From Solirubrobacteraceae bacterium (lineage in GTDB: Bacteria; Actinomycetota; Thermoleophilia; Solirubrobacterales; Solirubrobacteraceae): 64,000 bases of DNA. Position numbers and translations under genes: made by a program. The stretch covers positions 1 through 64,000 of the forward strand of contig JAJCYD010000007.1 in the NCBI GenBank assembly GCA_029263125.1. The letters run 5' to 3'. The notes under the pieces are model-generated. The model did not search any database and had not been told where the DNA came from. It saw nothing but the letters and a program-made list of their open reading frames with translations. Numbering within the stretch: position 1 is the stretch's first letter; every line of letters begins with the position of its first letter. This document shows, piece after piece, positions 1 through 64,000 of the stretch.

Positions 1-1
1 C

Positions 2-574
2 CTGGCGGCCGACGTCGTCTACCAGCGCCGCACCGTGGCGCTCGTCAAGCAGGTGCTCGACGACAACGAGATCGGCGGCCAGACGATCCAGACATCGGAG
101 TTCCTGCCGAACATCGGCTGGCTGGAGGCGCCGACCGTCGCGCGCCGCATCCATGCCGACGCGGCTCGCGGCGCCGGCGCCGACGCGACGACCAAGGAAG
201 CCGCGGCCGGCACGCACGGCCACGGCCTGCTCGGCGTCAGCGTCGGCGACGTGACGCTGACCCCCGGCCAGTCAAACCGCGTTCCCGCGTCCTCGAACGT
301 GACGTTCAGCGCCAAGGTCGCCAACCAGGGCGAGAATCCGGAGACCGACGTCGTCGTGATCGTGACGATCACCCCCAACGGCGGCGGCAAGAAGGTCACC
401 GCGCGGGGGACCATCGATCAGACCGCGGCCGGAACCGAGGCGACCGTGCAGGTCAAGCTCAAGGAGTCCCCGCCGATCGGCTCCTCGACGGTCAAGGTCG
501 AGATCCGCAAGGTCAACGGCGAGGAGAACACGAAGAACAACTCGCAGGAGTACCCCGTGATCTTCGAGCGCTAG
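2..574 (+). CDS. CARDB-like secreted protein, C-terminal part (5' end outside window)
   Basis: The reading frame is open from the first bases of the window and ends at TAG 574, so this is the 3' end of a longer gene whose start lies upstream. About 190 residues are visible. The last ~110 residues look like a beta-sandwich of the CARDB type: alternating hydrophobic strands, the phrase NVTFSAKVANQGEN, and a terminal strand near ENTKNNSQEYPV. Such domains are usually extracellular and found in adhesion or surface proteins. The visible N-terminal stretch is helical and not recognised. A downstream gene with its own -10 box follows, so this gene probably ends its own transcript. The overall function is unknown because most of the protein is not visible. 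Confidence 0.7.
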   Translation: MAADVVYQRRTVALVKQVLDDNEIGGQTIQTSEFLPNIGWLEAPTVARRIHADAARGAGADATTKEAAAGTHGHGLLGVSVGDVTLTPGQSNRVPASSNVTFSAKVANQGENPETDVVVIVTITPNGGGKKVTARGTIDQTAAGTEATVQVKLKESPPIGSSTVKVEIRKVNGEENTKNNSQEYPVIFER

Positions 575-587
575 ACGTGCAACCGCC

Positions 588-593
588 TACCCT
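588..593 (+). promoter_or_regulatory. -10 box, leaderless promoter of the DUF4446 gene
   Basis: TACCCT lies 8 nt before ATG 602 and there is no Shine-Dalgarno sequence, so transcription probably starts at or very near the start codon. No convincing -35 box is seen. Confidence 0.4.
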
Positions 594-601
594 TTGCGTC
601 G

Positions 602-1102
602 ATGACCTCCGAGCTCACATCCACCGCCGGGATCCTCGCGCTGGCGGCAGCCGCGATCGCGCTGGCCGCGATCGCGCTCGTCGCGATGCTGTTTCGTCAG
701 CTCAAGCGCGTGCGCGCCGACCAGCGCGCCGTGCTCGGCGAGCAGAACGCGCAGGACCTCGTCGCGCACGCGGCGGCGCTCGACGCGTCGTTTCGCTCGC
801 TGCACGACTACGTGTCCGAGACGGCTGAGCGTCTCAACAGCCGCCTGTCGATCGTCGAACAGCGCCTCGAAGGCGCGGTCGCGCACTGCGGCCTGATCCG
901 CTACGACGCCTACAACGAGATGTCCGGGCGCCAGTCGACGTCGATCGCGCTGCTGGACAGCTCACGCTCGGGGGTCGTGCTGTCCTCGATCCACCACCGC
1001 GACCAGGCTCGGCTGTATGCCAAGCAGGTCTCCGAGGGAAGCGCCGACCTGCGCCTCTCCCCCGAGGAGGAGGAAGCCCTCCGCCTCGCCCTGCCGGAGT
1101 GA
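602..1102 (+). CDS. DUF4446 family protein
   Basis: A 166-residue protein with one N-terminal membrane segment (about residues 9-30, rich in Ala, Leu, Ile) followed by a charged, coiled-coil-like region and a conserved C-terminal domain. The segment RYDAYNEMSGRQSTSIALLD followed by a GVVLSSIHHRD-like strand is the hallmark of DUF4446, a family of unknown function in Actinobacteria and Firmicutes, often encoded near the chromosome origin. The C-terminus ends in an acidic helix (LSPEEEEALRLAL). The stop codon overlaps the GTG start of pheA by 4 nt, so the two genes are probably co-translated. The cellular role is unknown; topology predicts a small anchored protein with a cytoplasmic domain. Confidence 0.85.
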   Translation: MTSELTSTAGILALAAAAIALAAIALVAMLFRQLKRVRADQRAVLGEQNAQDLVAHAAALDASFRSLHDYVSETAERLNSRLSIVEQRLEGAVAHCGLIRYDAYNEMSGRQSTSIALLDSSRSGVVLSSIHHRDQARLYAKQVSEGSADLRLSPEEEEALRLALPE

Positions 1103-1956
1103 GCGCGACGACGCACCCCACGACGACGCTCGGCTATCTCGGGCCGGCCGGCACGTTCTCGGAGGAGGCCGTCCGCTCGGCCGCCGAGTCCGGCAATGCC
1201 GAGCTCGTCGCATTGCGCACGGTGCGCGACACCGTGATGGCCGTGCACGACGGCCTCGTCGACCGCGCGGTCGTTCCGATCGAGAACTCGCTGGAAGGAC
1301 CGATCGGCGTCACGCTGGACGTGCTCGCCGAGGAGCACGACGTCACGATCGTCGGCGAGCTCGTGATCGTGATCTCCCCGTGTCTGATCGCCCGCGAGGA
1401 GATCGCGCTGGAGGCGATCGAGCGCGTCGTCTCACACCCCCAGCCGCTGGCGCAGTGCGCGCGCTTCCTGCGCGACAACCTGCCCGACGCGGAGGTCGTG
1501 GCGGTCGCCTCGACGGCCGAGGCCGTGCGGATGGTCGCGGCCGAGGCCGCGCCGTGGGCGGCGCTGGGCACGCGCCGCGCGGCCGAGCTGTACGGCGCGA
1601 CGGTGCTCGCCGAGGGCGCCGAGGACGAGCCCGGCAACGCGACGCGCTTCGTCTGGCTCGCGCGGACCGCGCCACCGCTGAACGGCTCGCAGCCGACGAA
1701 GACGTCGCTGGCCTTCTGGGGCCCCGGCGACGGCAGTCCCGGTTGGCTCGTGCGCTGCCTGTCGGAGTTCGCCTTTCGCGGCGTGAACCTCACGAAGATC
1801 GAGTCGCGTCCGCTGCGCGCGCGCCTCGGCCACTACCGCTTTTTCGTCGACTGCGAGGGCGACGCGCGCAGCGGGCCGGTCGCCGACGCCGTCGCGGGGC
1901 TGCGCGCGCACTGCGAGCGCGTCGAGGTGCTCGGCAGCTATCCCGCCGCGCGGTAG
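1099..1956 (+). CDS. pheA: Prephenate dehydratase
   Basis: Converts prephenate to phenylpyruvate in phenylalanine biosynthesis (cytoplasm). The 285-residue length fits the monofunctional enzyme. The N-terminal catalytic domain starts with GYLGPAGTFSEEA and contains the IENSLEG motif and the essential Thr-Arg-Phe (in GNATRFVWL, about residue 180). The C-terminal ACT domain (about residues 190-280) carries the ESRPLRARLGHYRFF motif used for allosteric phenylalanine binding. No chorismate-mutase domain is fused. The GTG start overlaps the upstream stop (GTGA), indicating an operon with the DUF4446 gene. Feedback inhibition by phenylalanine is expected from the ACT domain. Confidence 0.95.
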   Translation: MSATTHPTTTLGYLGPAGTFSEEAVRSAAESGNAELVALRTVRDTVMAVHDGLVDRAVVPIENSLEGPIGVTLDVLAEEHDVTIVGELVIVISPCLIAREEIALEAIERVVSHPQPLAQCARFLRDNLPDAEVVAVASTAEAVRMVAAEAAPWAALGTRRAAELYGATVLAEGAEDEPGNATRFVWLARTAPPLNGSQPTKTSLAFWGPGDGSPGWLVRCLSEFAFRGVNLTKIESRPLRARLGHYRFFVDCEGDARSGPVADAVAGLRAHCERVEVLGSYPAAR

Positions 1957-1994
1957 TGGTCGCCTTGCGCTGACCCTTAGACTCATCGCTCGTC

Positions 1995-2573
1995 ATGGCG
2001 ACTCAGTCGACGCCACCTGGCCCAGAGAGGTTCGCGCCGCATTCGGAGCACAAGCGGCGCGGACGTGACTGCGGCCGCGTGCTCGTCCTCAACGCCACCT
2101 ATGAGCCGATCAACGTCTGCACGGTGCGCCGCGCCGCCGTGCTGCTGCTGAAGGCCAAGGCCGAGATCGTCGAGCACGCGCTGTTCGAGCTGCGCTCCGA
2201 GAACGCCGCCATGCCGCGCCCGGTCGTCATCCGCCTGTCGACATTCGTCAACGTCCCGCGCGACACCCACCGGCGCAAGATCACGCGCCGGGCGGTCTTC
2301 GCCCGTGACGGCTGGGCGTGCCAGTACTGCGGAGCGCGCGCCAACCTCACCGTCGACCACGTCATCCCGCGCTCCAAGGGCGGCCCCTCGACGTGGGAGA
2401 ACATCGTCGCCTCGTGCGCGCCGTGCAACCGGCGCAAGGGCGACCACCTGCCCCACAAGGTCGGCATGCACCCGCGTCAGGCCCCGCGCGTCCCGCATCC
2501 ACAGGTCTTCATCCACGTCGCCAGCCCGACGATCCCGCCGGCGTGGCGCCAGTGGCTGCCCGAAGCGGCCTGA
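1995..2573 (+). CDS. HNH endonuclease family protein
   Basis: A 192-residue protein with an HNH domain in the middle. Two zinc-knuckle pairs (CQYCGA near residue 114 and CAPCNRRKG near residue 138) flank the histidine motif VDHVIPRSKGG and the Asn in TWENIVA, the complete HNH signature. The N-terminal part (NATYEPINVCTVRRAAVLLL) is the typical leader of a widespread chromosomal HNH family that often sits alone near housekeeping genes, unlike restriction or phage HNH enzymes. The actual substrate in this family is not known to me. A possible -10 (TAGACT, 1978-1983) lies 11 nt before the ATG. The region downstream drops in GC and starts an accessory block. Confidence 0.88.
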   Translation: MATQSTPPGPERFAPHSEHKRRGRDCGRVLVLNATYEPINVCTVRRAAVLLLKAKAEIVEHALFELRSENAAMPRPVVIRLSTFVNVPRDTHRRKITRRAVFARDGWACQYCGARANLTVDHVIPRSKGGPSTWENIVASCAPCNRRKGDHLPHKVGMHPRQAPRVPHPQVFIHVASPTIPPAWRQWLPEAA

Positions 2574-2636
2574 GCTCGCCGATCTCGAGTAAGTGGTGGC
2601 CGCCTGGGGCGGGTCGCGAGAACGGCCATCCGTTCC

Positions 2637-3308
2637 GTGAGCCATGCTACGGAGGTGCGAATCACCGTCATGGGCATCCAGACAAGTGGCAAGAGCACAC
2701 TCGGTCAGCAGCTTGCCACCGATCTAGAGATACCACGGATTGTTATCGGTGACTTCCTGCGGGAGCGCGCGAAGGTTCATGATGAGTTGGGCCGAGCGAT
2801 TGCTGCCCGCGTTCGGGCAGGCAAGCTCGCGGACGAGGCCGTCGTCGTTCAGGCACTCGCCACGCGGCTAGCCGACGCTCGGGAGGGCTTTGTGCTCGAC
2901 GGGTTCCCGCGCTCTGGCGCACAGGTCAAGACGCTTGACGCCATGCTCGAACGCCTTGGCGTCAAGCTGAGTGCCGCCGTCCTCCTGCGTTTGTCGGAAG
3001 CCGATGCGCGGCAGCGGCTCGCGAACCGCCTGATCTGTGAGACGTGCAAGGGCTCGACAACGGTCCTCTTTGCCAACGACGGTGGCCAATGTCCGGTTGC
3101 CGACTGCACGGGAACGTTGACTCATCGTCCAGATGATCGGGCTCCGACCACCGTCGACAACCGGCTCGCCGAGTTCCGCGAGCTCACGATGCCGGTCGTC
3201 GCCGAGTATCGCGCTTCGGGGCGTCTCATCGAGATTGACGTTTCGGGCGGGACCCTCCCGGCTTCCGGCGAGCTCCGAGCCGCTGTCGCGGCATTGGGTC
3301 GAAGTTAG
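2637..3308 (+). CDS. Adenylate kinase-like nucleoside monophosphate kinase
   Basis: A 223-residue P-loop kinase of the adenylate kinase fold. The P-loop reads GIQTSGKST, unusual compared with the usual GxPGxGKGT. Other core motifs are visible: an NMP-binding segment (VIGDFLRERAK), FVLDGFPRSGAQ with the conserved Asp-Gly-Phe-Pro-Arg, and an RLANRLICETCK LID. The LID holds a CETC pair and a further CPVADC pair, indicating a zinc-binding LID. The HRPDDRAPTTVDNRL segment matches the conserved RxDD and R motifs. A housekeeping adk normally lies in the ribosomal-protein cluster, so this is probably a divergent paralogue. The start is GTG 2637; GTG 2655 is an alternative. The substrate nucleotide cannot be inferred. 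Confidence 0.82.
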   Translation: MSHATEVRITVMGIQTSGKSTLGQQLATDLEIPRIVIGDFLRERAKVHDELGRAIAARVRAGKLADEAVVVQALATRLADAREGFVLDGFPRSGAQVKTLDAMLERLGVKLSAAVLLRLSEADARQRLANRLICETCKGSTTVLFANDGGQCPVADCTGTLTHRPDDRAPTTVDNRLAEFRELTMPVVAEYRASGRLIEIDVSGGTLPASGELRAAVAALGRS

Positions 3309-3315
3309 GATCTGC

Positions 3316-3525
3316 TCAAGCTAGAGCGAGGATCTCCTCAAAGGATTCAAGGACGGGGACGCTCGCCCGGGCCTCCAACTCACGCTCCGCCACTGTCGGC
3401 GCGCTCCAAAGCGTCACCGCCAGTAGCCGCGTCCATAGCTCGGTGTCCACGGTGCCACCGTACCCCGCCCGCTGCGCGACAGCCCAATCGCAGAGCGGGC
3501 GCAACGTCGTTCCGAAGATGGTCAC
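3316..3525 (-). CDS. Short hypothetical protein or gene remnant
   Basis: A 69-codon frame opening with GTG 3525 and ending at TGA 3316. The composition (ELWTRLLAVTLWSAPTVAERE) is compatible with a real protein and it lies in a region of moderate GC where chance frames are less common. No family is recognised and no ribosome-binding site is clear. An in-frame stop lies a short way upstream of the only plausible start, so it could be the 3' remnant of a decayed gene. It converges on the adenylate-kinase-like gene with 7 nt between stops. Confidence 0.25.
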   Translation of the reverse strand: MTIFGTTLRPLCDWAVAQRAGYGGTVDTELWTRLLAVTLWSAPTVAERELEARASVPVLESFEEILALA

Positions 3526-3722
3526 CGACCACCAGGGCCGCCGGGCGAGGGATCCGTATGCCTCCTAGGACGAAGCTCTGGGCCGGGACGATACGCTTGA
3601 CCCTTCTACTTCTTCATCTTCACTTCTGCATCTCTTGATAGTTGATCTACCTGGGAATCCCAACTAACTCAGTCCGTAGAACCCAGCCCGCCCCAGATCC
3701 ACCATGACCAGCCGACACCTGG
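3526..3722. other. Non-coding gap in the accessory block
   Basis: No gene can be supported here. The stretch includes a pyrimidine-rich tract around 3600-3640 and is visibly poorer in GC than the chromosome around it. With the doubtful 69-codon frame beside it, some 410 bp (3309-3722) contain no confident gene. Confidence 0.5.
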
Positions 3723-4238
3723 TCATGTGGCTCCCATAACCCATAGCGTCGCATCCGTCCGGCGAACTTGGTCCAACGAGCCAACCGCAGTCCCAACGAG
3801 CCCCTGATTAGAGACCACATCAGGGTTCGAGGGGAAAGCCCGGAAACTCCACCCCTGGGGCACGTCACTGCGGCCTGCGGCGTCGATCCGCGTCAGCTTG
3901 AACCAGGCGGGATATGCACCTCGCTGGTAGTAACCCGGTGCAGCGTCGAGCTCGGGAGGCCCAATCGAATCGCCTGACGGGGCCACCCGCACATCACTGA
4001 TGCGGCACGACCGCAGCTCAGCTTGCCCGGAATCAAGTAGGTATGCCTCAGGCTCGACGCCGCCTCGGATGCCCTCGTAGACTTCGGCGAAGAGAGCCGC
4101 CGGAGGTACTTCGTATTGGCGCATCCACCAACCCCACCAGACATAGTTTCGGGCCTCGATGATCTTGCGATGTTCGATGATCGTTCCGCCAGGTTCCGTT
4201 ACGAGGTCCCGGTACCGCAGTACAATCACGTCGCTCAC
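3723..4238 (-). CDS. Unknown protein with Trp-rich N-terminal motif, coupled to a methyltransferase
   Basis: A 171-residue protein. GTG 4238 was chosen because it forms a 4-nt GTGA overlap with the stop of the upstream methyltransferase gene; an earlier GTG at 4262 is possible. After VLRYRDL and IIEHRKIIEARN comes a striking YVWWGWWMRQYEVPP segment (about residues 30-45), then a region with scattered Asp, Tyr and Trp and a C-terminal hydrophobic strand. No catalytic motif is visible. I have a recollection of similar WWGWW segments at the N-terminus of multidomain bacterial proteins, but cannot confirm it. The tight overlap implies it works with the methyltransferase. No membrane segment or signal peptide. 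Function unknown. Confidence 0.72.
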   Translation of the reverse strand: MSDVIVLRYRDLVTEPGGTIIEHRKIIEARNYVWWGWWMRQYEVPPAALFAEVYEGIRGGVEPEAYLLDSGQAELRSCRISDVRVAPSGDSIGPPELDAAPGYYQRGAYPAWFKLTRIDAAGRSDVPQGWSFRAFPSNPDVVSNQGLVGTAVGSLDQVRRTDATLWVMGAT

Positions 4239-5536
4239 GCCGCCTCCGTTCGCGTCATCCACACTGCGTGGAGCCGGTGTTCATAGTAGTCGCCCGCTAG
4301 TGTGAGACCTCCGGCATCCACCAGCCGCTTGAGCCACGCGGGCCGCGCGAAGACCTCCTCCACTTCGAATAGGACCGGCATGCCCTCGGCTCCCCAGACC
4401 CAGTCCGCCGTGAACCCTTCGGGCGCGGAAACGTATGCCGGCGGCGAGACGCTCGAAACCACCAGCAGGAGTTTGCCGCCGGGGGAAACCAGCTTCGAAC
4501 TGGCGCGTAGCGTGGCGTCCAGGAGTTCCAGGCCCGCAACCGCGACGGTGCGTGCCTGCTGACGATCGATTTCCGCCGCCGCGGGATCGTCCGGGATATA
4601 CGGCGGATTGCAGATAACCAGATCGAAGCTTCCGGCGAGCACGTCCGGCCGGTATGGCCCGATCACGAGGGACGCCTTGCGGTCCAGCACGCCTGGAAGG
4701 TCCTCGGTGTTGGCTCGCCAGTTCCGATGCGTGCAGAACGCCGAAGCCGCCTCGATCTCTACGCCGACCACACGGTCGACACCGGGCATGTTTCGCAAGA
4801 TCGACGCAGAGAGGAGACCGCTCCCCGTCCCTAGCTCCAGTACGCGCCGAGGCTGTTCGTCAACCTTCAGGTGCGCGAAGCGAGCTGCGATCAATTCGTC
4901 CAGATGCAGGGTGTCAATGCTGGGACCAAAGACGTTGGGTTCTTCCCGCCGATCGACGTGAATCAGGACGTCCCTATGCCACACGAGACGATGGCTGCTT
5001 TGGAGCATGCGTTTGAGCTCCGTCCGCGTTTCATGTGGCCGGTGGAGCAGGGTGTCGACGACATCGAAGACCGTTCGTGGCGCCTTGATCGCCTCGATGA
5101 CGCGCAGGCTCGGTGTCTCCAAGACGAACCGATAGTCAACGACCAGACAAAGGTTCAGGCCATCAACAAAGGCGAGGACTCCGCCGCTCGCGGGCAGCCG
5201 GCCTGGTTCGCGTGCGCGCTGCAGCGAGGCGCTGACGCGTCGAACTAGGAATTCCCACGCCAAGCGCAAGGCCTGCTCGGCGGGGGAAGGTACGTGACCA
5301 GGTGCATACATCCCAGTGACCCACTGGTCGGCCTTCGTGAGCCAGTCGGCGAGATCAGCTGCCCCGGCCGCGGCAGCAAAGGTCTGAGCTACTTCCGGGT
5401 CCGCGGACATGGTCCCTACCGGGTCGGCCCAACGTCGCTCTTGCAGCACCGCCCGCCAGGGTCCGAGGTCGCCGCCTAATGCCCGACGAAGCTCGTCGGA
5501 GAACTCGGGCGCGGACAAGTCGGTCGAACTCTCCAC
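4235..5536 (-). CDS. SAM-dependent methyltransferase with NPPY motif and unknown N-terminal region
   Basis: A 433-residue protein starting at GTG 5536. The C-terminal half (about residues 220-420) is a Rossmann methyltransferase: motif I VLELGTGSGLLSA, an acidic motif II region (VVGVEIEAAS) and motif IV ICNPPYIPDD. NPPY occurs in enzymes modifying amide or exocyclic amino groups (HemK/PrmC type, N6-adenine or N4-cytosine), so the target may be a glutamine, nucleic acid base or small molecule. The N-terminal ~210 residues are mainly helical and not recognised; this is longer than PrmC (about 280 residues). It is the first gene of a two-gene operon with the Trp-rich protein. Divergent from the MazG-like gene across 82 bp. 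Confidence 0.85.
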   Translation of the reverse strand: MESSTDLSAPEFSDELRRALGGDLGPWRAVLQERRWADPVGTMSADPEVAQTFAAAAGAADLADWLTKADQWVTGMYAPGHVPSPAEQALRLAWEFLVRRVSASLQRAREPGRLPASGGVLAFVDGLNLCLVVDYRFVLETPSLRVIEAIKAPRTVFDVVDTLLHRPHETRTELKRMLQSSHRLVWHRDVLIHVDRREEPNVFGPSIDTLHLDELIAARFAHLKVDEQPRRVLELGTGSGLLSASILRNMPGVDRVVGVEIEAASAFCTHRNWRANTEDLPGVLDRKASLVIGPYRPDVLAGSFDLVICNPPYIPDDPAAAEIDRQQARTVAVAGLELLDATLRASSKLVSPGGKLLLVVSSVSPPAYVSAPEGFTADWVWGAEGMPVLFEVEEVFARPAWLKRLVDAGGLTLAGDYYEHRLHAVWMTRTEAA

Positions 5537-5606
5537 ACGCCGAGGCTACTAGTCGCAGCCGATGGTTCCTTGAGCACCGGAGTACGCCTTGCGCTCAGCA
5601 CGGTAG

Positions 5607-5612
5607 TAGTCT
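5607..5612 (+). promoter_or_regulatory. -10 box, leaderless promoter of the MazG-like gene
   Basis: TAGTCT lies 6 nt before ATG 5619, in the 82-bp divergent region shared with the methyltransferase gene. No Shine-Dalgarno sequence is present. Confidence 0.4.
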
Positions 5613-5618
5613 CCCGTG

Positions 5619-5957
5619 ATGGCCGATCAGCTGAGCTACGGAGAATTGATCGGGCGACTTCGGCGGTACCGTGACGAGCGTGAATGGGCACAGTTCCACA
5701 CGCTCAAGGATCTCGCGATCGCCGTCAGCACCGAAGCCGCTGAGCTTCTCGAGTGCTTCCTGTGGCGCTCGGACCATCAGCTCGATGGGCACCAGGGAGA
5801 AATCGAGGAAGAGATTGCGGATGTCGCGATCTACCTGGTCTTCCTTTGCGATGCGCTTGACGTAGACCTCCTAGAGGTCATGAAATCCAAGCTTGAGCAC
5901 AACCTTGCCCGCCACACCGTGCCGGCAAGCCGAGGACGGTCACGGCCGGATAGTTGA
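5619..5957 (+). CDS. MazG-like nucleotide pyrophosphohydrolase (dCTPase/RS21-C6 type)
   Basis: A 112-residue all-alpha NTP pyrophosphatase. Diagnostic segments are RRYRDEREWAQFHTLKDLAI, the metal-binding AAELLECFLW (E..E) and EIEEEIADVAIYLVFLCD, which supplies the other Glu/Asp ligands. This pattern matches single-domain MazG/dCTPase proteins that hydrolyse dCTP and modified nucleotides to monophosphate and pyrophosphate, removing non-canonical nucleotides. ATG 5619 is preferred over GTG 5616 because it is 6 nt after a -10 box. A nucleotide hydrolase close to an NMP kinase and a methyltransferase gives this block a nucleotide-metabolism flavour. Confidence 0.88.
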   Translation: MADQLSYGELIGRLRRYRDEREWAQFHTLKDLAIAVSTEAAELLECFLWRSDHQLDGHQGEIEEEIADVAIYLVFLCDALDVDLLEVMKSKLEHNLARHTVPASRGRSRPDS

Positions 5958-6266
5958 TCGCTCCCGTTCCGCGCGGTGCCCGATCCACGCGACCGGTGAT
6001 CCGTTGTAGTCGGCCCATTCGTCGCCGCGATCATCGATCCGACGTGTCATGCCAGCGTCTCCCAGCACGCGATCGATGTCGGCGATGACCAGATCAAGTG
6101 CGAGGCGGTTCCGTCCGGTCCGCCGTCCCGCGTGCACGAAGGCCACATGTCGGGCGATCACCCCTAGAGCGTGTAGCGGTTCCAGCTCTGGCAGAGGGGC
6201 GACGGCCCGCATCGCGCCGGCGGGCGGTGTATCGAACGCCTGTGCTGCTGTCATCGCATGATTCAT
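5940..6266 (-). CDS. Hypothetical protein, divergent from a winged-helix regulator
   Basis: A 108-residue protein if started at ATG 6266. The N-terminus is Ala/Pro-rich; the C-terminal part (LALDLVIADIDRVLGDAGMT then RGDEWADYNGSPVAWIGH) looks like a compact soluble domain. No family is recognised. Its start lies inside a perfect 19-bp palindrome shared with the divergent regulator gene, so its expression is probably controlled by that regulator. It overlaps the 3' end of the convergent MazG-like gene by 18 nt. Confidence 0.55.
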   Translation of the reverse strand: MNHAMTAAQAFDTPPAGAMRAVAPLPELEPLHALGVIARHVAFVHAGRRTGRNRLALDLVIADIDRVLGDAGMTRRIDDRGDEWADYNGSPVAWIGHRAERERSTIRP

Positions 6267-6271
6267 GCGAT
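6253..6271. promoter_or_regulatory. 19-bp perfect palindrome between divergent genes (candidate operator)
   Basis: Nine-base arms ATCGCATGA and TCATGCGAT surround a single central T. The palindrome covers the start codon of the leftward gene and sits just before the rightward regulator gene. The half-site TCATGCGA occurs again at 6883-6890, directly after the regulator's stop codon. Confidence 0.6.
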
Positions 6272-6281
6272 CATTGTGCGG

Positions 6282-6881
6282 ATGGAGTCGGACGGAAAGG
6301 CAACATTGGACCAGCAGACGAGGCGCTGGATCTGTGAAGCATGCCGCGAACGGCCCAGAACCGTTCCCGAGATAGCCCGACGGCTCCGCCAAAGGGGCTG
6401 GCGCGGTGCCCCGGGCGCGCTGGGCACAACTGTAAAAAAACTGGCACGTGACGGCTACCTCGCTCAAACCGGTGCGATCGTGCAGGGAGATCGTCGGCCT
6501 TCAGCGCAGTTTGCTTTCGCGCCAGCGCTCTCCGAGGAACTTGAACGAGCAGCCATGGCAAACGCCGCCCACCATATCGACTCGGGGGACGAGCTGATCT
6601 TGATACCGACCTCATCGGTGGGCGACGCCGCGCCGGTACTAGCGCAAGCCGGAGGCGAGGTTCTCTGGGCGCTAAGGACAGGCGATTCGCGCGTCGGCAT
6701 GATTGTCGTCGTCAGCGGCCAGTCCGATCCGGGCGTGCGCGACCAACTTCTACACGACCTGCAGCCGGCGGGTGCGTGGCGTGTGTCGAGCGGGTTGGTC
6801 ATGGACCGAGAGACGCTGCTCGGCTACTGCCGACTGCTGCTCAACCCCGGCTCGCCCGCTGCCCTGCCATCTGGCAGATGA
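6282..6881 (+). CDS. Winged-helix transcriptional regulator-like protein
   Basis: A 199-residue protein. ATG 6282 is preferred because an upstream ATG (6258) lies inside the palindrome; either is possible. Residues about 10-60 form a likely winged helix: CRERPRTVPEIARRLRQRGW followed by a recognition-helix region and a wing (LARDGYLAQTG). The C-terminal ~130 residues contain strands (ELILIPTS, VGMIVVVSGQ) and helices of unrecognised type, perhaps a sensing domain. Its position over a perfect palindrome shared with the divergent gene suggests autoregulation and control of that neighbour. The effector is unknown. Confidence 0.6.
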   Translation: MESDGKATLDQQTRRWICEACRERPRTVPEIARRLRQRGWRGAPGALGTTVKKLARDGYLAQTGAIVQGDRRPSAQFAFAPALSEELERAAMANAAHHIDSGDELILIPTSSVGDAAPVLAQAGGEVLWALRTGDSRVGMIVVVSGQSDPGVRDQLLHDLQPAGAWRVSSGLVMDRETLLGYCRLLLNPGSPAALPSGR

Positions 6882-7394
6882 ATCATGCGACCGGTACCCC
6901 ATTCGCCTGACGCACGTTCGGGATGCCAAGCGCGCACAGGAATGCCGCTGCGTGCGACAGCGCTTGCATTGCGTCCGCTTGAACCTTGAGCGTCGGGCGC
7001 TGCACGATGAACTGCCTCGTGCTGCATGATCCGCTGGGAGTGCCAATGGCGGTGGGTCGAATGATCTGCCAGGCCCTTGCGCAGAGCAGACTCGCGCCGC
7101 TGAGCGGCTGGTCATGCCCAGGCGTACAGACAGACGAGAGGCGCCCGGTGGGGCGCCTCTCGTGCTACTGACTGGACTGAAAGCCCGAGCTGAACTACAA
7201 GCCGCCGGTGGGACCAGTCCGGCATCCGGCTCGGGGGTGGCCCGGTGTGGATTCGCTGGTCAAGCCAGCCTCCCGACCTAGCGGCCGAGCACCTCCAGGG
7301 TCCCGCAAGAACTGTCGTGTATCTGGACCACCTCCTCTCTCTGGTCCGTGCAATGTAGCGAACCGATCCGACGGTCGCTTCGCATCGCCATCAG
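6882..7394. other. Intergenic region with gyrA 3' UTR
   Basis: No protein gene can be supported in these 513 bp. It contains the TCATGCGA half-site at 6883-6890, a strong terminator hairpin at 7135-7162 and, between that hairpin and the gyrA stop, about 230 nt that would form the gyrA 3' UTR. Within this, 7325-7347 can fold into a 6-bp hairpin. Confidence 0.5.
7135..7162 (-). terminator. Terminator hairpin downstream of gyrA
   Basis: A perfect 12-bp stem (7135-7146 pairing with 7151-7162) closes a 4-nt loop. Reading leftwards it is followed by a T-containing TCTGTCTGT stretch, better than in the other direction, so it probably ends the dnaA-to-gyrA transcript about 230 nt after the gyrA stop. 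Confidence 0.65.
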
Positions 7395-10982
<3,588 letters not shown>

Positions 10983-10988
10983 GACGAC

Positions 10989-16758
<5,770 letters not shown>

Positions 16759-16779
16759 CGCGTCCTGCGCCCGCCGGGC

Positions 16780-17889
16780 TCACGCGTTCAGGCGGATCGG
16801 CATGATCAGGTACAGGAACCCGCTGCCGTCCGCCGATTCGATCAGTCCGGGGCGCAGCGGGCTGATGAGCTTCAGGACGAAGTCGTCGCCATCGGTGCTC
16901 TCCAGGCCGTCGCGCAGGTACTCGGGGTTGAAGCCGATGTCGAATGGTTCGCCCGCGAACGGCACCGGCAGGGACTGGCTCGCCTCGCCGACGTCGGGGG
17001 TCTGCGCAGAGATCGTCAGCTCTCCCTCGCTGAATGTCAGCCGCAGCGGCGCGTTCTTCTGCGCCATCAGGCTGACGCGCCGCACGACCTCGGTCAGCTC
17101 GCCCGAAGCCATCGTCAGCTCGTGCTCGAAGGCGTCGGGCAGCAGCTGGCGATAGTTCGGGAACTGACCGTCGATCAGGCGCGAGGACAGCACGTCGCCG
17201 CCGACCTCGAAGACGATCTGGTTCGCGCGCACCGAGACGCTGAGCTCGTCGGTCTCGCCGGCCTGGGCGATGCGGGCGAGCTCCTGCAGCGCGCGCGCCG
17301 GAACGGTCGCCTCGAAGCTGCCGGCGAGCGGCGCCTGCAGACTCGTCTCCTTGACGCTCAACCGATAGGAGTCCGTGGCCACCATTCGCAGCTGCGATTC
17401 GGATGCCGACACGAGGATGCCCGTGAGGATCGGCCTGGTCTCGTCGCGCGAAGCCGAGCGCGCCACGCGGTTGATCGTGTCGACGAACGCCGCGGCCGGC
17501 ACCCTGACGACGGTGTCGCCGCCCGGCTCGGGCAAGGGCGGGAAGTCCTCGGCGCGCAATGTCCGGATGTGAAAGGTCGCCGAGCCCGACAGGATCTCGA
17601 CGTCCTGCTCGGCGGAGCGCAGCTCGAGCGTCGCGTCCTTGCCGGGCAGGGAACGAGCGACGTCGAGCAGGAGACGAGCGGGAAGCACGACCATGCCTTC
17701 ACGCTCGACCTCGGCCTTCAGGGGAACGCGCAGGCCGACCTCCATGTCGGTGGCGCGCAACTCAGCGCCGTCTGCACCCGCTGTGAGCTGGACGCCGGAA
17801 AGCGCCTGGACGGCGCTGCGAGTCGAGGCCACCCGGGAGACGACGCTCAGCTGCGCGAGCAGATCCGCGGAGGATGTCGCGAACTTCAC
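16780..17889 (-). CDS. dnaN: DNA polymerase III beta subunit (sliding clamp)
   Basis: Ring-shaped processivity clamp. GTG 17889 is chosen because GAGGTG lies 6 nt upstream and the sequence then begins with the usual VKFATSSADLLAQLSVVSRV; this gives 369 residues, standard for the family. Three repeated clamp domains are visible, for example ATDMEVGLRVPL (domain 1), TGILVSASESQLRMVATDSYRLS (domain 2, shared motif shown in parts) and the C-terminal LIMPIRL strand that contributes to the client-binding pocket. It lies 139 nt downstream of dnaA and 21 nt before recF. Confidence 0.96.
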   Translation of the reverse strand: MKFATSSADLLAQLSVVSRVASTRSAVQALSGVQLTAGADGAELRATDMEVGLRVPLKAEVEREGMVVLPARLLLDVARSLPGKDATLELRSAEQDVEILSGSATFHIRTLRAEDFPPLPEPGGDTVVRVPAAAFVDTINRVARSASRDETRPILTGILVSASESQLRMVATDSYRLSVKETSLQAPLAGSFEATVPARALQELARIAQAGETDELSVSVRANQIVFEVGGDVLSSRLIDGQFPNYRQLLPDAFEHELTMASGELTEVVRRVSLMAQKNAPLRLTFSEGELTISAQTPDVGEASQSLPVPFAGEPFDIGFNPEYLRDGLESTDGDDFVLKLISPLRPGLIESADGSGFLYLIMPIRLNA

Positions 17890-18028
17890 GATGAACACCT
17901 CGAATGTCGAATAGGGGTCATAGAGCCTGTGCAGCTGTGCAGAAGCCACGGGAAGCGCGGAGGATGCGGCCTGTTCCGGGCGACTGGTTGGGCAAAGGGT
18001 GGGGAGAGTGTGTCAAGTCCGTCGGCGC
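17890..18028. other. dnaA-dnaN intergenic region, weak oriC candidate
   Basis: In many Actinobacteria the origin lies between dnaA and dnaN. This gap is only 139 bp. It holds a tandem repeat of CTGTGCAG (17927-17934 and 17935-17942); on the leftward strand this gives TTCTGCACA, two mismatches from the DnaA box TTATCCACA. No proper DnaA-box cluster or AT-rich unwinding element is visible, so the real origin may be elsewhere. Confidence 0.25.
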
Positions 18029-19381
18029 TCAGTCGGCGGTGCCGAGCAGACGCTGGAGATTGTGCACAGCGGCGCGTGCTTCGGGGTCGGAGGCGATGCG
18101 CTCGCCGGCCTTGCGGCAGGCGTACATGACGGTCGTGTGGTTGCGCCCGCCGAACTCCCTCCCGATGGCGGGCAGCGAGGCTCCGGTGTGCTGGCGCGCG
18201 AGGTACATGGCGACCTGCCGGGGCCACGCCACGCGCCCGCTGCGCCCGCTGGAGATGAGCTCGTCGCGGGAGACGTCGAAGGCCTCGCAGGTGAGCTCCT
18301 GAACACGCGCGATGGTCAGCGGCGCCGTCGGTGCGCGCGCGTGTGGGTACAGACCGGCCAGGACCTCCTGCGCCAGCTCGCCGTCGAGCGGACGGCCGGT
18401 CAGCGAGTGGTAGGCGACGACGCGGATGAGCGCGCCCTCCAGCGCACGGGCATTGGCCGTGATCGCATGGGCGATGGCGTGCAGGGCGCTCTCGTCGGGC
18501 AGCTCGATGGCATCGTGCTGGACGCGCTTGCGGAGGATCGTCAGGCGTGTCGGGAGGTCCGGGGCGAGGAGCTGCGCGACGAGGCCCGAGGCAAAGCGCT
18601 CCAGCAGGCGGGCTTCGAGCGCGGCCATGTCGGCGGGGAGCCGGTCGCAGGTCAGGACGAGCTGGCTGCCGGTCTCGTGCAGCGCGTTGAAGGTGTGGAA
18701 GAACTCCTCCTCGGTCTTGGCCTTGCGCTGCAGGAACTGCACGTCGTCGATGAGCAGGACGTCGGTGTCGCGGTAGCGCGCCTTGAAATCCTCGGTGCCC
18801 TTGGTATGGATCGCCGCGACGAACTCGTTGGTGAAGCGCTCGGCCGTGGTGCTGCGGACACGCAGGCCGCCACCATGAGCGCGGATGTAGTTGCCGATGG
18901 CATGCAGCAGGTGGGTCTTCCCCAGGCCTGGCGAGCCGTACAGGAAGAGCGGGTTGTAGGCCTGCCCGGGAAGCTCTGCGACGGCGAGGGCGGCGGCATG
19001 AGCGAGGCGGTTGCCGTCCCCGATGACGAACTGGTCGAAGGTGAGCTTGGGATGCAGGTCGCCGTGGTCGCGGGGCGCGTCGGATGGACGAGGCGGCGCG
19101 GGCCGGCAGCCATCGTGGGGAGTGTCGGGGGCGACGACCTCGACGGCGACCGCGTCGCCGAGAACCGCGGCTGCGGAGGTCTGCAGCAGGCGCGCGAAGC
19201 GCTCTGTGATCCAGCTGCGGATCTCGTCCGGCGCGACGAGGACGAGCCGGTCGGAGCCGATCGCCCGGACGGTCAGCGGTGCGAGCCAGATCTCGAAGGT
19301 CGAGGCGGGCACGGCTCGGCGCAACTCGTCTCGGATCGACGCCCAGTCATGGGCGAGCTGCGGGTTCGGGCCGGGGGTCAT
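18029..19381 (-). CDS. dnaA: Chromosomal replication initiator protein DnaA
   Basis: AAA+ initiator that binds DnaA boxes and opens the origin. 450 residues. Domain I (residues ~1-90) contains STFEIWLAPL; the linker is short and Pro-rich; domain III starts with LTFDQFVIGDGNRLAHAAAL, Walker A YGSPGLGKTHLLHAIGNY and Walker B DVLLIDDVQFLQ. Domain IV has the DNA-binding signature GGRNHTTVMYACRKAGER near the C-terminus. An AAGGAG sequence lies only 3 nt before ATG 19381. Divergent from rpmH, the common bacterial arrangement at this locus. Confidence 0.97.
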   Translation of the reverse strand: MTPGPNPQLAHDWASIRDELRRAVPASTFEIWLAPLTVRAIGSDRLVLVAPDEIRSWITERFARLLQTSAAAVLGDAVAVEVVAPDTPHDGCRPAPPRPSDAPRDHGDLHPKLTFDQFVIGDGNRLAHAAALAVAELPGQAYNPLFLYGSPGLGKTHLLHAIGNYIRAHGGGLRVRSTTAERFTNEFVAAIHTKGTEDFKARYRDTDVLLIDDVQFLQRKAKTEEEFFHTFNALHETGSQLVLTCDRLPADMAALEARLLERFASGLVAQLLAPDLPTRLTILRKRVQHDAIELPDESALHAIAHAITANARALEGALIRVVAYHSLTGRPLDGELAQEVLAGLYPHARAPTAPLTIARVQELTCEAFDVSRDELISSGRSGRVAWPRQVAMYLARQHTGASLPAIGREFGGRNHTTVMYACRKAGERIASDPEARAAVHNLQRLLGTAD

Positions 19382-19581
19382 CGACTCCTTCGAAACGAGG
19401 ATTCGGCAATGGCGGGAGGGCCCCGCGGTGCGACTGGCGGGTGCCTGCCGAAGATAGACGACTCATCGCCGGCGAGGCGCGCAGATTCCGCTGAGCGCGA
19501 AGGAAACATCGGGGACCGCCGGTGCCGTCGCAACCGAGGCCGGGGCGGCGTCGCATGGTGCGCTACCATGCCCGCCGCCTC

Positions 19582-19716
19582 ATGAAACGCACGTACCAGC
19601 CCAAGAAGCGCAAGCGCGCCCGTTGTCACGGGTTTCGCAAGCGCATGCAGACGAAGTCCGGCCGGCAGGTGCTTCAGCGCCGTCGTGCCAAGGGTCGCAA
19701 GCGCCTCACCGTCTGA
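19582..19716 (+). CDS. rpmH: Ribosomal protein bL34
   Basis: The smallest large-subunit protein, 44 residues: [20 protein letters not shown] and so on to KGRKRLTV, highly basic and matching the family over its full length. The ATG at 19582 is fixed by the invariant MKRTYQP start; longer in-frame extensions are not conserved. A TACCAT box with an upstream TG (19563-19568) lies 13 nt before the start and could be its -10. First gene of the rightward operon with rnpA, yidD, yidC and jag. Confidence 0.97.
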
Positions 19717-19730
19717 CACCCGCGGCCGTC

Positions 19731-19736
19731 TACGCT
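19731..19736 (+). promoter_or_regulatory. -10-like box before rnpA
   Basis: TACGCT lies 6 nt before GTG 19743 and no ribosome-binding site is present, so rnpA may have an internal leaderless promoter besides read-through from rpmH. Confidence 0.35.
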
Positions 19737-19742
19737 TGAGCT

Positions 19743-20126
19743 GTGGACGAGCCGCTTTTTCGAGCGCCCAGCGCTCGACCCGCCAAGCGCGGTCGGCTGT
19801 CGCGTAGTGCGGAGTTCGACCGCGCGTACCGGCAGGGGCGATCGCATGCCAATCGCCATCTCGTCGTCTACGCGTTCGCGCGGGGTGCGGGTGATGAGCC
19901 TCGCCTCGGGCTGTCGGTGTCGCGCAAGGTCGGCGGAGCCGTGGAGCGCAACCGCCTGAAGCGGCTGTTGCGCGAGGCCTACGACGCGGAGCTGGGTCTC
20001 GTCCCGGCGGGGCACGACGTCGTCGTCGTCGCCCGGCCGAGCTCGCGCGAGCTGGCCGACAGGGAGGGCTTGGAGGGCGTGCGCGGCGCGCTGCGCGAGC
20101 TGCTGGAGAAGGCCGCGCGGGCATGA
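19743..20126 (+). CDS. rnpA: Ribonuclease P protein component
   Basis: Protein subunit of RNase P, which matures the 5' ends of tRNAs with the RnpB RNA (not in this window). 127 residues. Typical features are the N-terminal KRGRLSRSAEFDRAYRQGR, the central strand RLGLSVSRKVGGAV and the RNR motif ERNRLKRLLREAY. GTG start. The last 4 nt overlap yidD. The gene order rpmH-rnpA-yidD-yidC is nearly universal. Confidence 0.96.
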   Translation: MDEPLFRAPSARPAKRGRLSRSAEFDRAYRQGRSHANRHLVVYAFARGAGDEPRLGLSVSRKVGGAVERNRLKRLLREAYDAELGLVPAGHDVVVVARPSSRELADREGLEGVRGALRELLEKAARA

Positions 20127-20386
20127 GGGCGCTGGCGAGGATCGCGCAGGCGCCGATCGTGCTGTATCAGCGCGTGATCTCTCCGGCGCTTCCCAGGCGT
20201 TGCCGCTACGAGCCGACCTGCTCGTCGTATGCGGTTCGGGCGCTCGGGCAGTTCGGCATACTTCGCGGCTCGGTGCTGGCGACCTGGCGCCTGCTGCGCT
20301 GCAACCCGTTCAGCCACGGTGGCTATGACCCGGTGGAGGCGCAGCGGCTCTTTGCCCCACGGTCGTCGCCCGGCCCCACCCCATGA
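20123..20386 (+). CDS. yidD: Membrane protein insertion efficiency factor YidD
   Basis: An 87-residue protein that assists YidC-dependent membrane protein insertion. It shows the family core: IVLYQRVISPALPRRCRYEP followed by TCSSYA and RCNPFSHGGYDPV. ATG 20123 overlaps the rnpA stop and the stop overlaps the yidC start (ATGA), so translation of all three genes is coupled. The N-terminal helix probably associates with the membrane surface. Confidence 0.95.
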   Translation: MRALARIAQAPIVLYQRVISPALPRRCRYEPTCSSYAVRALGQFGILRGSVLATWRLLRCNPFSHGGYDPVEAQRLFAPRSSPGPTP

Positions 20387-21456
20387 TCTCTTCAGCTTCC
20401 ACAGCTTTCGTCCTCGCGCTCTTTGCGCCGATCCAGATCATCGTCGATCTGCTGCATCCGGTGCTGCTGTTCTTCCACGACAGCGTCGGCGTCGGCTGGG
20501 GAACGTCGATCGTGCTGCTGACCGTCGTTGTGCGCGCCATGTTGGCGCCCCTGACGGTCAAGCAGTTCAAGTCGATGCAGGCGATGGTCCGCGTTGCGCC
20601 GCAGCTCAAGGAGCTGCAGACGAAGTACAAGGACGACAAGCAGCGCCAGCAGCAGGAGGTCATGAAGTTCTACTCGGAGAACAAGATCAATCCGTTCGCC
20701 TCGTGCCTGCCGCTGGTGGCGCAGATGCCGTTCTTCATCGGGCTCTTCTACCTCCTGCAGAGCGACCTTCGCGACGACATCTGCGGTCAGGCGGCGAAGG
20801 TCTGCGGCGAGGTCAGCGGCGCCCAGAGCGGCGCCGAGCAGTTCCTCTTCATCCCCGACCTGACCGACAAGGCGTCGGGCTGGGTGCTGGCCGTGCTGAT
20901 CGTCATGTACATCGGCTCACAGCTGCTGTCGAGCCTGCTCACGCCGTCCACGGCCGATCGCAACCAGCGGATGCTGATGTACGGACTGCCGTTCGTCTTC
21001 ATCTTCTTCGTCATCAACTTCCCCGCCGGCCTGATCGTGTACTGGATCACGACGAACCTCTGGACCGTCGGACAGGGCTACATCCTGCGCAAGCGCATGG
21101 GTCCGATGGTGGCCCCCAAGACCGAGCCGGCGCTTGCCGGGATCCCCGGTTCGGGGTCTTCCGGAGGTGGAGGAGGGTTCATGGCGCGGCTGTCGGCGGC
21201 GACCGGCGCCGGCAAGCTCGATTCGAAGCCCAGCGACAACGGCACGTCCGCAGGCTCGAAGTCCAAGACCTCGGCGAGCGAGAAGGACCGCACGCCGGCA
21301 AAGGCCGGCGCCGGGTCGACCGCGGGAGGGGCCCGCTCGCGCGGCGCTTCGAAGGCCAAGGAGCCCAGCAAGAGCTCGTCGCCCAAGCCCGCGCGCAGTG
21401 GCCCGCCGCCTCCGTCGCCGCGCAAGAAGAAGAAGCGCTCGGGTCGGCGGCGCTGA
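20383..21456 (+). CDS. yidC: Membrane protein insertase YidC
   Basis: Inserts and folds inner membrane proteins alone or with SecYEG. 357 residues with five expected membrane segments: near the N-terminus, after the coiled region KELQTKYKDDKQRQQQEVM, around PLVAQMPFFIGLFYLLQ, WVLAVLIVMYIGSQLL and PFVFIFFVINFPAGLIVYWI. The conserved Arg (VVVRAMLAPLTVKQ) in the hydrophilic groove is present. The C-terminal ~110 residues are a long Lys/Ser/Gly/Pro-rich disordered tail ending in a KKKKRSGRRR run, probably for ribosome contact. The stop overlaps the jag start by 1 nt. Confidence 0.95.
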   Translation: MISSASTAFVLALFAPIQIIVDLLHPVLLFFHDSVGVGWGTSIVLLTVVVRAMLAPLTVKQFKSMQAMVRVAPQLKELQTKYKDDKQRQQQEVMKFYSENKINPFASCLPLVAQMPFFIGLFYLLQSDLRDDICGQAAKVCGEVSGAQSGAEQFLFIPDLTDKASGWVLAVLIVMYIGSQLLSSLLTPSTADRNQRMLMYGLPFVFIFFVINFPAGLIVYWITTNLWTVGQGYILRKRMGPMVAPKTEPALAGIPGSGSSGGGGGFMARLSAATGAGKLDSKPSDNGTSAGSKSKTSASEKDRTPAKAGAGSTAGGARSRGASKAKEPSKSSSPKPARSGPPPPSPRKKKKRSGRRR

Positions 21457-21917
21457 TGGCCGACAACGGTCAGGTCGAGGCGGTCGAGGAGCTCCTGGCC
21501 AAGGTCGTGGGCGCGCTGGATCTGGATGCGACGATCGCAGTGGAGGATGACGGCGAGATCGTGACGGGAACCGTCAGCGGCGATGATCTGGGGTTGTTCA
21601 TCGGCCGACACGGACAGACGATCGATGCGGTGCAGCATCTCGCTCAACGCGTCGCTCGTGCGCGCACCGGTGAGTCGCGCCGGATCGTCATCGACGCCGA
21701 GGGCTATCGCGACCGGCGCGCGGGAATGCTCCAGCGCCAGGCCGACCAGGCGACCGACGACGCGCTGCGCTTCGGGCGACCCGTGGCGATGGACGCGATG
21801 ACGGCCAGCGAGCGGCGGCTGGTGCACGAGTACCTCCGTGACAGCTCCGAGGTGCAGACGTACTCCGAGGGCGACGAACCCGGTCGCCATCTCGTGGTCG
21901 CTCCGCTGCAGGAGTAG
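21456..21917 (+). CDS. jag: RNA-binding protein Jag/KhpB (KH and R3H domains)
   Basis: A 153-residue cytoplasmic protein. The KH domain carries GLFIGRHGQTIDAVQHLAQ (GxxG loop), and the R3H domain has RQADQATDDALRFGRPVAMD followed by TASERRLVHEYL. ATG 21456 overlaps the yidC stop. The N-terminal Jag_N domain seen in Firmicutes is mostly missing, as in other actinobacterial homologues. Jag/KhpB proteins bind RNA and influence cell division and elongation; which RNAs are bound here is unknown. Confidence 0.93.
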   Translation: MADNGQVEAVEELLAKVVGALDLDATIAVEDDGEIVTGTVSGDDLGLFIGRHGQTIDAVQHLAQRVARARTGESRRIVIDAEGYRDRRAGMLQRQADQATDDALRFGRPVAMDAMTASERRLVHEYLRDSSEVQTYSEGDEPGRHLVVAPLQE

Positions 21918-21971
21918 CTGGCCGGCTCACCCGGCGTTTCACGTTTTTGTCCCCGGTGTAACAATCGACCG

Positions 21972-22331
21972 ATGCTGTCGGACACCGAACGCGGCCTGAT
22001 CGCCGGCATCCTCCTGAGCGAGGGGTCCTTCGGTGGCGACGGCAAGCAACCGCATGTCGTCCTGCGCAAGCATGTGCGCCACGAGTCGCTGATGCGCTGG
22101 CTCGTCGCGCGCTTCCCGCGCTCGCGTCTGTACGGCCCCTACCACCACGGTCAGCGTTCCTACTTCCAATGGGTCGCGCGCGGAGCGGCACTCGTGCAGG
22201 ACGTCCTGCCGATCCTCGAGGAGCTCGTCGTCGCAGAGGTGGACGCTCACGCGGCGGCGCGCCTGGCGACGATGCGCGAACGCTATGCCCCGTACATCGA
22301 GCGCGTGAAGGCGCGCGAGGACGCACGATGA
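21972..22331 (+). CDS. Small single-motif LAGLIDADG-like protein
   Basis: A 119-residue protein between jag and rsmG. Residues 8-20 read GLIAGILLSEGSF, a good match to a LAGLIDADG helix with its acidic residue, followed by a strand (KQPHVVLRKHVRHESLMRWL), then RLYGPYHHGQRSYFQWVARG and a helical C-terminus. This fits one monomeric unit of a LAGLIDADG homing endonuclease without intein or intron. Its stop overlaps rsmG by 4 nt, so it is an integrated member of the operon and may be a domesticated DNA- or RNA-binding protein. Whether it cuts DNA cannot be told. ATG 21972; a TAACAAT box just upstream may be a promoter. Confidence 0.75.
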   Translation: MLSDTERGLIAGILLSEGSFGGDGKQPHVVLRKHVRHESLMRWLVARFPRSRLYGPYHHGQRSYFQWVARGAALVQDVLPILEELVVAEVDAHAAARLATMRERYAPYIERVKAREDAR

Positions 22332-23041
22332 GCCCGCGCCCGCGCACCCAGATGACGGCGCTGGAGGAGCGATTTCAGCTCGTGCCCGCCGCGGCCCCGG
22401 CGCTTGGCACGCTGCTTGGACTGCTCGAGACCGACCCCTTCGCGCCGACGACCGTCGTCGATGCGGCCGTGGCGATCGACGCGCACGTCGCGGACGCCCT
22501 CGTTGCGCTGGAGCTCGATCCGATCCGCAGCGCTCACCGCATCGCTGACATCGGGTCGGGCGCGGGAGTTCCCGGGCTTGTCCTGGCCGCGGCGCTCCCG
22601 GACGCTCGCGTGGACCTCGTGGAGAGCAACGGGAGGAAGTGCGCGTTCATCGAAGGGGCCGCCGACGCCATGGGCCTGACGAACGTCGACGTCGTGCGCG
22701 CCCGGGCCGAGGAGTGGAGCGCGGGGGTGGGCGTCATCGACGCCGTCACCGTGCGTGCGGTCGCGCCGCTCAACGTGCTCGTCGAGTACGCGTCGCCGCT
22801 GCTGGTGCTCGGAGGCGCGCTCGTCGCGTGGAAGGGCCAGCGCGATGCCGAGGAGGAGGCAGATGGCGCCGCGGCCGCGGCGGCGACGGGTCTATCGCCC
22901 GTCGAGGTCCGGCCCGTGCATCCATGGGACGGGGCCGAACATCTGCATCTGCACGTCTATGCGAAGGTCGCTTCGACCCCCAAGCGCTATCCGCGACGCG
23001 CAGGGATGGCCAGCAAACGGCCGCTACGAGCGGCGAGCTGA
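22328..23041 (+). CDS. rsmG: 16S rRNA (guanine527-N7)-methyltransferase RsmG
   Basis: Methylates G527 (E. coli numbering) of 16S rRNA using SAM. 237 residues starting at ATG 22328. The Rossmann motif I is IADIGSGAGVPGLVLAAAL, followed by VDLVESNGRKCAFIEGAA and the conserved VRARAEEW and VTVRAVAPLNVLVEYA segments. The C-terminus is basic (TPKRYPRRAGMASKRPL), as in the family. Gene order jag-rsmG-parA-parB is standard around bacterial origins. Loss of RsmG elsewhere gives low-level streptomycin resistance. Confidence 0.94.
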   Translation: MSPRPRTQMTALEERFQLVPAAAPALGTLLGLLETDPFAPTTVVDAAVAIDAHVADALVALELDPIRSAHRIADIGSGAGVPGLVLAAALPDARVDLVESNGRKCAFIEGAADAMGLTNVDVVRARAEEWSAGVGVIDAVTVRAVAPLNVLVEYASPLLVLGGALVAWKGQRDAEEEADGAAAAAATGLSPVEVRPVHPWDGAEHLHLHVYAKVASTPKRYPRRAGMASKRPLRAAS

Positions 23042-23052
23042 ACCGCACGACG

Positions 23053-23072
23053 TCGGTTCGGTCGCGAACCGA
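23053..23072. promoter_or_regulatory. Inverted repeat upstream of parA
   Basis: Eight-base arms TCGGTTCG and CGAACCGA are separated by 4 nt in the 70-bp gap between rsmG and parA. It could be an operator for parAB control or the stem of a weak terminator. It does not match the parS consensus. Confidence 0.45.
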
Positions 23073-23096
23073 TCACGATCTCGGCATCGTGCACGG

Positions 23097-23102
23097 TACG
23101 GT
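23097..23102 (+). promoter_or_regulatory. -10-like box before parA
   Basis: TACGGT lies 9 nt before ATG 23112 without a ribosome-binding site, suggesting a leaderless parAB transcript. Confidence 0.4.
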
Positions 23103-23111
23103 TGCAGCTCG

Positions 23112-23879
23112 ATGGGCACCGTCTACGCGATAGCCAACCAGAAGGGCGGAGTCGGCAAGACGACGACGGCGGTCAACGTCGCGGCATGCATCGCCGAAGC
23201 CGGCTTTGCGACGCTGCTGATCGACATCGATCCGCAGGCCAACGCCACGCTCGGCCTCGGATCACAGAAGGACGTCGAGCCGAACATCTATGACGTGCTC
23301 GCCGGCGACGTGCCGATCGAGGACGCCGAACGCGACACGTCGATCGAGCTGCTCAAGCTCGTGCCGGCGCACCCCGACCTCGCGGGGGCGAACGTCGAGC
23401 TGCCGCGCGAGGCGGGTTCTGAGACACGCCTGCGCGAGGCGCTGCACGGCGTCCGTGAGCGCTTCGACTACGTGCTGCTGGACTGCCCGCCGTCGCTCGG
23501 CCCGCTGACCGTCAACGCCCTCGTCGCCGCGGACCGGGTGATCGTCCCGGTGCAGACGGAGTACTTCGCGCTGGAGGGGTTGGCAGGTCTGCTGGACACG
23601 CTCGCGCTCATCCAGCGCGAGCTGAACCCGCGCCTGACGATCGCGGGCATGCTGTTGACGATGCACGACGGCCGCACGCGGCTCGCCCGCGACGTCGAGC
23701 GCGAGGTCCGCGAACACTTCCCGGACCTCGTCTTCGACACGGTGATCCCGCGCAACGTGCGCGTCGGGGAGGCGCCGAGCTACGGGCTCCCGGTGACCCA
23801 TCACGATCCGCACTGCAGTGGTTCGGACGCGTACTTCGAGCTTGCCAAGGAAGTCGTGCGAGCCGGAGCCGGCCCGTGA
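23112..23879 (+). CDS. parA: Chromosome partitioning ATPase ParA (Soj)
   Basis: Walker-type ATPase that positions the origin region with ParB. 255 residues. The deviant Walker A is NQKGGVGKTTTAVNVAA, with the signature Lys near its start; motif A' is DYVLLDCPPSLGPLTVNAL, and the segment LIDIDPQANATLGLG is conserved. The C-terminal motif VRVGEAPSYGLPVTHHDPHC is typical. ATG 23112 gives the canonical MGTVYAIANQKGG start. The stop overlaps the parB GTG start by 4 nt. Confidence 0.96.
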   Translation: MGTVYAIANQKGGVGKTTTAVNVAACIAEAGFATLLIDIDPQANATLGLGSQKDVEPNIYDVLAGDVPIEDAERDTSIELLKLVPAHPDLAGANVELPREAGSETRLREALHGVRERFDYVLLDCPPSLGPLTVNALVAADRVIVPVQTEYFALEGLAGLLDTLALIQRELNPRLTIAGMLLTMHDGRTRLARDVEREVREHFPDLVFDTVIPRNVRVGEAPSYGLPVTHHDPHCSGSDAYFELAKEVVRAGAGP

Positions 23880-24772
23880 GCGGGCCGCGACGGGGCATGG
23901 GCCGGGGGCTCGGCGCGATCCTCGCCGTCTCCGGCGAGCGCGACGGCGTGGCCGCCGATGACCTGCGCTCGCTGCCGGTGGACCTGATCGTCCCCAACCC
24001 CAAGCAGCCACGGCGGTCCTTCGACGATGTGGCGCTGCAGGCGCTGGCCGGATCCCTGCGCGACCGCGGCGTCCTGCAGCCCGTGCTCGTGCGACCCGTT
24101 GCGGGCGGCACCTACGAGCTCGTCGCCGGCGAGCGCCGCTGGCGCGCGGCGCGGCTCGCGGGCCTGGAGACGATCCCGGCGCTCGTGCGCGACCGCGACG
24201 ATGCCGACGCGCTGCAGGCCGCGCTGATCGAGAACATGGCCCGCGAGGACCTCAATCCCGTCGAGGAGGCGCGAGCGTGCGCGGCGCTGGTGGAGGAGCT
24301 GGGGCTGACGCGGGAGGTCGTCGGACTGCGCGTCGGTCGCAGCCGCGTCGCCGTGTCGAACCTGCTGCGCCTGCTGGACCTGCCCGACGAGGTCATCGAG
24401 CTGCTTGAGCGCGGCGAGCTGTCCGAGGGCCATGGCCGAGCCCTGCTGCTGGCCTCCGACCACGCCGACCGTCGCCGGCTGGCGCGGTCGGCGGTCGCCG
24501 AGGCCTGGTCGGTGCGCACGCTCGAGACACGCGCTCGCGGGGCCAACGAGCCTGATGCCACGGCCGTGCCGACGCGCTCAGGCCGTGCCCGCGACGTGCA
24601 TCCCGACCAGGAAGCGGCCGCCGCGCAGATCGCCGACGCGCTCGGCGGAGCGTTGGGTCGTGAGGTCAAGGTCAAGCCGGGGTCAAGCGGCTATCGCGTC
24701 GAGCTGTCCTTCGAGGATCCGGAGGAAGCGCTGGCCCTGGCCCGCCGCCTGCGTCCTCGCGCGGCGGCGTGA
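23876..24772 (+). CDS. parB: Chromosome partitioning protein ParB
   Basis: CTP-dependent DNA clamp that loads at parS sites. 298 residues. The N-terminus GMGRGLGAIL is the ParA-interacting segment; the ParB/Srx domain includes IVPNPKQPRRSFDD and the nucleotide-binding ELVAGERRWRAARLAG and ALIENMAREDLNPVEEA. The central helix-turn-helix is VVGLRVGRSRVAVSNLLRLL and the C-terminal region is the dimerisation domain. GTG start overlapping parA. No perfect parS site was seen nearby. Confidence 0.95.
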   Translation: MSGPRRGMGRGLGAILAVSGERDGVAADDLRSLPVDLIVPNPKQPRRSFDDVALQALAGSLRDRGVLQPVLVRPVAGGTYELVAGERRWRAARLAGLETIPALVRDRDDADALQAALIENMAREDLNPVEEARACAALVEELGLTREVVGLRVGRSRVAVSNLLRLLDLPDEVIELLERGELSEGHGRALLLASDHADRRRLARSAVAEAWSVRTLETRARGANEPDATAVPTRSGRARDVHPDQEAAAAQIADALGGALGREVKVKPGSSGYRVELSFEDPEEALALARRLRPRAAA

Positions 24773-24780
24773 GCTCTCGC

Positions 24781-24786
24781 TAGACT
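24781..24786 (+). promoter_or_regulatory. -10 box of tRNA-Ile
   Basis: TAGACT lies 25 nt before the first base of tRNA-Ile, consistent with a short 5' leader removed by RNase P. Confidence 0.4.
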
Positions 24787-24811
24787 GCGGCCCCGCGCGC
24801 CAGCGCGTCAC

Positions 24812-24885
<74 letters not shown>

Positions 24886-25226
24886 TCAGGCCTTTGCACG
24901 GCTTTCGTATTCCGCGCTTCGCGGCCGCCCTGCAGAACGGTACGAGACGGGTACATCCTCGCCCCGCCGATCGCGTTCGGAGCCGACGAGGAGGAAGAGG
25001 GGCCAACTTCCGCGCTCGCGGCTCTGTGAGGGCCACATGACCGAGCGCGGTCACCGCCACGGCAACACCCCGCCGCGTTTCGCTGCCGGGCCTCGGGAGC
25101 TGACATCAACACCGTGCCGTCCGACGTGTTCCCTCCGATGTGTTCGGCCCCTGGCGGGCCGCTCCGAGCGGAACACGCGTTCCCGACCAGCCGACGCCCA
25201 GAATCCCGCCATCCGTCTGTGCTGCA

Positions 25227-25269
25227 CGAGGAAGGGGGTCCACCACTTCGCGCTGGACCCCCTTCCTCG
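25227..25269. terminator. 16-bp perfect hairpin, terminator or structured RNA
   Basis: The 16-bp arms 25227-25242 and 25254-25269 pair without mismatch around an 11-nt loop; the core is AGGAAGGGGGTCCA against TGGACCCCCTTCCT. No T-tract follows on either strand. It could be a bidirectional terminator between the tRNA unit and the next gene, or part of a small RNA. Confidence 0.55.
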
Positions 25270-25363
25270 ACATGCCAGAGCGGGTCTCTTGCGTGTGCCC
25301 ACGCTCGCTCGCAGGTCCTCACTCGCTTCTTGCCTCTGTCCTGCTGCGGTCCGTGCCGGCGGC

Positions 25364-25369
25364 TACGGT
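25364..25369 (+). promoter_or_regulatory. -10-like box before the 25380 gene
   Basis: TACGGT lies 10 nt before ATG 25380 without a clear ribosome-binding site. Confidence 0.35.
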
Positions 25370-25379
25370 GCGCCGCCTG

Positions 25380-26090
25380 ATGGACTCGCATCCCGCTCGC
25401 CGCACCCGCGTCACGCTCCGTTGCGTGCGCGAGGACCTGGGACTCGACGTGCCGCCGATCGAGGTCGACCTCGGTGGCCTCGACCACGCGCTCGTCGTCG
25501 AGGCGCGTCGCCTTACGCCCTCGGCTCCACGTGGCCAGAAGCGGATCCTCTCAATCGAGCATCCGCTTGTGTACCGCATCCGTCACGCACGCTGGCGCGG
25601 CGCGACGTGGCTCGAGACCGACGCGAATCGCTTCTGGCTCTGCGCCGGAGCCCAGCGCGAGGAAGGCTCGGGCGACGACGCATACGAGCACTTCGCCGCA
25701 CTTCATGAGGCCGGACGGCTCCTGCCGGGCGACGACGACGATCTTCGCGACGCGCTTGAACGCAACGTCAGGATCATCGACGCAGCGACCGAGGCGATCC
25801 CAGAAGCCCTCGCCGACGCGCTCGCGCGTCGCGGCCGAGACGTCACGCTCCGTTTCGGCGAGCTCGTCGACGCTCGCCTCCACGCGTCTGCGGCGGGCGA
25901 AGAGATCTGGATCGCGATCGCGACTCAGGCGTCCGACGGCCGCTTCGTCGACGAGCGACTCCGCGACGTGCTCTTCCGACTGGTCTTCGACGGTGCAGGG
26001 GCCGAGCTCTGGGAGCCACGGGCCGATTGGCCCTTGGGCGAGCTCGCCTGGTTCGAAGTCGCGCGCCTGGGCTTGCGCGAAGCCGTCTGA
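25380..26090 (+). CDS. Hypothetical protein in the post-tRNA accessory segment
   Basis: A 236-residue soluble protein starting at ATG 25380. The N-terminal third contains RTRVTLRCVREDLGLDVPP and a strand region (RILSIEHPLVYRIRHARWRG then TWLETDANRFWLCAGAQ); the middle has helices (NVRIIDAATEAIPEALADAL) and a second strand region (DVTLRFGELVDARLH, EIWIAIATQ). No known fold or catalytic motif is recognised. Its last 166 nt overlap the convergent ribbon-helix-helix gene. The smooth codon use over the full length suggests a real gene. Function unknown. Confidence 0.6.
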   Translation: MDSHPARRTRVTLRCVREDLGLDVPPIEVDLGGLDHALVVEARRLTPSAPRGQKRILSIEHPLVYRIRHARWRGATWLETDANRFWLCAGAQREEGSGDDAYEHFAALHEAGRLLPGDDDDLRDALERNVRIIDAATEAIPEALADALARRGRDVTLRFGELVDARLHASAAGEEIWIAIATQASDGRFVDERLRDVLFRLVFDGAGAELWEPRADWPLGELAWFEVARLGLREAV

Positions 26091-26350
26091 GCGGCGGCGA
26101 CGCCGCCGACCCGCGCGACGTCCTCCTCGCTGACGCCTGTCGCGTAGGCCAGTGTTGAGGCCTTGCCGCCGAGGAGCGCCTCATGTGCGCGCTCCATGCG
26201 CCGGCCGAACTCCTCGCGATGGCGCTCGACGTATTCGTCGACCGCGCGCTCGACAAGCTCGGCCTGCTGGAGCCCGGACATCAGCGCGGCGTAGCGGACC
26301 TTCTCCTTGGTGGCCTCGTGGACCTTGATTGGTGACTGAGCCCGTGCCAT
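25925..26350 (-). CDS. Ribbon-helix-helix-like DNA-binding protein (antitoxin-like)
   Basis: ATG 26350 opens a frame whose first ~80 residues look like a genuine small regulator: MARAQSPIKVHEATKEKVRY followed by a helix pair (LMSGLQQAELVERAVDEYVE), typical for the strand-helix-helix order of RHH antitoxins. The C-terminal ~55 residues are Ser/Arg/Pro-rich and low in complexity, where the frame runs antisense to the 25380 gene, so the true protein may be effectively shorter or carry a disordered tail. A repeated GGTACC pair directly precedes the start codon, as expected for autoregulation. No toxin partner is obvious beside it. Confidence 0.5.
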   Translation of the reverse strand: MARAQSPIKVHEATKEKVRYAALMSGLQQAELVERAVDEYVERHREEFGRRMERAHEALLGGKASTLAYATGVSEEDVARVGGVAAAQTASRKPRRATSNQASSPKGQSARGSQSSAPAPSKTSRKSTSRSRSSTKRPSDA

Positions 26351-26352
26351 GC

Positions 26353-26366
26353 GGTACCTCGGTACC
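26353..26366. promoter_or_regulatory. Tandem GGTACC sites before the RHH gene (candidate operator)
   Basis: Two palindromic GGTACC hexamers are separated by 2 bp and end 2 nt before the ATG of the RHH-like gene. RHH dimers often bind closely spaced repeats of this size. A TTAGACT-like -10 lies just upstream on the same strand. Confidence 0.45.
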
Positions 26367-26618
26367 AAGTCTAACATCTTTGCTGGGAGACCAAATGTTT
26401 GCTCCTCCGGAGGAGTTGGGCCGGTGCGTGACCGGGCATTGCCCGCTCCGCGGCGATGTCAACCGGAGTTGAAGCCAACGCCGCCTGGTCACGCAGCGGA
26501 GAGCGCGTGTCGCCGGACTGCCATGCGGCGAGCCCTTCCGAAGCTCATCGAATCATGAGGCGAGTTATTGGTGCTACTCTTGAGGAGTACTGGCAGCAAG
26601 GTGGATGGGAGTCCTCGG

Positions 26619-27143
26619 ATGGATCCAGAGATTGAGGCAATGGCCGCAGTGTCAGCGGCCCTAGAAGGGCTCGACGACGGTGCGCGTGCGCGTGTGCTTC
26701 GTTGGGCCGGCGAGCGGTATCACGTCCGCATCGTCGGGGCGTCCACAACTCCTTTCGGGGAAACGACTACGTCCGCTGAGGCCGTCGCCGAAGTGACCGA
26801 CGACGAGATCGCCGCCGAGGCTCCCTCCTTCGAGCACTGCGCCGAGCTCTTTGCGGCGGCGGATCCAAAGTCGAACGAGGACAAGGCCCTGGTGGCCGCC
26901 TACTGGCTCCAAGTCGTCCAAGGCGAAGAAAAGTGGCAGTCGACGACGCTTCAGAAGGAACTCAAGAATCTGGGCCGCGCGATCCCCAACATCACCGATG
27001 CTCTGACGAGCAACATGAGGAAGAAGCCGCAGCGGATCATCCAGTTGGCGAAGTCGGGTTCAGCGAAGCAGGCCCGAAAGACCTACAAGGTGACCCACGA
27101 AGGTCTCGTTTACGTGCAGGGCATGCTCGGCCACGGTGAGTAG
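26619..27143 (+). CDS. Winged-helix-like protein, first gene of a pair with a HEPN-like protein
   Basis: A 174-residue protein; ATG 26619 has a GGGAG ribosome-binding site 8 nt upstream. The N-terminal helix AALEGLDDGARARVLRWAGE is followed by an acidic linker and a C-terminal helical domain (ALVAAYWLQVVQGEEKWQST, then LQKELKNLGRAIPNIT, then ARKTYKVTHEGLVYVQGML), which resembles a winged helix with a final Lys/Tyr-containing strand. Probably DNA-binding. The HEPN-like gene follows after 11 nt, so both form one operon. Confidence 0.65.
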   Translation: MDPEIEAMAAVSAALEGLDDGARARVLRWAGERYHVRIVGASTTPFGETTTSAEAVAEVTDDEIAAEAPSFEHCAELFAAADPKSNEDKALVAAYWLQVVQGEEKWQSTTLQKELKNLGRAIPNITDALTSNMRKKPQRIIQLAKSGSAKQARKTYKVTHEGLVYVQGMLGHGE

Positions 27144-27154
27144 GAACGACGAAG

Positions 27155-27928
27155 ATGGAACTGACCGCGTCGGATGCTCTCGCAGGCCTACCAAGCGGCT
27201 TGCGGGACGATCTTTTGAACGCTTTTGGCGAGATCGTCTCAAACTATAGAGAGCGTCGCTGGGAGCCGTCCGAGCTAAACGGCGGAAAGCTCTGCGAAGC
27301 GGTATTCACAGTCGTCGACGGATACCTCGCCGGGGGCAAATATTCTGCGCGCGCGACCAAGCCATCGCGTTTCCCGCAGGCGTGCCTCGCGCTGGAGCAG
27401 AAATACGCCAGCGTGCCCGAGAACCGGTCGCCGAGAGTTCTCATCCCGCGCGTGTTGATCGGGCTTTACGACATACGAAACAACCGCGGTGTGGGTCACG
27501 CCGGGGCGGACGTCGACCCCAACCCCATGGACGCGATGTTCGTCCTCCATGCAAGCAAGTGGCTCGTGGCTGAGCTCGTCCGCCTCCTTCACGCGCTGTC
27601 CACCGACGAGGCGAGCGAGATCGTCGACGTCCTCGTTGAGCGCGAGCTTCCGTGGGTTTGGACCGACGGAGACAAGAAACGCCTCCTTCGCCTTGGGCTG
27701 ACCTGGAAGCAGCAGGCCCTCGTGATGCTCCTGACGGAGACCGGCGAAGTCGCTGAGGAGGATCTCAAGGGATGGCTTGATCACCCGAGCGCGACGAGCT
27801 TCCGGAAGAACGTTCTGCGGCCGCTCCATAAGATCCGACAAGTCGAATACGACGGTGACCGTCGCACGGTGCGGCTTCTGCCTCCAGGCGTCGCGGCGGC
27901 CGAGGTGCTCATCGGGCAGTCCACCTGA
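27155..27928 (+). CDS. HEPN/Abi_C-like protein
   Basis: A 257-residue protein, second gene of the operon. The central helical part contains RVLIGLYDIRNNRGVGHAG (about residues 100-120), which fits the RNxxxxxH motif of HEPN ribonuclease domains, especially the abortive-infection C-terminal type. The C-terminal ~90 residues (LTWKQQALVMLLTETGEVAE then KNVLRPLHKIRQVEYDGD) look like a winged-helix domain. HEPN proteins are common RNases in toxin-antitoxin and phage-defence systems. Its partner upstream could be a sensor or repressor. The assignment rests on the motif and the helical context and remains tentative. Confidence 0.62.
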   Translation: MELTASDALAGLPSGLRDDLLNAFGEIVSNYRERRWEPSELNGGKLCEAVFTVVDGYLAGGKYSARATKPSRFPQACLALEQKYASVPENRSPRVLIPRVLIGLYDIRNNRGVGHAGADVDPNPMDAMFVLHASKWLVAELVRLLHALSTDEASEIVDVLVERELPWVWTDGDKKRLLRLGLTWKQQALVMLLTETGEVAEEDLKGWLDHPSATSFRKNVLRPLHKIRQVEYDGDRRTVRLLPPGVAAAEVLIGQST

Positions 27929-28055
27929 TCGAACCGCGGGGCGATGGTCCGACGACCGTTGGGCACTCGCTCGCCGCTCGCTCTCGCCGAACCTCGCCGT
28001 GAGCGATGATCTGCTCCAACCCCACGCCGAGGCGACGTTGGGGAGTGTACCAATA

Positions 28056-28295
28056 ATGACAGAAGCGGTGTACGCTGCGCAGGTGGTCAGGCGCACGAAC
28101 ATCAACCTCGACATGGAGCTCGTCGAGCAGGCGGCGCACGAGCTCGGGACCGCGCGCACGACCGACACGGTGCACGAGGCCCTGCGCGAGGTCATCGCCC
28201 GCGCACGCCGCGTCCGGCTCGCCGACCGCGACTTCGAGGACCTCGCGCCACAGGCCGTCGACGCGATGCGACGTCCCGCCGGTCGTACGGCTTGA
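28056..28295 (+). CDS. vapB: VapB-type antitoxin
   Basis: A 79-residue protein if started at ATG 28056 (GGGGAG 10 nt upstream); GTG 28083 is an alternative that fits the usual RRTNINLDMELV beginning of VapB. The RHH-type N-terminus RTNINLDMELVEQAAHELGT is followed by a helix TTDTVHEALREVIARARRV and a C-terminal tail that would wrap the toxin. The stop overlaps the TTG start of the PIN-domain toxin gene by 4 nt. Expected to bind its own promoter and neutralise VapC. Confidence 0.85.
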   Translation: MTEAVYAAQVVRRTNINLDMELVEQAAHELGTARTTDTVHEALREVIARARRVRLADRDFEDLAPQAVDAMRRPAGRTA

Positions 28296-28717
28296 CCGAG
28301 CTCGCCGACACCAGCGCGTGGTCGTGGTCCCGCCGTCGCGCGTACCCGGAGCTGCGCAGTGCCTTCGACACAGCTGTCGTCGACGGTGAGATGGCCACCT
28401 GCGACATGGTGCGCCTCGAGCTCCTCCACAGCGCCCGGAACCCGACGGAGCTCGCCGAGCTCCGCGAGGACCTCACCGCCTTGCCGGACTGCCCGATCGG
28501 CAAGGACCAGTGGGACCGAGCGCTCTGGGTCTACGAGCAGCTCAGCCGCCAGGGCGGCGCCTCCCAGCGCGCCGTCAAGCACCCCGACCTGCTGATCGCC
28601 GCGGCCGCCGAAGCCGCCGGCATCCCCGTCCTGCACTACGACGAGGACTACGACCGCATCACCGCTATCACCGGGCAGGCGACGCGATGGCTTGCGCCGA
28701 GAGGCAGCCTGCGATGA
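28292..28717 (+). CDS. vapC: VapC-type PIN-domain ribonuclease toxin
   Basis: A 141-residue PIN domain. The acidic residues are placed as in VapC: Asp in ELADTSAW (residue 6), Glu in VRLELLHSAR (about 43), Asp in KHPDLLIAAAA (about 98) and the YDEDYDRI cluster near residue 117-122. VapC toxins cleave specific tRNAs or rRNA. It starts with TTG overlapping the antitoxin stop (TTGA). Forms a complete VapBC module. Confidence 0.88.
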   Translation: MTELADTSAWSWSRRRAYPELRSAFDTAVVDGEMATCDMVRLELLHSARNPTELAELREDLTALPDCPIGKDQWDRALWVYEQLSRQGGASQRAVKHPDLLIAAAAEAAGIPVLHYDEDYDRITAITGQATRWLAPRGSLR

Positions 28718-28882
28718 GCCGTCCGGGAGGTCGACGGCTTGAGGCCGGGCGCCGCGGTGGGAGGTGCTCCGACAGGCCCGCGTGCTCTGCTCCACCGCCA
28801 TGCCAAGAAGCTTCGCGACATCCACAAGCGAGCAGGACGCTGAGCGCATCGCGCGACGCTGTCCACCCGGCTCGGCGGCCCC

Positions 28883-31759
28883 TCACCAGCTGACGAGCTT
28901 CCAGATCTCCGGCAGCCGCGTCGCGTCGTCGGCTTCGATCTCCGAGAAGATCGCGACCGCGCGCTTGAGGTGGGCCATCGAGGCATCGGCGTCCCCCGCG
29001 GCATGGGCGATGTCGGCGAGGTTGTTCTCCAGGGCGGCCCAGCGATGGCGGTCGCCGTAGGCGCCGCAGAGCGCGAGCGCTCGCCGCGTCAGCTCCCGCG
29101 CCGGCTCGACCTCGCCGGCGTCGCGGCGGACGAGCGCGAGGTTGTTCAGGGCCGCGATCCGGGCGGGGTCGTCGCTGAGCTTCTCGGCCAGCTCGAGGCT
29201 GCGCGTCAGGTGTGCGTCGGCGTCGGCGAGATCTCCCGCGCCGCGCGCAAGGACGCCGAGCAGGTTGTGGGCCCGCGCCTCGCCGGCGTCGTCGCCTGAC
29301 GCGCGCGCGAGCGTTAGCGCATCGCCGGACAACGCCGTCGCGCGATCGGCGCGCCCCGCCTGGTGGCAGGTGTGGGCGAGGTCGGTCAGGACGCGCGCGC
29401 GCAGCGCCGGCCGATCGGTGCCGATCTCATCCAGCGCCGCCGTCAGCCGGGCCTGCGCCCGCTCCCATTCGCCGCGGCGATGGTGGACGCCGCCGAGCTT
29501 GTGCTCGATCTCCGCGCGGCGCGCGTCGTCGGCGTGGGCGGCGGCGGTCCCGTAGGCCGTCAGCGCGCCGACGAAGTCGCCGGCGAGCGTGCGCAGGTCG
29601 CCGATCCGCTCGTGCGCCCCGGCGGCATCCGGGTCGCCGAGCGCGACGGCGGCGTCGAGGTGCTGCAGCGCGTCGGCGTGGGCGTGCAGGCCGGCGGCGT
29701 GCTCGGCTGCGACGCGGTACTGCATCGCCGCCCGGGCGTCCTCGCCGCCGAGGCGCAGATGCTTGGCGACGAGCGCAGCGCGTTCGCCGGCGGTCTGGCC
29801 GCCGCGCGCCAGTGCGGCCGCCACGCGGCGGTGCAGCAGCCGCCGGCGCGCGCGGCTCGTCTGCTCGTAGACCAGCGAACGCAGCTGCTCGTGCGAGAAG
29901 TCATAGACAAGCGCTGAGCCGGCGACCTCGTGCACGATGTTCTGCGCCAGCAGCTCCTCCAGCGCGCCGACCAGCTCCTCATCGCCGCGCCCGCTGGCCT
30001 CGCGCACGGTCTCCAGATCAAACGAGCGGCCGATCGCGGCGGCTGCGCCCAGCACCTGGCGCGCGACGGCCCCGAGCCCCGCCAGACGCGCGGCGAGAAA
30101 GCCCTCGACGCCGGCCGGCAGCGCATCCTCAAGGCCCGTATCGCCCGCGAGCGCGTGCGCCGCGAGGTACTGCGCGACGAACAGCGGCAGCCCCTCGCTC
30201 TCCAGATGGACGCGCCGCTGCAGGTCCTCCGCGCCAGCATCCGGCCCCGCCGCGCGGACGAGCTGCGCGACCTCGTCGCGCGTCAGGCGCACGGGGCGCA
30301 CGATCGTGGCCGTGCCGTCCCGCGCCCCGTCGACGGCGAGCCGCCGCAGACGATGGCCGGGCGGGACGTTCTCGCTGCGCCAGCTGACGACGAGCAGCAG
30401 CGGACGTCCCTGCAGCCGCCGGCTCAGGTAGGAGATCGCGTCGATCGTCGCCTCGTCGGCGCCGTGCACGTCGTCGAGCAGGACGATCCCCGGCTCGGCG
30501 CCGGCGCAGGCGGCCGCGAGCACGGCGCCGACGGCTTCCAGCAGGCGCACGCGCGCGCCGGGGCCGTCCAGCGGAAGGGGCGCGGGCGTGCTGGGCGCGA
30601 GCCCGGCGAGCTCGGGCAGCAGCAGCGCCGCGTCGGCGAGGCGCTGGGGCGCGACGGCCTGCGACCACGAGCGCTCTTCATCTCCGTGGCGGGCCAGCGC
30701 GGCGCGCAGCAGTTCGACGATCGGTCCGTAGGCAATCCCTGCCTCGTCGTCGTGGCAGCGCGTGGACAGCACCGTCGCACCGGTGCCGGCCGCCGTCCGC
30801 GCGAGCTCCTCGAGCAGGCGCGACCTGCCGATCCCCGCTTCGCCCTCGACGACCGCCAGGCGGCCGTCGGTCCGGGCCGCGTCGTGCGCGCCGCGCAACG
30901 CCGAGAGCTCGTCGTCACGGCCGACGAACGGCAGCTTGAGTGGTGGGGTGGGGCGATCGGGGTGCGAAGACGTCGCGGCGGGAGAGGCCGACGGCGACGA
31001 CGCCTGCGCTGCGGCTGCGAGCCCGAGTCGTCCATCGTTGACGCGTTCGTAGAGCTGCGAGGTCTGCGGCAGCGGCTCCACTCCCAGCTCGCGGGTCAGC
31101 GTCCGTACGCACTGGCGGTACTGCTCGATCGCCGCGCCGCGGTCGCCGGTCAGCGCATGCAGTGAGATGAGGTCCTGGTGTGCGGGCTCGTGGAGGGGAT
31201 CGAGCGCCAGCCGGCGGCGGGCGTGGGGCAGGGCGCGCTCGTGCTCGCCGCGCGCGGACAGGCCGGCGACGAGGCGCCCCAGGACCGAGCTCAGCTCGCG
31301 GTCCAGGAGATCGGCCTGCGCGGTCTGCCAGTCCTCGAACTCGACGCTGTCGCGCAGCGCGAAGCCCTCCAGGAAGCGGCCGCCGAAGACCGCCGCGGCG
31401 CCTTGCAGGTCCTCGACCGAGGCGTCGCGCTCGTCGCCGGCGAGCGCGCGGAACTCGTCGACGTCGATCGCCAGGCCCGGCCCATCGCGTCGCAGGGCGA
31501 CGCAGTCGCCACGGGACAGCAGTCGTTCCTCGCCGACGGCGCCGCGCACGGTCGACAGCGTGCGACGCAGCGCGCCCCGGGCGCGGACGGCGTCGTGCTG
31601 GCTCCACAGCAGGTCGCAGAGCAGCTCACGCGCCCGCGGGCGCTCGCCCAGCGCCAGATGCGCGACGAGCGCGAGCGCCTTGCGCGTGTCCAGCACGACG
31701 GCCTCACCATCGCGCGTGATCGAGGGGGCGCCGAGCAGCGTGATCCGCACAGCCGTCAC
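28883..31759 (-). CDS. BTAD-domain transcriptional regulator with ATPase and TPR regions (AfsR/SARP-like)
   Basis: A 958-residue regulator. GTG 31759 is chosen because a TACGGT -10 box lies 7 nt upstream; GTG 31768 is an alternative. An OmpR-type winged helix (residues 1-90, ITLLGAPSITRDGEAVVLDT) is followed by a bacterial activation domain (to ~250, LGRLVAGLSARGEHERALP). A STAND/AAA ATPase follows with FVGRDDELSALRG, Walker A VEGEAGIGRSRLLEELA and Walker B GIVLLDDVHGADEAT. The C-terminal half is made of TPR helices. Such proteins activate genes after ligand and nucleotide binding. Divergent from a gene preceded by a 22-bp motif, so it may control the motif-bearing genes on its right. Confidence 0.9.
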   Translation of the reverse strand: MTAVRITLLGAPSITRDGEAVVLDTRKALALVAHLALGERPRARELLCDLLWSQHDAVRARGALRRTLSTVRGAVGEERLLSRGDCVALRRDGPGLAIDVDEFRALAGDERDASVEDLQGAAAVFGGRFLEGFALRDSVEFEDWQTAQADLLDRELSSVLGRLVAGLSARGEHERALPHARRRLALDPLHEPAHQDLISLHALTGDRGAAIEQYRQCVRTLTRELGVEPLPQTSQLYERVNDGRLGLAAAAQASSPSASPAATSSHPDRPTPPLKLPFVGRDDELSALRGAHDAARTDGRLAVVEGEAGIGRSRLLEELARTAAGTGATVLSTRCHDDEAGIAYGPIVELLRAALARHGDEERSWSQAVAPQRLADAALLLPELAGLAPSTPAPLPLDGPGARVRLLEAVGAVLAAACAGAEPGIVLLDDVHGADEATIDAISYLSRRLQGRPLLLVVSWRSENVPPGHRLRRLAVDGARDGTATIVRPVRLTRDEVAQLVRAAGPDAGAEDLQRRVHLESEGLPLFVAQYLAAHALAGDTGLEDALPAGVEGFLAARLAGLGAVARQVLGAAAAIGRSFDLETVREASGRGDEELVGALEELLAQNIVHEVAGSALVYDFSHEQLRSLVYEQTSRARRRLLHRRVAAALARGGQTAGERAALVAKHLRLGGEDARAAMQYRVAAEHAAGLHAHADALQHLDAAVALGDPDAAGAHERIGDLRTLAGDFVGALTAYGTAAAHADDARRAEIEHKLGGVHHRRGEWERAQARLTAALDEIGTDRPALRARVLTDLAHTCHQAGRADRATALSGDALTLARASGDDAGEARAHNLLGVLARGAGDLADADAHLTRSLELAEKLSDDPARIAALNNLALVRRDAGEVEPARELTRRALALCGAYGDRHRWAALENNLADIAHAAGDADASMAHLKRAVAIFSEIEADDATRLPEIWKLVSW

Positions 31760-31766
31760 GCAGGCC

Positions 31767-31772
31767 ACCGTA
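31767..31772 (-). promoter_or_regulatory. -10 box of the BTAD regulator gene
   Basis: Reading leftwards TACGGT lies 7 nt before GTG 31759. It overlaps CCGTAACGG (31768-31776), a partial copy of the 22-bp motif, placing possible autoregulation directly on the promoter. Confidence 0.45.
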
Positions 31773-31780
31773 ACGGTCGC

Positions 31781-31802
31781 GCCGTAACGATTCTCAGACG
31801 GG
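31781..31802 (+). promoter_or_regulatory. 22-bp shared motif, copy 1
   Basis: GCCGTAACGATT, four bases, then GACGGG; 20 of 22 positions match copy 2. It lies 48 nt before ATG 31851, between the divergent BTAD regulator and the membrane protein gene. A partial copy lies exactly 14 bp to the left. Confidence 0.65.
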
Positions 31803-31850
31803 GTGCGGTGAGGCTGCGCGCATCGGCAACCTCCCGAAGGAGCTCAGACC

Positions 31851-32492
31851 ATGAACGCGATCTCGACCGATCCCCGCGCCGCCGGGCAGGGGCACCTGCA
31901 TGGCACCGATGTCGCGAGCCCGCCGCTGACACGCCTGCTCGGCGGCGCGTTCGTCGCCGCCCCGCTGCTGATCCTCGCAAGCTCAGTCGCCTGGGCGGCA
32001 GGATCGGACGGCGCGCGCGGCGTGCTGCAGTTCTACGGCGCGGCGGTGTTCGTCCTCGTGCTCGTCACGCTGGCGAGCGCGCTCGCGCCGCAGCTGCCGC
32101 GCGCCGCCGCCGTGATCGCGGTGGCCGGCGTGCTCGGATATGTCGCCGGGGCCGCCTTTGCGATCGACGAGCTCCACGTGGCGTTGCAGGATGGCGTCCA
32201 CCTCGCCGACGGCGACGCCGGGATCGCCGGCGCGCTGGTGACGAACGTCCCCGGCCTGCTCGGTCCGGTCGCGTGGGTTGCGATCGGCGTCGGATTGCGG
32301 CGCACCGGTCTGGCACCCGGACCCGGCGCGATGCTGATCCTCGCCGGCGTGCTGTTTCCCGTCTCGCGGATCGGCGAGATCGCAGCGCTGGCGGTCGTCG
32401 ACGACATGATCTTCCTCGCCGCGCTCGTTCCGCTGGGCTGGGCGATTGCTCAGGGCCGTGGCAGGCTCGCCCAGCGCGCCGGGCGGATCTGA
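31851..32492 (+). CDS. Multi-pass membrane protein
   Basis: A 213-residue integral membrane protein. AAGGAG lies 9 nt before ATG 31851. About six hydrophobic segments can be seen, for example LLGGAFVAAPLLILASSVAW, GAAVFVLVLVTLASALA, AAAVIAVAGVLGYVAGAAFA, LGPVAWVAIGVGL, AMLILAGVLFPVSRIGEIA and MIFLAALVPLGWAIA. No transporter or enzyme motif is recognised. It is the first gene to the right of the BTAD regulator and carries the 22-bp motif in its promoter region, so it is probably a target of that regulator. Function unknown. Confidence 0.75.
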   Translation: MNAISTDPRAAGQGHLHGTDVASPPLTRLLGGAFVAAPLLILASSVAWAAGSDGARGVLQFYGAAVFVLVLVTLASALAPQLPRAAAVIAVAGVLGYVAGAAFAIDELHVALQDGVHLADGDAGIAGALVTNVPGLLGPVAWVAIGVGLRRTGLAPGPGAMLILAGVLFPVSRIGEIAALAVVDDMIFLAALVPLGWAIAQGRGRLAQRAGRI

Positions 32493-32557
32493 GGACCGCG
32501 GGAGCCCCGGCGGCGCCAGCGAGACGTGCGCCGGGGCGACCGCGGCGAGGCAGCCGC

Positions 32558-32579
32558 GCCGTAACGATTCGCGGACGGG
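32558..32579 (+). promoter_or_regulatory. 22-bp shared motif, copy 2
   Basis: GCCGTAACGATT, then CGCG, then GACGGG, located 53 nt before ATG 32633 of the cupin gene. Confidence 0.65.
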
Positions 32580-32632
32580 TCATGGGGATCGTCGACAGTG
32601 CAATGAGTCCCGACCTCGAAGGAGTTGACGAG

Positions 32633-33160
32633 ATGAGCATCAGTGCGACACGCGCCCCAGGGTTCACGCGCAGTGCCGACCGCGACGATGCGGAATCGAG
32701 GTGGTACCTCGGTCAGGTGATGACGTATCTGCTGACGTCCGCGGAGAGCGCGGGCGGTCCCTGCGTCATCGAGGCGACCGTCCCCGCTGGATCGGGGCCG
32801 CCCGAGCACGTGCATGCGCACGAGGACGAGATGGTGTTCGTCCTCGCCGGCAGCGCGACCTTCTACCTGGAGGGCGAGGCCCGGAAGGTGGGTGCGGGGT
32901 CGTTCGTCTGGCTGCCGCGCGGGCATCGCCACACGTTCGCCTTCGATGAGCAGTCGCGGGTGCTCTGCGTGGTGACTCCGGGCGCGGCCGTGGAGGGTGT
33001 CTTCCGCGAGTCCTCGGTGCCAGCCGAGTGCCACGACCTGCCGCCCGCGGACGCCCCGATGGAGGACGTGCAGCTCGTGGTCAAGCGCTTCGTCGAGACC
33101 GGCTGCTCGATCACCGGGCCGCCGCCAGGCGGCGCCGCGACCGACGATGCGGCTGTCTGA
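32633..33160 (+). CDS. Cupin-domain protein
   Basis: A 175-residue soluble protein with a single cupin barrel. Motif 1 is PPEHVHAHEDEMVFVLAG (HxH with Glu and the spacing typical of metal-binding cupins) and motif 2 is WLPRGHRHTFAF. Substrate unknown: such cupins range from dioxygenases to sugar-binding proteins. AAGGAG lies 9 nt upstream of ATG 32633. It carries a 22-bp motif in its upstream region and therefore probably belongs to the regulon of the BTAD protein. The C-terminal ~50 residues are outside the cupin core and end in a Gly/Pro/Ala-rich tail. Confidence 0.85.
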   Translation: MSISATRAPGFTRSADRDDAESRWYLGQVMTYLLTSAESAGGPCVIEATVPAGSGPPEHVHAHEDEMVFVLAGSATFYLEGEARKVGAGSFVWLPRGHRHTFAFDEQSRVLCVVTPGAAVEGVFRESSVPAECHDLPPADAPMEDVQLVVKRFVETGCSITGPPPGGAATDDAAV

Positions 33161-33307
33161 CGAGCTCGGATGCGCCGGCGGCTCGGGTTGTGTCGCTGAC
33201 CGCGCTCGTGCAGGCTGCGAGCACATGAGCCCGCTCGACGCCGATTCGTGCCAGCCGATCGGATCCTGGCGCCGGCCTCCGCGCGCACGCGTGACGGGGC
33301 CGCGAGG

Positions 33308-34501
33308 ATGAGCGTGCGCCGGCTGGCCTGGGGACTGGCGGCGCTGGCGCTCGTGATGCTGATCGGCGGCGAGATCGTCCTGCTCGCAACGGCGGAAGCT
33401 CGCTATGACGCCAAGGTGTTCGCGCAGGCGGTGCTCGAGGGCGTGCTGGTGGCGGTCGTCGCGGCGTTCGCGGTGATCGGGGCGCTGGTGATCTCGCGCC
33501 GGTCGCATCACGCGATCGGTTGGATCTGCGTGGCGGCGGGGTTGGCGGCCGGCCTGGCCAACGTGGCCGAGGCGTACGTGAACCTGCGTCTGCGCGGCGG
33601 CTCGGATCCCGGCCCGCTCGCAGGTGTTGCCGCCGTGTACGGGGAGGCGAGCTGGCTGGGATTCGTGGTCGTCCCGATCACGTTCGTGATGTTGCTGTTT
33701 CCCGACGGGCGCCTACCGTCGCCGCGCTGGCGCCGAGTTGCCTGGGCTGCGGGCGTCGGCATCGGCGTGACGTTCCTGTCAGTCGCACTGGCCGAGCTGC
33801 CCGATCCTCCGTCGCCGCTACTGGAGAACCCGTTCTCGGTGGATGGGTCGCTGAGCGATGTCCTGTCGGTCGTCGGCCAGCTGCTGATCGCGATCGGCGT
33901 GTTCGGATCCGTGACCGCCCTCGTCGTGCGCTACCGGCGCGCGCCGCACCGCCAGCGCCTGCAGATCAAGTGGCTCGCGCTGGCGGGGGCCGTCATCGTG
34001 GTCGTTGTTCCAATCGACGCGGCGCTCGGCGATTCGCTGGGTGACTGGGCCTACGCGGCGACGCTGCTCAGCCTCACGGGCCTGCCGGTAGCGATCGGGA
34101 TCGCGATCCTGCGACACCGTCTGTACGACATCGACGTCGTCATCAACCGGGCGCTCGTCTACTTCACGCTGACCGCGTCTGCCGCGGCGTCCTACGTGGC
34201 CGGGGTGCTGGTGCTGCAGCTCGCGCTGAGCCCGCTGACGCGCAGCTCGGATCTCGCGATCGCGGGCTCGACGCTCGCCGTCGCGGCGCTCTTTCAGCCC
34301 GCCCGGCGCCGGATCCAGGCGCTCGTCGATCGACGCTTCTTCCGGCGCAGGTACGACGCGCAGCGAACGCTTGAGCGCTTCGGGGCGCAACTGCGCGACG
34401 AGGTCGATCTCGACGAGCTCGGCGACGAGCTGTGCGCGGTGGTGGCCGAGACGATGGCGCCCGAGCACGTCACATTGTGGCTGCGCGAGGGCGTTCGATG
34501 A
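33308..34501 (+). CDS. Multi-pass membrane sensor protein ending in a partial GAF-like region
   Basis: A 397-residue protein starting at ATG 33308. About eight hydrophobic segments fill residues 1-310 (WGLAALALVMLIGGEIVLLA, VVAAFAVIGALVIS, WICVAAGLAAGLANVA, LGFVVVPITFVMLLFPDG and others). The segment RHRLYDIDVVINRALVY is typical of actinobacterial membrane sensor kinases. The C-terminus (RYDAQRTLERFGAQLRDEVD then LGDELCAVVAETMAPEHVTL) looks like the linker and first part of a GAF domain, then stops. No kinase domain follows. The rest of the expected GAF appears in the next gene, so the two may be halves of a split ancestral protein. Confidence 0.78.
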   Translation: MSVRRLAWGLAALALVMLIGGEIVLLATAEARYDAKVFAQAVLEGVLVAVVAAFAVIGALVISRRSHHAIGWICVAAGLAAGLANVAEAYVNLRLRGGSDPGPLAGVAAVYGEASWLGFVVVPITFVMLLFPDGRLPSPRWRRVAWAAGVGIGVTFLSVALAELPDPPSPLLENPFSVDGSLSDVLSVVGQLLIAIGVFGSVTALVVRYRRAPHRQRLQIKWLALAGAVIVVVVPIDAALGDSLGDWAYAATLLSLTGLPVAIGIAILRHRLYDIDVVINRALVYFTLTASAAASYVAGVLVLQLALSPLTRSSDLAIAGSTLAVAALFQPARRRIQALVDRRFFRRRYDAQRTLERFGAQLRDEVDLDELGDELCAVVAETMAPEHVTLWLREGVR

Positions 34502-34536
34502 ACGCGCTCTGCGCCGACGTAGCCGTAGACGTCGCC

Positions 34537-34558
34537 GTCGTAACGCGTCCCGGACGCC
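34537..34558 (+). promoter_or_regulatory. 22-bp shared motif, copy 3 (degenerate)
   Basis: GTCGTAACG, then a variable centre, then CGGACG; 16 of 22 positions match copy 2. It lies 22 nt before ATG 34581 in the junction between the membrane sensor and phosphatase genes. Confidence 0.45.
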
Positions 34559-34580
34559 TCGCTCCTACAACGGACGCTGC

Positions 34581-36224
34581 ATGACCGCGCTGACGAGAAG
34601 CGTCCTTCGCAAGCTGGCTCCGCGCCGCCGGGCGACCGCAGCCGACGCCCCGATCGGCCCGCCCGCGGCAGCCGCGGCCGCCGCACAGCCCGCGCGCGCG
34701 CCCGTCGAGATCGCCCCGGACGATCCGCTGCTGGCCTACTTGCAGGCGGCGGGCGAGGCCGTCGACGTCGAGGCGCTCGAGCTCGACTCGCCGGCGCTGC
34801 GCGAGCTGCGGGCGGCCAGGGTGCGGATCGCGGTGCCGCTCGTCGCGCAGGGCGAGCTGATCGGCGTCCTGAGCCTCGGCGCGCGCCGCTCCGAGCAGGA
34901 CTACTCCTCCGACGACCGCCGTCTGCTGGACAATCTCGCCGCGCGGGCGGCGCCGGCGCTGCGCGTCGGCCAGCTCGTGCGCGAGCAGCAGGCCGAGGCC
35001 GCGACGCGCCAGCGCTTCGAGCAGGAGCTCGAGATCGCGCGCCTGATCCAGCAGCACTTCCTGCCCAAGCAGCTGCCCGACCTCGGCGGCTGGCAGCTGG
35101 CGGCCTTCTATCGCCCGGCGCGCGAGGTCGGCGGCGACTTCTACGACGTCATCCCGCTGCCCGACGGGCGCGTCGGGCTCGTCGTCGGCGACGTGACCGA
35201 CAAGGGCGTGCCGGCCGCGCTCGTGATGTCGGCGACGCGGACGATCCTGCGCGCGACCGCGACGCGGCTCGTCGAGCCCGGCACGGTGCTCGAGCACGTC
35301 AACGAGCATCTGTGCCCCGACATGCCCGAGAAGATGTTCGTCACCTGCCTGTACGGGGTGCTCGAGCCGGCGACGGGCCTGCTGCGCTTCGCCAACGCCG
35401 GCCACGACGTGCCCTACGTGCGGACCGCCGGCGGGGTCGTCGAGCTGCGCGCGCGCGGGATGCCGCTGGGCCTGTTGACGGGCATGGCCTACGAGGAGAA
35501 GGAGATGGTGCTCGCGCCCGGCGACAGCGTGCTGCTGCACTCCGACGGGATCGTCGAGGCGCACGCGCCTGACCGTGAGATGTACGGCTTCCCGCGCCTG
35601 AAGGCGACCGTCGGCCGCGGGCCCGGCGGCCAGGAGCTGATCGACGTCGTGCTCGCCGATCTGGATGCCTTCACCGGCCCCGGCGCCGAGCAGGAGGACG
35701 ACATCACGATGCTGTCGCTGCAGCGAACCGCGACCGCAGCGGCGGCGCCCGCGGCCGCTTCGGCCGGCGATGGCGACGCGCAGGTGCTGGCCGAGTTCGA
35801 GCTGCCAAGCGTGCCGGGGAACGAGAGGCAGGCGCTCGCCGGGGTGGCCGTGGCCGTCGCCGGGCTGGCGCTGGCGCCGGCGCAGCTGGAGAGGCTGAAG
35901 ACCGCCGTCGCCGAGGCGACGATGAACGCGATCGAGCACGGCAACGAGAACGTCGCCGCGCGCGCGGTCGCGATCCGCGTGCTGCACCAGCCTGCACGCG
36001 CGCGCCTGCGCGTGCAGGTCACCGACGGCAGTCACGGCGGTGAGCTGCCGGCGCCCGAGGTGCCGGACATCGACGCCAAGCTCGCCGGCACGCAGCTTCC
36101 GCGCGGCTGGGGCCTGTTGCTGATCGAGAGCATGGTCGACGAGACGCGAGTGTCGAGCGGCCCGCAGGGGCACACGCTCGAGCTCGTCCTATACCTGGAA
36201 GGGGATCCGGATGACGACGCGTGA
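34581..36224 (+). CDS. GAF-PP2C phosphatase fused to an RsbW-like HATPase (RsbU-RsbW fusion)
   Basis: A 547-residue protein starting at ATG 34581. After a low-complexity N-terminus, residues ~45-140 form part of a GAF domain (VRIAVPLVAQGELIGVLSLG then DYSSDDRRLLDNLAARAAPA). The SpoIIE/RsbU PP2C domain (~150-385) has IQQHFLPKQLPD, REVGGDFYDVIPL and VGDVTDKGVPAALVMSATR with the metal-binding Asp residues, then LLHSDGIVEAH and the final EQEDDITML. The C-terminal ~140 residues form a GHKL anti-sigma kinase: TAVAEATMNAIEHGNEN and GWGLLLIESMVDE. It should dephosphorylate STAS antagonists and also bind or phosphorylate them. Two STAS genes follow directly. Confidence 0.92.
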   Translation: MTALTRSVLRKLAPRRRATAADAPIGPPAAAAAAAQPARAPVEIAPDDPLLAYLQAAGEAVDVEALELDSPALRELRAARVRIAVPLVAQGELIGVLSLGARRSEQDYSSDDRRLLDNLAARAAPALRVGQLVREQQAEAATRQRFEQELEIARLIQQHFLPKQLPDLGGWQLAAFYRPAREVGGDFYDVIPLPDGRVGLVVGDVTDKGVPAALVMSATRTILRATATRLVEPGTVLEHVNEHLCPDMPEKMFVTCLYGVLEPATGLLRFANAGHDVPYVRTAGGVVELRARGMPLGLLTGMAYEEKEMVLAPGDSVLLHSDGIVEAHAPDREMYGFPRLKATVGRGPGGQELIDVVLADLDAFTGPGAEQEDDITMLSLQRTATAAAAPAAASAGDGDAQVLAEFELPSVPGNERQALAGVAVAVAGLALAPAQLERLKTAVAEATMNAIEHGNENVAARAVAIRVLHQPARARLRVQVTDGSHGGELPAPEVPDIDAKLAGTQLPRGWGLLLIESMVDETRVSSGPQGHTLELVLYLEGDPDDDA

Positions 36225-36576
36225 GCTGCGGGTGACGATCTCCGACCGAGGCCCGACCGCGGTCATCCATCTGGCCGGCGAGATCGATCGCGCGGCCGAC
36301 GAGCTGCTCGGGCGTGCTTATGACGACGCGACGCGCGGCGGCGCGCGCGCGGTCGTCCTGAACTTCGAGCACGTCGAGTACATCAACAGCACGGGCATCG
36401 CCCTGCTCGTCGGGCTGCTCGCCCAGGCGCGTGGGCAGTCGGTGCGGATCAGCGCATGCGGGCTGTCGGACCACTACCGCGACATCTTCGAGATCACGCG
36501 CCTGGCCGACTTCATGACGATCGCCGACAGCGAGGACGGCGCCGTCGCGGGCGCGGGTGCGAGCACGGATGCATGA
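36211..36576 (+). CDS. STAS-domain anti-sigma factor antagonist (RsbV-like)
   Basis: A 121-residue STAS domain. The strand-loop VEYINSTGIALLVGLLAQAR contains the Ser-Thr (about residue 58-59) that is phosphorylated by anti-sigma kinases and dephosphorylated by the upstream PP2C protein. ATG 36211 overlaps the phosphatase gene by 14 nt, so both are co-translated. Expected to sequester an RsbW-type kinase, freeing its sigma factor; the sigma factor is not in this window. Confidence 0.9.
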   Translation: MTTRELRVTISDRGPTAVIHLAGEIDRAADELLGRAYDDATRGGARAVVLNFEHVEYINSTGIALLVGLLAQARGQSVRISACGLSDHYRDIFEITRLADFMTIADSEDGAVAGAGASTDA

Positions 36577-36931
36577 GTCAGCGACGGCCGCCGACGTCCG
36601 CGAGGCCGCGCCGGGCGTCTGCGTCATCGACATCACAGGAGACGTGACGGCGGCCAGCGAGGAGGCCCTCGTCGCCGCCTACGATGACGCCAGCGCGCGC
36701 GGTGCCCGCGCGATCGTGCTGAGCTTCGCCGGGCTTGCGTACATGAACTCCGGCGGCATCGGCCTGATCGTGATGCTGCTCGTGCGCGCCCAGCGCGCCG
36801 ATCAGCGCGTGCTCGCCTACGGCCTGTCAGGCCACTACCGCCAGATCTTCGAGCTGACGCGCCTCGACGAGGCCGTCGCCATCCACGACTCAGAGCAGGA
36901 CGCGCTGCGTGTCGCGAGCGCTATGGGATGA
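36569..36931 (+). CDS. Second STAS-domain anti-sigma factor antagonist
   Basis: A 120-residue STAS domain, ATG 36569 (GTG 36557 possible), overlapping the previous gene by 8 nt. The phosphorylation loop reads LAYMNSGGIGLIVMLLVRAQ: Ser is retained but the following Thr is Gly. It shares the C-terminal pattern GLSGHYRQIFELTRLDEAV with the first STAS protein, so the two are probably tandem duplicates. They may integrate into the same switch with different affinity. Confidence 0.88.
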   Translation: MHESATAADVREAAPGVCVIDITGDVTAASEEALVAAYDDASARGARAIVLSFAGLAYMNSGGIGLIVMLLVRAQRADQRVLAYGLSGHYRQIFELTRLDEAVAIHDSEQDALRVASAMG

Positions 36932-36993
36932 GCACCATGCCGACGACAATCTCCGGCGGCGCAGCCGCGGCCGAGCGCGCGGCGTTACCCGCC

Positions 36994-37015
36994 GCCGTAA
37001 CGATTGCCGGACGGC
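36994..37015 (+). promoter_or_regulatory. 22-bp shared motif, copy 4
   Basis: GCCGTAACGATT, then GCCG, then GACGGC, 19 of 22 matching copy 2, 78 nt before ATG 37094. CGTTAC (36983-36988) is an inverted half-copy 14 bp to the left, the same spacing as the partial copy next to copy 1. Confidence 0.6.
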
Positions 37016-37093
37016 TGGCGGCGATGTTCTCCTCCATCAGCCAACAGCGAGCGGCGGCCACGATCGTCGCCGCGATCGAATGAGGACACGGAC

Positions 37094-38071
37094 ATGACCC
37101 AGAAACACCGCAGCTCACAGGCCCCGGGCGACATCACGGCCCGGGCGCGGCCGACGACACGGGGACGCGGCGCGATCGGACGGCGGGTCGCGCTGGCGCT
37201 GGCGATCGTGATCGCGCCCGCCGGTCTCGCGGCCTGCGGCGAGGACGATGCGTCAAGCGATGCGGGCGGCGCACAGGCTGCGCCGACGCCGCTGGCGATC
37301 ACCACCTCCGCCGCGGACGCTGATCGGTTTACGACCACGGCGCCCGCAACGGTCAGCGGTGGCCTCGTCGAGCTGACCTTCACCAACGCCGACGAGAAGG
37401 CCACCCATGAGGCGCAGCTGGTCCGCATCGACGGCGACCACACGGCGCAGGACGCCGTCGAGGTCGTGACGGGCGACTCCGTCGCGATTCCGGACTGGTT
37501 TCACGCCGCCGGCGGCGCCGGCAGCACCGGGCCCGGCCAGACGGTGACGACGACGATGAACCTGCCTGCGGGCAGCTACGCGATGATCGACAACGACGCT
37601 CAGGAGGGACCCTCGAACTCCAGCCGCGGAGCGCTTGCCGAGTTCGAGGTCACGGCCGGCGACGACGGTGACCTGCCCGCCGCGACGGCGACGATCACGG
37701 CCGATACCGCGGACGGCGCCGAGCACGACAACAGCTTCGAGATCGAGGGCCTGAAGGTCGGTCCCAACCGCGTCAAGCTCGTCAACACGGGCGAGGAGGT
37801 GCACCACGCGGTGCTGTTCCCGATCCTGCCCGGCAAGACGCTCGCCGACGTCAAGAAGGCGTTCACCGAGGAGCGCCCGTCCGGACCGCCGCCGGTCGAC
37901 TTCGCCGGCGCCGCCGGGACCGCGGCGATCGACGGCGACAGCGAGCTTGTCACCGACCTCGTGCTGCGCAAGCCGGGTACGTATGCCGTCGTCTGCTTCC
38001 TGACCGATCGCGACGGCAAGGGCGAGCAGCATCTCGCGGAGGGGATGATCGAGAAGGTCGTCGTCAAGTAG
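37094..38071 (+). CDS. Secreted lipoprotein with cupredoxin-like domains
   Basis: A 325-residue exported lipoprotein. The N-terminus has a twin-Arg-rich basic region, a hydrophobic core VALALAIVIAPAGLAAC and a lipobox Cys (LAAC, residue 47). The mature part contains two beta-sandwich regions; TPLAITTSAADADRFTTT and NSFEIEGLKVGPNRVKLVNT start each one, and GEEVHHAVLFPILPG contains a His pair. The C-terminal phrase KPGTYAVVCFLTDRDGKGEQ with Cys resembles cupredoxin copper sites (Cys-x-His pattern is incomplete: no Met is seen). The 22-bp motif upstream links it to the BTAD regulon. Confidence 0.78.
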   Translation: MTQKHRSSQAPGDITARARPTTRGRGAIGRRVALALAIVIAPAGLAACGEDDASSDAGGAQAAPTPLAITTSAADADRFTTTAPATVSGGLVELTFTNADEKATHEAQLVRIDGDHTAQDAVEVVTGDSVAIPDWFHAAGGAGSTGPGQTVTTTMNLPAGSYAMIDNDAQEGPSNSSRGALAEFEVTAGDDGDLPAATATITADTADGAEHDNSFEIEGLKVGPNRVKLVNTGEEVHHAVLFPILPGKTLADVKKAFTEERPSGPPPVDFAGAAGTAAIDGDSELVTDLVLRKPGTYAVVCFLTDRDGKGEQHLAEGMIEKVVVK

Positions 38072-38416
38072 TGGTTCGTCCTGTGCGTCGGTTTGCTCTT
38101 GGGCGGCGAGCAGCGGTCGATCCACGAGTGAACGGATTGCAGGATGGGCCACGAGCGCAGCCGTCACCCGCGCTGGGAAGCCGCGCCCGGTGGGCGTCGC
38201 GCCCCGCGGCCGTCGCGCATGCCTGGTGCCGTCGCCGCGCAGCGCCGCCAGCAGTCCGGCGGTGGCCAGGTCGCCGAGCGCGAGCTGGCTCTCGATGACG
38301 GTCGGCGCCCAACGGCGGACCCGGCGATCCTCTTCCTCGTCGCCCGGGCGTCCCCGCCCTGATAGCGCGGGAGGGTCCCGTCGCCCCGAGCGCAGCGAAG
38401 CCATAGAGTCGCGGGC
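38072..38416. other. Intergenic region before the 38417 gene
   Basis: No gene can be supported in these 345 bp. One leftward frame contains a helical-looking stretch (ESQLALGDLATAGLLAALRG) that could be a decayed fragment of a TPR/regulator gene, but it has no start and no matching neighbours. Confidence 0.4.
38404..38409 (+). promoter_or_regulatory. -10 box, leaderless promoter of the 38417 gene
   Basis: TAGAGT lies 7 nt before GTG 38417 and no ribosome-binding site is present. Confidence 0.45.
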
Positions 38417-40069
38417 GTGGACCGCCTGAAGAAGATCAACCCCGCGATCGTCATCGTGGCGGTCATCGTGCTCGTCGGGTTGTGGCTCGTCCGGCCGATC
38501 TGGCACGGGTTCGCGCTGTTCTTCTGGGTCACGCCGTTCGTCTGGATCGCTCCCGTCGTCGTGCTGGCGGTCGGCGCGCTGCTGTTTCGCCGCTCGCAGC
38601 GCAACTGGACGACGCTCGAGGATCTCCGCACCGGCGTGCGCCCGCCGTCCTGGCTGGTCGCCTTCCCCGTCGTCGCCTTCCTGCTGTTCATCGTCCTGTC
38701 GTCGCTGCGCGGCCCGCTCGTGCAGCGCGCGATCGTCAAGAACACGACCTACGAGTCCATCCCGGGGCTGCCGCCCAACGGGAAGGTCCGCATCGTGCCG
38801 CGCCAGGTCGCCGAGCAGAACGCCTCCAGCGCGTTCAACTCGCCGACCGAGACGCTGACGAACTTCCGCATCGTCAACACCAAGGAGGGCCTGAGGTGGA
38901 CGGCGCTGCGCACCCCGCAGGGCGCCTTCCGGATCTTCTCCAAGAAGAGCCAGGGCATCGTCGAGCTCGACGCCGAGGAGACGGCCCGCTCGCTGCGCCA
39001 GATCGACGCCGAGCTCGAGACCGCCCCGGGGCTGCAGATCACCGACAACCTACGCTGGCGGCTGCTCAAGAAGCGTTTCCTGATCTCTTTGGAGGAGCCC
39101 GTGGGCATCGAGACGCCCGACGGACCGCGGTTGCTGGTGCCCTACCTGAAGTACAAGGGCCTGCTGATCCGCCGCCCGGTCCTCGGCGGCGTCTTCGTCG
39201 TCGCGCCCGACGGGACGATCGAGGACCTCGAACCCGAAGAGGCCGCGCGTCGTCCGGAGCTCGCGCTCACCGGCCGGGTCTTCTCCGACACGCAGGCCCG
39301 CCGCATCCAGGACGCCTACCAGTACAAGGGCGGCCTGTGGAACGCCTGGTTCGTGCACGAGGACCAGACGAACATCACCGACACCGAGATCAACCGCCAG
39401 CCCTACCTCGTGGACTTCGGCGAGAAGGGCCTCGGCCTGCAATGGGTGACGGTCGCCGAGCCCTACGGCCGCGCCTTCGCCGCCAGCGTGATCTTCCTGA
39501 CCGACGCCACCACCGGCCGCACGCGGATCTGGCGGGTTCCGTCGCGCCAGTCGTTGAGCGGCAACCGGCGGGCGATCCAGGCCGTCAAGGCCGTCTCGAT
39601 CCCGGGGGTGGACTTCGGCGACGAGACGCCGGGCTCGGGCAACTTCCGCGTCGTCGAGCCGCGCCCGGTGTTCGTCAAGGGCGGCCTCGTCTACCTCACC
39701 TCGATCATCCCCACGAGCGCCAACGCCGTGTCCAAGACGGTCATCGTGGACGCCGAGACCAACAAGCTCGTCGCGATCTTCGACAACGATCGCGACCCCA
39801 AGGCCGAAGAACGGACCCTGCGCTACATCGCCACCGGGGAGGTGCCCGACAACGCGACGGCGCCGGGCATCACAGACGAGCCCGAGACCGCGGCACCGAC
39901 GACCACGACCCCCGGCACGACGACGACCCCGGGCGCGACGCCACCGGCGCCGTCGGGCTCGGCAAAGAACGCGCAGGAGCGCATCGACGACATCCTCAAG
40001 CGCCAGCGCCAGCTCATCGACGAGCTCGAGCAGCTGCGCGACGCCGTGCGCAAGCAGGACGCCGGCTGA
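38417..40069 (+). CDS. Large membrane-anchored protein of unknown function
   Basis: A 550-residue protein. Three hydrophobic segments at the N-terminus (INPAIVIVAVIVLVGLWLV, FFWVTPFVWIAPVVVLAVGA and VAFPVVAFLLFIVLSSL) anchor a ~370-residue soluble part with many beta strands and repeated phrases such as GIVELDAEETARSLRQID and NRRAIQAVKAVSIPGVDFG. The C-terminus has a Thr/Pro/Gly linker (TTTTPGTTTTPGATPPAP) and an amphipathic coiled coil (ERIDDILKRQRQLIDELEQL). No known domain is recognised. The length and conserved-looking pattern suggest a cell-envelope protein. It is a single-gene unit by its own -10 box. Confidence 0.75.
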   Translation: MDRLKKINPAIVIVAVIVLVGLWLVRPIWHGFALFFWVTPFVWIAPVVVLAVGALLFRRSQRNWTTLEDLRTGVRPPSWLVAFPVVAFLLFIVLSSLRGPLVQRAIVKNTTYESIPGLPPNGKVRIVPRQVAEQNASSAFNSPTETLTNFRIVNTKEGLRWTALRTPQGAFRIFSKKSQGIVELDAEETARSLRQIDAELETAPGLQITDNLRWRLLKKRFLISLEEPVGIETPDGPRLLVPYLKYKGLLIRRPVLGGVFVVAPDGTIEDLEPEEAARRPELALTGRVFSDTQARRIQDAYQYKGGLWNAWFVHEDQTNITDTEINRQPYLVDFGEKGLGLQWVTVAEPYGRAFAASVIFLTDATTGRTRIWRVPSRQSLSGNRRAIQAVKAVSIPGVDFGDETPGSGNFRVVEPRPVFVKGGLVYLTSIIPTSANAVSKTVIVDAETNKLVAIFDNDRDPKAEERTLRYIATGEVPDNATAPGITDEPETAAPTTTTPGTTTTPGATPPAPSGSAKNAQERIDDILKRQRQLIDELEQLRDAVRKQDAG

Positions 40070-40081
40070 CCCGCGCGCGGC

Positions 40082-40861
40082 TCACGCCGCGCTGCCTGGC
40101 GGCTGGGCCGTCGCGTCCAGCGCGGCGCGCCAATGCTGGGCACGCGGCGCCGGGCCGGCATGCTGACCGTTCCATCCCGTGACGACCTGGATGCCGTGCG
40201 CCGCGTTGACCAGCCATGTCTCGCGGTCGCGAAGCTCGCCTGGCAGCGGTGAGCGCTCATGGACGTCGACCCCGCGCTCGCGGGCGATCTCCAGCAGCAG
40301 CTGACGGGTGACGCTCGGCAGCGTGCGATCGGCGGGCGTGCTGCACAGCGTCTCGCCCTCCCACCACAGCAGCGCCGTCAGCGCTCCCTCCACGAGCCGG
40401 CCGTCGTCATCGCAGATCAGCAGCTCGTCGGCCCCCGCCGCGACGGCGTGCGCTCGCAGCTTGAGCAGCAGCGCGATGTCCGGTCCCTTGCGCAGCGGCC
40501 GCGTGCGCGGATCGCCGCGCGTGCCGAGGATGACACGCAGCTCGGCCACGACGGGCTGGGCTGGCCGCAGGCGCACCTGCAGGTGGCCGCCCTCGACGAC
40601 CTCCAGGCGAGGAAACCAGCGTCCCGACACGGGCATGGCGGCTTCGGCGGCGACCCGAAACGCCTCGAGGCAGCCGCGCCGGACGCCGAGCTGCGCCGCC
40701 CAGCCGCCAAAGCGCGCCCAGTGCGCGTCACGCCCGCGGACGGCGCCGTCGCACGCAAGCCACGAGTCGGCCGCCAGCAACGGCTGCTCGGGATCGCCCG
40801 GGACCCGGCGCAGTTCGTGCCCGGACCAGCGCAGCAGCGAGTGGTGGTCGGGGAGCTGCAC
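40082..40861 (-). CDS. pabC: Class IV aminotransferase fold protein, probable 4-amino-4-deoxychorismate lyase
   Basis: A 259-residue PLP enzyme of fold type IV. GTG 40861 has a TACCGT -10 box 9 nt upstream. Visible features are RPLRKGPDIALLLKLRAHA, where the Lys is the likely PLP-binding residue, GADELLICDDDGRLVEGALT (the E-G-x-x-N/T region) and TLPSVTRQLLLEIARERGV, typical for PabC-like proteins. Divergent from the PabAB fusion gene with a shared promoter, so it probably makes 4-aminobenzoate for folate synthesis from aminodeoxychorismate. The N-terminal half is divergent, so other D-amino-acid or branched-chain roles cannot be fully excluded. Confidence 0.82.
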   Translation of the reverse strand: MQLPDHHSLLRWSGHELRRVPGDPEQPLLAADSWLACDGAVRGRDAHWARFGGWAAQLGVRRGCLEAFRVAAEAAMPVSGRWFPRLEVVEGGHLQVRLRPAQPVVAELRVILGTRGDPRTRPLRKGPDIALLLKLRAHAVAAGADELLICDDDGRLVEGALTALLWWEGETLCSTPADRTLPSVTRQLLLEIARERGVDVHERSPLPGELRDRETWLVNAAHGIQVVTGWNGQHAGPAPRAQHWRAALDATAQPPGSAA

Positions 40862-40870
40862 GGTGCGCCG

Positions 40871-40880
40871 ACGGTAGCGT
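40871..40880. promoter_or_regulatory. Overlapping divergent -10 boxes for pabC and pabAB
   Basis: The rightward box TAGCGT (40875-40880) and the leftward box TACCGT (40876-40871) share the central TA. Each lies 9 nt from its GTG start (40890 and 40861). No ribosome-binding sites, so both transcripts are likely leaderless. Confidence 0.5.
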
Positions 40881-40889
40881 GTGCCGGCC

Positions 40890-43058
40890 GTGGCGACGCT
40901 GCTGATCGACAACTACGACTCGTACACGTTCAACCTCTACCAGCTGCTCGCACAGATCATCGGCGAGGAGCCGGTCGTCGTGCGAAACGACGCGGACCGG
41001 GACGTGCTGGCAGCCGAGCCGTGGGACCGCATCGTCCTCTCGCCGGGCCCGGGTCGTCCCGAGCGCGAGCGCGACCTCGGGATCTGCCGTGACGCGCTGC
41101 TTCAGGACGAGGTGGCGGTGCTCGGCGTCTGCCTGGGCCACCAGGGCCTCGCACATGTCCGGGGCGCCGCGGTCGTGCAGGGCTCGCAGATCGTTCACGG
41201 CCGAATCAGCCCGGTCTTCCATCACGGCAAGGGGTTGTTCAGCGGCATCCCGCAGGGCTTTCGCGCCGTGCGCTATCACTCGCTCGTCGTCGAGCCGGCG
41301 CTACCCGGAGGCCTCGAGGCGATCGCCTGGTCGGACGACGGAACGGTGATGGCGATCTGCGACCGCTCCCGCCGAGCGTGGGGCGTGCAGTTTCACCCCG
41401 AGTCGATCGGCACCGAACACGGCGAGCGGCTGCTCGCCAACTTCGTGGCGATGTCGCCGCCTCGCCGCGGTCACCGCGCGCCGGGCGACGTGCGCGTCCC
41501 CGCTGGGGACGGCGCCGCCCAGCCGCCCAACAGCAGCGCCGCCGTGAGCGTCCAGCACCGCACGATCGACGCGGTGCCCGATGCCGAGGGCGCCTTCGCC
41601 GCGCTCTTCGGTGCGTCCGAGCACGCAATCTGGCTGGACTCGAGCCTCGTCGATCCCACGCTCTCGCGCTTCTCGTTCATGGGAGCGGCGATGGGCTCGC
41701 TGGGCGCCGAGGTCCGCTACGACGTCGCGGCGCGACGGGTGACCGTGACGCGAGACGGGCAGGACGAGATCCTCGACGAGACGATCTTCGCCTACCTCTC
41801 GCGCGAGCTGGCGCGCCTGCACACGGCGACCCCGGAGCTGCCCTTCGACTTCAACGGCGGCTTTGCCGGCTATCTGGGGTATGAGTGCAAGGCCGACTGC
41901 GGCGCGATGCGCGCCCACGACGCCGAGCTGCCCGACGCCTTCCTGCTGCTGGCCGACCGCATCGTGGCGATCGATCACGAGCTGGGCCGCGTGCACCTGC
42001 TGGCGCTCAGCGACCCGGCCGGCACGCCGCTCGCCGAACGCTGGCTCGCCGACGCGCAGCGCACGCTCGCCACCCTGCAGCCGCTCGACGAGCCGCCAGC
42101 GGCGGGCGAGGTCCTGGCCGACCCGGTGTTCGCGTGCAGTCGCGAGCGGGCGCACTACCTCGCCAACGTCGAGGCCTGCAAGCGGCTGCTGCAGGCGGGC
42201 GAGAGCTATGAGATCTGCCTCACCAACCGCATCGAGCTGCCCGCCGTGGCCGACCCGTTCGGCCTCTACCGCACGCTGCGCCGCGTGAACCCCGCGCCCT
42301 ACAGCGCCTACCTGCGGATGCGCGAGGGCGCGGTGCTGAGCTCCTCGCCGGAGCGCTACCTGCGGGTGCGCCGCGACCGCAGCGCCGAGACCAAGCCGAT
42401 CAAGGGGACGGCGGCCCGCCACGCGGACTCGCGCGCGGACGCCGCGACGCGCGACGGGCTGCTCACGAGCGTCAAGGATCGCGCCGAGCACCTGATGATC
42501 GTGGACCTGCTGCGCAACGATCTCGGCCGCGTCGCGCAGATCGGCAGCGTGTACGTCGCCAAGCTCATGGACGTCGAGAGCTACGCGCGCGTTCACCAGA
42601 TGGTGTCGACGATCCGCGGCCTGTTGCGCGCGGACATCGACGTCGTCGACTGCATCCGCGCGACGTTCCCGGGAGGTTCGATGACGGGCGCGCCCAAGCT
42701 GCGCACGATGGAGATCATCGACGGCCTCGAAGGCCGCGCGCGCGGCGTGTACTCCGGCGCGCTGGGCTACCTGGCGCTCAACGGCACGGCGGATCTCAGC
42801 ATCGTCATCCGTACGATCGTCGCGACGCCCGGCGGAGCGTCGATCGGCTGCGGCGGCGCGATCGTGATGCTGTCCGAGGCCGACGCGGAGTACGACGAGA
42901 TGCTGCTCAAGGCGCAGCCGCTGCTGGACGCGATCGCCATCGCCGCGCCGCGGCCCACCGGCCCGGGCTCAGCGAGCGATGAGCACCGGCGTCCCGATCT
43001 TCACGCGCTTGAACAGCGCGATGACGTCCGGCACGTGCATCCGGATGCAGCCATGTGA
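40890..43058 (+). CDS. pabB: Aminodeoxychorismate synthase, fused PabA-PabB
   Basis: A 722-residue fusion. The glutamine amidotransferase domain (residues 1-195) has LLIDNYDSYTFNLYQLL, the nucleophile Cys in GVCLGHQGLAHV and FHPESI for the catalytic triad. After a Gly/Pro/Ala linker, the chorismate-binding domain (~220-700) has FNGGFAGYLGYECKADC, ESYEICLTNRIELPA, KPIKGTAARH, HLMIVDLLRNDLGRVAQIG and the FPGGSMTGAPKLRTMEIID motif. Makes 4-amino-4-deoxychorismate from chorismate and glutamine, feeding PabC. GTG 40890 fits the -10 box; GTG 40881 would add three residues. The last 90 nt run through the end of the convergent L,D-transpeptidase gene. Confidence 0.93.
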   Translation: MATLLIDNYDSYTFNLYQLLAQIIGEEPVVVRNDADRDVLAAEPWDRIVLSPGPGRPERERDLGICRDALLQDEVAVLGVCLGHQGLAHVRGAAVVQGSQIVHGRISPVFHHGKGLFSGIPQGFRAVRYHSLVVEPALPGGLEAIAWSDDGTVMAICDRSRRAWGVQFHPESIGTEHGERLLANFVAMSPPRRGHRAPGDVRVPAGDGAAQPPNSSAAVSVQHRTIDAVPDAEGAFAALFGASEHAIWLDSSLVDPTLSRFSFMGAAMGSLGAEVRYDVAARRVTVTRDGQDEILDETIFAYLSRELARLHTATPELPFDFNGGFAGYLGYECKADCGAMRAHDAELPDAFLLLADRIVAIDHELGRVHLLALSDPAGTPLAERWLADAQRTLATLQPLDEPPAAGEVLADPVFACSRERAHYLANVEACKRLLQAGESYEICLTNRIELPAVADPFGLYRTLRRVNPAPYSAYLRMREGAVLSSSPERYLRVRRDRSAETKPIKGTAARHADSRADAATRDGLLTSVKDRAEHLMIVDLLRNDLGRVAQIGSVYVAKLMDVESYARVHQMVSTIRGLLRADIDVVDCIRATFPGGSMTGAPKLRTMEIIDGLEGRARGVYSGALGYLALNGTADLSIVIRTIVATPGGASIGCGGAIVMLSEADAEYDEMLLKAQPLLDAIAIAAPRPTGPGSASDEHRRPDLHALEQRDDVRHVHPDAAM

Positions 43059-43973
43059 TGCGCGGGTACCGATCGAGCCGCTCTCGCCCGTGCCGTGGAT
43101 GCCGATGCTGCCCGCGACGCCCATCCAGCGGGCCTTCAGCGGGTTGGCGGCGCTGCCGCCCGAGACCGTCGTTCCGCCGAGCTCGCCCGCCCACGGGCTG
43201 TTGGGCACCGACCACACCGGGTTGACCTGCTTGCTCTGGATGGCAAAGCGCCCGTTGGGCGTGGGGTACTTCTGCTGACCGACCGCAACGCCGTAGGTCT
43301 TGACGAGCTTGAGGTTCTTGAACAGCCGCAGCTTGTAGTCGGACTGGTCGATGGTGATCACCGTGCTCGCCCCCTTGCGGGCCTTGAAGGCGTTGACCCT
43401 CGGCTTGGTCCTGCGCAGCTTGGTCTTGAACACCCGTGGCAGGCGCGGGTCCGCGAGCGCCGCACCGATCTTCTTCGCGAGGCCGCGCGGGTCGATGCTG
43501 CGACCGCGACGCGAATGGGTGACCCTCACGCGACGGCTGGTGATGATCAGCCGGGAGTTGCGTGCCCGGCGACCCAGGCGTTTGTCGATCCTGGCCGTGA
43601 AGCGCTTGACGGCCTTCTGGGACATCGCGACGGCGAGGTCCACGTCGACGGCGCCGCCGCCGGCTTCGCGCCCGGCGTAGAGCGCGCGCTTGGCGGTTCG
43701 CAGCGCGTCGAGCGAGACGTCGGCGTGGACCGTCTTCAGTCGGAAGCGCAGATCGGCGGCCGTCACCGTGACGCTGCCGCTCTCAAGCCGCGGGCGCAGC
43801 TGCTCCAGGCGCGACTCGGCCTGCTCGATCGTCAGGCCGGACAGGTCGACGCCGGCCGTGCTGACGCCGCCGGCGATCGTCTCGCCAGGCAGCGGCGGCG
43901 TCGCGCCCGCGGGCGTCGCGGCGAGCAGCAGAGCGCTCGAGAAACAGACGATCAGTAGGCGGCGCGGTGGCAC
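42969..43973 (-). CDS. L,D-transpeptidase (YkuD domain) with PG_binding_4-like N-terminus
   Basis: A 334-residue secreted protein that makes 3-3 cross-links in peptidoglycan or attaches lipoproteins. The signal peptide is LLIVCFSSALLLAATPAGA. The middle part contains AGVDLSGLTIEQAESRLEQL, typical of the PG_binding_4 domain. The YkuD domain (~205-334) starts with STVITIDQSDYKLRLFKNLK and has IGIHGTGESGSIGTRASHGC followed by IRM: His, Ser, His, Gly and the catalytic Cys all in place. GTG 43973 lies 6 nt after a TACAGT -10 box. The convergent pabAB gene overlaps its 3' end. Confidence 0.94.
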   Translation of the reverse strand: MPPRRLLIVCFSSALLLAATPAGATPPLPGETIAGGVSTAGVDLSGLTIEQAESRLEQLRPRLESGSVTVTAADLRFRLKTVHADVSLDALRTAKRALYAGREAGGGAVDVDLAVAMSQKAVKRFTARIDKRLGRRARNSRLIITSRRVRVTHSRRGRSIDPRGLAKKIGAALADPRLPRVFKTKLRRTKPRVNAFKARKGASTVITIDQSDYKLRLFKNLKLVKTYGVAVGQQKYPTPNGRFAIQSKQVNPVWSVPNSPWAGELGGTTVSGGSAANPLKARWMGVAGSIGIHGTGESGSIGTRASHGCIRMHVPDVIALFKRVKIGTPVLIAR

Positions 43974-43979
43974 TCGCTG

Positions 43980-43985
43980 ACTGTA
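43980..43985 (-). promoter_or_regulatory. -10 box, leaderless promoter of the L,D-transpeptidase gene
   Basis: Reading leftwards TACAGT lies 6 nt before GTG 43973; no ribosome-binding site. Confidence 0.45.
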
Positions 43986-44107
43986 CCCCGCGGCAGCGGA
44001 CGGTTACGCCGGTTGGGCGCGATGGCGTGCGCCTGCAAGCCGTCTCCCCACAGCGATCGAGCGGATTGCGTCGTGGGGGCACGGGTCCGTCCGCGCCACG
44101 TGCGACC

Positions 44108-44821
44108 GTGTCGCTCGTGGCTGAGAAAGACCTGCAAGCGGCGTACGACGCCGGTCCGCCGCGCTCCCCGGATCTGATGGAGGACGACCTCCGCGCGCTC
44201 GTCGACACGATCCAGGATCGCGACCTGCGCAAGCTGCTCGACGGCGTCTTCGGAGCGCACGAGCCGACGTGGGTGCGCTACCGCGCCGCGCCCGCGGCCA
44301 AGCGCTTTCACCAGGCATACCGCCACGGCCTGCTCGAGCATTCGCTGTCGGTCGCGCAGGCGGTGAGCGCGATCAGCGCCACGTTCGGCGGCATCGACCG
44401 CGACGTGGCGGTCACCGGCGCCCTCCTGCACGACATCGGCAAGCTCGACGCCTACGTCCTCGACGGGTCGGCCATCGAGATGACCGATGCGGGCAAGCTC
44501 CAGGGCGAGATCCCCCTGGGCTACTACCGCGTGCGCCGGAAGATCGACGAGATCGAGGGATTCGACCCACGGACCGCCGAGGCGCTGCTGCACATCATCC
44601 TCAGCCATCACGGCAGCCTGGAATACGGCAGCCCGGTCCTCCCGTGCACGCGCGAGGCGACGCTCGTGCACTTCTGCGACAACCTCGGCGGCCGGCTGGG
44701 CTCCTTCGACCGCCTCGAGCGCGAGCTGCCCGATGGCGACCGCTGGTCGAGCTTTGATCGAGTGATCGGCGGCGGGGCGTTCTTCGGTCACGGCGGGCAG
44801 GAGTCCCGCGAGGCGGCCTGA
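44108..44821 (+). CDS. HD-domain phosphohydrolase related to YhaM 3'-5' exoribonuclease, lacking the OB domain
   Basis: About 237 residues from GTG 44108 (GTG 44117 also possible). The HD domain is clear: FHQAYRHGLLEHSLSVAQAV (metal His residues), VTGALLHDIGKLDAYVL (His-Asp) and LLHIILSHHGSLEYGSPVLP, with FCDNLGGRL as the final Asp. The phrase around LEHSLSVAQ and GYYRVRRKIDEI is typical of YhaM-type exonucleases, which normally also have an N-terminal OB-fold domain. Here only a ~75-residue helical segment precedes the HD domain and no OB fold is encoded upstream, so RNA binding may be altered. A clear promoter was not seen. Confidence 0.8.
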   Translation: MSLVAEKDLQAAYDAGPPRSPDLMEDDLRALVDTIQDRDLRKLLDGVFGAHEPTWVRYRAAPAAKRFHQAYRHGLLEHSLSVAQAVSAISATFGGIDRDVAVTGALLHDIGKLDAYVLDGSAIEMTDAGKLQGEIPLGYYRVRRKIDEIEGFDPRTAEALLHIILSHHGSLEYGSPVLPCTREATLVHFCDNLGGRLGSFDRLERELPDGDRWSSFDRVIGGGAFFGHGGQESREAA

Positions 44822-44888
44822 GCGACAAAAGTGCGCAAAGAGCGCACCGGTTCTGCGCAGTCGCGAGAGGACGCCCGGCAGCGAGCCC

Positions 44889-44894
44889 TATCGT
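44889..44894 (+). promoter_or_regulatory. -10 box, leaderless promoter of the pafBC gene
   Basis: TATCGT lies 7 nt before GTG 44902; no ribosome-binding site. It supports GTG 44902 rather than GTG 44893 as the start. Confidence 0.45.
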
Positions 44895-44901
44895 GTCCTC
44901 C

Positions 44902-46971
44902 GTGGCCAAGGACACGGAGAAGCTCATCCGCCAGCTCTCCCTGATCTCCTATCTCATGGCGGAGCGCAGGCCGGTGACGGCGCTGGAGATCCGCCGGGAT
45001 GTCGAGGGCTACAGCACGATGAACGCCGACGCCTTCGCCCGGCGCTTCTATGCCGACCGCTCCGAACTCGACTCGCTGGGAATCGTGCTGACCGTCGAGC
45101 GGCCTGTCGACGGGGTCGCCGAGCAGGAGAACTACTCGCTGCGCCCAGAGAACTTCCACCTGCCGGCGATCGCCTTCACCGACGGCGAGCTGGCCGCGCT
45201 GCAGACGGCGCTGTCGCTGCTGGACGGGGAGTTCGCCTACGCCGAGCCGCTGCGCCTCGCGCTCCAGCAGATCTCGTGGGGTCGGGCGAACCCGCTGCGC
45301 TCCCCGCAGCAGCGCTCGGTCGGGCTGGGCATCACCGCCTCGGCCGGCGGCCACGATCTCTCCCAGCGCCTCGCGAAGATCGAGACGGCGATCTTCCGCA
45401 ACAAGACGATCACCTTCGACTACTACACGATGGCGCGCGACGCGACCGGCACGCGCAAGGTCGATCCGTACCACCTGCTCTTCCAGGGCGGCCAGTTCTA
45501 CCTGCTCGGCCACTCCCACGAGCGCGGCGCCCTGCGCGTCTTTCGCCTGTCGCGGATCCAGGGCAAGGTCGCCTACGCGACGAAGTCTGAGCACGACTTC
45601 AAGGGCCGACCCGCGGACTTCGATCCGCGCGCCTACGCCAACCGTGCCGTGTGGCAGTTCGGCGACGCCGACGAGACCGCGGAGATCTGGGTGTCGGCGC
45701 GGATCGCGTGGCAGATCGAGCGCCACTTCGGCCACTTCGGCGAGGTCCGCCCGGCAGGTGCCGACCAGCCCGGCGACATCGTCTTCACGACGCGCTACGC
45801 CGACCGCCGCCAGCTCGCCGCGTGGGCGCTGCGCCTCGGCGAGCACGCCCGCGTGCTCGGCCCCCCCGAGCTCGAGCGCGAGCTCGCGGACCGCATCGAG
45901 CTGCTGCACGAGCGCCATCTCGAGCTCGAGCCTGCGCCGCCGGTCCTGACGCCAGCGCAGGAGCCCGCCGAGGTCGTCGCCGAGACCCCGGGCCGCCGCG
46001 CCGAGGCGGGGATCCGGCCCGAGCGCATCGCGCGGCTCGTGACGCTGGCGTCGATCCTGATCCAGGCCGGCGGCGCCGGCACGCGCCTGCGTGCGGCCGA
46101 GATCTGCGAGCGGATGCAGATCTCCGACGCCGAGCTGCGCGAGGACCTCAACGTCCTCAACGTCGTGAACTTCGGTGGCGGCTCCTACGTGCTCTACGCG
46201 GAGATCGACGACGACGGAGAGATCGAGGTCGATCCCGAGCCCTACTCGGACCACTTCGCGCGGCCCGCGCGCCTGCTGCCGGTCGAGGCCAAGGCGCTGA
46301 TCGCGGCGATCGACCTCATCGGCGAGCACCTGCCCGAGGGTTCGCTGGCCTCCACACGCGAGAAGATCGTCGAGGCACTGGGCGCCGACCCGATGGAGCA
46401 GGGCCTGCACGTCGCCAACGCCGGTGGCGACGACTCGGCGATCGCCCGCCTGGCGTCGGAGGCGATCATGCGCCGCCGCCTGCTGCGCCTGGACTACTAC
46501 AAGCCCAACGAGGACGAGTACTCGGTGCGCGTCGTCGAGCCCTACGCACTCGTCAACGGCCGCGAAGGGTGGTATGTCGCGTGCTTTGATCCCGACCGTG
46601 ACGCCGTGCGGCATTTCCGCCTTGATCGCATTCGCCAGGCAGCGGTGACCGACACGGAGTTCACCGCGCGCGCCGAGGTCGATCCCGCGGCCGAGGTCGA
46701 CGGATGGCTGCGCACCGGCGAGGTGCAGGCATCGCGGGTCGCGCGCGTCTGGGTGTCACCCGATCGGGCGCGTTGGGCACGCGAGGAGCGGCGCGTGGCC
46801 GCGGAGCTGCAGGACGGCTCGGTGATCGTCGAGCTGACGTTCAAGGGCATCGACTTCCTGGTCCGGGACGTCCTGGCAGAAGGTGGGGACGCCGTCGTGC
46901 TGGAGCCCGAAGACGCTCGCGCTGCCGTGCTGGCCACCGCTGCGCGCTTGCGCGCTCCGGCCATTCGCTAG
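44902..46971 (+). CDS. pafBC: Fused PafB-PafC WYL-domain transcriptional activator
   Basis: A 689-residue protein joining two winged-helix/WYL modules, encoded as separate adjacent genes in mycobacteria. Module 1: N-terminal winged helix (LIRQLSLISYLMAERRPVTA) and a WYL domain around FRNKTITFDYYTMARDATGT and VDPYHLLFQGGQFYLLGHSH. Module 2 begins after an acidic Pro/Ala linker with RIARLVTLASILIQAGGAGT and a WYL domain with RRLLRLDYYKPNEDEYSVRV and EPYALVNGREGWYVACFD. In mycobacteria PafBC activates the main LexA-independent DNA-damage response. The usual pafA/proteasome genes are not next to it here. Confidence 0.92.
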   Translation: MAKDTEKLIRQLSLISYLMAERRPVTALEIRRDVEGYSTMNADAFARRFYADRSELDSLGIVLTVERPVDGVAEQENYSLRPENFHLPAIAFTDGELAALQTALSLLDGEFAYAEPLRLALQQISWGRANPLRSPQQRSVGLGITASAGGHDLSQRLAKIETAIFRNKTITFDYYTMARDATGTRKVDPYHLLFQGGQFYLLGHSHERGALRVFRLSRIQGKVAYATKSEHDFKGRPADFDPRAYANRAVWQFGDADETAEIWVSARIAWQIERHFGHFGEVRPAGADQPGDIVFTTRYADRRQLAAWALRLGEHARVLGPPELERELADRIELLHERHLELEPAPPVLTPAQEPAEVVAETPGRRAEAGIRPERIARLVTLASILIQAGGAGTRLRAAEICERMQISDAELREDLNVLNVVNFGGGSYVLYAEIDDDGEIEVDPEPYSDHFARPARLLPVEAKALIAAIDLIGEHLPEGSLASTREKIVEALGADPMEQGLHVANAGGDDSAIARLASEAIMRRRLLRLDYYKPNEDEYSVRVVEPYALVNGREGWYVACFDPDRDAVRHFRLDRIRQAAVTDTEFTARAEVDPAAEVDGWLRTGEVQASRVARVWVSPDRARWAREERRVAAELQDGSVIVELTFKGIDFLVRDVLAEGGDAVVLEPEDARAAVLATAARLRAPAIR

Positions 46972-47239
46972 CTGTCGCCCCGCCGTCACTCAATGCACCC
47001 GTTTGTAGTCACGTGAACAGGTAGGAATTCGTCGATCGTGGGGGAAGGTGGCTACCACAACAGGCCGTCTGCCTGTCACAGTCCGCCCCGGAACCGAGGC
47101 GCACGAGAGCTTGGTGCGATGTGTGCGTTGGCGCATCGCGAGGTGGATCTCGGTGACACGGGCGAGCTCATCGCCACGTCAATGGCGCCCCGGGCGACGG
47201 CCTTCGGCGCACTCAACGACCAGCAGGGGGAGTACGTCA

Positions 47240-48646
47240 ATGACCCGCAGACTTCTCGTGGCCCTCGCGGCCACGGCCGGAACGCTCAGCCTCGTGCCGA
47301 GTGTCGAGGCTCGAACGCAATCGCCCGTCTGGCAGTGTCGCGCAAGCGCCGCCTACGCCTCGGTCAACGGCGAGAACCGCGTCGAGCCGATCGTCGCCAA
47401 CGGCAACATCAACACCGCCGCCGGCGGCAATCCCGACCGCGCGCAGTGCACGAGCAGTGAGACGGGGGCGGGCAACACGCCCACGCAGCTGGGCATCGCA
47501 CCGGACTTCCTCGGCGCGGTCACGGGCTCGGCGGTGACGCGTATCGACCCTGAGCTTGGCCGCGCGATCCAACAGCGGATCGCGGCCGATGGACGCGTCG
47601 AGGACCTGACGCTCGGTCTGGGTGAGGGCGCACCGGCGCTGGGCGTCGGAGCGGCGAACGCGACGGCCGGGGCGTTCTGCGTTCCCGGCTCCACCGTCCC
47701 GCGGTTCGTCGGCGACAGCCGGGTGGCGGACATCACGCTCGGTGGCGTTCCGATCCCGCTGGACGACCTGCTCTCCGAGCTGACCGACGCGCTCAACCCG
47801 CTGCTCGGGGCGATCGTCGAGATCACGGTCGACGAGCGCATCCAGACCGCCGATTCGCTGACGATCCGCGCGCTGCACGTGAAGGTGCTCAACGGCGTCA
47901 CGCCGCTGGTTGACCTCGTCGTCGGCGAGGCGAAGGTCGGCGCCAACGGCGCGGTCTGCGATCCCTCGCAGCAGGGCGATCCCAGCGATCCGGACCTCAG
48001 CGGCGTCTGTCCCGCGGGCTCGGTGCTGATCGTCGCGCGCAACCTGTGCGTCATCACCGCAGGCACGAACGGATCGAGCCTTGGCGAGGTCGTCATCGGT
48101 CGGCCATTCCAGGGCCCCAGCGGCGGCACGGTGATCGCGATCGACGTCGCTCGCAAGCGCTACGGGCGAAAGAGCCCGTGCCTGAGTGGAACCGGAGCGC
48201 CGAAGTTCGCGATCGTCGGAACCAACAAGGCCGATCGCATCACGGGAACCAACAAGGCCGATCGCATCCTCGGGCGCAACGGCAACGACAAGATCAGCGG
48301 CGGCCGCGGCAACGACTGCATCGAGGGCGGAAACGGCGGCGACAACATGTCCGGCAGCCTCGGCAACGACAAGATCTACGGCAGCAAGGGCAAGGACCAC
48401 CTCAACGGCGGTCCCGGCAACGACCGGCTGTCGGGCGGCAGCGGCAACGACTCGATCAACGCCGCCTATGGCCGCGATCGGGTGTTCGGCGGCTCGGGGC
48501 GTGACTTCATCAACGTCGCGACCGCGGGTCCGCCGGCGACGGTGCGCTGCGGCAGCGGGTCCGACGTGGCCCGGATCAACCGCAACGAGCGTCGTCGCAC
48601 GAAGGACTGCGAGCGCGTGGCGGTGTTCGGCGAGAACGACCGGTAG
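47240..48646 (+). CDS. Secreted protein with RTX-like calcium-binding repeats
   Basis: A 468-residue exported protein; ATG 47240 is preceded by GGGGGAG. The signal peptide is RRLLVALAATAGTLSLVPSVEA. The central ~280 residues contain regularly placed Cys residues and strands and end with a Cys-containing segment (ARNLCVITAG, KSPCLSGTG). The C-terminal ~110 residues are nine-residue RTX-like repeats (RNGNDKISGGRGNDCIEGG, GPGNDRLSGGSGNDSINAA), which fold as a calcium-binding beta roll, with a repeated GTNKADRI element just before. A final CGSGSDVARIN and a Cys close the domain. Surface or extracellular; substrate or partner unknown. Confidence 0.85.
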   Translation: MTRRLLVALAATAGTLSLVPSVEARTQSPVWQCRASAAYASVNGENRVEPIVANGNINTAAGGNPDRAQCTSSETGAGNTPTQLGIAPDFLGAVTGSAVTRIDPELGRAIQQRIAADGRVEDLTLGLGEGAPALGVGAANATAGAFCVPGSTVPRFVGDSRVADITLGGVPIPLDDLLSELTDALNPLLGAIVEITVDERIQTADSLTIRALHVKVLNGVTPLVDLVVGEAKVGANGAVCDPSQQGDPSDPDLSGVCPAGSVLIVARNLCVITAGTNGSSLGEVVIGRPFQGPSGGTVIAIDVARKRYGRKSPCLSGTGAPKFAIVGTNKADRITGTNKADRILGRNGNDKISGGRGNDCIEGGNGGDNMSGSLGNDKIYGSKGKDHLNGGPGNDRLSGGSGNDSINAAYGRDRVFGGSGRDFINVATAGPPATVRCGSGSDVARINRNERRRTKDCERVAVFGENDR

Positions 48647-48660
48647 GTCGACGCACGGCG

Positions 48661-48692
48661 CACGGGCGGGGCTGACTACAGTCCCGCCCGTG
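48661..48692 (+). terminator. 14-bp hairpin ending on the start codon of the next gene
   Basis: The arms 48661-48674 and 48679-48692 pair over 14 positions with a single G-T wobble and a 4-nt loop. The 3' arm ends with the GTG start codon of the PPOX gene. It may end the upstream transcript; the same DNA also contains the -10 box of the next gene. Confidence 0.5.
48677..48682 (+). promoter_or_regulatory. -10 box, leaderless promoter of the PPOX gene and rml operon
   Basis: TACAGT lies 7 nt before GTG 48690, inside the loop and 3' arm of the hairpin. Confidence 0.45.
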
Positions 48693-49154
48693 AATCGCCG
48701 CGAGCAGATCCGGATGTCGGGCGAGGAGGTCGATGCATTCGTCGCCACGCAGCGAACCGTCATCTGCGCGACCAACGGCAGCGACGGCTTCCCGCATCTC
48801 ATGCCGCTGTGGTTCGTCGTGCGCGACGGCGAGCTGTGGGCGTGGACGTTCGCGAAGTCCCAGAAGGTGCGCAACCTGCAGCGCGACGCGCGCGCGACGC
48901 TGCAGATCGAGGCGGGAGAGCAGTACGGCGAGCTGCGCGGCGTCATGCTGAGGGCCGACGTGACCATCCACCGTGACACCGCGCTCGTGCAGGCGCTCGG
49001 CCTCGAGATCTTCGCGCGCTATCAGGGCGAGCTGACCGCGCAGCTGCGCGAGATGGTCAGCGCCCAGGCGCCCAAGCGCGTCGCGCTGCAGTTCACGCAA
49101 CGATCGCGAGCCAGCTGGGATCACCGCAAGCTCGACGAGGCGGCCGGCCGATGA
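48690..49154 (+). CDS. PPOX-class (pyridoxamine 5'-phosphate oxidase-like) flavin/F420-binding protein
   Basis: A 154-residue split-barrel protein. VDAFVATQRTVICATNGSDG then FPHLMPLWFVVRDGELWAWT matches the N-terminal strands of the PPOX/F420-dependent reductase family; KSQKVRNLQRDARATLQIEA is the usual cofactor-binding helix and strand. In Actinobacteria many such proteins use F420 rather than FMN, but the cofactor cannot be decided here. The stop overlaps the rmlA start by 4 nt (ATGA), so it heads the operon with rmlA, rmlD and rmlB. Confidence 0.85.
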   Translation: MNRREQIRMSGEEVDAFVATQRTVICATNGSDGFPHLMPLWFVVRDGELWAWTFAKSQKVRNLQRDARATLQIEAGEQYGELRGVMLRADVTIHRDTALVQALGLEIFARYQGELTAQLREMVSAQAPKRVALQFTQRSRASWDHRKLDEAAGR

Positions 49155-50215
49155 AGGGCCTGATCCTGTCCGGCGGCAAGGGCACGCGCCTGCGGCCGAT
49201 CACCCATACGAGCGCCAAGCAGCTGGTCCCGGTCGCCAACAAGCCCGTCCTCTTCTACGGCATCGAGGCGATGGTGCAGGCCGCCATCACCGAGATCGGG
49301 ATCATCATCGCGCCCGAGACCGGTGGCGAGATCCGCGAGGCCGTCGGCGACGGCAGTCGCTTCGGGGCTCAGATCACCTACGTCGAGCAGGACGAGCCAC
49401 TGGGGCTCGCGCATGCGGCGTTGACGGCCGAGGCCTTCCTCGACGGCGACTCGTTCGTCATGTACCTCGGTGACAACCTGCTCCAAGGCGGCATCACCGA
49501 GCTCGTCGAGGCCTTCGAATCCAGCGCGCCCGATGCGCTGATCCTGCTCACGCCCGTGCCCGATCCGCAGAATTTCGGTGTCGCCGAGCTCGCCGACGGG
49601 AGGGTCGTGCGGCTCGTCGAGAAGCCCGCCGAGCCGGCGACGGACCTCGCGCTCGTCGGGGTCTACATGTTCACCGCCGGCATCCACGACGCATCGCGCG
49701 CGATCGAACCGAGCCCGCGCGGCGAGCTGGAGATCACCGACGCCATCCAGCACCTCGTCGACGGCGGACTGCGCGTCGAGCCGCACATCGTCCGCGGCTG
49801 GTGGAAGGACACCGGGCGCCTGGACGACATGCTGGAGGCCAACCGCCTCGTGCTCGACCGCGTCGACCGGCGGATCGAGGGCGAGCTCGTGGACTCCCAA
49901 TGCGAGGGCCGCGTCGTCATCGAGGCGGGCGCCGTGCTGGAGCGCACGACCGTCCGCGGACCGGCGGTCATCGGCGCCGGGGCGCGCCTGACGGACTGCT
50001 ACGTCGGTCCGTACACGGCGATCGGCGAGGACTGCGTGATCTGCGAGGCCGAGGTGGAGCACTCGATCCTGCTGTCGGGCTGCACGGTCTCAAAGCTCGA
50101 AGGCCGGATGGAGTCCTCGCTGCTGGGACACAACGTGACGATCTCGCGCGGCACGCGTCAGCCCCGCGCCTACCGCTTCATGATCGGCGACAACAGCGAG
50201 ATCGGGATCCTGTGA
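49151..50215 (+). CDS. rmlA: Glucose-1-phosphate thymidylyltransferase (long RmlA2/StrD-like form)
   Basis: Makes dTDP-glucose, the first step in dTDP-deoxysugar synthesis. 354 residues, longer than classical RmlA (about 290). The nucleotidyltransferase domain begins GLILSGGKGTRLRPITHTSA with the conserved KQLVPVANKP and has YLGDNLLQGGI, VRLVEKPAEP and RGWWKDTGRLDDMLEAN. The C-terminal ~90 residues show hexapeptide repeats (GPAVIGAGARLTDCYVGPYT), a left-handed beta-helix typical of the StrD/Graorf27-type long enzymes, which often serve secondary metabolite or cell-surface sugars. Confidence 0.93.
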   Translation: MKGLILSGGKGTRLRPITHTSAKQLVPVANKPVLFYGIEAMVQAAITEIGIIIAPETGGEIREAVGDGSRFGAQITYVEQDEPLGLAHAALTAEAFLDGDSFVMYLGDNLLQGGITELVEAFESSAPDALILLTPVPDPQNFGVAELADGRVVRLVEKPAEPATDLALVGVYMFTAGIHDASRAIEPSPRGELEITDAIQHLVDGGLRVEPHIVRGWWKDTGRLDDMLEANRLVLDRVDRRIEGELVDSQCEGRVVIEAGAVLERTTVRGPAVIGAGARLTDCYVGPYTAIGEDCVICEAEVEHSILLSGCTVSKLEGRMESSLLGHNVTISRGTRQPRAYRFMIGDNSEIGIL

Positions 50216-51054
50216 GGCTGTTCGTCACGGGTGCCGGTGGGATGCTCGGGCGCGCGGTCGTGCAGGGCGCCGCGCGCGACGGTCACGGCGTGCTCGGCGC
50301 GGCGCGGCTGCACCTCGACGTCACCGATCGCGAGGCGGTCATGCGCAGGATCGGCGACGAGCAGCCCGAGGTGGTCATCAACTGCGCCGCGTATACCGAC
50401 GTCGACGGCGCCGAGAGCGACCCGCTGGCGGCGATGGCCGTCAATGACGCCGGGGCGGGCAACGTCGCCGCGGCCGCCGCGGCGGCCGGCGCGGCGATCA
50501 TCCACCTCTCCACCGACTACGTCTTCGACGGCTCCAAGCGCGGACCGTGGCTGGAGTCCGATCCGACCGGCCCGCTGGGCGCCTATGGCGAGAGCAAGCT
50601 CGCCGGCGAGCTCGCCGTCGCGGACGCCAACGCCAGCCACGCCATCGTGCGCACCGCCTGGCTGTTCGGCGCCGGCGCGAAGAACTTCGTCGACACGATG
50701 CTGGCGCTGGGCGACCAGCGCGAGGAGGTCTCAGTGGTCACCGACCAGATCGGCTGCCCGACATGGACGGGGCACCTCGCCGGCGCGCTCGTCGCCCTGG
50801 CGGCGCGTCCGCAGGACACCGGCATCCATCACATCGCGGGCGCCGGAGCGTGTTCGTGGAACGAGCTTGCGCAGGAGGTCTTCCAGCGCGCGGCGATCGA
50901 GTGCCGCGTGCTGCCCACGACGAGCGACGCCTTCCCGCGCCCCGCGGCGCGGCCGGCCAACAGCGTGCTCGCCAGCGAGCGGCCCGACCCGATCGTGCTG
51001 GCGCCCTGGCGGGTCGGGGTCGCCGAGTACCTCGCCAAGCGGGTGCCGGCATGA
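50212..51054 (+). CDS. rmlD: dTDP-4-dehydrorhamnose reductase
   Basis: Final step to dTDP-L-rhamnose. 280 residues. The NAD(P)-binding glycine motif is FVTGAGGMLGRAVVQGA; conserved segments are VINCAAYTDVDGAESDP, the Ser-Thr and Tyr-x3-Lys catalytic residues in HLSTDYVFDGSKRGPW and GAYGESKLAGE, and RTAWLFGAGAKNFVDTML. The GTG start overlaps the rmlA stop (GTGA) and the stop overlaps the rmlB ATG, so the three genes are translationally coupled. Confidence 0.94.
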   Translation: MRLFVTGAGGMLGRAVVQGAARDGHGVLGAARLHLDVTDREAVMRRIGDEQPEVVINCAAYTDVDGAESDPLAAMAVNDAGAGNVAAAAAAAGAAIIHLSTDYVFDGSKRGPWLESDPTGPLGAYGESKLAGELAVADANASHAIVRTAWLFGAGAKNFVDTMLALGDQREEVSVVTDQIGCPTWTGHLAGALVALAARPQDTGIHHIAGAGACSWNELAQEVFQRAAIECRVLPTTSDAFPRPAARPANSVLASERPDPIVLAPWRVGVAEYLAKRVPA

Positions 51055-52040
51055 GGCTGCTCGTCTGCGGCGGCGCCGGGTTCATCGGTTCGAACTTCGT
51101 GCGCGTGCGCCTGCGCGACCACGGTGACGAGATCGTCGTGCTGGACAAGCTGACCTACGCCGGGCGCCGCGAGAACCTCGCCGGCCTGGACGTGGGGTTC
51201 GTTCACGCCGGCATCGAGGACGCGCCCGCCGTCGCCGGGGCGATCGACGGCGTCGACGCGGTCGTGAACTTCGCGGCCGAGACGCACGTCGACCGCTCGA
51301 TCGCCGAGCCCGACGCGTTCGTCACGACGCACGCCGTCGGCACATGGGTGCTGTTGGAGGCGGCCCGCGCCGCGGGCGTGCGCTACCTGCAGGTCTCCAC
51401 CGACGAGGTCTACGGCTCGATCGAGGACGGCTCGTTCACCGAGAGCTCGCCGCTGGCGCCGTCCTCGCCCTACAGCGCGACGAAGGCCGGCGCGGATCTG
51501 CTCGTGTCCAGCTACTTCCACACGTTCAACCTGCCGACGCTGATCTGCCGCGGCTCCAACAACTACGGGCCCTACCAATACCCCGAGAAGCTCATCCCGC
51601 TGATGGTCCTCAACGCGTTGCACGGCGACCGGCTGCCCGTCTACGGCGACGGCATGCAGGTGCGCAACTGGCTCTACGTGGAGGACTTCGCGCGCGGGAT
51701 CGGCCACGTGCTCGAGCACGGCACGCCGGGCGAGGCCTACAACGTCGGTGGGCCGGACGAGTGCCCGAACATCGCGGTCGTCAAGCGGATCATCGAGCTG
51801 TGCGGCGCCGACGAGGGGCTGCTGGAGTACGTCACCGACCGCCCCGGTCACGACCGGCGCTACTCGCTGGGTTCGGAGAAGGTGCGGGCGCTGGGATGGG
51901 AGGCGCGCACGAACTTCGACGAGGGCCTCGAGCAGACGGTGGGCTGGTATCGCGACAACCCGGCGTGGTGGGAGCCGATCCGCTCGGGCGACTACCGCGA
52001 GTACTACGAGCGCCAGTACGGCTCGCGCCTGGAGGAGTAG
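51051..52040 (+). CDS. rmlB: dTDP-glucose 4,6-dehydratase
   Basis: Oxidises and dehydrates dTDP-glucose to the 4-keto-6-deoxy sugar. 329 residues. The N-terminus LLVCGGAGFIGSNFVRV binds NAD; NFAAETHVDRSI, QVSTDEVYGS with the Thr-Asp-Glu catalytic triad and PYSATKAGADLLVSSY with Tyr-x3-Lys follow. Later NNYGPYQYPEKLIPLM and NVGGPDECPNIAVVK are typical. Last gene of the rml operon; the epimerase gene rmlC is not present in the window. Confidence 0.95.
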   Translation: MRLLVCGGAGFIGSNFVRVRLRDHGDEIVVLDKLTYAGRRENLAGLDVGFVHAGIEDAPAVAGAIDGVDAVVNFAAETHVDRSIAEPDAFVTTHAVGTWVLLEAARAAGVRYLQVSTDEVYGSIEDGSFTESSPLAPSSPYSATKAGADLLVSSYFHTFNLPTLICRGSNNYGPYQYPEKLIPLMVLNALHGDRLPVYGDGMQVRNWLYVEDFARGIGHVLEHGTPGEAYNVGGPDECPNIAVVKRIIELCGADEGLLEYVTDRPGHDRRYSLGSEKVRALGWEARTNFDEGLEQTVGWYRDNPAWWEPIRSGDYREYYERQYGSRLEE

Positions 52041-52049
52041 CGGCGCGGG

Positions 52050-52463
52050 TCAGGAGGCTGCGCGCAGCGAGGCGATCTTCCAGGTCTGCCCGTCCTGCAC
52101 GAGGTCCAGCGTGTCGGTCTTCTTGCTCGACCCGCGCCCCGACGTGACCTTCGCGGTCGCCTTCTCGCCGCTGATGTTCACCTCGTCGACGGAGAGGTCG
52201 AACGTGTCGGCGTCGTCGAAGGCGTCTCCCACGGCGGTCGTGCAGTTCGTGCCCTGCTTCTTCAGCGTCGCCAGCAGCGCGCCGCTGAGCAGCGTCGTGC
52301 AGACCTTTCCGGCCTCGTCGGCTCGCGCCGCGGACTCCAGCCCCTCGACGGTCGCCGCGACCTTCTGCTGCTCGCCCTTGAACTCCTTGGCGGAGTCCGT
52401 CGCGGCGGCACCGCAGCCGGTGACCGCGAGCGTCAGCAGGCACAGGAGGATGGCGCTTCTCAC
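52050..52463 (-). CDS. Small secreted lipoprotein
   Basis: A 137-residue protein starting at GTG 52463. The signal sequence RSAILLCLLTLAVTGC has a lipobox ending in Cys 17. The mature part begins with a helix (AKEFKGEQQKVAATVEGLES), has two Cys residues that may form a disulfide, and ends in a strand region with a Trp (TLDLVQDGQTWKIASL), resembling lipoproteins with NTF2-like folds. No specific family is recognised. It converges on rmlB (10 nt between stops) and diverges from the TetR gene. Confidence 0.75.
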   Translation of the reverse strand: MRSAILLCLLTLAVTGCGAAATDSAKEFKGEQQKVAATVEGLESAARADEAGKVCTTLLSGALLATLKKQGTNCTTAVGDAFDDADTFDLSVDEVNISGEKATAKVTSGRGSSKKTDTLDLVQDGQTWKIASLRAAS

Positions 52464-52478
52464 GGCGGGGAGCCTATC

Positions 52479-52484
52479 TACACT
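52479..52484 (+). promoter_or_regulatory. -10 box before the TetR gene
   Basis: TACACT lies 9 nt before GTG 52494, in the 30-bp region that separates it from the divergent lipoprotein gene. Confidence 0.4.
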
Positions 52485-52493
52485 GCGTGCCTG

Positions 52494-53159
52494 GTGACTG
52501 AGCCCATGCCCGGCGCCCCAGTTCCCCGAGGTCGCCACGCACCGCCGCTGGAGGTGCGTCGTGTCGCGCAGCGCCGCCGCCTGTTCGAATCCGCGGCGAC
52601 GGTGTTCTCCCGTATGGGCTACGCGGATGCCAGCGCGGAGGCGATCAGCCGCGAGGCCGGCATGTCCAAGGCGACGTTCTATGAGCATTTCGACAACAAG
52701 GGGGATTGTCTCGTCGCCCTGTTCGGGTATGCGTCGCGATCGTTCGCGCAGGCGCTCGTGGGGGCATCACGCGGCAGTGGCATGGACTTCGCGGCCCGTC
52801 ACCGCGCGGGGCTGGCCGCGATCCTCGAGGGCATCGAGGCCAACCCGGCCATGGCGCAGGCGATGCTCGTCGAGACCGTGGGAGCCGGACCGCGGATCGC
52901 TGAGTTGCGCGACAACGCGCTGAGCGAGATCGCCGACGTGATGTACGAGCAGACCGTGCGAGCCGCCGAGCTCGGAGGAGGGCCCGCCTACGCCTCGGCG
53001 GACGATGCGTTCGCGATCGTCGGCGCCTCGTTCGAGCTGATCTCGCGCCAGCTTCGCACCGGGCACCCCGCGCGGGTGCGCGACCTTCAGCCGCTGATCG
53101 AGCGCCTGATCCTCGGCCTGCTCTCCCAGCCGCCCGACCGGCCCGACGGCGGCACGTGA
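52494..53159 (+). CDS. TetR-family transcriptional regulator
   Basis: A 221-residue regulator. The helix-turn-helix is in residues ~28-70: [20 protein letters not shown] then [20 protein letters not shown] followed by [10 protein letters not shown], a textbook TetR pattern. The C-terminal ligand-binding domain is variable; the ligand is unknown. GTG 52494 is chosen from the -10 spacing; ATG 52506 is possible. The stop overlaps the GTG of the uracil-DNA glycosylase gene by 4 nt, so the two are in one operon. Candidate targets are its own operon and the divergent lipoprotein. Confidence 0.9.
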
Positions 53160-53866
53160 GCGCCGGGGCGCTCGGCGAGCTCGAAGCCCAGATCGTCGGC
53201 TGCCGGGCGTGCCCGCGACTGGTCGCGTGGCGCGAGCTGGTGGCGCGCGAGAAGCGCGCCGCGTTCGCCGGCGAGACGTACTGGGGCAGGCCGATCCCCG
53301 GCTTCGGCGACCCGGCTGCCCGCCTGCTGCTGCTGGGCCTGGCTCCGGCCGCGCACGGCGCCAACCGCACCGGCCGTGTCTTCACCGGCGATCGCTCCGG
53401 TGACTTCCTCTTCGCGGCGCTGCATCGCACGGGCTTTGCCAACCAGCCGACGTCGGTTCGGGCCGGCGACGGGCTGGCGCTGTGCGACGCGTGGATCACG
53501 GCGGCCGTGCGCTGCGCTCCGCCGGCCAACAAGCCCACTCCCGGCGAGCGCGACCGCTGCCTGCCGTTCGTCGTGCGCGAGCTCGAGCTGCTCGAGCGGG
53601 TCCGGGTGATCGTCTGTCTCGGTGCGTTCGCCTGGGATGCCGCGCTTCGCCTGCTGACTGCGGGCGGGGTCGATCCGCCGCGCCCGCGCCCGCGATTCGG
53701 GCACGGTGTCGAGGTCGCCCTCGACGGCGCGCCGGTGCTTGTGGGCTCCTTTCACCCCAGCCAGCAGAACACGTTCACCGGCCGGCTGACACCGGACATG
53801 CTCGACGCGGTGCTGGCCCGAGCGCGGACGCTGGCGGACGGGTCGCTGCCTGGCGAGCGTGTGTGA
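53156..53866 (+). CDS. Type 5 uracil-DNA glycosylase (UdgB family)
   Basis: A 236-residue DNA repair enzyme that excises uracil and other deaminated bases. The N-terminal [12 protein letters not shown] contains two Cys ligands of the 4Fe-4S cluster; others are in VRCAPP and DRCLPF. The catalytic motif 1 is [20 protein letters not shown], the family 5 version (Ala in place of the family 4 Glu), and motif 3 is [15 protein letters not shown] with the His. The GTG start overlaps the TetR stop. Length fits the family. Confidence 0.93.
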
Positions 53867-53909
53867 CCACTCCCACCCGTGGCTGGGCCCGGCGAGCCCT
53901 GCCTGCCGG

Positions 53910-54380
53910 TCAATCGACGTTTCCCGCGCCGGCGTAGGTCACCAGCCGGATCTCCTCGGCGGCGAACGCGTCGCTGGCGCGCGGTCCGCCGCTCTCGTCG
54001 GGTTCGACGGCGACGAGGGTGATCGTCACGGCATCGGCGTCCGCGCGGCGCACCGCATGCGTCACGCGCACGACCTTCGTCTGGGGCAGGCTCTGATGGG
54101 GCAGGCGAACGTCGTAGGCGTCGCTGAAGCGGTCTGACGGGTCGCAGTGGTCGTCGTCGCCGAAGCAGCCGCCGTGGCCGAAGACCGTGAAGCAGCCGGC
54201 GTAGCCGGCCTCGAGCGTCAGCGGCGTCTGCACGTCGGCATCGGGAGCGTCGACGAACACGCGCACCTCATGGGAGGGACCGGCGTGATCGACGCCGTAG
54301 ACGAGCAGCTCCGCGGTGGTCCACGCCGTGCCGTCCAGAGACGCCGGCACGGCGAGCGGATCGGAGACGAAGCGATGCAT
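53910..54380 (-). CDS. Beta-domain protein downstream of tyrosinase (polyphenol-oxidase C-terminal-like)
   Basis: A 156-residue soluble protein with beta-strand pattern. ELLVYGVDHAGPSHEVRVFV followed by DAPDADVQTP and AGYAGCFTVFGHGGCFGDDD resembles the C-terminal domain of longer tyrosinase/polyphenol oxidase proteins, where it covers the active site. The two Cys and the His in the GHGGCFGDDDHCD loop are notable. ATG 54380 overlaps the tyrosinase stop by one base, so both proteins are made together. It may act as a separate shielding, maturation or copper-transfer subunit; that role is inferred. Confidence 0.68.
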   Translation of the reverse strand: MHRFVSDPLAVPASLDGTAWTTAELLVYGVDHAGPSHEVRVFVDAPDADVQTPLTLEAGYAGCFTVFGHGGCFGDDDHCDPSDRFSDAYDVRLPHQSLPQTKVVRVTHAVRRADADAVTITLVAVEPDESGGPRASDAFAAEEIRLVTYAGAGNVD

Positions 54381-55198
54381 CAGCCCACCGCCTGCGAGGC
54401 GGTCGAGCTGGCGTAGTCATAGCCCAGCAAGGTGACGTCGAGCGTCTGAGCGACGTTCATCGCGAACGGCGGCAGCGCCTGGCTCCAGATCTCTGCCGGC
54501 GGCCCGGGGGTGCCGTGGCGGATCTGCCACAGCCGCCACAGGCGGTCGACCATCGCATGGTGCGCCCAGAAGATCGGATCAAAGCCCGACCACGGGACCG
54601 ATCCCATGTGACCGCCGGTCCAGACGTGCACCTGGCCGTGCAGCTCCTCCAGCGTGTTGTTGAAGGTCTGAAAGTCGCGGATCTCGATGAGGTCGGCGAC
54701 CTCCGAGGCTCGCGGAAGCCGCCGACCGCCGATCCCCGGGCGGCGCAGCGTGCTCGGACCCGGCGCCGGCTGGCCTCCCTGCGCGCCCTCCGCCAGCGCC
54801 TGCTCGGACACCGTGGCCGAGAACAGCGGGTTGGGCTCGCCGTCGTCGGTCTCGTCGTCGGCGAAGAGCTTCGGCAGCGCCCCGTTCTCATCCTCGGGCG
54901 TCGCCCAGTTCCACCACGCCAGCGTCGCGTCGGTCGCGCGGTCGCGCATCGCGCGTTCGAAGAAGTACAGAAACGCCCGGTGCCACGGCAGGAACAGCGG
55001 CGTGCCGTGCTGGCACTCGAAGGGCAGCGGCAGTCCGTGCTGGCCGGCGAAGCGCGCGTAGCTGCGCTCGTCGGCATCGCGCAGCGCCATCATGCCGGCG
55101 TAGGCCGCGCGGACGTCGCTCGCCTGGCCCGGCGTTAGGCGCTCGGCGTCGCGCCGGTAGCGGATCCGGGTGCTCGTGAGGACGCTCGTCGCGGCCAT
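54380..55198 (-). CDS. Tyrosinase family copper protein
   Basis: A 272-residue type 3 copper oxidase that hydroxylates phenols and oxidises catechols. The CuA site is spread over ARFAGQHGLPLPFECQHGTP with the third His in FLPWHRAFLYFFE; the CuB site is HGQVHVWTGGHMG with a third His in FDPIFWAHHAMVDRLW. No signal peptide is present. ATG 55198 lies 6 nt after a TATTCT -10 box. The enzyme lacks the long C-terminal domain of larger tyrosinases, but a similar domain is encoded by the next, overlapping gene. Confidence 0.93.
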   Translation of the reverse strand: MAATSVLTSTRIRYRRDAERLTPGQASDVRAAYAGMMALRDADERSYARFAGQHGLPLPFECQHGTPLFLPWHRAFLYFFERAMRDRATDATLAWWNWATPEDENGALPKLFADDETDDGEPNPLFSATVSEQALAEGAQGGQPAPGPSTLRRPGIGGRRLPRASEVADLIEIRDFQTFNNTLEELHGQVHVWTGGHMGSVPWSGFDPIFWAHHAMVDRLWRLWQIRHGTPGPPAEIWSQALPPFAMNVAQTLDVTLLGYDYASSTASQAVG

Positions 55199-55204
55199 GG
55201 GCCG

Positions 55205-55210
55205 AGAATA
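55205..55210 (-). promoter_or_regulatory. -10 box, leaderless promoter of the tyrosinase operon
   Basis: Reading leftwards TATTCT lies 6 nt before ATG 55198; no ribosome-binding site. Confidence 0.45.
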
Positions 55211-55486
55211 GACCCGGTCCGCACCGGGACGCAAGGACGGCGTGTTCCAGCCTGCCTGCGGTGACCGGCGGTGATATCGGGCTCGCGCGGCTGGGGTACG
55301 ATTCCACGCCACCGCTTCGCCCCCGCCGGCCGCCGATCTCGTCGAGATCGACCCCGGTGACGGCTCGGCGCAGGCCCGCCACTTCCGCCTGGACGACGAA
55401 GACGAGACGTCAGGTTGATCGCGTCCGGCGCAACGTCGGACTCTTGCGGGGGTTGATACGGAAGCGTCCGACCTGAAAGGCCCCGC

Positions 55487-56461
55487 GTGAGCTCCAAGAA
55501 CCTGACTTTCTGCCTTGCCCTCATCGTCCTCAGTGCGCTGATCGCGGTCCCGACCGCGTCCGCCAAGACCTCGATCCGGGTGGGCATCGGCGATCAGAGC
55601 CCGTTGATGTTCCAATCGTCCGCCTTCCAGGACCTGAACATCAAGCGCACGCGCTACTTCGTGCCCGCGGACATCATGCAGGATCGCGACGAGCGCCTGA
55701 AGGCCCGGAGGTTCGTCAAGGCGGCTCGCAAGGCGAAGGTCTCGACGCTGCTGCACATCTCCACGTCCGATCTGCGCGCCAAGCGCGGCAAGAGGCCCTC
55801 CACGCGCACCTATCGCCGCAACATCGGACGGATCGTCGCCTACTTCCGCAAGCTCGGGGTCCGCGACTTCGGGGCCTGGAACGAGGTCAACCACAAGACC
55901 CAGCCCACGTGGAACCACATCGGCCATGCCGTCTCGTACTTCAAGAGCATGTACCGGACCGTCAAGAAGCGCTGCAAGAGCTGCAAGGTCGTCGGGCTGG
56001 ACATCCTCGACCAGGCGGGCTCGGAGCGCTACATCACGAGCTTCTACAAGCGGTTGTCCTCGACCTGGCGCAAGCGCCTGAAGACCGTCGGCATCCACAA
56101 CTACTCCGACGTCAACCGCTCGCGCTCGAAGGGCACGGGCCGGATCATCCGCAGGGTGCGCCGCTACAACAAGAACACGAACTTCTGGTTCACCGAGACG
56201 GGCGCGCTGGCTGCCTTCCAGAAGAGCTTCCCGTTCTCTGAGCTTCGTCAGGCCGCGCGCATCCGCAACATGTTCAAGTACGCCAGGCGCTACGAGCGCT
56301 CGGGTGTGGACCGCATCTATTCCTACAACTGGTTTGGTGCCGAGGCCGACGACAGCTGCGACACGACCTGCAAGTTCGACGCCGGGCTCGTGCGCCCCGA
56401 CGGCACGCCGCGCCCGGCGTACTTCACCTTCAAGAGCGCCGCGAAACGCTACAAGCGCTGA
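55487..56461 (+). CDS. Secreted glycoside-hydrolase-like protein (TIM-barrel clan A type)
   Basis: A 324-residue exported protein starting at GTG 55487 (GAAAGG upstream). The signal peptide is FCLALIVLSALIAVPTASA. The mature protein shows barrel-like features of clan A glycosidases: DFGAWNEVNHKTQP with the Asn-Glu acid/base pair after strand 4 and NFWFTETGALAAFQ with the Glu nucleophile after strand 7. The sequence is unusually rich in Arg and Lys, suggesting interaction with an acidic cell wall polymer. The substrate is unknown; families such as GH5, GH39 or related groups are possible. Confidence 0.78.
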   Translation: MSSKNLTFCLALIVLSALIAVPTASAKTSIRVGIGDQSPLMFQSSAFQDLNIKRTRYFVPADIMQDRDERLKARRFVKAARKAKVSTLLHISTSDLRAKRGKRPSTRTYRRNIGRIVAYFRKLGVRDFGAWNEVNHKTQPTWNHIGHAVSYFKSMYRTVKKRCKSCKVVGLDILDQAGSERYITSFYKRLSSTWRKRLKTVGIHNYSDVNRSRSKGTGRIIRRVRRYNKNTNFWFTETGALAAFQKSFPFSELRQAARIRNMFKYARRYERSGVDRIYSYNWFGAEADDSCDTTCKFDAGLVRPDGTPRPAYFTFKSAAKRYKR

Positions 56462-56470
56462 CGGCCGGCG

Positions 56471-56803
56471 TCAGTGCGGCGGGGCTTGCACGAGCGGCAG
56501 CATCGCTCCGAGCCCCGAGATCTCCAGCACGCGCTCGATCTGGGGCTGTCCGCGCCAGATCGAGAGCGTGAAGCCCTCGGCTTCGGCGCGGGTGTTGGTC
56601 TGCGCCAGCGTTCGCAGACCGCTGGAGTCCATGAACGTCAGATCGCGAAGGTCGATGACGAGCGCCGTGCCGGGATCCCTCGTGGCCTCGGTGATCGCCT
56701 GCTCCAAGGCCGGCGTCGTGGAGATGTCCAGCTCGCCGACCGGGGCGAGCCTCGTCGATGCGCCATTGCGCACGACGTGGATGTCGAAGGACGGAATCGA
56801 CAT
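56471..56803 (-). CDS. STAS-domain anti-sigma factor antagonist
   Basis: A 110-residue STAS domain. The phosphorylation loop DLRDLTFMDSSGLRTLAQTN contains Asp-Ser-Ser at the conserved site. ATG 56803 is 6 nt after a TACACT -10 box. Unlike the pair at 36.2-36.9 kb it is not beside a phosphatase or kinase gene, so its partners must be encoded elsewhere. Converges on the glycosidase-like gene with 9 nt between stops. Confidence 0.9.
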   Translation of the reverse strand: MSIPSFDIHVVRNGASTRLAPVGELDISTTPALEQAITEATRDPGTALVIDLRDLTFMDSSGLRTLAQTNTRAEAEGFTLSIWRGQPQIERVLEISGLGAMLPLVQAPPH

Positions 56804-56809
56804 GGCGCG

Positions 56810-56815
56810 AGTGTA
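56810..56815 (-). promoter_or_regulatory. -10 box, leaderless promoter of the STAS gene
   Basis: Reading leftwards TACACT lies 6 nt before ATG 56803, just downstream of the NlpC/P60 gene stop; no ribosome-binding site. Confidence 0.45.
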
Positions 56816-56822
56816 GTGGGAG

Positions 56823-57539
56823 CTACAGCCCGGGAGGATGGCGGGCGACGTAGCCGCGGTCCCCGCGCATGGACTTCTGCCAGCGCGATCCGCTGACGCG
56901 CGTGCCGGACGTGTCAAATCGCACGCCGGCGACGACCATGAAGACATGGCCGGGGTTGGAGTAGATCGTGACCCACGTGCCCTTGCCAGGCGCGCCCCAG
57001 CCCATCAGCCGACCGGAGTCCAGCGGGGCGTCGAGCAGACCGGCGCGTGCCAGCGCGTAGGAGATCGAGCCGGAGCAGTCATAGCCCTTGTCCAGCCACT
57101 TGCCGTGGCCGCCGCCCCACAGGTAGGGCGTGCGAGCGATGTAGTTGCCCGCCTCGATGATGTCGCGGACCGCGCCGGGCGCTTCGATCGGCGGGAGGGC
57201 GATGCCGTTCTTCAGCACGTCGGCCTCACTGACGGCGGCGTCGCTCGTCGGCCCGTTGTCGCGCGTGGTCGCGCCCGGCGATCCCGTCGCCGATGCGGTT
57301 GGCGCGGGCGCGGCATCGTCGCCCCGCTGTTGCACGGGACGGTCGGCGGTTGCCGCGGTCTCGCCGGCCACGGGCTCGACGGCACGCGCGCTGGCGGTCT
57401 CCGGAAGCGCCGTCGCGCGCGGGGTCCTCGGGTCCGCGCCGGCGCCGTCAGATGGATCCTGCGCGGTGCCGCCGCAGGCGGCGATGGCGGCGGTGGCGAC
57501 TGCGACGAGCACGGACGACGGCAGGATCCCGCGAAGCAC
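56823..57539 (-). CDS. NlpC/P60-like lipoprotein, probable cell wall hydrolase
   Basis: A 238-residue protein starting at GTG 57539. The N-terminus ILPSSVLVAVATAAIAACGG looks like a lipoprotein signal ending at Cys. A Thr/Ala/Pro-rich low-complexity region spans residues ~25-105. The C-terminal domain contains YLWGGGHGKWLDKGYDCSGS with the catalytic Cys, then SYALARAGLL, and NPGHVFMVVAG with the His, the pattern of NlpC/P60 peptidoglycan endopeptidases. The third polar residue is not identified. Single gene downstream of copA, with 61 nt between. Confidence 0.8.
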   Translation of the reverse strand: MLRGILPSSVLVAVATAAIAACGGTAQDPSDGAGADPRTPRATALPETASARAVEPVAGETAATADRPVQQRGDDAAPAPTASATGSPGATTRDNGPTSDAAVSEADVLKNGIALPPIEAPGAVRDIIEAGNYIARTPYLWGGGHGKWLDKGYDCSGSISYALARAGLLDAPLDSGRLMGWGAPGKGTWVTIYSNPGHVFMVVAGVRFDTSGTRVSGSRWQKSMRGDRGYVARHPPGL

Positions 57540-57600
57540 GCCTCGCAGTATGGCGACGCGGCGCCCGGGCCGTGCATCGGCATCGACCGAACAGCCGTGG

Positions 57601-59835
57601 TCAGTCGCGCTGGGTGCGAAAGCCGCGCAGACGCAGGGAGTTCGACACGACGAACACACTCGACATGGCCATCGCCGCGCCCGCGATCATCGGGTTGAGC
57701 AGCCCGGCCGCGGCCAGCGGCAACCCCAGCAGGTTGTAGCCGAACGCCCAGAAGAGGTTGCCCTTGATCGTGCGCAGCGTCCGGCGCGAGAGGCGCAGCG
57801 CGTCGGCGGCGGCGCGCAGGTCGCCCGACACCAGCGTGATGTCCGATGCCTCGATCGCGACGTCGGTGCCCGTCCCGATCGCCATGCCCAGATCGGCCTG
57901 CGCGAGGGCCGGTGCGTCGTTGACGCCGTCGCCGACGACGGCCACGACGCGGCCCTCGCGCTGCAGCCGGCGCACGACGGCGGCCTTCTCGGCGGGCAGC
58001 ACCTCGGAGATGACCTCGTGGATGCCGGCTCGGGCGGCGACGGCGCGCGCGGTCTGCTCGTTGTCGCCGGTCAGCAGGACCGGCTCCAGGCCCAGCTCTC
58101 GCAGGCGCCGGATGGCCTCCGGCGAGCTGTCCTTGATCTCGTCGGCGACGACGAAGATCGCCCGCGCCCGGCCGTCCCAGCCGGCGGCGATCGCCGTCAG
58201 CCCCTCCCGCTCGGCGGCCTCGCGCGCGGCTTGGAGGCGCTCCGGCAGCTCGGCCGAGGTCCCGGCCGACTCGACGAGCATCGCCGGGCGGCCCGCGAGC
58301 ACCGCGTGGCCGCCGACGGTCCCGGTGACGCCCAGCCCGCCGTGGCTCTCGAAGTCCTCGACGCCGTCGAGGTCGCGCGATCCCTCGCGCGCCGCGGCGG
58401 CGATCGCCCGCGCGATCGGGTGCTCGGATGCGTCCTCCAGCGCGCCGACGAGGGCCAGCGCCTGCTCCTCGTCGACGTCGTCGGCGACGACCATCCGCCG
58501 CAGCGACATCCGACCCTCGGTCACCGTCCCGGTCTTGTCGAGCACGATCGTGTCGACGCGGCGGGTGGACTCGAGCACCTCCGGGCCCTTGATCAGCAGC
58601 CCGAGCTGAGCGCCGCGCCCGGTCCCGACGAGCAGCGCGGTCGGCGTGGCGAGCCCCAGCGCACACGGGCAGGCGATGATCAGTACCGCGACGCTCGCGG
58701 CCAGCGCCAGCCCGGTCTCGCCCGCGCCGATCCAGAAGCCGAGCGTCGCGACCGCGATCGCGATGACGGTCGGCACGAAGACCGCCGAGATGCGGTCGGC
58801 CAGTCGCTGCACCGGCGCCTTGCCCGACTGCGCGCTGGTGACCAGCCGGCCGATCTGCGCGAGCGCGGTGTCCGATCCGACGCGGGTGGCCAGCACGACG
58901 ATCCGACCGCCGGCGTTGACGGTCGCCCCGGTCACCTCGTCGCCGGGGGTGACCTCGACCGGCACGCTCTCGCCTGTCAGCAGCGAGCGGTCGACGGCCG
59001 AGGAGCCCTCGACAACCTCGCCGTCGGCGGCGATCCGCTCGCCCGGACGCACGACGAAGCGGTCGCCGACCTGAAGCTGGGAGACCGGAACGCGCCGCTC
59101 GGAGCCGTCGTCGCCCAGCAGCGCGGCGTCCTTGGCGCCGAGGGTGATCAGGGCGCGCAGCGCGTCGCCCGCGCGGCGCTTGGCGCGCGCCTCGAACGTC
59201 CGCCCCGCGAGCAGGAACGTGATGACGACGCCGACGATCTCGAAGTAGACGTCGCCCGTCGGCCCGCCGCGCGTGGGGATGAAGCTCAGCTCGTGGCGCA
59301 GCCCGGGGTCGCCGGCGCCGAGGAAGAACAGCGACACGACCGACCACGACCACGCGGCGATCGTGCCGATCGAGATCAGCGTGTCCATCGTCGCGGTCCC
59401 GTGGCGCAGGTTGTTGAAGGCGGCGCTGTGAAACGGCCATCCAGCCCAGAAGAGCACCGGCGTGGCGAGCTGCAGCGACAGCCACTGCCAGTTGTCGAAC
59501 TGCAGCGCGGGGATCATGCCGAGCACCAGCAGCGGCAGCGACGCGATCGCCGAGAAGATCAGGCGCACGCGCAGCCGCGCGCCGGGACGGCGGGCCTGGC
59601 GTGGCGCGCCGTGCTCGCGCGCCGGAAGCGTCGCCGTGTAGCCAGCTCGTTCGATCGTCGCCACGACATCACTGGCCGACAGGCGGTCGGACTCGAAGCT
59701 CACCGTTGCCTGCTCGGTGGCGTAGTTGACCGTCGCCTCGACCCCGTCGAGCTTGTTCAGGCGCTTCTCGATCTGGTTCGCGCACGACGCGCACGTCATG
59801 CCGGTGATCGGCAGCTCCAGACGCTCGCTGCTCAT
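57601..59835 (-). CDS. copA: Copper-translocating P-type ATPase
   Basis: A 744-residue P1B-type ATPase that exports Cu(I). One N-terminal HMA domain carries [19 protein letters not shown]. Membrane metal site CPC is in [20 protein letters not shown]; the phosphorylation motif is [14 protein letters not shown], the actuator motif is TGESVPVEV and the hinge region is [19 protein letters not shown]. Together with the copper-type CPC and HMA this supports Cu(I) export. ATG 59835 overlaps the stop of the upstream membrane-anchored protein gene by 4 nt. Expression is probably induced by copper through CsoR. Confidence 0.96.
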
Positions 59836-60656
59836 CTGGTGAACGCGGCGGTGTGCACGCGCCCTCGATGGCGGAACTGCAGGAACAGGCGGTGGACGCC
59901 CGGCTTCAGGGGCCCGGTCTCAAAGGCGATCCGCGGAGCTTCGCTCTCGACGGGGTGGACGTGGCTGTAGGCGAGGTCGCCCTCGCGCAGCGCGACGAGG
60001 TGGCCGCGGGCGCCGAGATAGGGCTGCAGGTCGGATACCCGACGCCCGTCGCGCAGCACGGTGAAGCTCAGCACGCCGTCGTGCTCGCGCAGGTCGATGT
60101 CGTAGCCGTCGACCTGCGCACGCGGCGAGGGAGCCGGCAGGGCCAGCGGCTCGAAGTCACCGGGAACGAAGAGGTCGACGCCCAGCGTGTGACGCTTGCC
60201 GCCGATCTGGAAGTCCGCGAACGCGCGGTAGACGCCGGCGTCAGGCAGCTTCAGGTCGGCGGTCCAGGCGCCGTCGGGTCCCTGGGCGGGGTGCACATGC
60301 TGATAGCGGCGCAGGTCACGGCGCACGACGATGACGTGCATGCGCTTGCCCTGCTCGGTCTCGAATGCCCGGACGGTGTCACCCGCGGCATCCTCGATCC
60401 CAAAGCGCAGCGGCGACGGGCGACCGGCCGCGAAGCGCGTATCGTCAACGGCGAGCCGCAGGCCGTCCTGCGCGCTGGCCAGGCCGGCGGCGGCGGTCTC
60501 GGACCGCTCGCCTGCGGTCTCGGCGGCGTCACCGCCGTGCCCGTCGCCGCGGTCCTCGTCGGCGCTCGGGTCAACCGCCCTGCCGGCGATCGCCGCCGCG
60601 AAGAAGATCGCGACGAGCAGTCCCGCGAAAACGGAGATCCGAGCGCCGGCACTCAC
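59832..60656 (-). CDS. Membrane-anchored extracytoplasmic protein of the copper operon
   Basis: A 274-residue protein with one N-terminal membrane segment ([18 protein letters not shown]), an acidic Gly/His linker and two beta-rich halves. Each half contains an HVHP motif: [14 protein letters not shown] (residues 120-123) and [14 protein letters not shown] (232-235), suggesting a duplicated domain with paired metal sites. GTG 60656 overlaps the copZ stop and the 3' end overlaps copA, so it is an integral part of the copper operon. A role in extracytoplasmic copper binding or delivery is inferred from context and the His motifs. Confidence 0.78.
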
Positions 60657-60859
60657 GCGACTGCGTACCCCGCGTCGTCCACGGCCTTGTGGATCGCGGC
60701 GTCCTGGATGCCCTCGCCGCGAACCGTGAGGCTGTTCTCCTCGAGGTCGACGTCCGCGGCGCGCACGCCGTCTACCTGGAGCACCTGCTCGATGACGGAT
60801 GCCTTGCAGTGCCCGCAGGTCATCCCGGTGACGGTGTAGGTGCGATCGGTGTCAGACAT
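60653..60859 (-). CDS. copZ: Copper chaperone (HMA domain)
   Basis: A 68-residue CopZ-like chaperone consisting of a single HMA domain: YTVTGMTCGHCKASVIEQVL (MTCxxC copper site) followed by the typical VDGVRAADVDLEENSLTV strand-loop. It delivers Cu(I) to CopA. ATG 60859 has GAGGAG upstream. First gene of the leftward copper operon, divergent from csoR across 85 bp with two probable CsoR sites. Confidence 0.94.
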   Translation of the reverse strand: MSDTDRTYTVTGMTCGHCKASVIEQVLQVDGVRAADVDLEENSLTVRGEGIQDAAIHKAVDDAGYAVA

Positions 60860-60876
60860 CGGTGGTTGCTCCTCTG

Positions 60877-60893
60877 ATACGGATAGGGGGTAT
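60877..60893. promoter_or_regulatory. Probable CsoR site, copZ side
   Basis: ATAC and GTAT flank a 9-bp spacer that contains a G-tract (GGGGG), as in CsoR-family operators. It lies 18 bp before the copZ start. Confidence 0.45.
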
Positions 60894-60913
60894 GGCGGAC
60901 ATGTCGGCGAGTA

Positions 60914-60928
60914 TACCCCGCCTGGGTA
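60914..60928. promoter_or_regulatory. Probable CsoR site, csoR side
   Basis: TACCC and GGGTA flank a 5-bp spacer, the form of CsoR/RcnR operators. It is just upstream of the csoR -10 box, so autoregulation is expected. Confidence 0.55.
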
Positions 60929-60931
60929 CTG

Positions 60932-60937
60932 TACGAT
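60932..60937 (+). promoter_or_regulatory. -10 box of csoR
   Basis: TACGAT lies 7 nt before ATG 60945, supporting that start over ATG 60936. Confidence 0.4.
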
Positions 60938-60944
60938 GCACACC

Positions 60945-61253
60945 ATGACGGCGACTCCGCCCTCCTCTCCGGCGACCGGACGTGGTTATGCCGCGACCAA
61001 GCAGCAACTCCTCGCGCGGCTTCGCAGGATCGAGGGGCAGGTCCGGGGCATCGAGCGGATGGTCGAGGACGACCGCTACTGCATCGACGTCCTGACGCAG
61101 ATCTCCGCCGCGCAGGCGGCGCTCGAGAAGGTCTCCCTCGGTCTGCTCGACGCGCACGCGCGCACCTGCGTGCTGCCCGCCGAAGGGCAGCTGCAGGTCG
61201 ACCGCACCGACGAGCTGATGGCGGCCGTCGGGCGGCTCGTCAAGCGCGGTTGA
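60945..61253 (+). CDS. csoR: CsoR-family copper-sensing repressor
   Basis: A 102-residue all-helical repressor that releases DNA upon Cu(I) binding. The helix RRIEGQVRGIERMVEDDRYC supplies the first Cys; LDAHARTCVL supplies the His and second Cys of the C-H-C copper site. The start of helix 1 (KQQLLARLRRIEG) contributes DNA contacts. ATG 60945 is preferred by its -10 spacing. Divergent from copZ-copA with two G-tract operators in between. Copper rather than nickel or formaldehyde is supported by the C-H-C pattern and the neighbours. Confidence 0.93.
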   Translation: MTATPPSSPATGRGYAATKQQLLARLRRIEGQVRGIERMVEDDRYCIDVLTQISAAQAALEKVSLGLLDAHARTCVLPAEGQLQVDRTDELMAAVGRLVKRG

Positions 61254-61276
61254 CCGAGCGCTCACGCCACGCGGCC

Positions 61277-61282
61277 TACAGT
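61277..61282 (+). promoter_or_regulatory. -10 box, leaderless promoter of the SDR gene
   Basis: TACAGT lies 8 nt before ATG 61291; no ribosome-binding site. Confidence 0.45.
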
Positions 61283-61290
61283 GCTGGGCC

Positions 61291-62211
61291 ATGCCCGCTT
61301 CCAGATGGACGGCCGCCGACCTGCCCGACCTGACCGGGCGCAGCATCGTCGTGACGGGGGCCAACAGCGGGATCGGCGCCGTCACGGCGCGCGAATTCGC
61401 CCGTGCGGGCGCGCGCGTCGTGCTCGCGGTGCGCGACGAGGCGCGCGGCGAGCGGGCCGCCGCGACGATGCCCGGGAGCACCGAGGTCCGCCGGCTGGAC
61501 CTCGCCGACCTGGCCTCGATTCGTGCGTTCGCTGGTGGCTGGGAAGGTCCGCTGGACATTCTCGTCAACAACGCGGGCGTCATGGCGGTCCCGCGGGCCA
61601 GCACCGTGGACGGCTTGGAGATGCAGATCGCGACCAACCACCTCGGGCCGTTTGCCCTGACGAACCTCCTGTTGGACCGCATCACCGACCGCGTCGTGAC
61701 CGTCGCATCGGCGGCGCACCGCGGCGCGACGATCGACTTCGACGACCTCAACGGCGAGCGCGGGTACTCGCGCTGGCAGGCCTACTGCCAGTCCAAGCTC
61801 AGCAACCTGCTGTTCACGCTGGAGCTGCAGCGCCGCCTGGACGCGGCCGGCTCGCACCTCAGCGCCCATGCCGCCCACCCGGGCTGGGCGGCGACGAAGC
61901 TGCAGTCCGGCTCGCCCGGGCGCCTCGAGCGCATGGCGCTGGCGGTCGGCAACGCCGTGATCGCCCAGTCGGACGCGATGGGGGCGCTGCCGACGCTGTA
62001 CGCGGCGACGCAGCCGCTCCCGGGGGCGAGCTATACCGGGCCGCGGGGCTGGCAGGAGATGCGCGGCCACCCCGCCGCCGCAGGGCGCAGCGTGGCGGCA
62101 GGCGACGCCGAGAGCGCTCGGCGCCTGTGGGAGCTGTCAGACGAGCTGACCGGGGTGCACTTCCCCGAGTTGGCGCCAAGCTCAGTGGTCGTTCGTGCCC
62201 AGCGAGGGTGA
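61291..62211 (+). CDS. Short-chain dehydrogenase/reductase
   Basis: A 306-residue NAD(P)-dependent oxidoreductase of the classical/retinol-dehydrogenase-like type. The cofactor motif is SIVVTGANSGIGAVTAREFA, then LDILVNNAGVMAVPRA, IATNHLGPFALTNLLL and the catalytic Ser in VTVASAAHRG with YCQSKLSN (Tyr-x3-Lys). The substrate cannot be predicted. Single-gene unit, followed by the inverted repeats at 62.2-62.3 kb that may act as its terminator. Confidence 0.93.
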   Translation: MPASRWTAADLPDLTGRSIVVTGANSGIGAVTAREFARAGARVVLAVRDEARGERAAATMPGSTEVRRLDLADLASIRAFAGGWEGPLDILVNNAGVMAVPRASTVDGLEMQIATNHLGPFALTNLLLDRITDRVVTVASAAHRGATIDFDDLNGERGYSRWQAYCQSKLSNLLFTLELQRRLDAAGSHLSAHAAHPGWAATKLQSGSPGRLERMALAVGNAVIAQSDAMGALPTLYAATQPLPGASYTGPRGWQEMRGHPAAAGRSVAAGDAESARRLWELSDELTGVHFPELAPSSVVVRAQRG

Positions 62212-62223
62212 GCGAGCCGACCC

Positions 62224-62335
62224 GTGCAGTACTGCCGTCTCGACGGGCCTGAGCCTTCGACTCGGCAGTTGTGCATCACCTGGATGCACAACTGCCGGAT
62301 CACCGGCCGGCGCGCAACGAGGCGGCAGTTGTGCA
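62224..62335. repeat. Cluster of four CGGCAG-type repeats in both orientations
   Basis: Variants of CGGCAGTTGTGCA occur at 62263-62275 and 62323-62335 (forward), 62285-62297 (reverse), with a shorter GTGCAGTACTGCCG at 62224-62237. The pattern resembles REP-type palindromic units in intergenic DNA between the convergent SDR and VTT genes. Confidence 0.6.
62263..62297. terminator. 14-bp inverted repeat hairpin after the SDR gene
   Basis: CGGCAGTTGTGCAT (62263-62276) pairs perfectly with 62284-62297 around a 7-nt spacer. It lies 52 nt after the SDR stop and 85 nt after the VTT stop (convergent), so it can serve as a bidirectional terminator. No T-tract follows. Confidence 0.55.
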
Positions 62336-62381
62336 CGGGAGACGGCGCGGTTGCGCCACGAGTACGTGCCGGCGGCCCGCC

Positions 62382-63083
62382 CTAACCGAGGACGTCGGAG
62401 GGCGCAGCCGGCTTGAACAGCCGGCGGCACACGAACAGCAGGGCCAGCAGCACGGCGACGGCGAGCCACAGCCGCCAATCGGTCACGCTCACCGTCTGAA
62501 GGCGGCTGCCGAGGAAGGCGACGACGAGCGTGAACGGCGCGATGCCGATGATCGTCGTCCATGCGTATCGCACGCGCGGCACCTCGGTGATGCCGGCGAC
62601 GTAGCAGACGGCGTTGAACGGGATCAGCGGCAGGAAGCGTGCGGCGATCAGGCCGGTCGCGCCGCCTCGCCGCACCCACGCCTCGGCCGATGCCAGGCGC
62701 CGGGGGCCGAGCACGCGGCGCGTCGCGCTCCGGCCGACGCCGCGTGCGAGCTCGTAGGCGAGCAGCGCGGTGAGAAACCAGCTCAGCATCATCAGCCCCC
62801 AGCCGAGGCCGAAGCCGTAGACGTAGCCCGCGGCGGCGGTCGTGATCTCTGCCGGATACGGAACGAGCGCATGCGTCAGCACGAGCGCCAGCAGCACGAG
62901 CGCTCCCACGATGCCCAGCGCCTGCGTGCGCGAGCGCACGAGCGCCCCGTCGCCCTCGATCGCGGCGGCCATGATGTCGCGCAGCGGCCCGACGAACCAG
63001 AACGAGAGGGCGAGCACGACGAGCAACGCGACCGTCGCGGCGAGCACCGGCCATGCGGTTCCCTTGGTCGTGATCGCGGTCAT
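62382..63083 (-). CDS. VTT/TVP38-family membrane protein
   Basis: A 233-residue integral membrane protein of the DedA/VTT superfamily (TVP38/TMEM64 branch). Membrane segments include VLAATVALLVVLALSFWFVG, LVLLALVLTHALVPYPAEIT and WGLMMLSWFLTALLAYELAR. The core motif is AAAGYVYGFGLGWGL with the reentrant loop RRGGATGLIAARFLPLIPFN followed by AVCYVAGITEV. Members are thought to act in lipid translocation or membrane homeostasis. ATG 63083. The neighbouring asd gene is 49 nt upstream in the same direction. Confidence 0.9.
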   Translation of the reverse strand: MTAITTKGTAWPVLAATVALLVVLALSFWFVGPLRDIMAAAIEGDGALVRSRTQALGIVGALVLLALVLTHALVPYPAEITTAAAGYVYGFGLGWGLMMLSWFLTALLAYELARGVGRSATRRVLGPRRLASAEAWVRRGGATGLIAARFLPLIPFNAVCYVAGITEVPRVRYAWTTIIGIAPFTLVVAFLGSRLQTVSVTDWRLWLAVAVLLALLFVCRRLFKPAAPSDVLG

Positions 63084-63132
63084 GGGCGAGTCGGCGAACG
63101 CGGGGAAGCGGCGAGCCCGCGCGTCCTGGGGG

Positions 63133-63999
63133 TCAGGAGACCGGCGCGCCGACGAGGCCGCGCTCCAGCAGCGCCTCGGCGAGCTGCACGGTGTTCAGCG
63201 CGGCGCCCTTGAGCAGGTTGTCGCCGACGACGAAGAAGCTCAGGCTGCGCGGATCGGCGAGGTCGCGTCGAACGCGCCCGACGGCGACCTCGTCGCGGCC
63301 GGCGTAGGCCAGCGGCGTGGGCACCTCGTCGACGACGAGGTTGGGGAAGGCGCGCAGCAGCTCCAGCGCGCGGTCGACGTCGACCTCCTGGGAGAACGTC
63401 GCGCGGACCGCGACGCCGTGGCCGACCATCACCGGCACGCGCACGCACGTCGGCGAGACGGCGAGATCGGGGATCGCGAGGATCTTGCGCGACTCGTCGC
63501 GAAGCTTGAGCTCCTCGTCGGTGTAGCCGTCCGCGCCGAGCGCGCCGAGCAGCGGGACGACGTTGAAGGCCAGCGTCGCGGCGTGCACCCGGTGCTCCAC
63601 CTTCGCGGCAGCGGCCGCGCCGTCGTCGCAGAGCTGCGCCACGTCGGCGGCCAGCGGCACGACCTGTCGGGCAAGCTCGTCGATGCCGCTCTGCCCCGCG
63701 CCGCCGGCAGCCTGGTAGCTCGTCGCGACGATCGCGCGCAGGTCGAAGCCGTCGTGCAGCGCCTTCAGCGGCAGCATCGCGACCATCGTCGTGCAGTTCG
63801 GGTTGGCGACGATCCCGTCGTGGGAGTCCAGCGCGCCGGGGTTGACCTCCGACACGACGAGCGGGATGTCGGGGTCCTTGCGAAACGCGCTGGAGTTGTC
63901 GACGACGACCGCGCCGCAGTCGGCGAAGCGCCGCGCCCATTCGCGCGAGCGCGTGGCTCCCGCCGAGAACAGCGCGATGTCAAAGCCCTGGATGTTCTC
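63133..63999 (-). CDS. asd: Aspartate-semialdehyde dehydrogenase (5' end outside window)
   Basis: Reduces aspartyl phosphate to aspartate semialdehyde for lysine, methionine and threonine synthesis. The 288 visible residues lack the N-terminal NADP-binding start, which lies beyond the window's right edge. The frame is open to the edge, beginning near GFDIALFSAGATRSREW. Core motifs are VVVDNSSAFRKDPDIPLVVS, IVANPNCTTMVAML with the catalytic Cys, TSYQAAGGAGQSGIDEL and the later TCVRVPVMVGHGVAV with the His. Typical of the asd family. Internal start codons exist but do not fit the family. Confidence 0.95.
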   Translation of the reverse strand, partial: ENIQGFDIALFSAGATRSREWARRFADCGAVVVDNSSAFRKDPDIPLVVSEVNPGALDSHDGIVANPNCTTMVAMLPLKALHDGFDLRAIVATSYQAAGGAGQSGIDELARQVVPLAADVAQLCDDGAAAAAKVEHRVHAATLAFNVVPLLGALGADGYTDEELKLRDESRKILAIPDLAVSPTCVRVPVMVGHGVAVRATFSQEVDVDRALELLRAFPNLVVDEVPTPLAYAGRDEVAVGRVRRDLADPRSLSFFVVGDNLLKGAALNTVQLAEALLERGLVGAPVS

Positions 64000-64000
64000 C

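Follow-up and report, generated by a model that had tools for sequence, protein, structure and literature searches.

Regulators of the BTAD-ATPase type are widespread among soil Actinomycetota and Chloroflexota, but outside Streptomyces an operator or regulon is known for hardly any of them; no counter-example was found in the literature searched. A 64,000-nt stretch of a Solirubrobacteraceae genome (the window) carries such a regulator beside several genes that are preceded by the same short motif, and the question was whether the motif is its operator. We consider it highly probable that it is, and that the adjacent protein is an AfsR-like large SARP that would activate four neighbouring transcription units. 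A search of open-licence papers returned none on this box or on a SARP with a partner-switch operon, and the regulatory module was not found in the literature searched.

Boxes in the window and in the genome

The window was scanned with GCCGTAACGATTNNNNGACGG, which was found without mismatch at 31781, 32558 and 36994 (3 observed against 0.23 expected with up to 3 mismatches); a weak fourth copy, GTCGTAACGCGTCCCGGACGC, is present at 34537. A preliminary description had placed a 22-bp motif before four genes next to the regulator, and the scan returned three perfect copies and one variant in those places. The start codons at 31851, 32633, 34581 and 37094 lie about 50, 55, 25 and 80 nt from the end of the 18-bp box, close to the 22-78 nt given before, and the kinds of target then named (membrane protein, cupin, phosphatase and cupredoxin lipoprotein) were recovered. 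The additional half-sites 14 bp to the left were likewise found, direct at copy 1 (CCGTAACG at 31768) and inverted at copy 4 (36983). Extra heptamers next to the main box also occur at seven other loci (L017, L025, L027, L030, L055, L058 and L062). The unit itself was redefined. In the aligned sites of the orthologues, GTAACG...GACGG is a direct repeat with a period of 11 bp, Y-CGTAACG-N-T-N2-CGGRACG (in short Y-CGTAACG-N4-CGGRACG, also written YCGTAACG-N3-YCGGRACG), to which the ‘weak’ copy, at 34539, is a good match. Position -1 is C or T in 82/82 sites and position +8 is T in 73/82, neither being demanded by the search. Coordinates are given in Table 1.

Table 1. Genes, boxes and promoter-like elements of the cluster (window coordinates).
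Feature	Positions	Strand	Details
Regulator	28883..31759	-	958 aa; winged helix + BTAD (SARP domain), AAA_16 ATPase, TPR
Extra heptamer	31769..31775	+	CGTAACG; 14 bp upstream of box 1, before regulator start
Box 1	31783..31800	+	CGTAACG ATTC TCAGACG; 11-bp direct repeat
-10-like element 1	31810..31815	+	GAGGCT (NANNNT); exactly 9 bp past box 1, spacing kept across loci
Membrane protein	31851..32492	+	213 aa; first target, divergent from regulator; no Pfam match
Box 2	32560..32577	+	CGTAACG ATTC GCGGACG
-10-like element 2	32587-32592	+	GATCGT; after box 2
Cupin-domain protein	32633..33160	+	175 aa; Cupin_2 5.5e-14
Multi-TM membrane protein	33248..34501	+	417 aa; ~10 long helices; AF2 pLDDT 85
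Box 3 (earlier weak copy)	34539..34556	+	CGTAACG CGTC CCGGACG
-10-like element 3	34566-34571	+	TACAAC; after box 3 (phosphatase)
Phosphatase	34581..36224	+	547 aa; partial GAF + SpoIIE/PP2C + RsbW-like HATPase
STAS protein 1	36211..36576	+	Anti-sigma factor antagonist type; STAS 1.2e-13; TIGR00377 above cut-off
STAS protein 2	36557..36931	+	STAS 1e-11
Inverted half-site	36983..36988	-	CGTTAC; 14 bp left of box 4
Box 4	36996..37013	+	CGTAACG ATTG CCGGACG
-10-like element 4	37023-37028	+	GATGTT; after box 4
Lipoprotein	37094..38071	+	Two cupredoxin-like domains

The 3.75-Mb genome (assembly about 95% complete) was then scanned. Matches to GCCGTAACGATTNNNNGACGG with 0-1 mismatch were limited to 31781, 32558 and 36994, and those with 2 mismatches were no commoner than matches to a reversed control pattern. 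Because the four window sites had been part of the first profile, a hold-out profile was built from 36 sites, none from the window, and run on this genome. The window sites again took ranks 1-4 (E 5.8e-4 for box 4, the genome's top site, 0.0017 for box 1, then 0.041 and 0.225), the next match scoring 0.308. The motif is thus confined to this cluster rather than spread over hundreds of unrelated places, and the hold-out ranking suggests that the predicted regulon of this genome consists of the cluster beside the regulator alone. The phosphatase site (E 0.225, barely over the background of 0.308) is statistically weak unless the comparative evidence is counted.

The distance to a -10-like element was measured in 32 copies picked by CGTAACG alone. 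NANNNT lies exactly 9 bp after the repeat in 15/32 of them, and at any other of 31 offsets in at most 5. The direct repeats bound by SARPs are spaced by 11 or 22 bp, and 8 bp separate the 3' repeat from the -10 element; for AfsR the box reaches from -40 to -19, and afsS has CACTGT as its -10 element (PMC10936776; reviewed in PMC10972967). The box has the 11-bp period near a -10 element, and the 9 bp counted from the second heptamer become 8 bp if the next base is counted into the repeat. Judged by its sequence, the arrangement of box and -10 element closely matches that of promoters activated by AfsR and other SARPs. GTAACG...GACGG was also tried as the -35 and -10 elements of an ECF or sigma-70 promoter; its spacing is wrong for either, and no sigma-70-like promoter was found. 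Many phosphatase genes have their start codon merely 22-34 nt past the box, and nearly leaderless messages are therefore expected.

Regulator, orthologues and target genes

The regulator was assigned by Pfam (BTAD 5.7e-18, AAA_16 2.1e-24, TPR_12 5.7e-16) and has the full order of a large SARP, with an N-terminal winged helix followed by BTAD, a central NTPase and C-terminal TPRs. Its first 246 aa can be aligned with EmbR (2fez) and AfsR (8hvr) over the winged helix and BTAD (residues 3-240). Pairwise similarity is weak to AfsR (E 9e-5) and has an E of 2.3e-6 to EmbR 2fez; the AfsR TPR model NF053617 gave a weak match far under its cut-off. A GTG at 31768 is also possible as the start codon. 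The window regulator has GEAGIGRS as its Walker A motif, with R replacing the conserved K of the orthologues' G-x-x-G-x-G-K-[ST], which is present in every orthologue whose motif was recognised, so the ATP switch may be altered here. In two Chloroflexota regulators (L018 and L019) the whole ATPase region is absent, so it is dispensable for carrying the box.

The four nearest homologues of the regulator first found are all from Chloroflexota (40-50% identical), each with CGTTACG upstream of its start. Further orthologues were taken from the class, family and phylum of the window and from a phosphatase search in its order (G140, G142, G209, G217, G339, G351, G390, G393, G407, G417, G420, G431, G442, G452, G457, G468, G507, G517, G527, G556 and a few fragments). 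The set with upstream sequence comprised 24 orthologues of about 40-57% identity from Actinomycetota and Chloroflexota. CGTTACG was found within 350 bp upstream in 23/24 of them, in 32 copies with an orientation of 32:0 and within about 200 nt of the regulator; dinucleotide shuffles gave a mean of 0.76 loci (maximum 3). None of five paralogues or distant homologues (31-36% identity) had it upstream. One orthologue (G527) with full upstream sequence has no box. One-mismatch singletons of the long motif in the order had the look of chance matches, but those of G140 and G217 adjoin the regulator.

The strict pattern of box plus -10 element was scanned over 45 whole genomes, many of them fragmented assemblies. 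It was found in 21/23 carriers of the regulator (62 sites; reversed control 1) and in 0/22 non-carriers (control 2), giving a Fisher p of 7e-11. One regulator with the ALRRTLS helix (G540) comes without a strict box and with a profile match of E 0.003. At the recognition position the orthologues have the helix ALRRTLS (once AFRRTLS, once TLRRTLS), and box-less paralogues of about 31% identity have NLRQALH, TVQVYIS or ALQVHVA. This co-variation of helix and box is the best sequence evidence that the regulator reads the box. Predicted box and regulator are paired again in some two dozen further bacteria from two phyla, and the predicted regulon is very likely real. The compact regulon first proposed for the BTAD-ATPase protein thus gains from its restriction within the genome, from conservation upstream of regulator and target-gene orthologues alike, and from the tracking of the box with the regulator gene.

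The genes most often found under the box elsewhere are the phosphatase with its two STAS genes and members of the multi-TM family of 33248-34501, the latter frequently as the first gene and often in tandem arrays; the window member of this family, without a box of its own, is probably read through from box 2. A PDB fold search with the membrane protein gave nothing significant. The RsbU-type phosphatase (SpoIIE 5.3e-53, HATPase_c_2 5.7e-16) and the two STAS genes lie under the box in the window and in G140, G142, G209, G217, G390, G407, G417, G420, G431, G468, G507, G517 and G556, and phosphatase orthologues in many genomes have the box at the same place, about 22-34 nt before the start. Pfam and NCBIfam recognised in the operon three components of an RsbU/RsbW/STAS partner switch, namely a PP2C phosphatase, a HATPase of the anti-sigma/kinase type and a STAS antagonist. 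G209 and G407 have homologues of the cupredoxin lipoprotein under a box, and G517 has a cupin, unrelated to that of the window, in this position (L147). The closest synteny is that of G209, which has the regulator (56%), box, lipoprotein, two membrane proteins, box, phosphatase, STAS and STAS. The AF2 model of the lipoprotein (confidence only 68) appears to fold like cupredoxins, its best Foldseek matches being multicopper oxidases and Cu nitrite reductases (best E 2e-10), and the type-1 copper ligand pattern (H237, C301, H313, M318) is invariant in 3 homologues. Biosynthetic cluster genes were absent among the first genes under the listed sites, so there is no sign there of the control of secondary metabolism that is typical of large SARPs, though not part of their strict definition.

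In the regulator tree the window protein groups with G217 and G209, from another family of its order (support 100/100), and not with G140 and G142 of its own family. In genomes of the same genus there is at most a distant paralogue. Either horizontal transfer or repeated loss would account for such a distribution.

Alternatives and proposed mechanism

The motif could instead be the promoter of an alternative sigma factor (ECF- or sigma-B-like), perhaps one released by the RsbU/RsbW/STAS switch, with the regulator a bystander. The fixed distance from box to -10-like element and the phosphatase/anti-sigma/STAS operon among the targets would both suit such a promoter. The element is, however, a direct repeat of 11-bp period, and it tracks the regulator across genomes, which argues against a general alternative-sigma promoter. 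Boxes also stand beside the regulator where no phosphatase was found in the surrounding stretch (L028, L025, L018, L019), and of the main genes between 23.9 and 47 kb none was recognised as coding for a sigma factor. We regard a sigma-factor promoter as highly unlikely. Likeness of four intergenic regions by chance or through repeats is a reading that we count as already refuted and give next to no weight; local duplication could have produced such a cluster, but the genes downstream share no family relationship, and box and regulator are found together again in about 20 further species.

It is also conceivable, if very unlikely, that the regulator, once on the box, acts as a repressor from the divergent region and chiefly controls its own expression. 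CGTTACG does stand 16 and 30 nt before the start codon of the window regulator, and the proximity and single orientation seen in the orthologues fit an operator of this kind. Against this, the -10-like element lies past the box on the strand of the targets and not on that of the regulator, many boxes lie far from the regulator before other genes, and an operator in place of the -35 element suits activation (PMC10936776).

The preferred reading is thus activation by the adjacent large SARP. The sites and their geometry, their confinement to one cluster of the genome, their joint occurrence with the regulator and the recognition helix, and the conserved targets are established at the level of sequence comparison; direct binding, activation rather than repression, autoregulation, a signal and a physiological output through the partner switch are what we infer. 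Large SARPs activate through contacts with RNA polymerase and sigma region 4. Here the winged-helix/BTAD part would sit as a side-by-side dimer on the two repeats of the box and recruit RNA polymerase to a poor promoter, in which the operator replaces the -35 element and the NANNNT lies downstream. The AAA/TPR part would gate activation in response to the signal. The four units would be the small membrane protein, the cupin with the multi-TM protein, the phosphatase with two STAS proteins, and the cupredoxin lipoprotein, and the phosphatase/anti-sigma/STAS set would hand the signal on to a partner. These targets make a part in envelope or redox stress a reasonable guess.

A more tentative and rather unlikely extension is an envelope signalling module with two layers in Actinomycetota and Chloroflexota. 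The regulator would turn on one phosphatase/anti-sigma protein and a variable group of membrane proteins, the C-terminal tails of which would supply the missing first part of the phosphatase GAF domain. The GAF match of the phosphatase begins at profile position 36-37; with the window membrane-protein tail joined to it, a full match from profile position 1 was obtained. In 5/6 species the real tails scored 2.4-6.9 bits higher than shuffled tails or than the phosphatase without a tail, a modest gain that was absent in the sixth. None of the loci examined has the membrane protein fused to the phosphatase. If true, many membrane inputs would feed one partner switch.

Operator, recognition helix, promoter geometry and conserved target set were all obtained from sequence, so the function of the whole subfamily is directly testable. 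Beyond antibiotic pathways, SARP-type activation would thereby also cover membrane signalling and partner switches.

Relation to known systems

AfsR and the large SARPs of Streptomyces (PMC10936776, PMC10972967) share with the regulator the winged helix, BTAD, NTPase and TPR, and an 11-bp direct-repeat operator about 8-9 bp from a poor -10 element of CA-N3-T type. They differ in the box (CGTAACG/CGGRACG here, CGTTYATCG for AfsR), in the recognition helix and in the ATPase (AAA_16 here, NB-ARC there). The predicted regulon here consists of membrane proteins and the phosphatase/STAS operon, with no antibiotic cluster seen, and the module occurs in uncharacterised Actinomycetota and Chloroflexota. 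SARP-LAL regulators (PimR, SanG, FilR) also combine a SARP domain with a LAL-like ATPase and use direct repeats of heptamers with 4-nt spacers (PMC10972967), but those known control antibiotic pathways and have two or three heptamers per site. EmbR of Mycobacterium tuberculosis shares the winged helix-BTAD core and has an FHA domain where the window regulator has AAA-TPR. The RsbU/RsbW/RsbV and SpoIIE/SpoIIAB/SpoIIAA switches likewise keep a PP2C phosphatase, an RsbW-like ATPase and a STAS protein in one operon. Here no sigma factor was seen nearby, phosphatase and kinase/anti-sigma factor are one polypeptide with two STAS proteins, and the operon lies under a SARP-type box.

Regulator domains

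The Walker A motif of the window regulator, with its P-loop at residue ~306, reads GEAGIGRSR. Sequence comparison with the orthologues in which the motif was recognised placed K at the position of its R, and ATP use by the window regulator may have been lost or changed. The AAA domain is absent from two Chloroflexota orthologues (L018 and L019), where the winged helix and BTAD are fused straight to the TPR end; the box, the predicted regulator operator, is retained at both loci despite this.

Boxes in other genomes

At locus L028 of genome G351 an ABC-transporter/FtsX-type operon adjoins the regulator, and two boxes lie on the same strand as the operon, one before it and one behind. The multi-TM family is greatly expanded in a number of genomes, among them G390, which has 12 box sites, G404 and G507; these expansions include loci L105-L120. 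Most copies have their own box, and contig ends are often close to these expansions.

Other features of the window

The C-terminus of the membrane protein coincides with the beginning of a GAF domain, and the N-terminus of the phosphatase already lies within one; joined, the two proteins matched the whole GAF profile, and the domain is possibly split between them. The YidC-like gene, LAGLIDADG-like ORF and parB suggest that the chromosome origin is close to the cluster. The PafB/PafC-like protein apparently fuses both halves.

Coordinates and basis of the features discussed
Feature	Location	Basis
YidC-like gene	window, within 20383-24772	by eye
LAGLIDADG-like short ORF	window 21972-22331	by eye
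parB	window, within 20383-24772	Pfam
Regulator	window 28883-31759 (minus)	
Membrane protein	window 33248-34501	
Phosphatase	window 34581-36224	
PafB/PafC-like WYL-domain protein, 692 aa	window 44893-46971	two WYL stretches
AAA-less orthologue	L018 1600-3039	
AAA-less orthologue	L019 2228-3664	
ABC-transporter/FtsX-type operon	L028 161-3607
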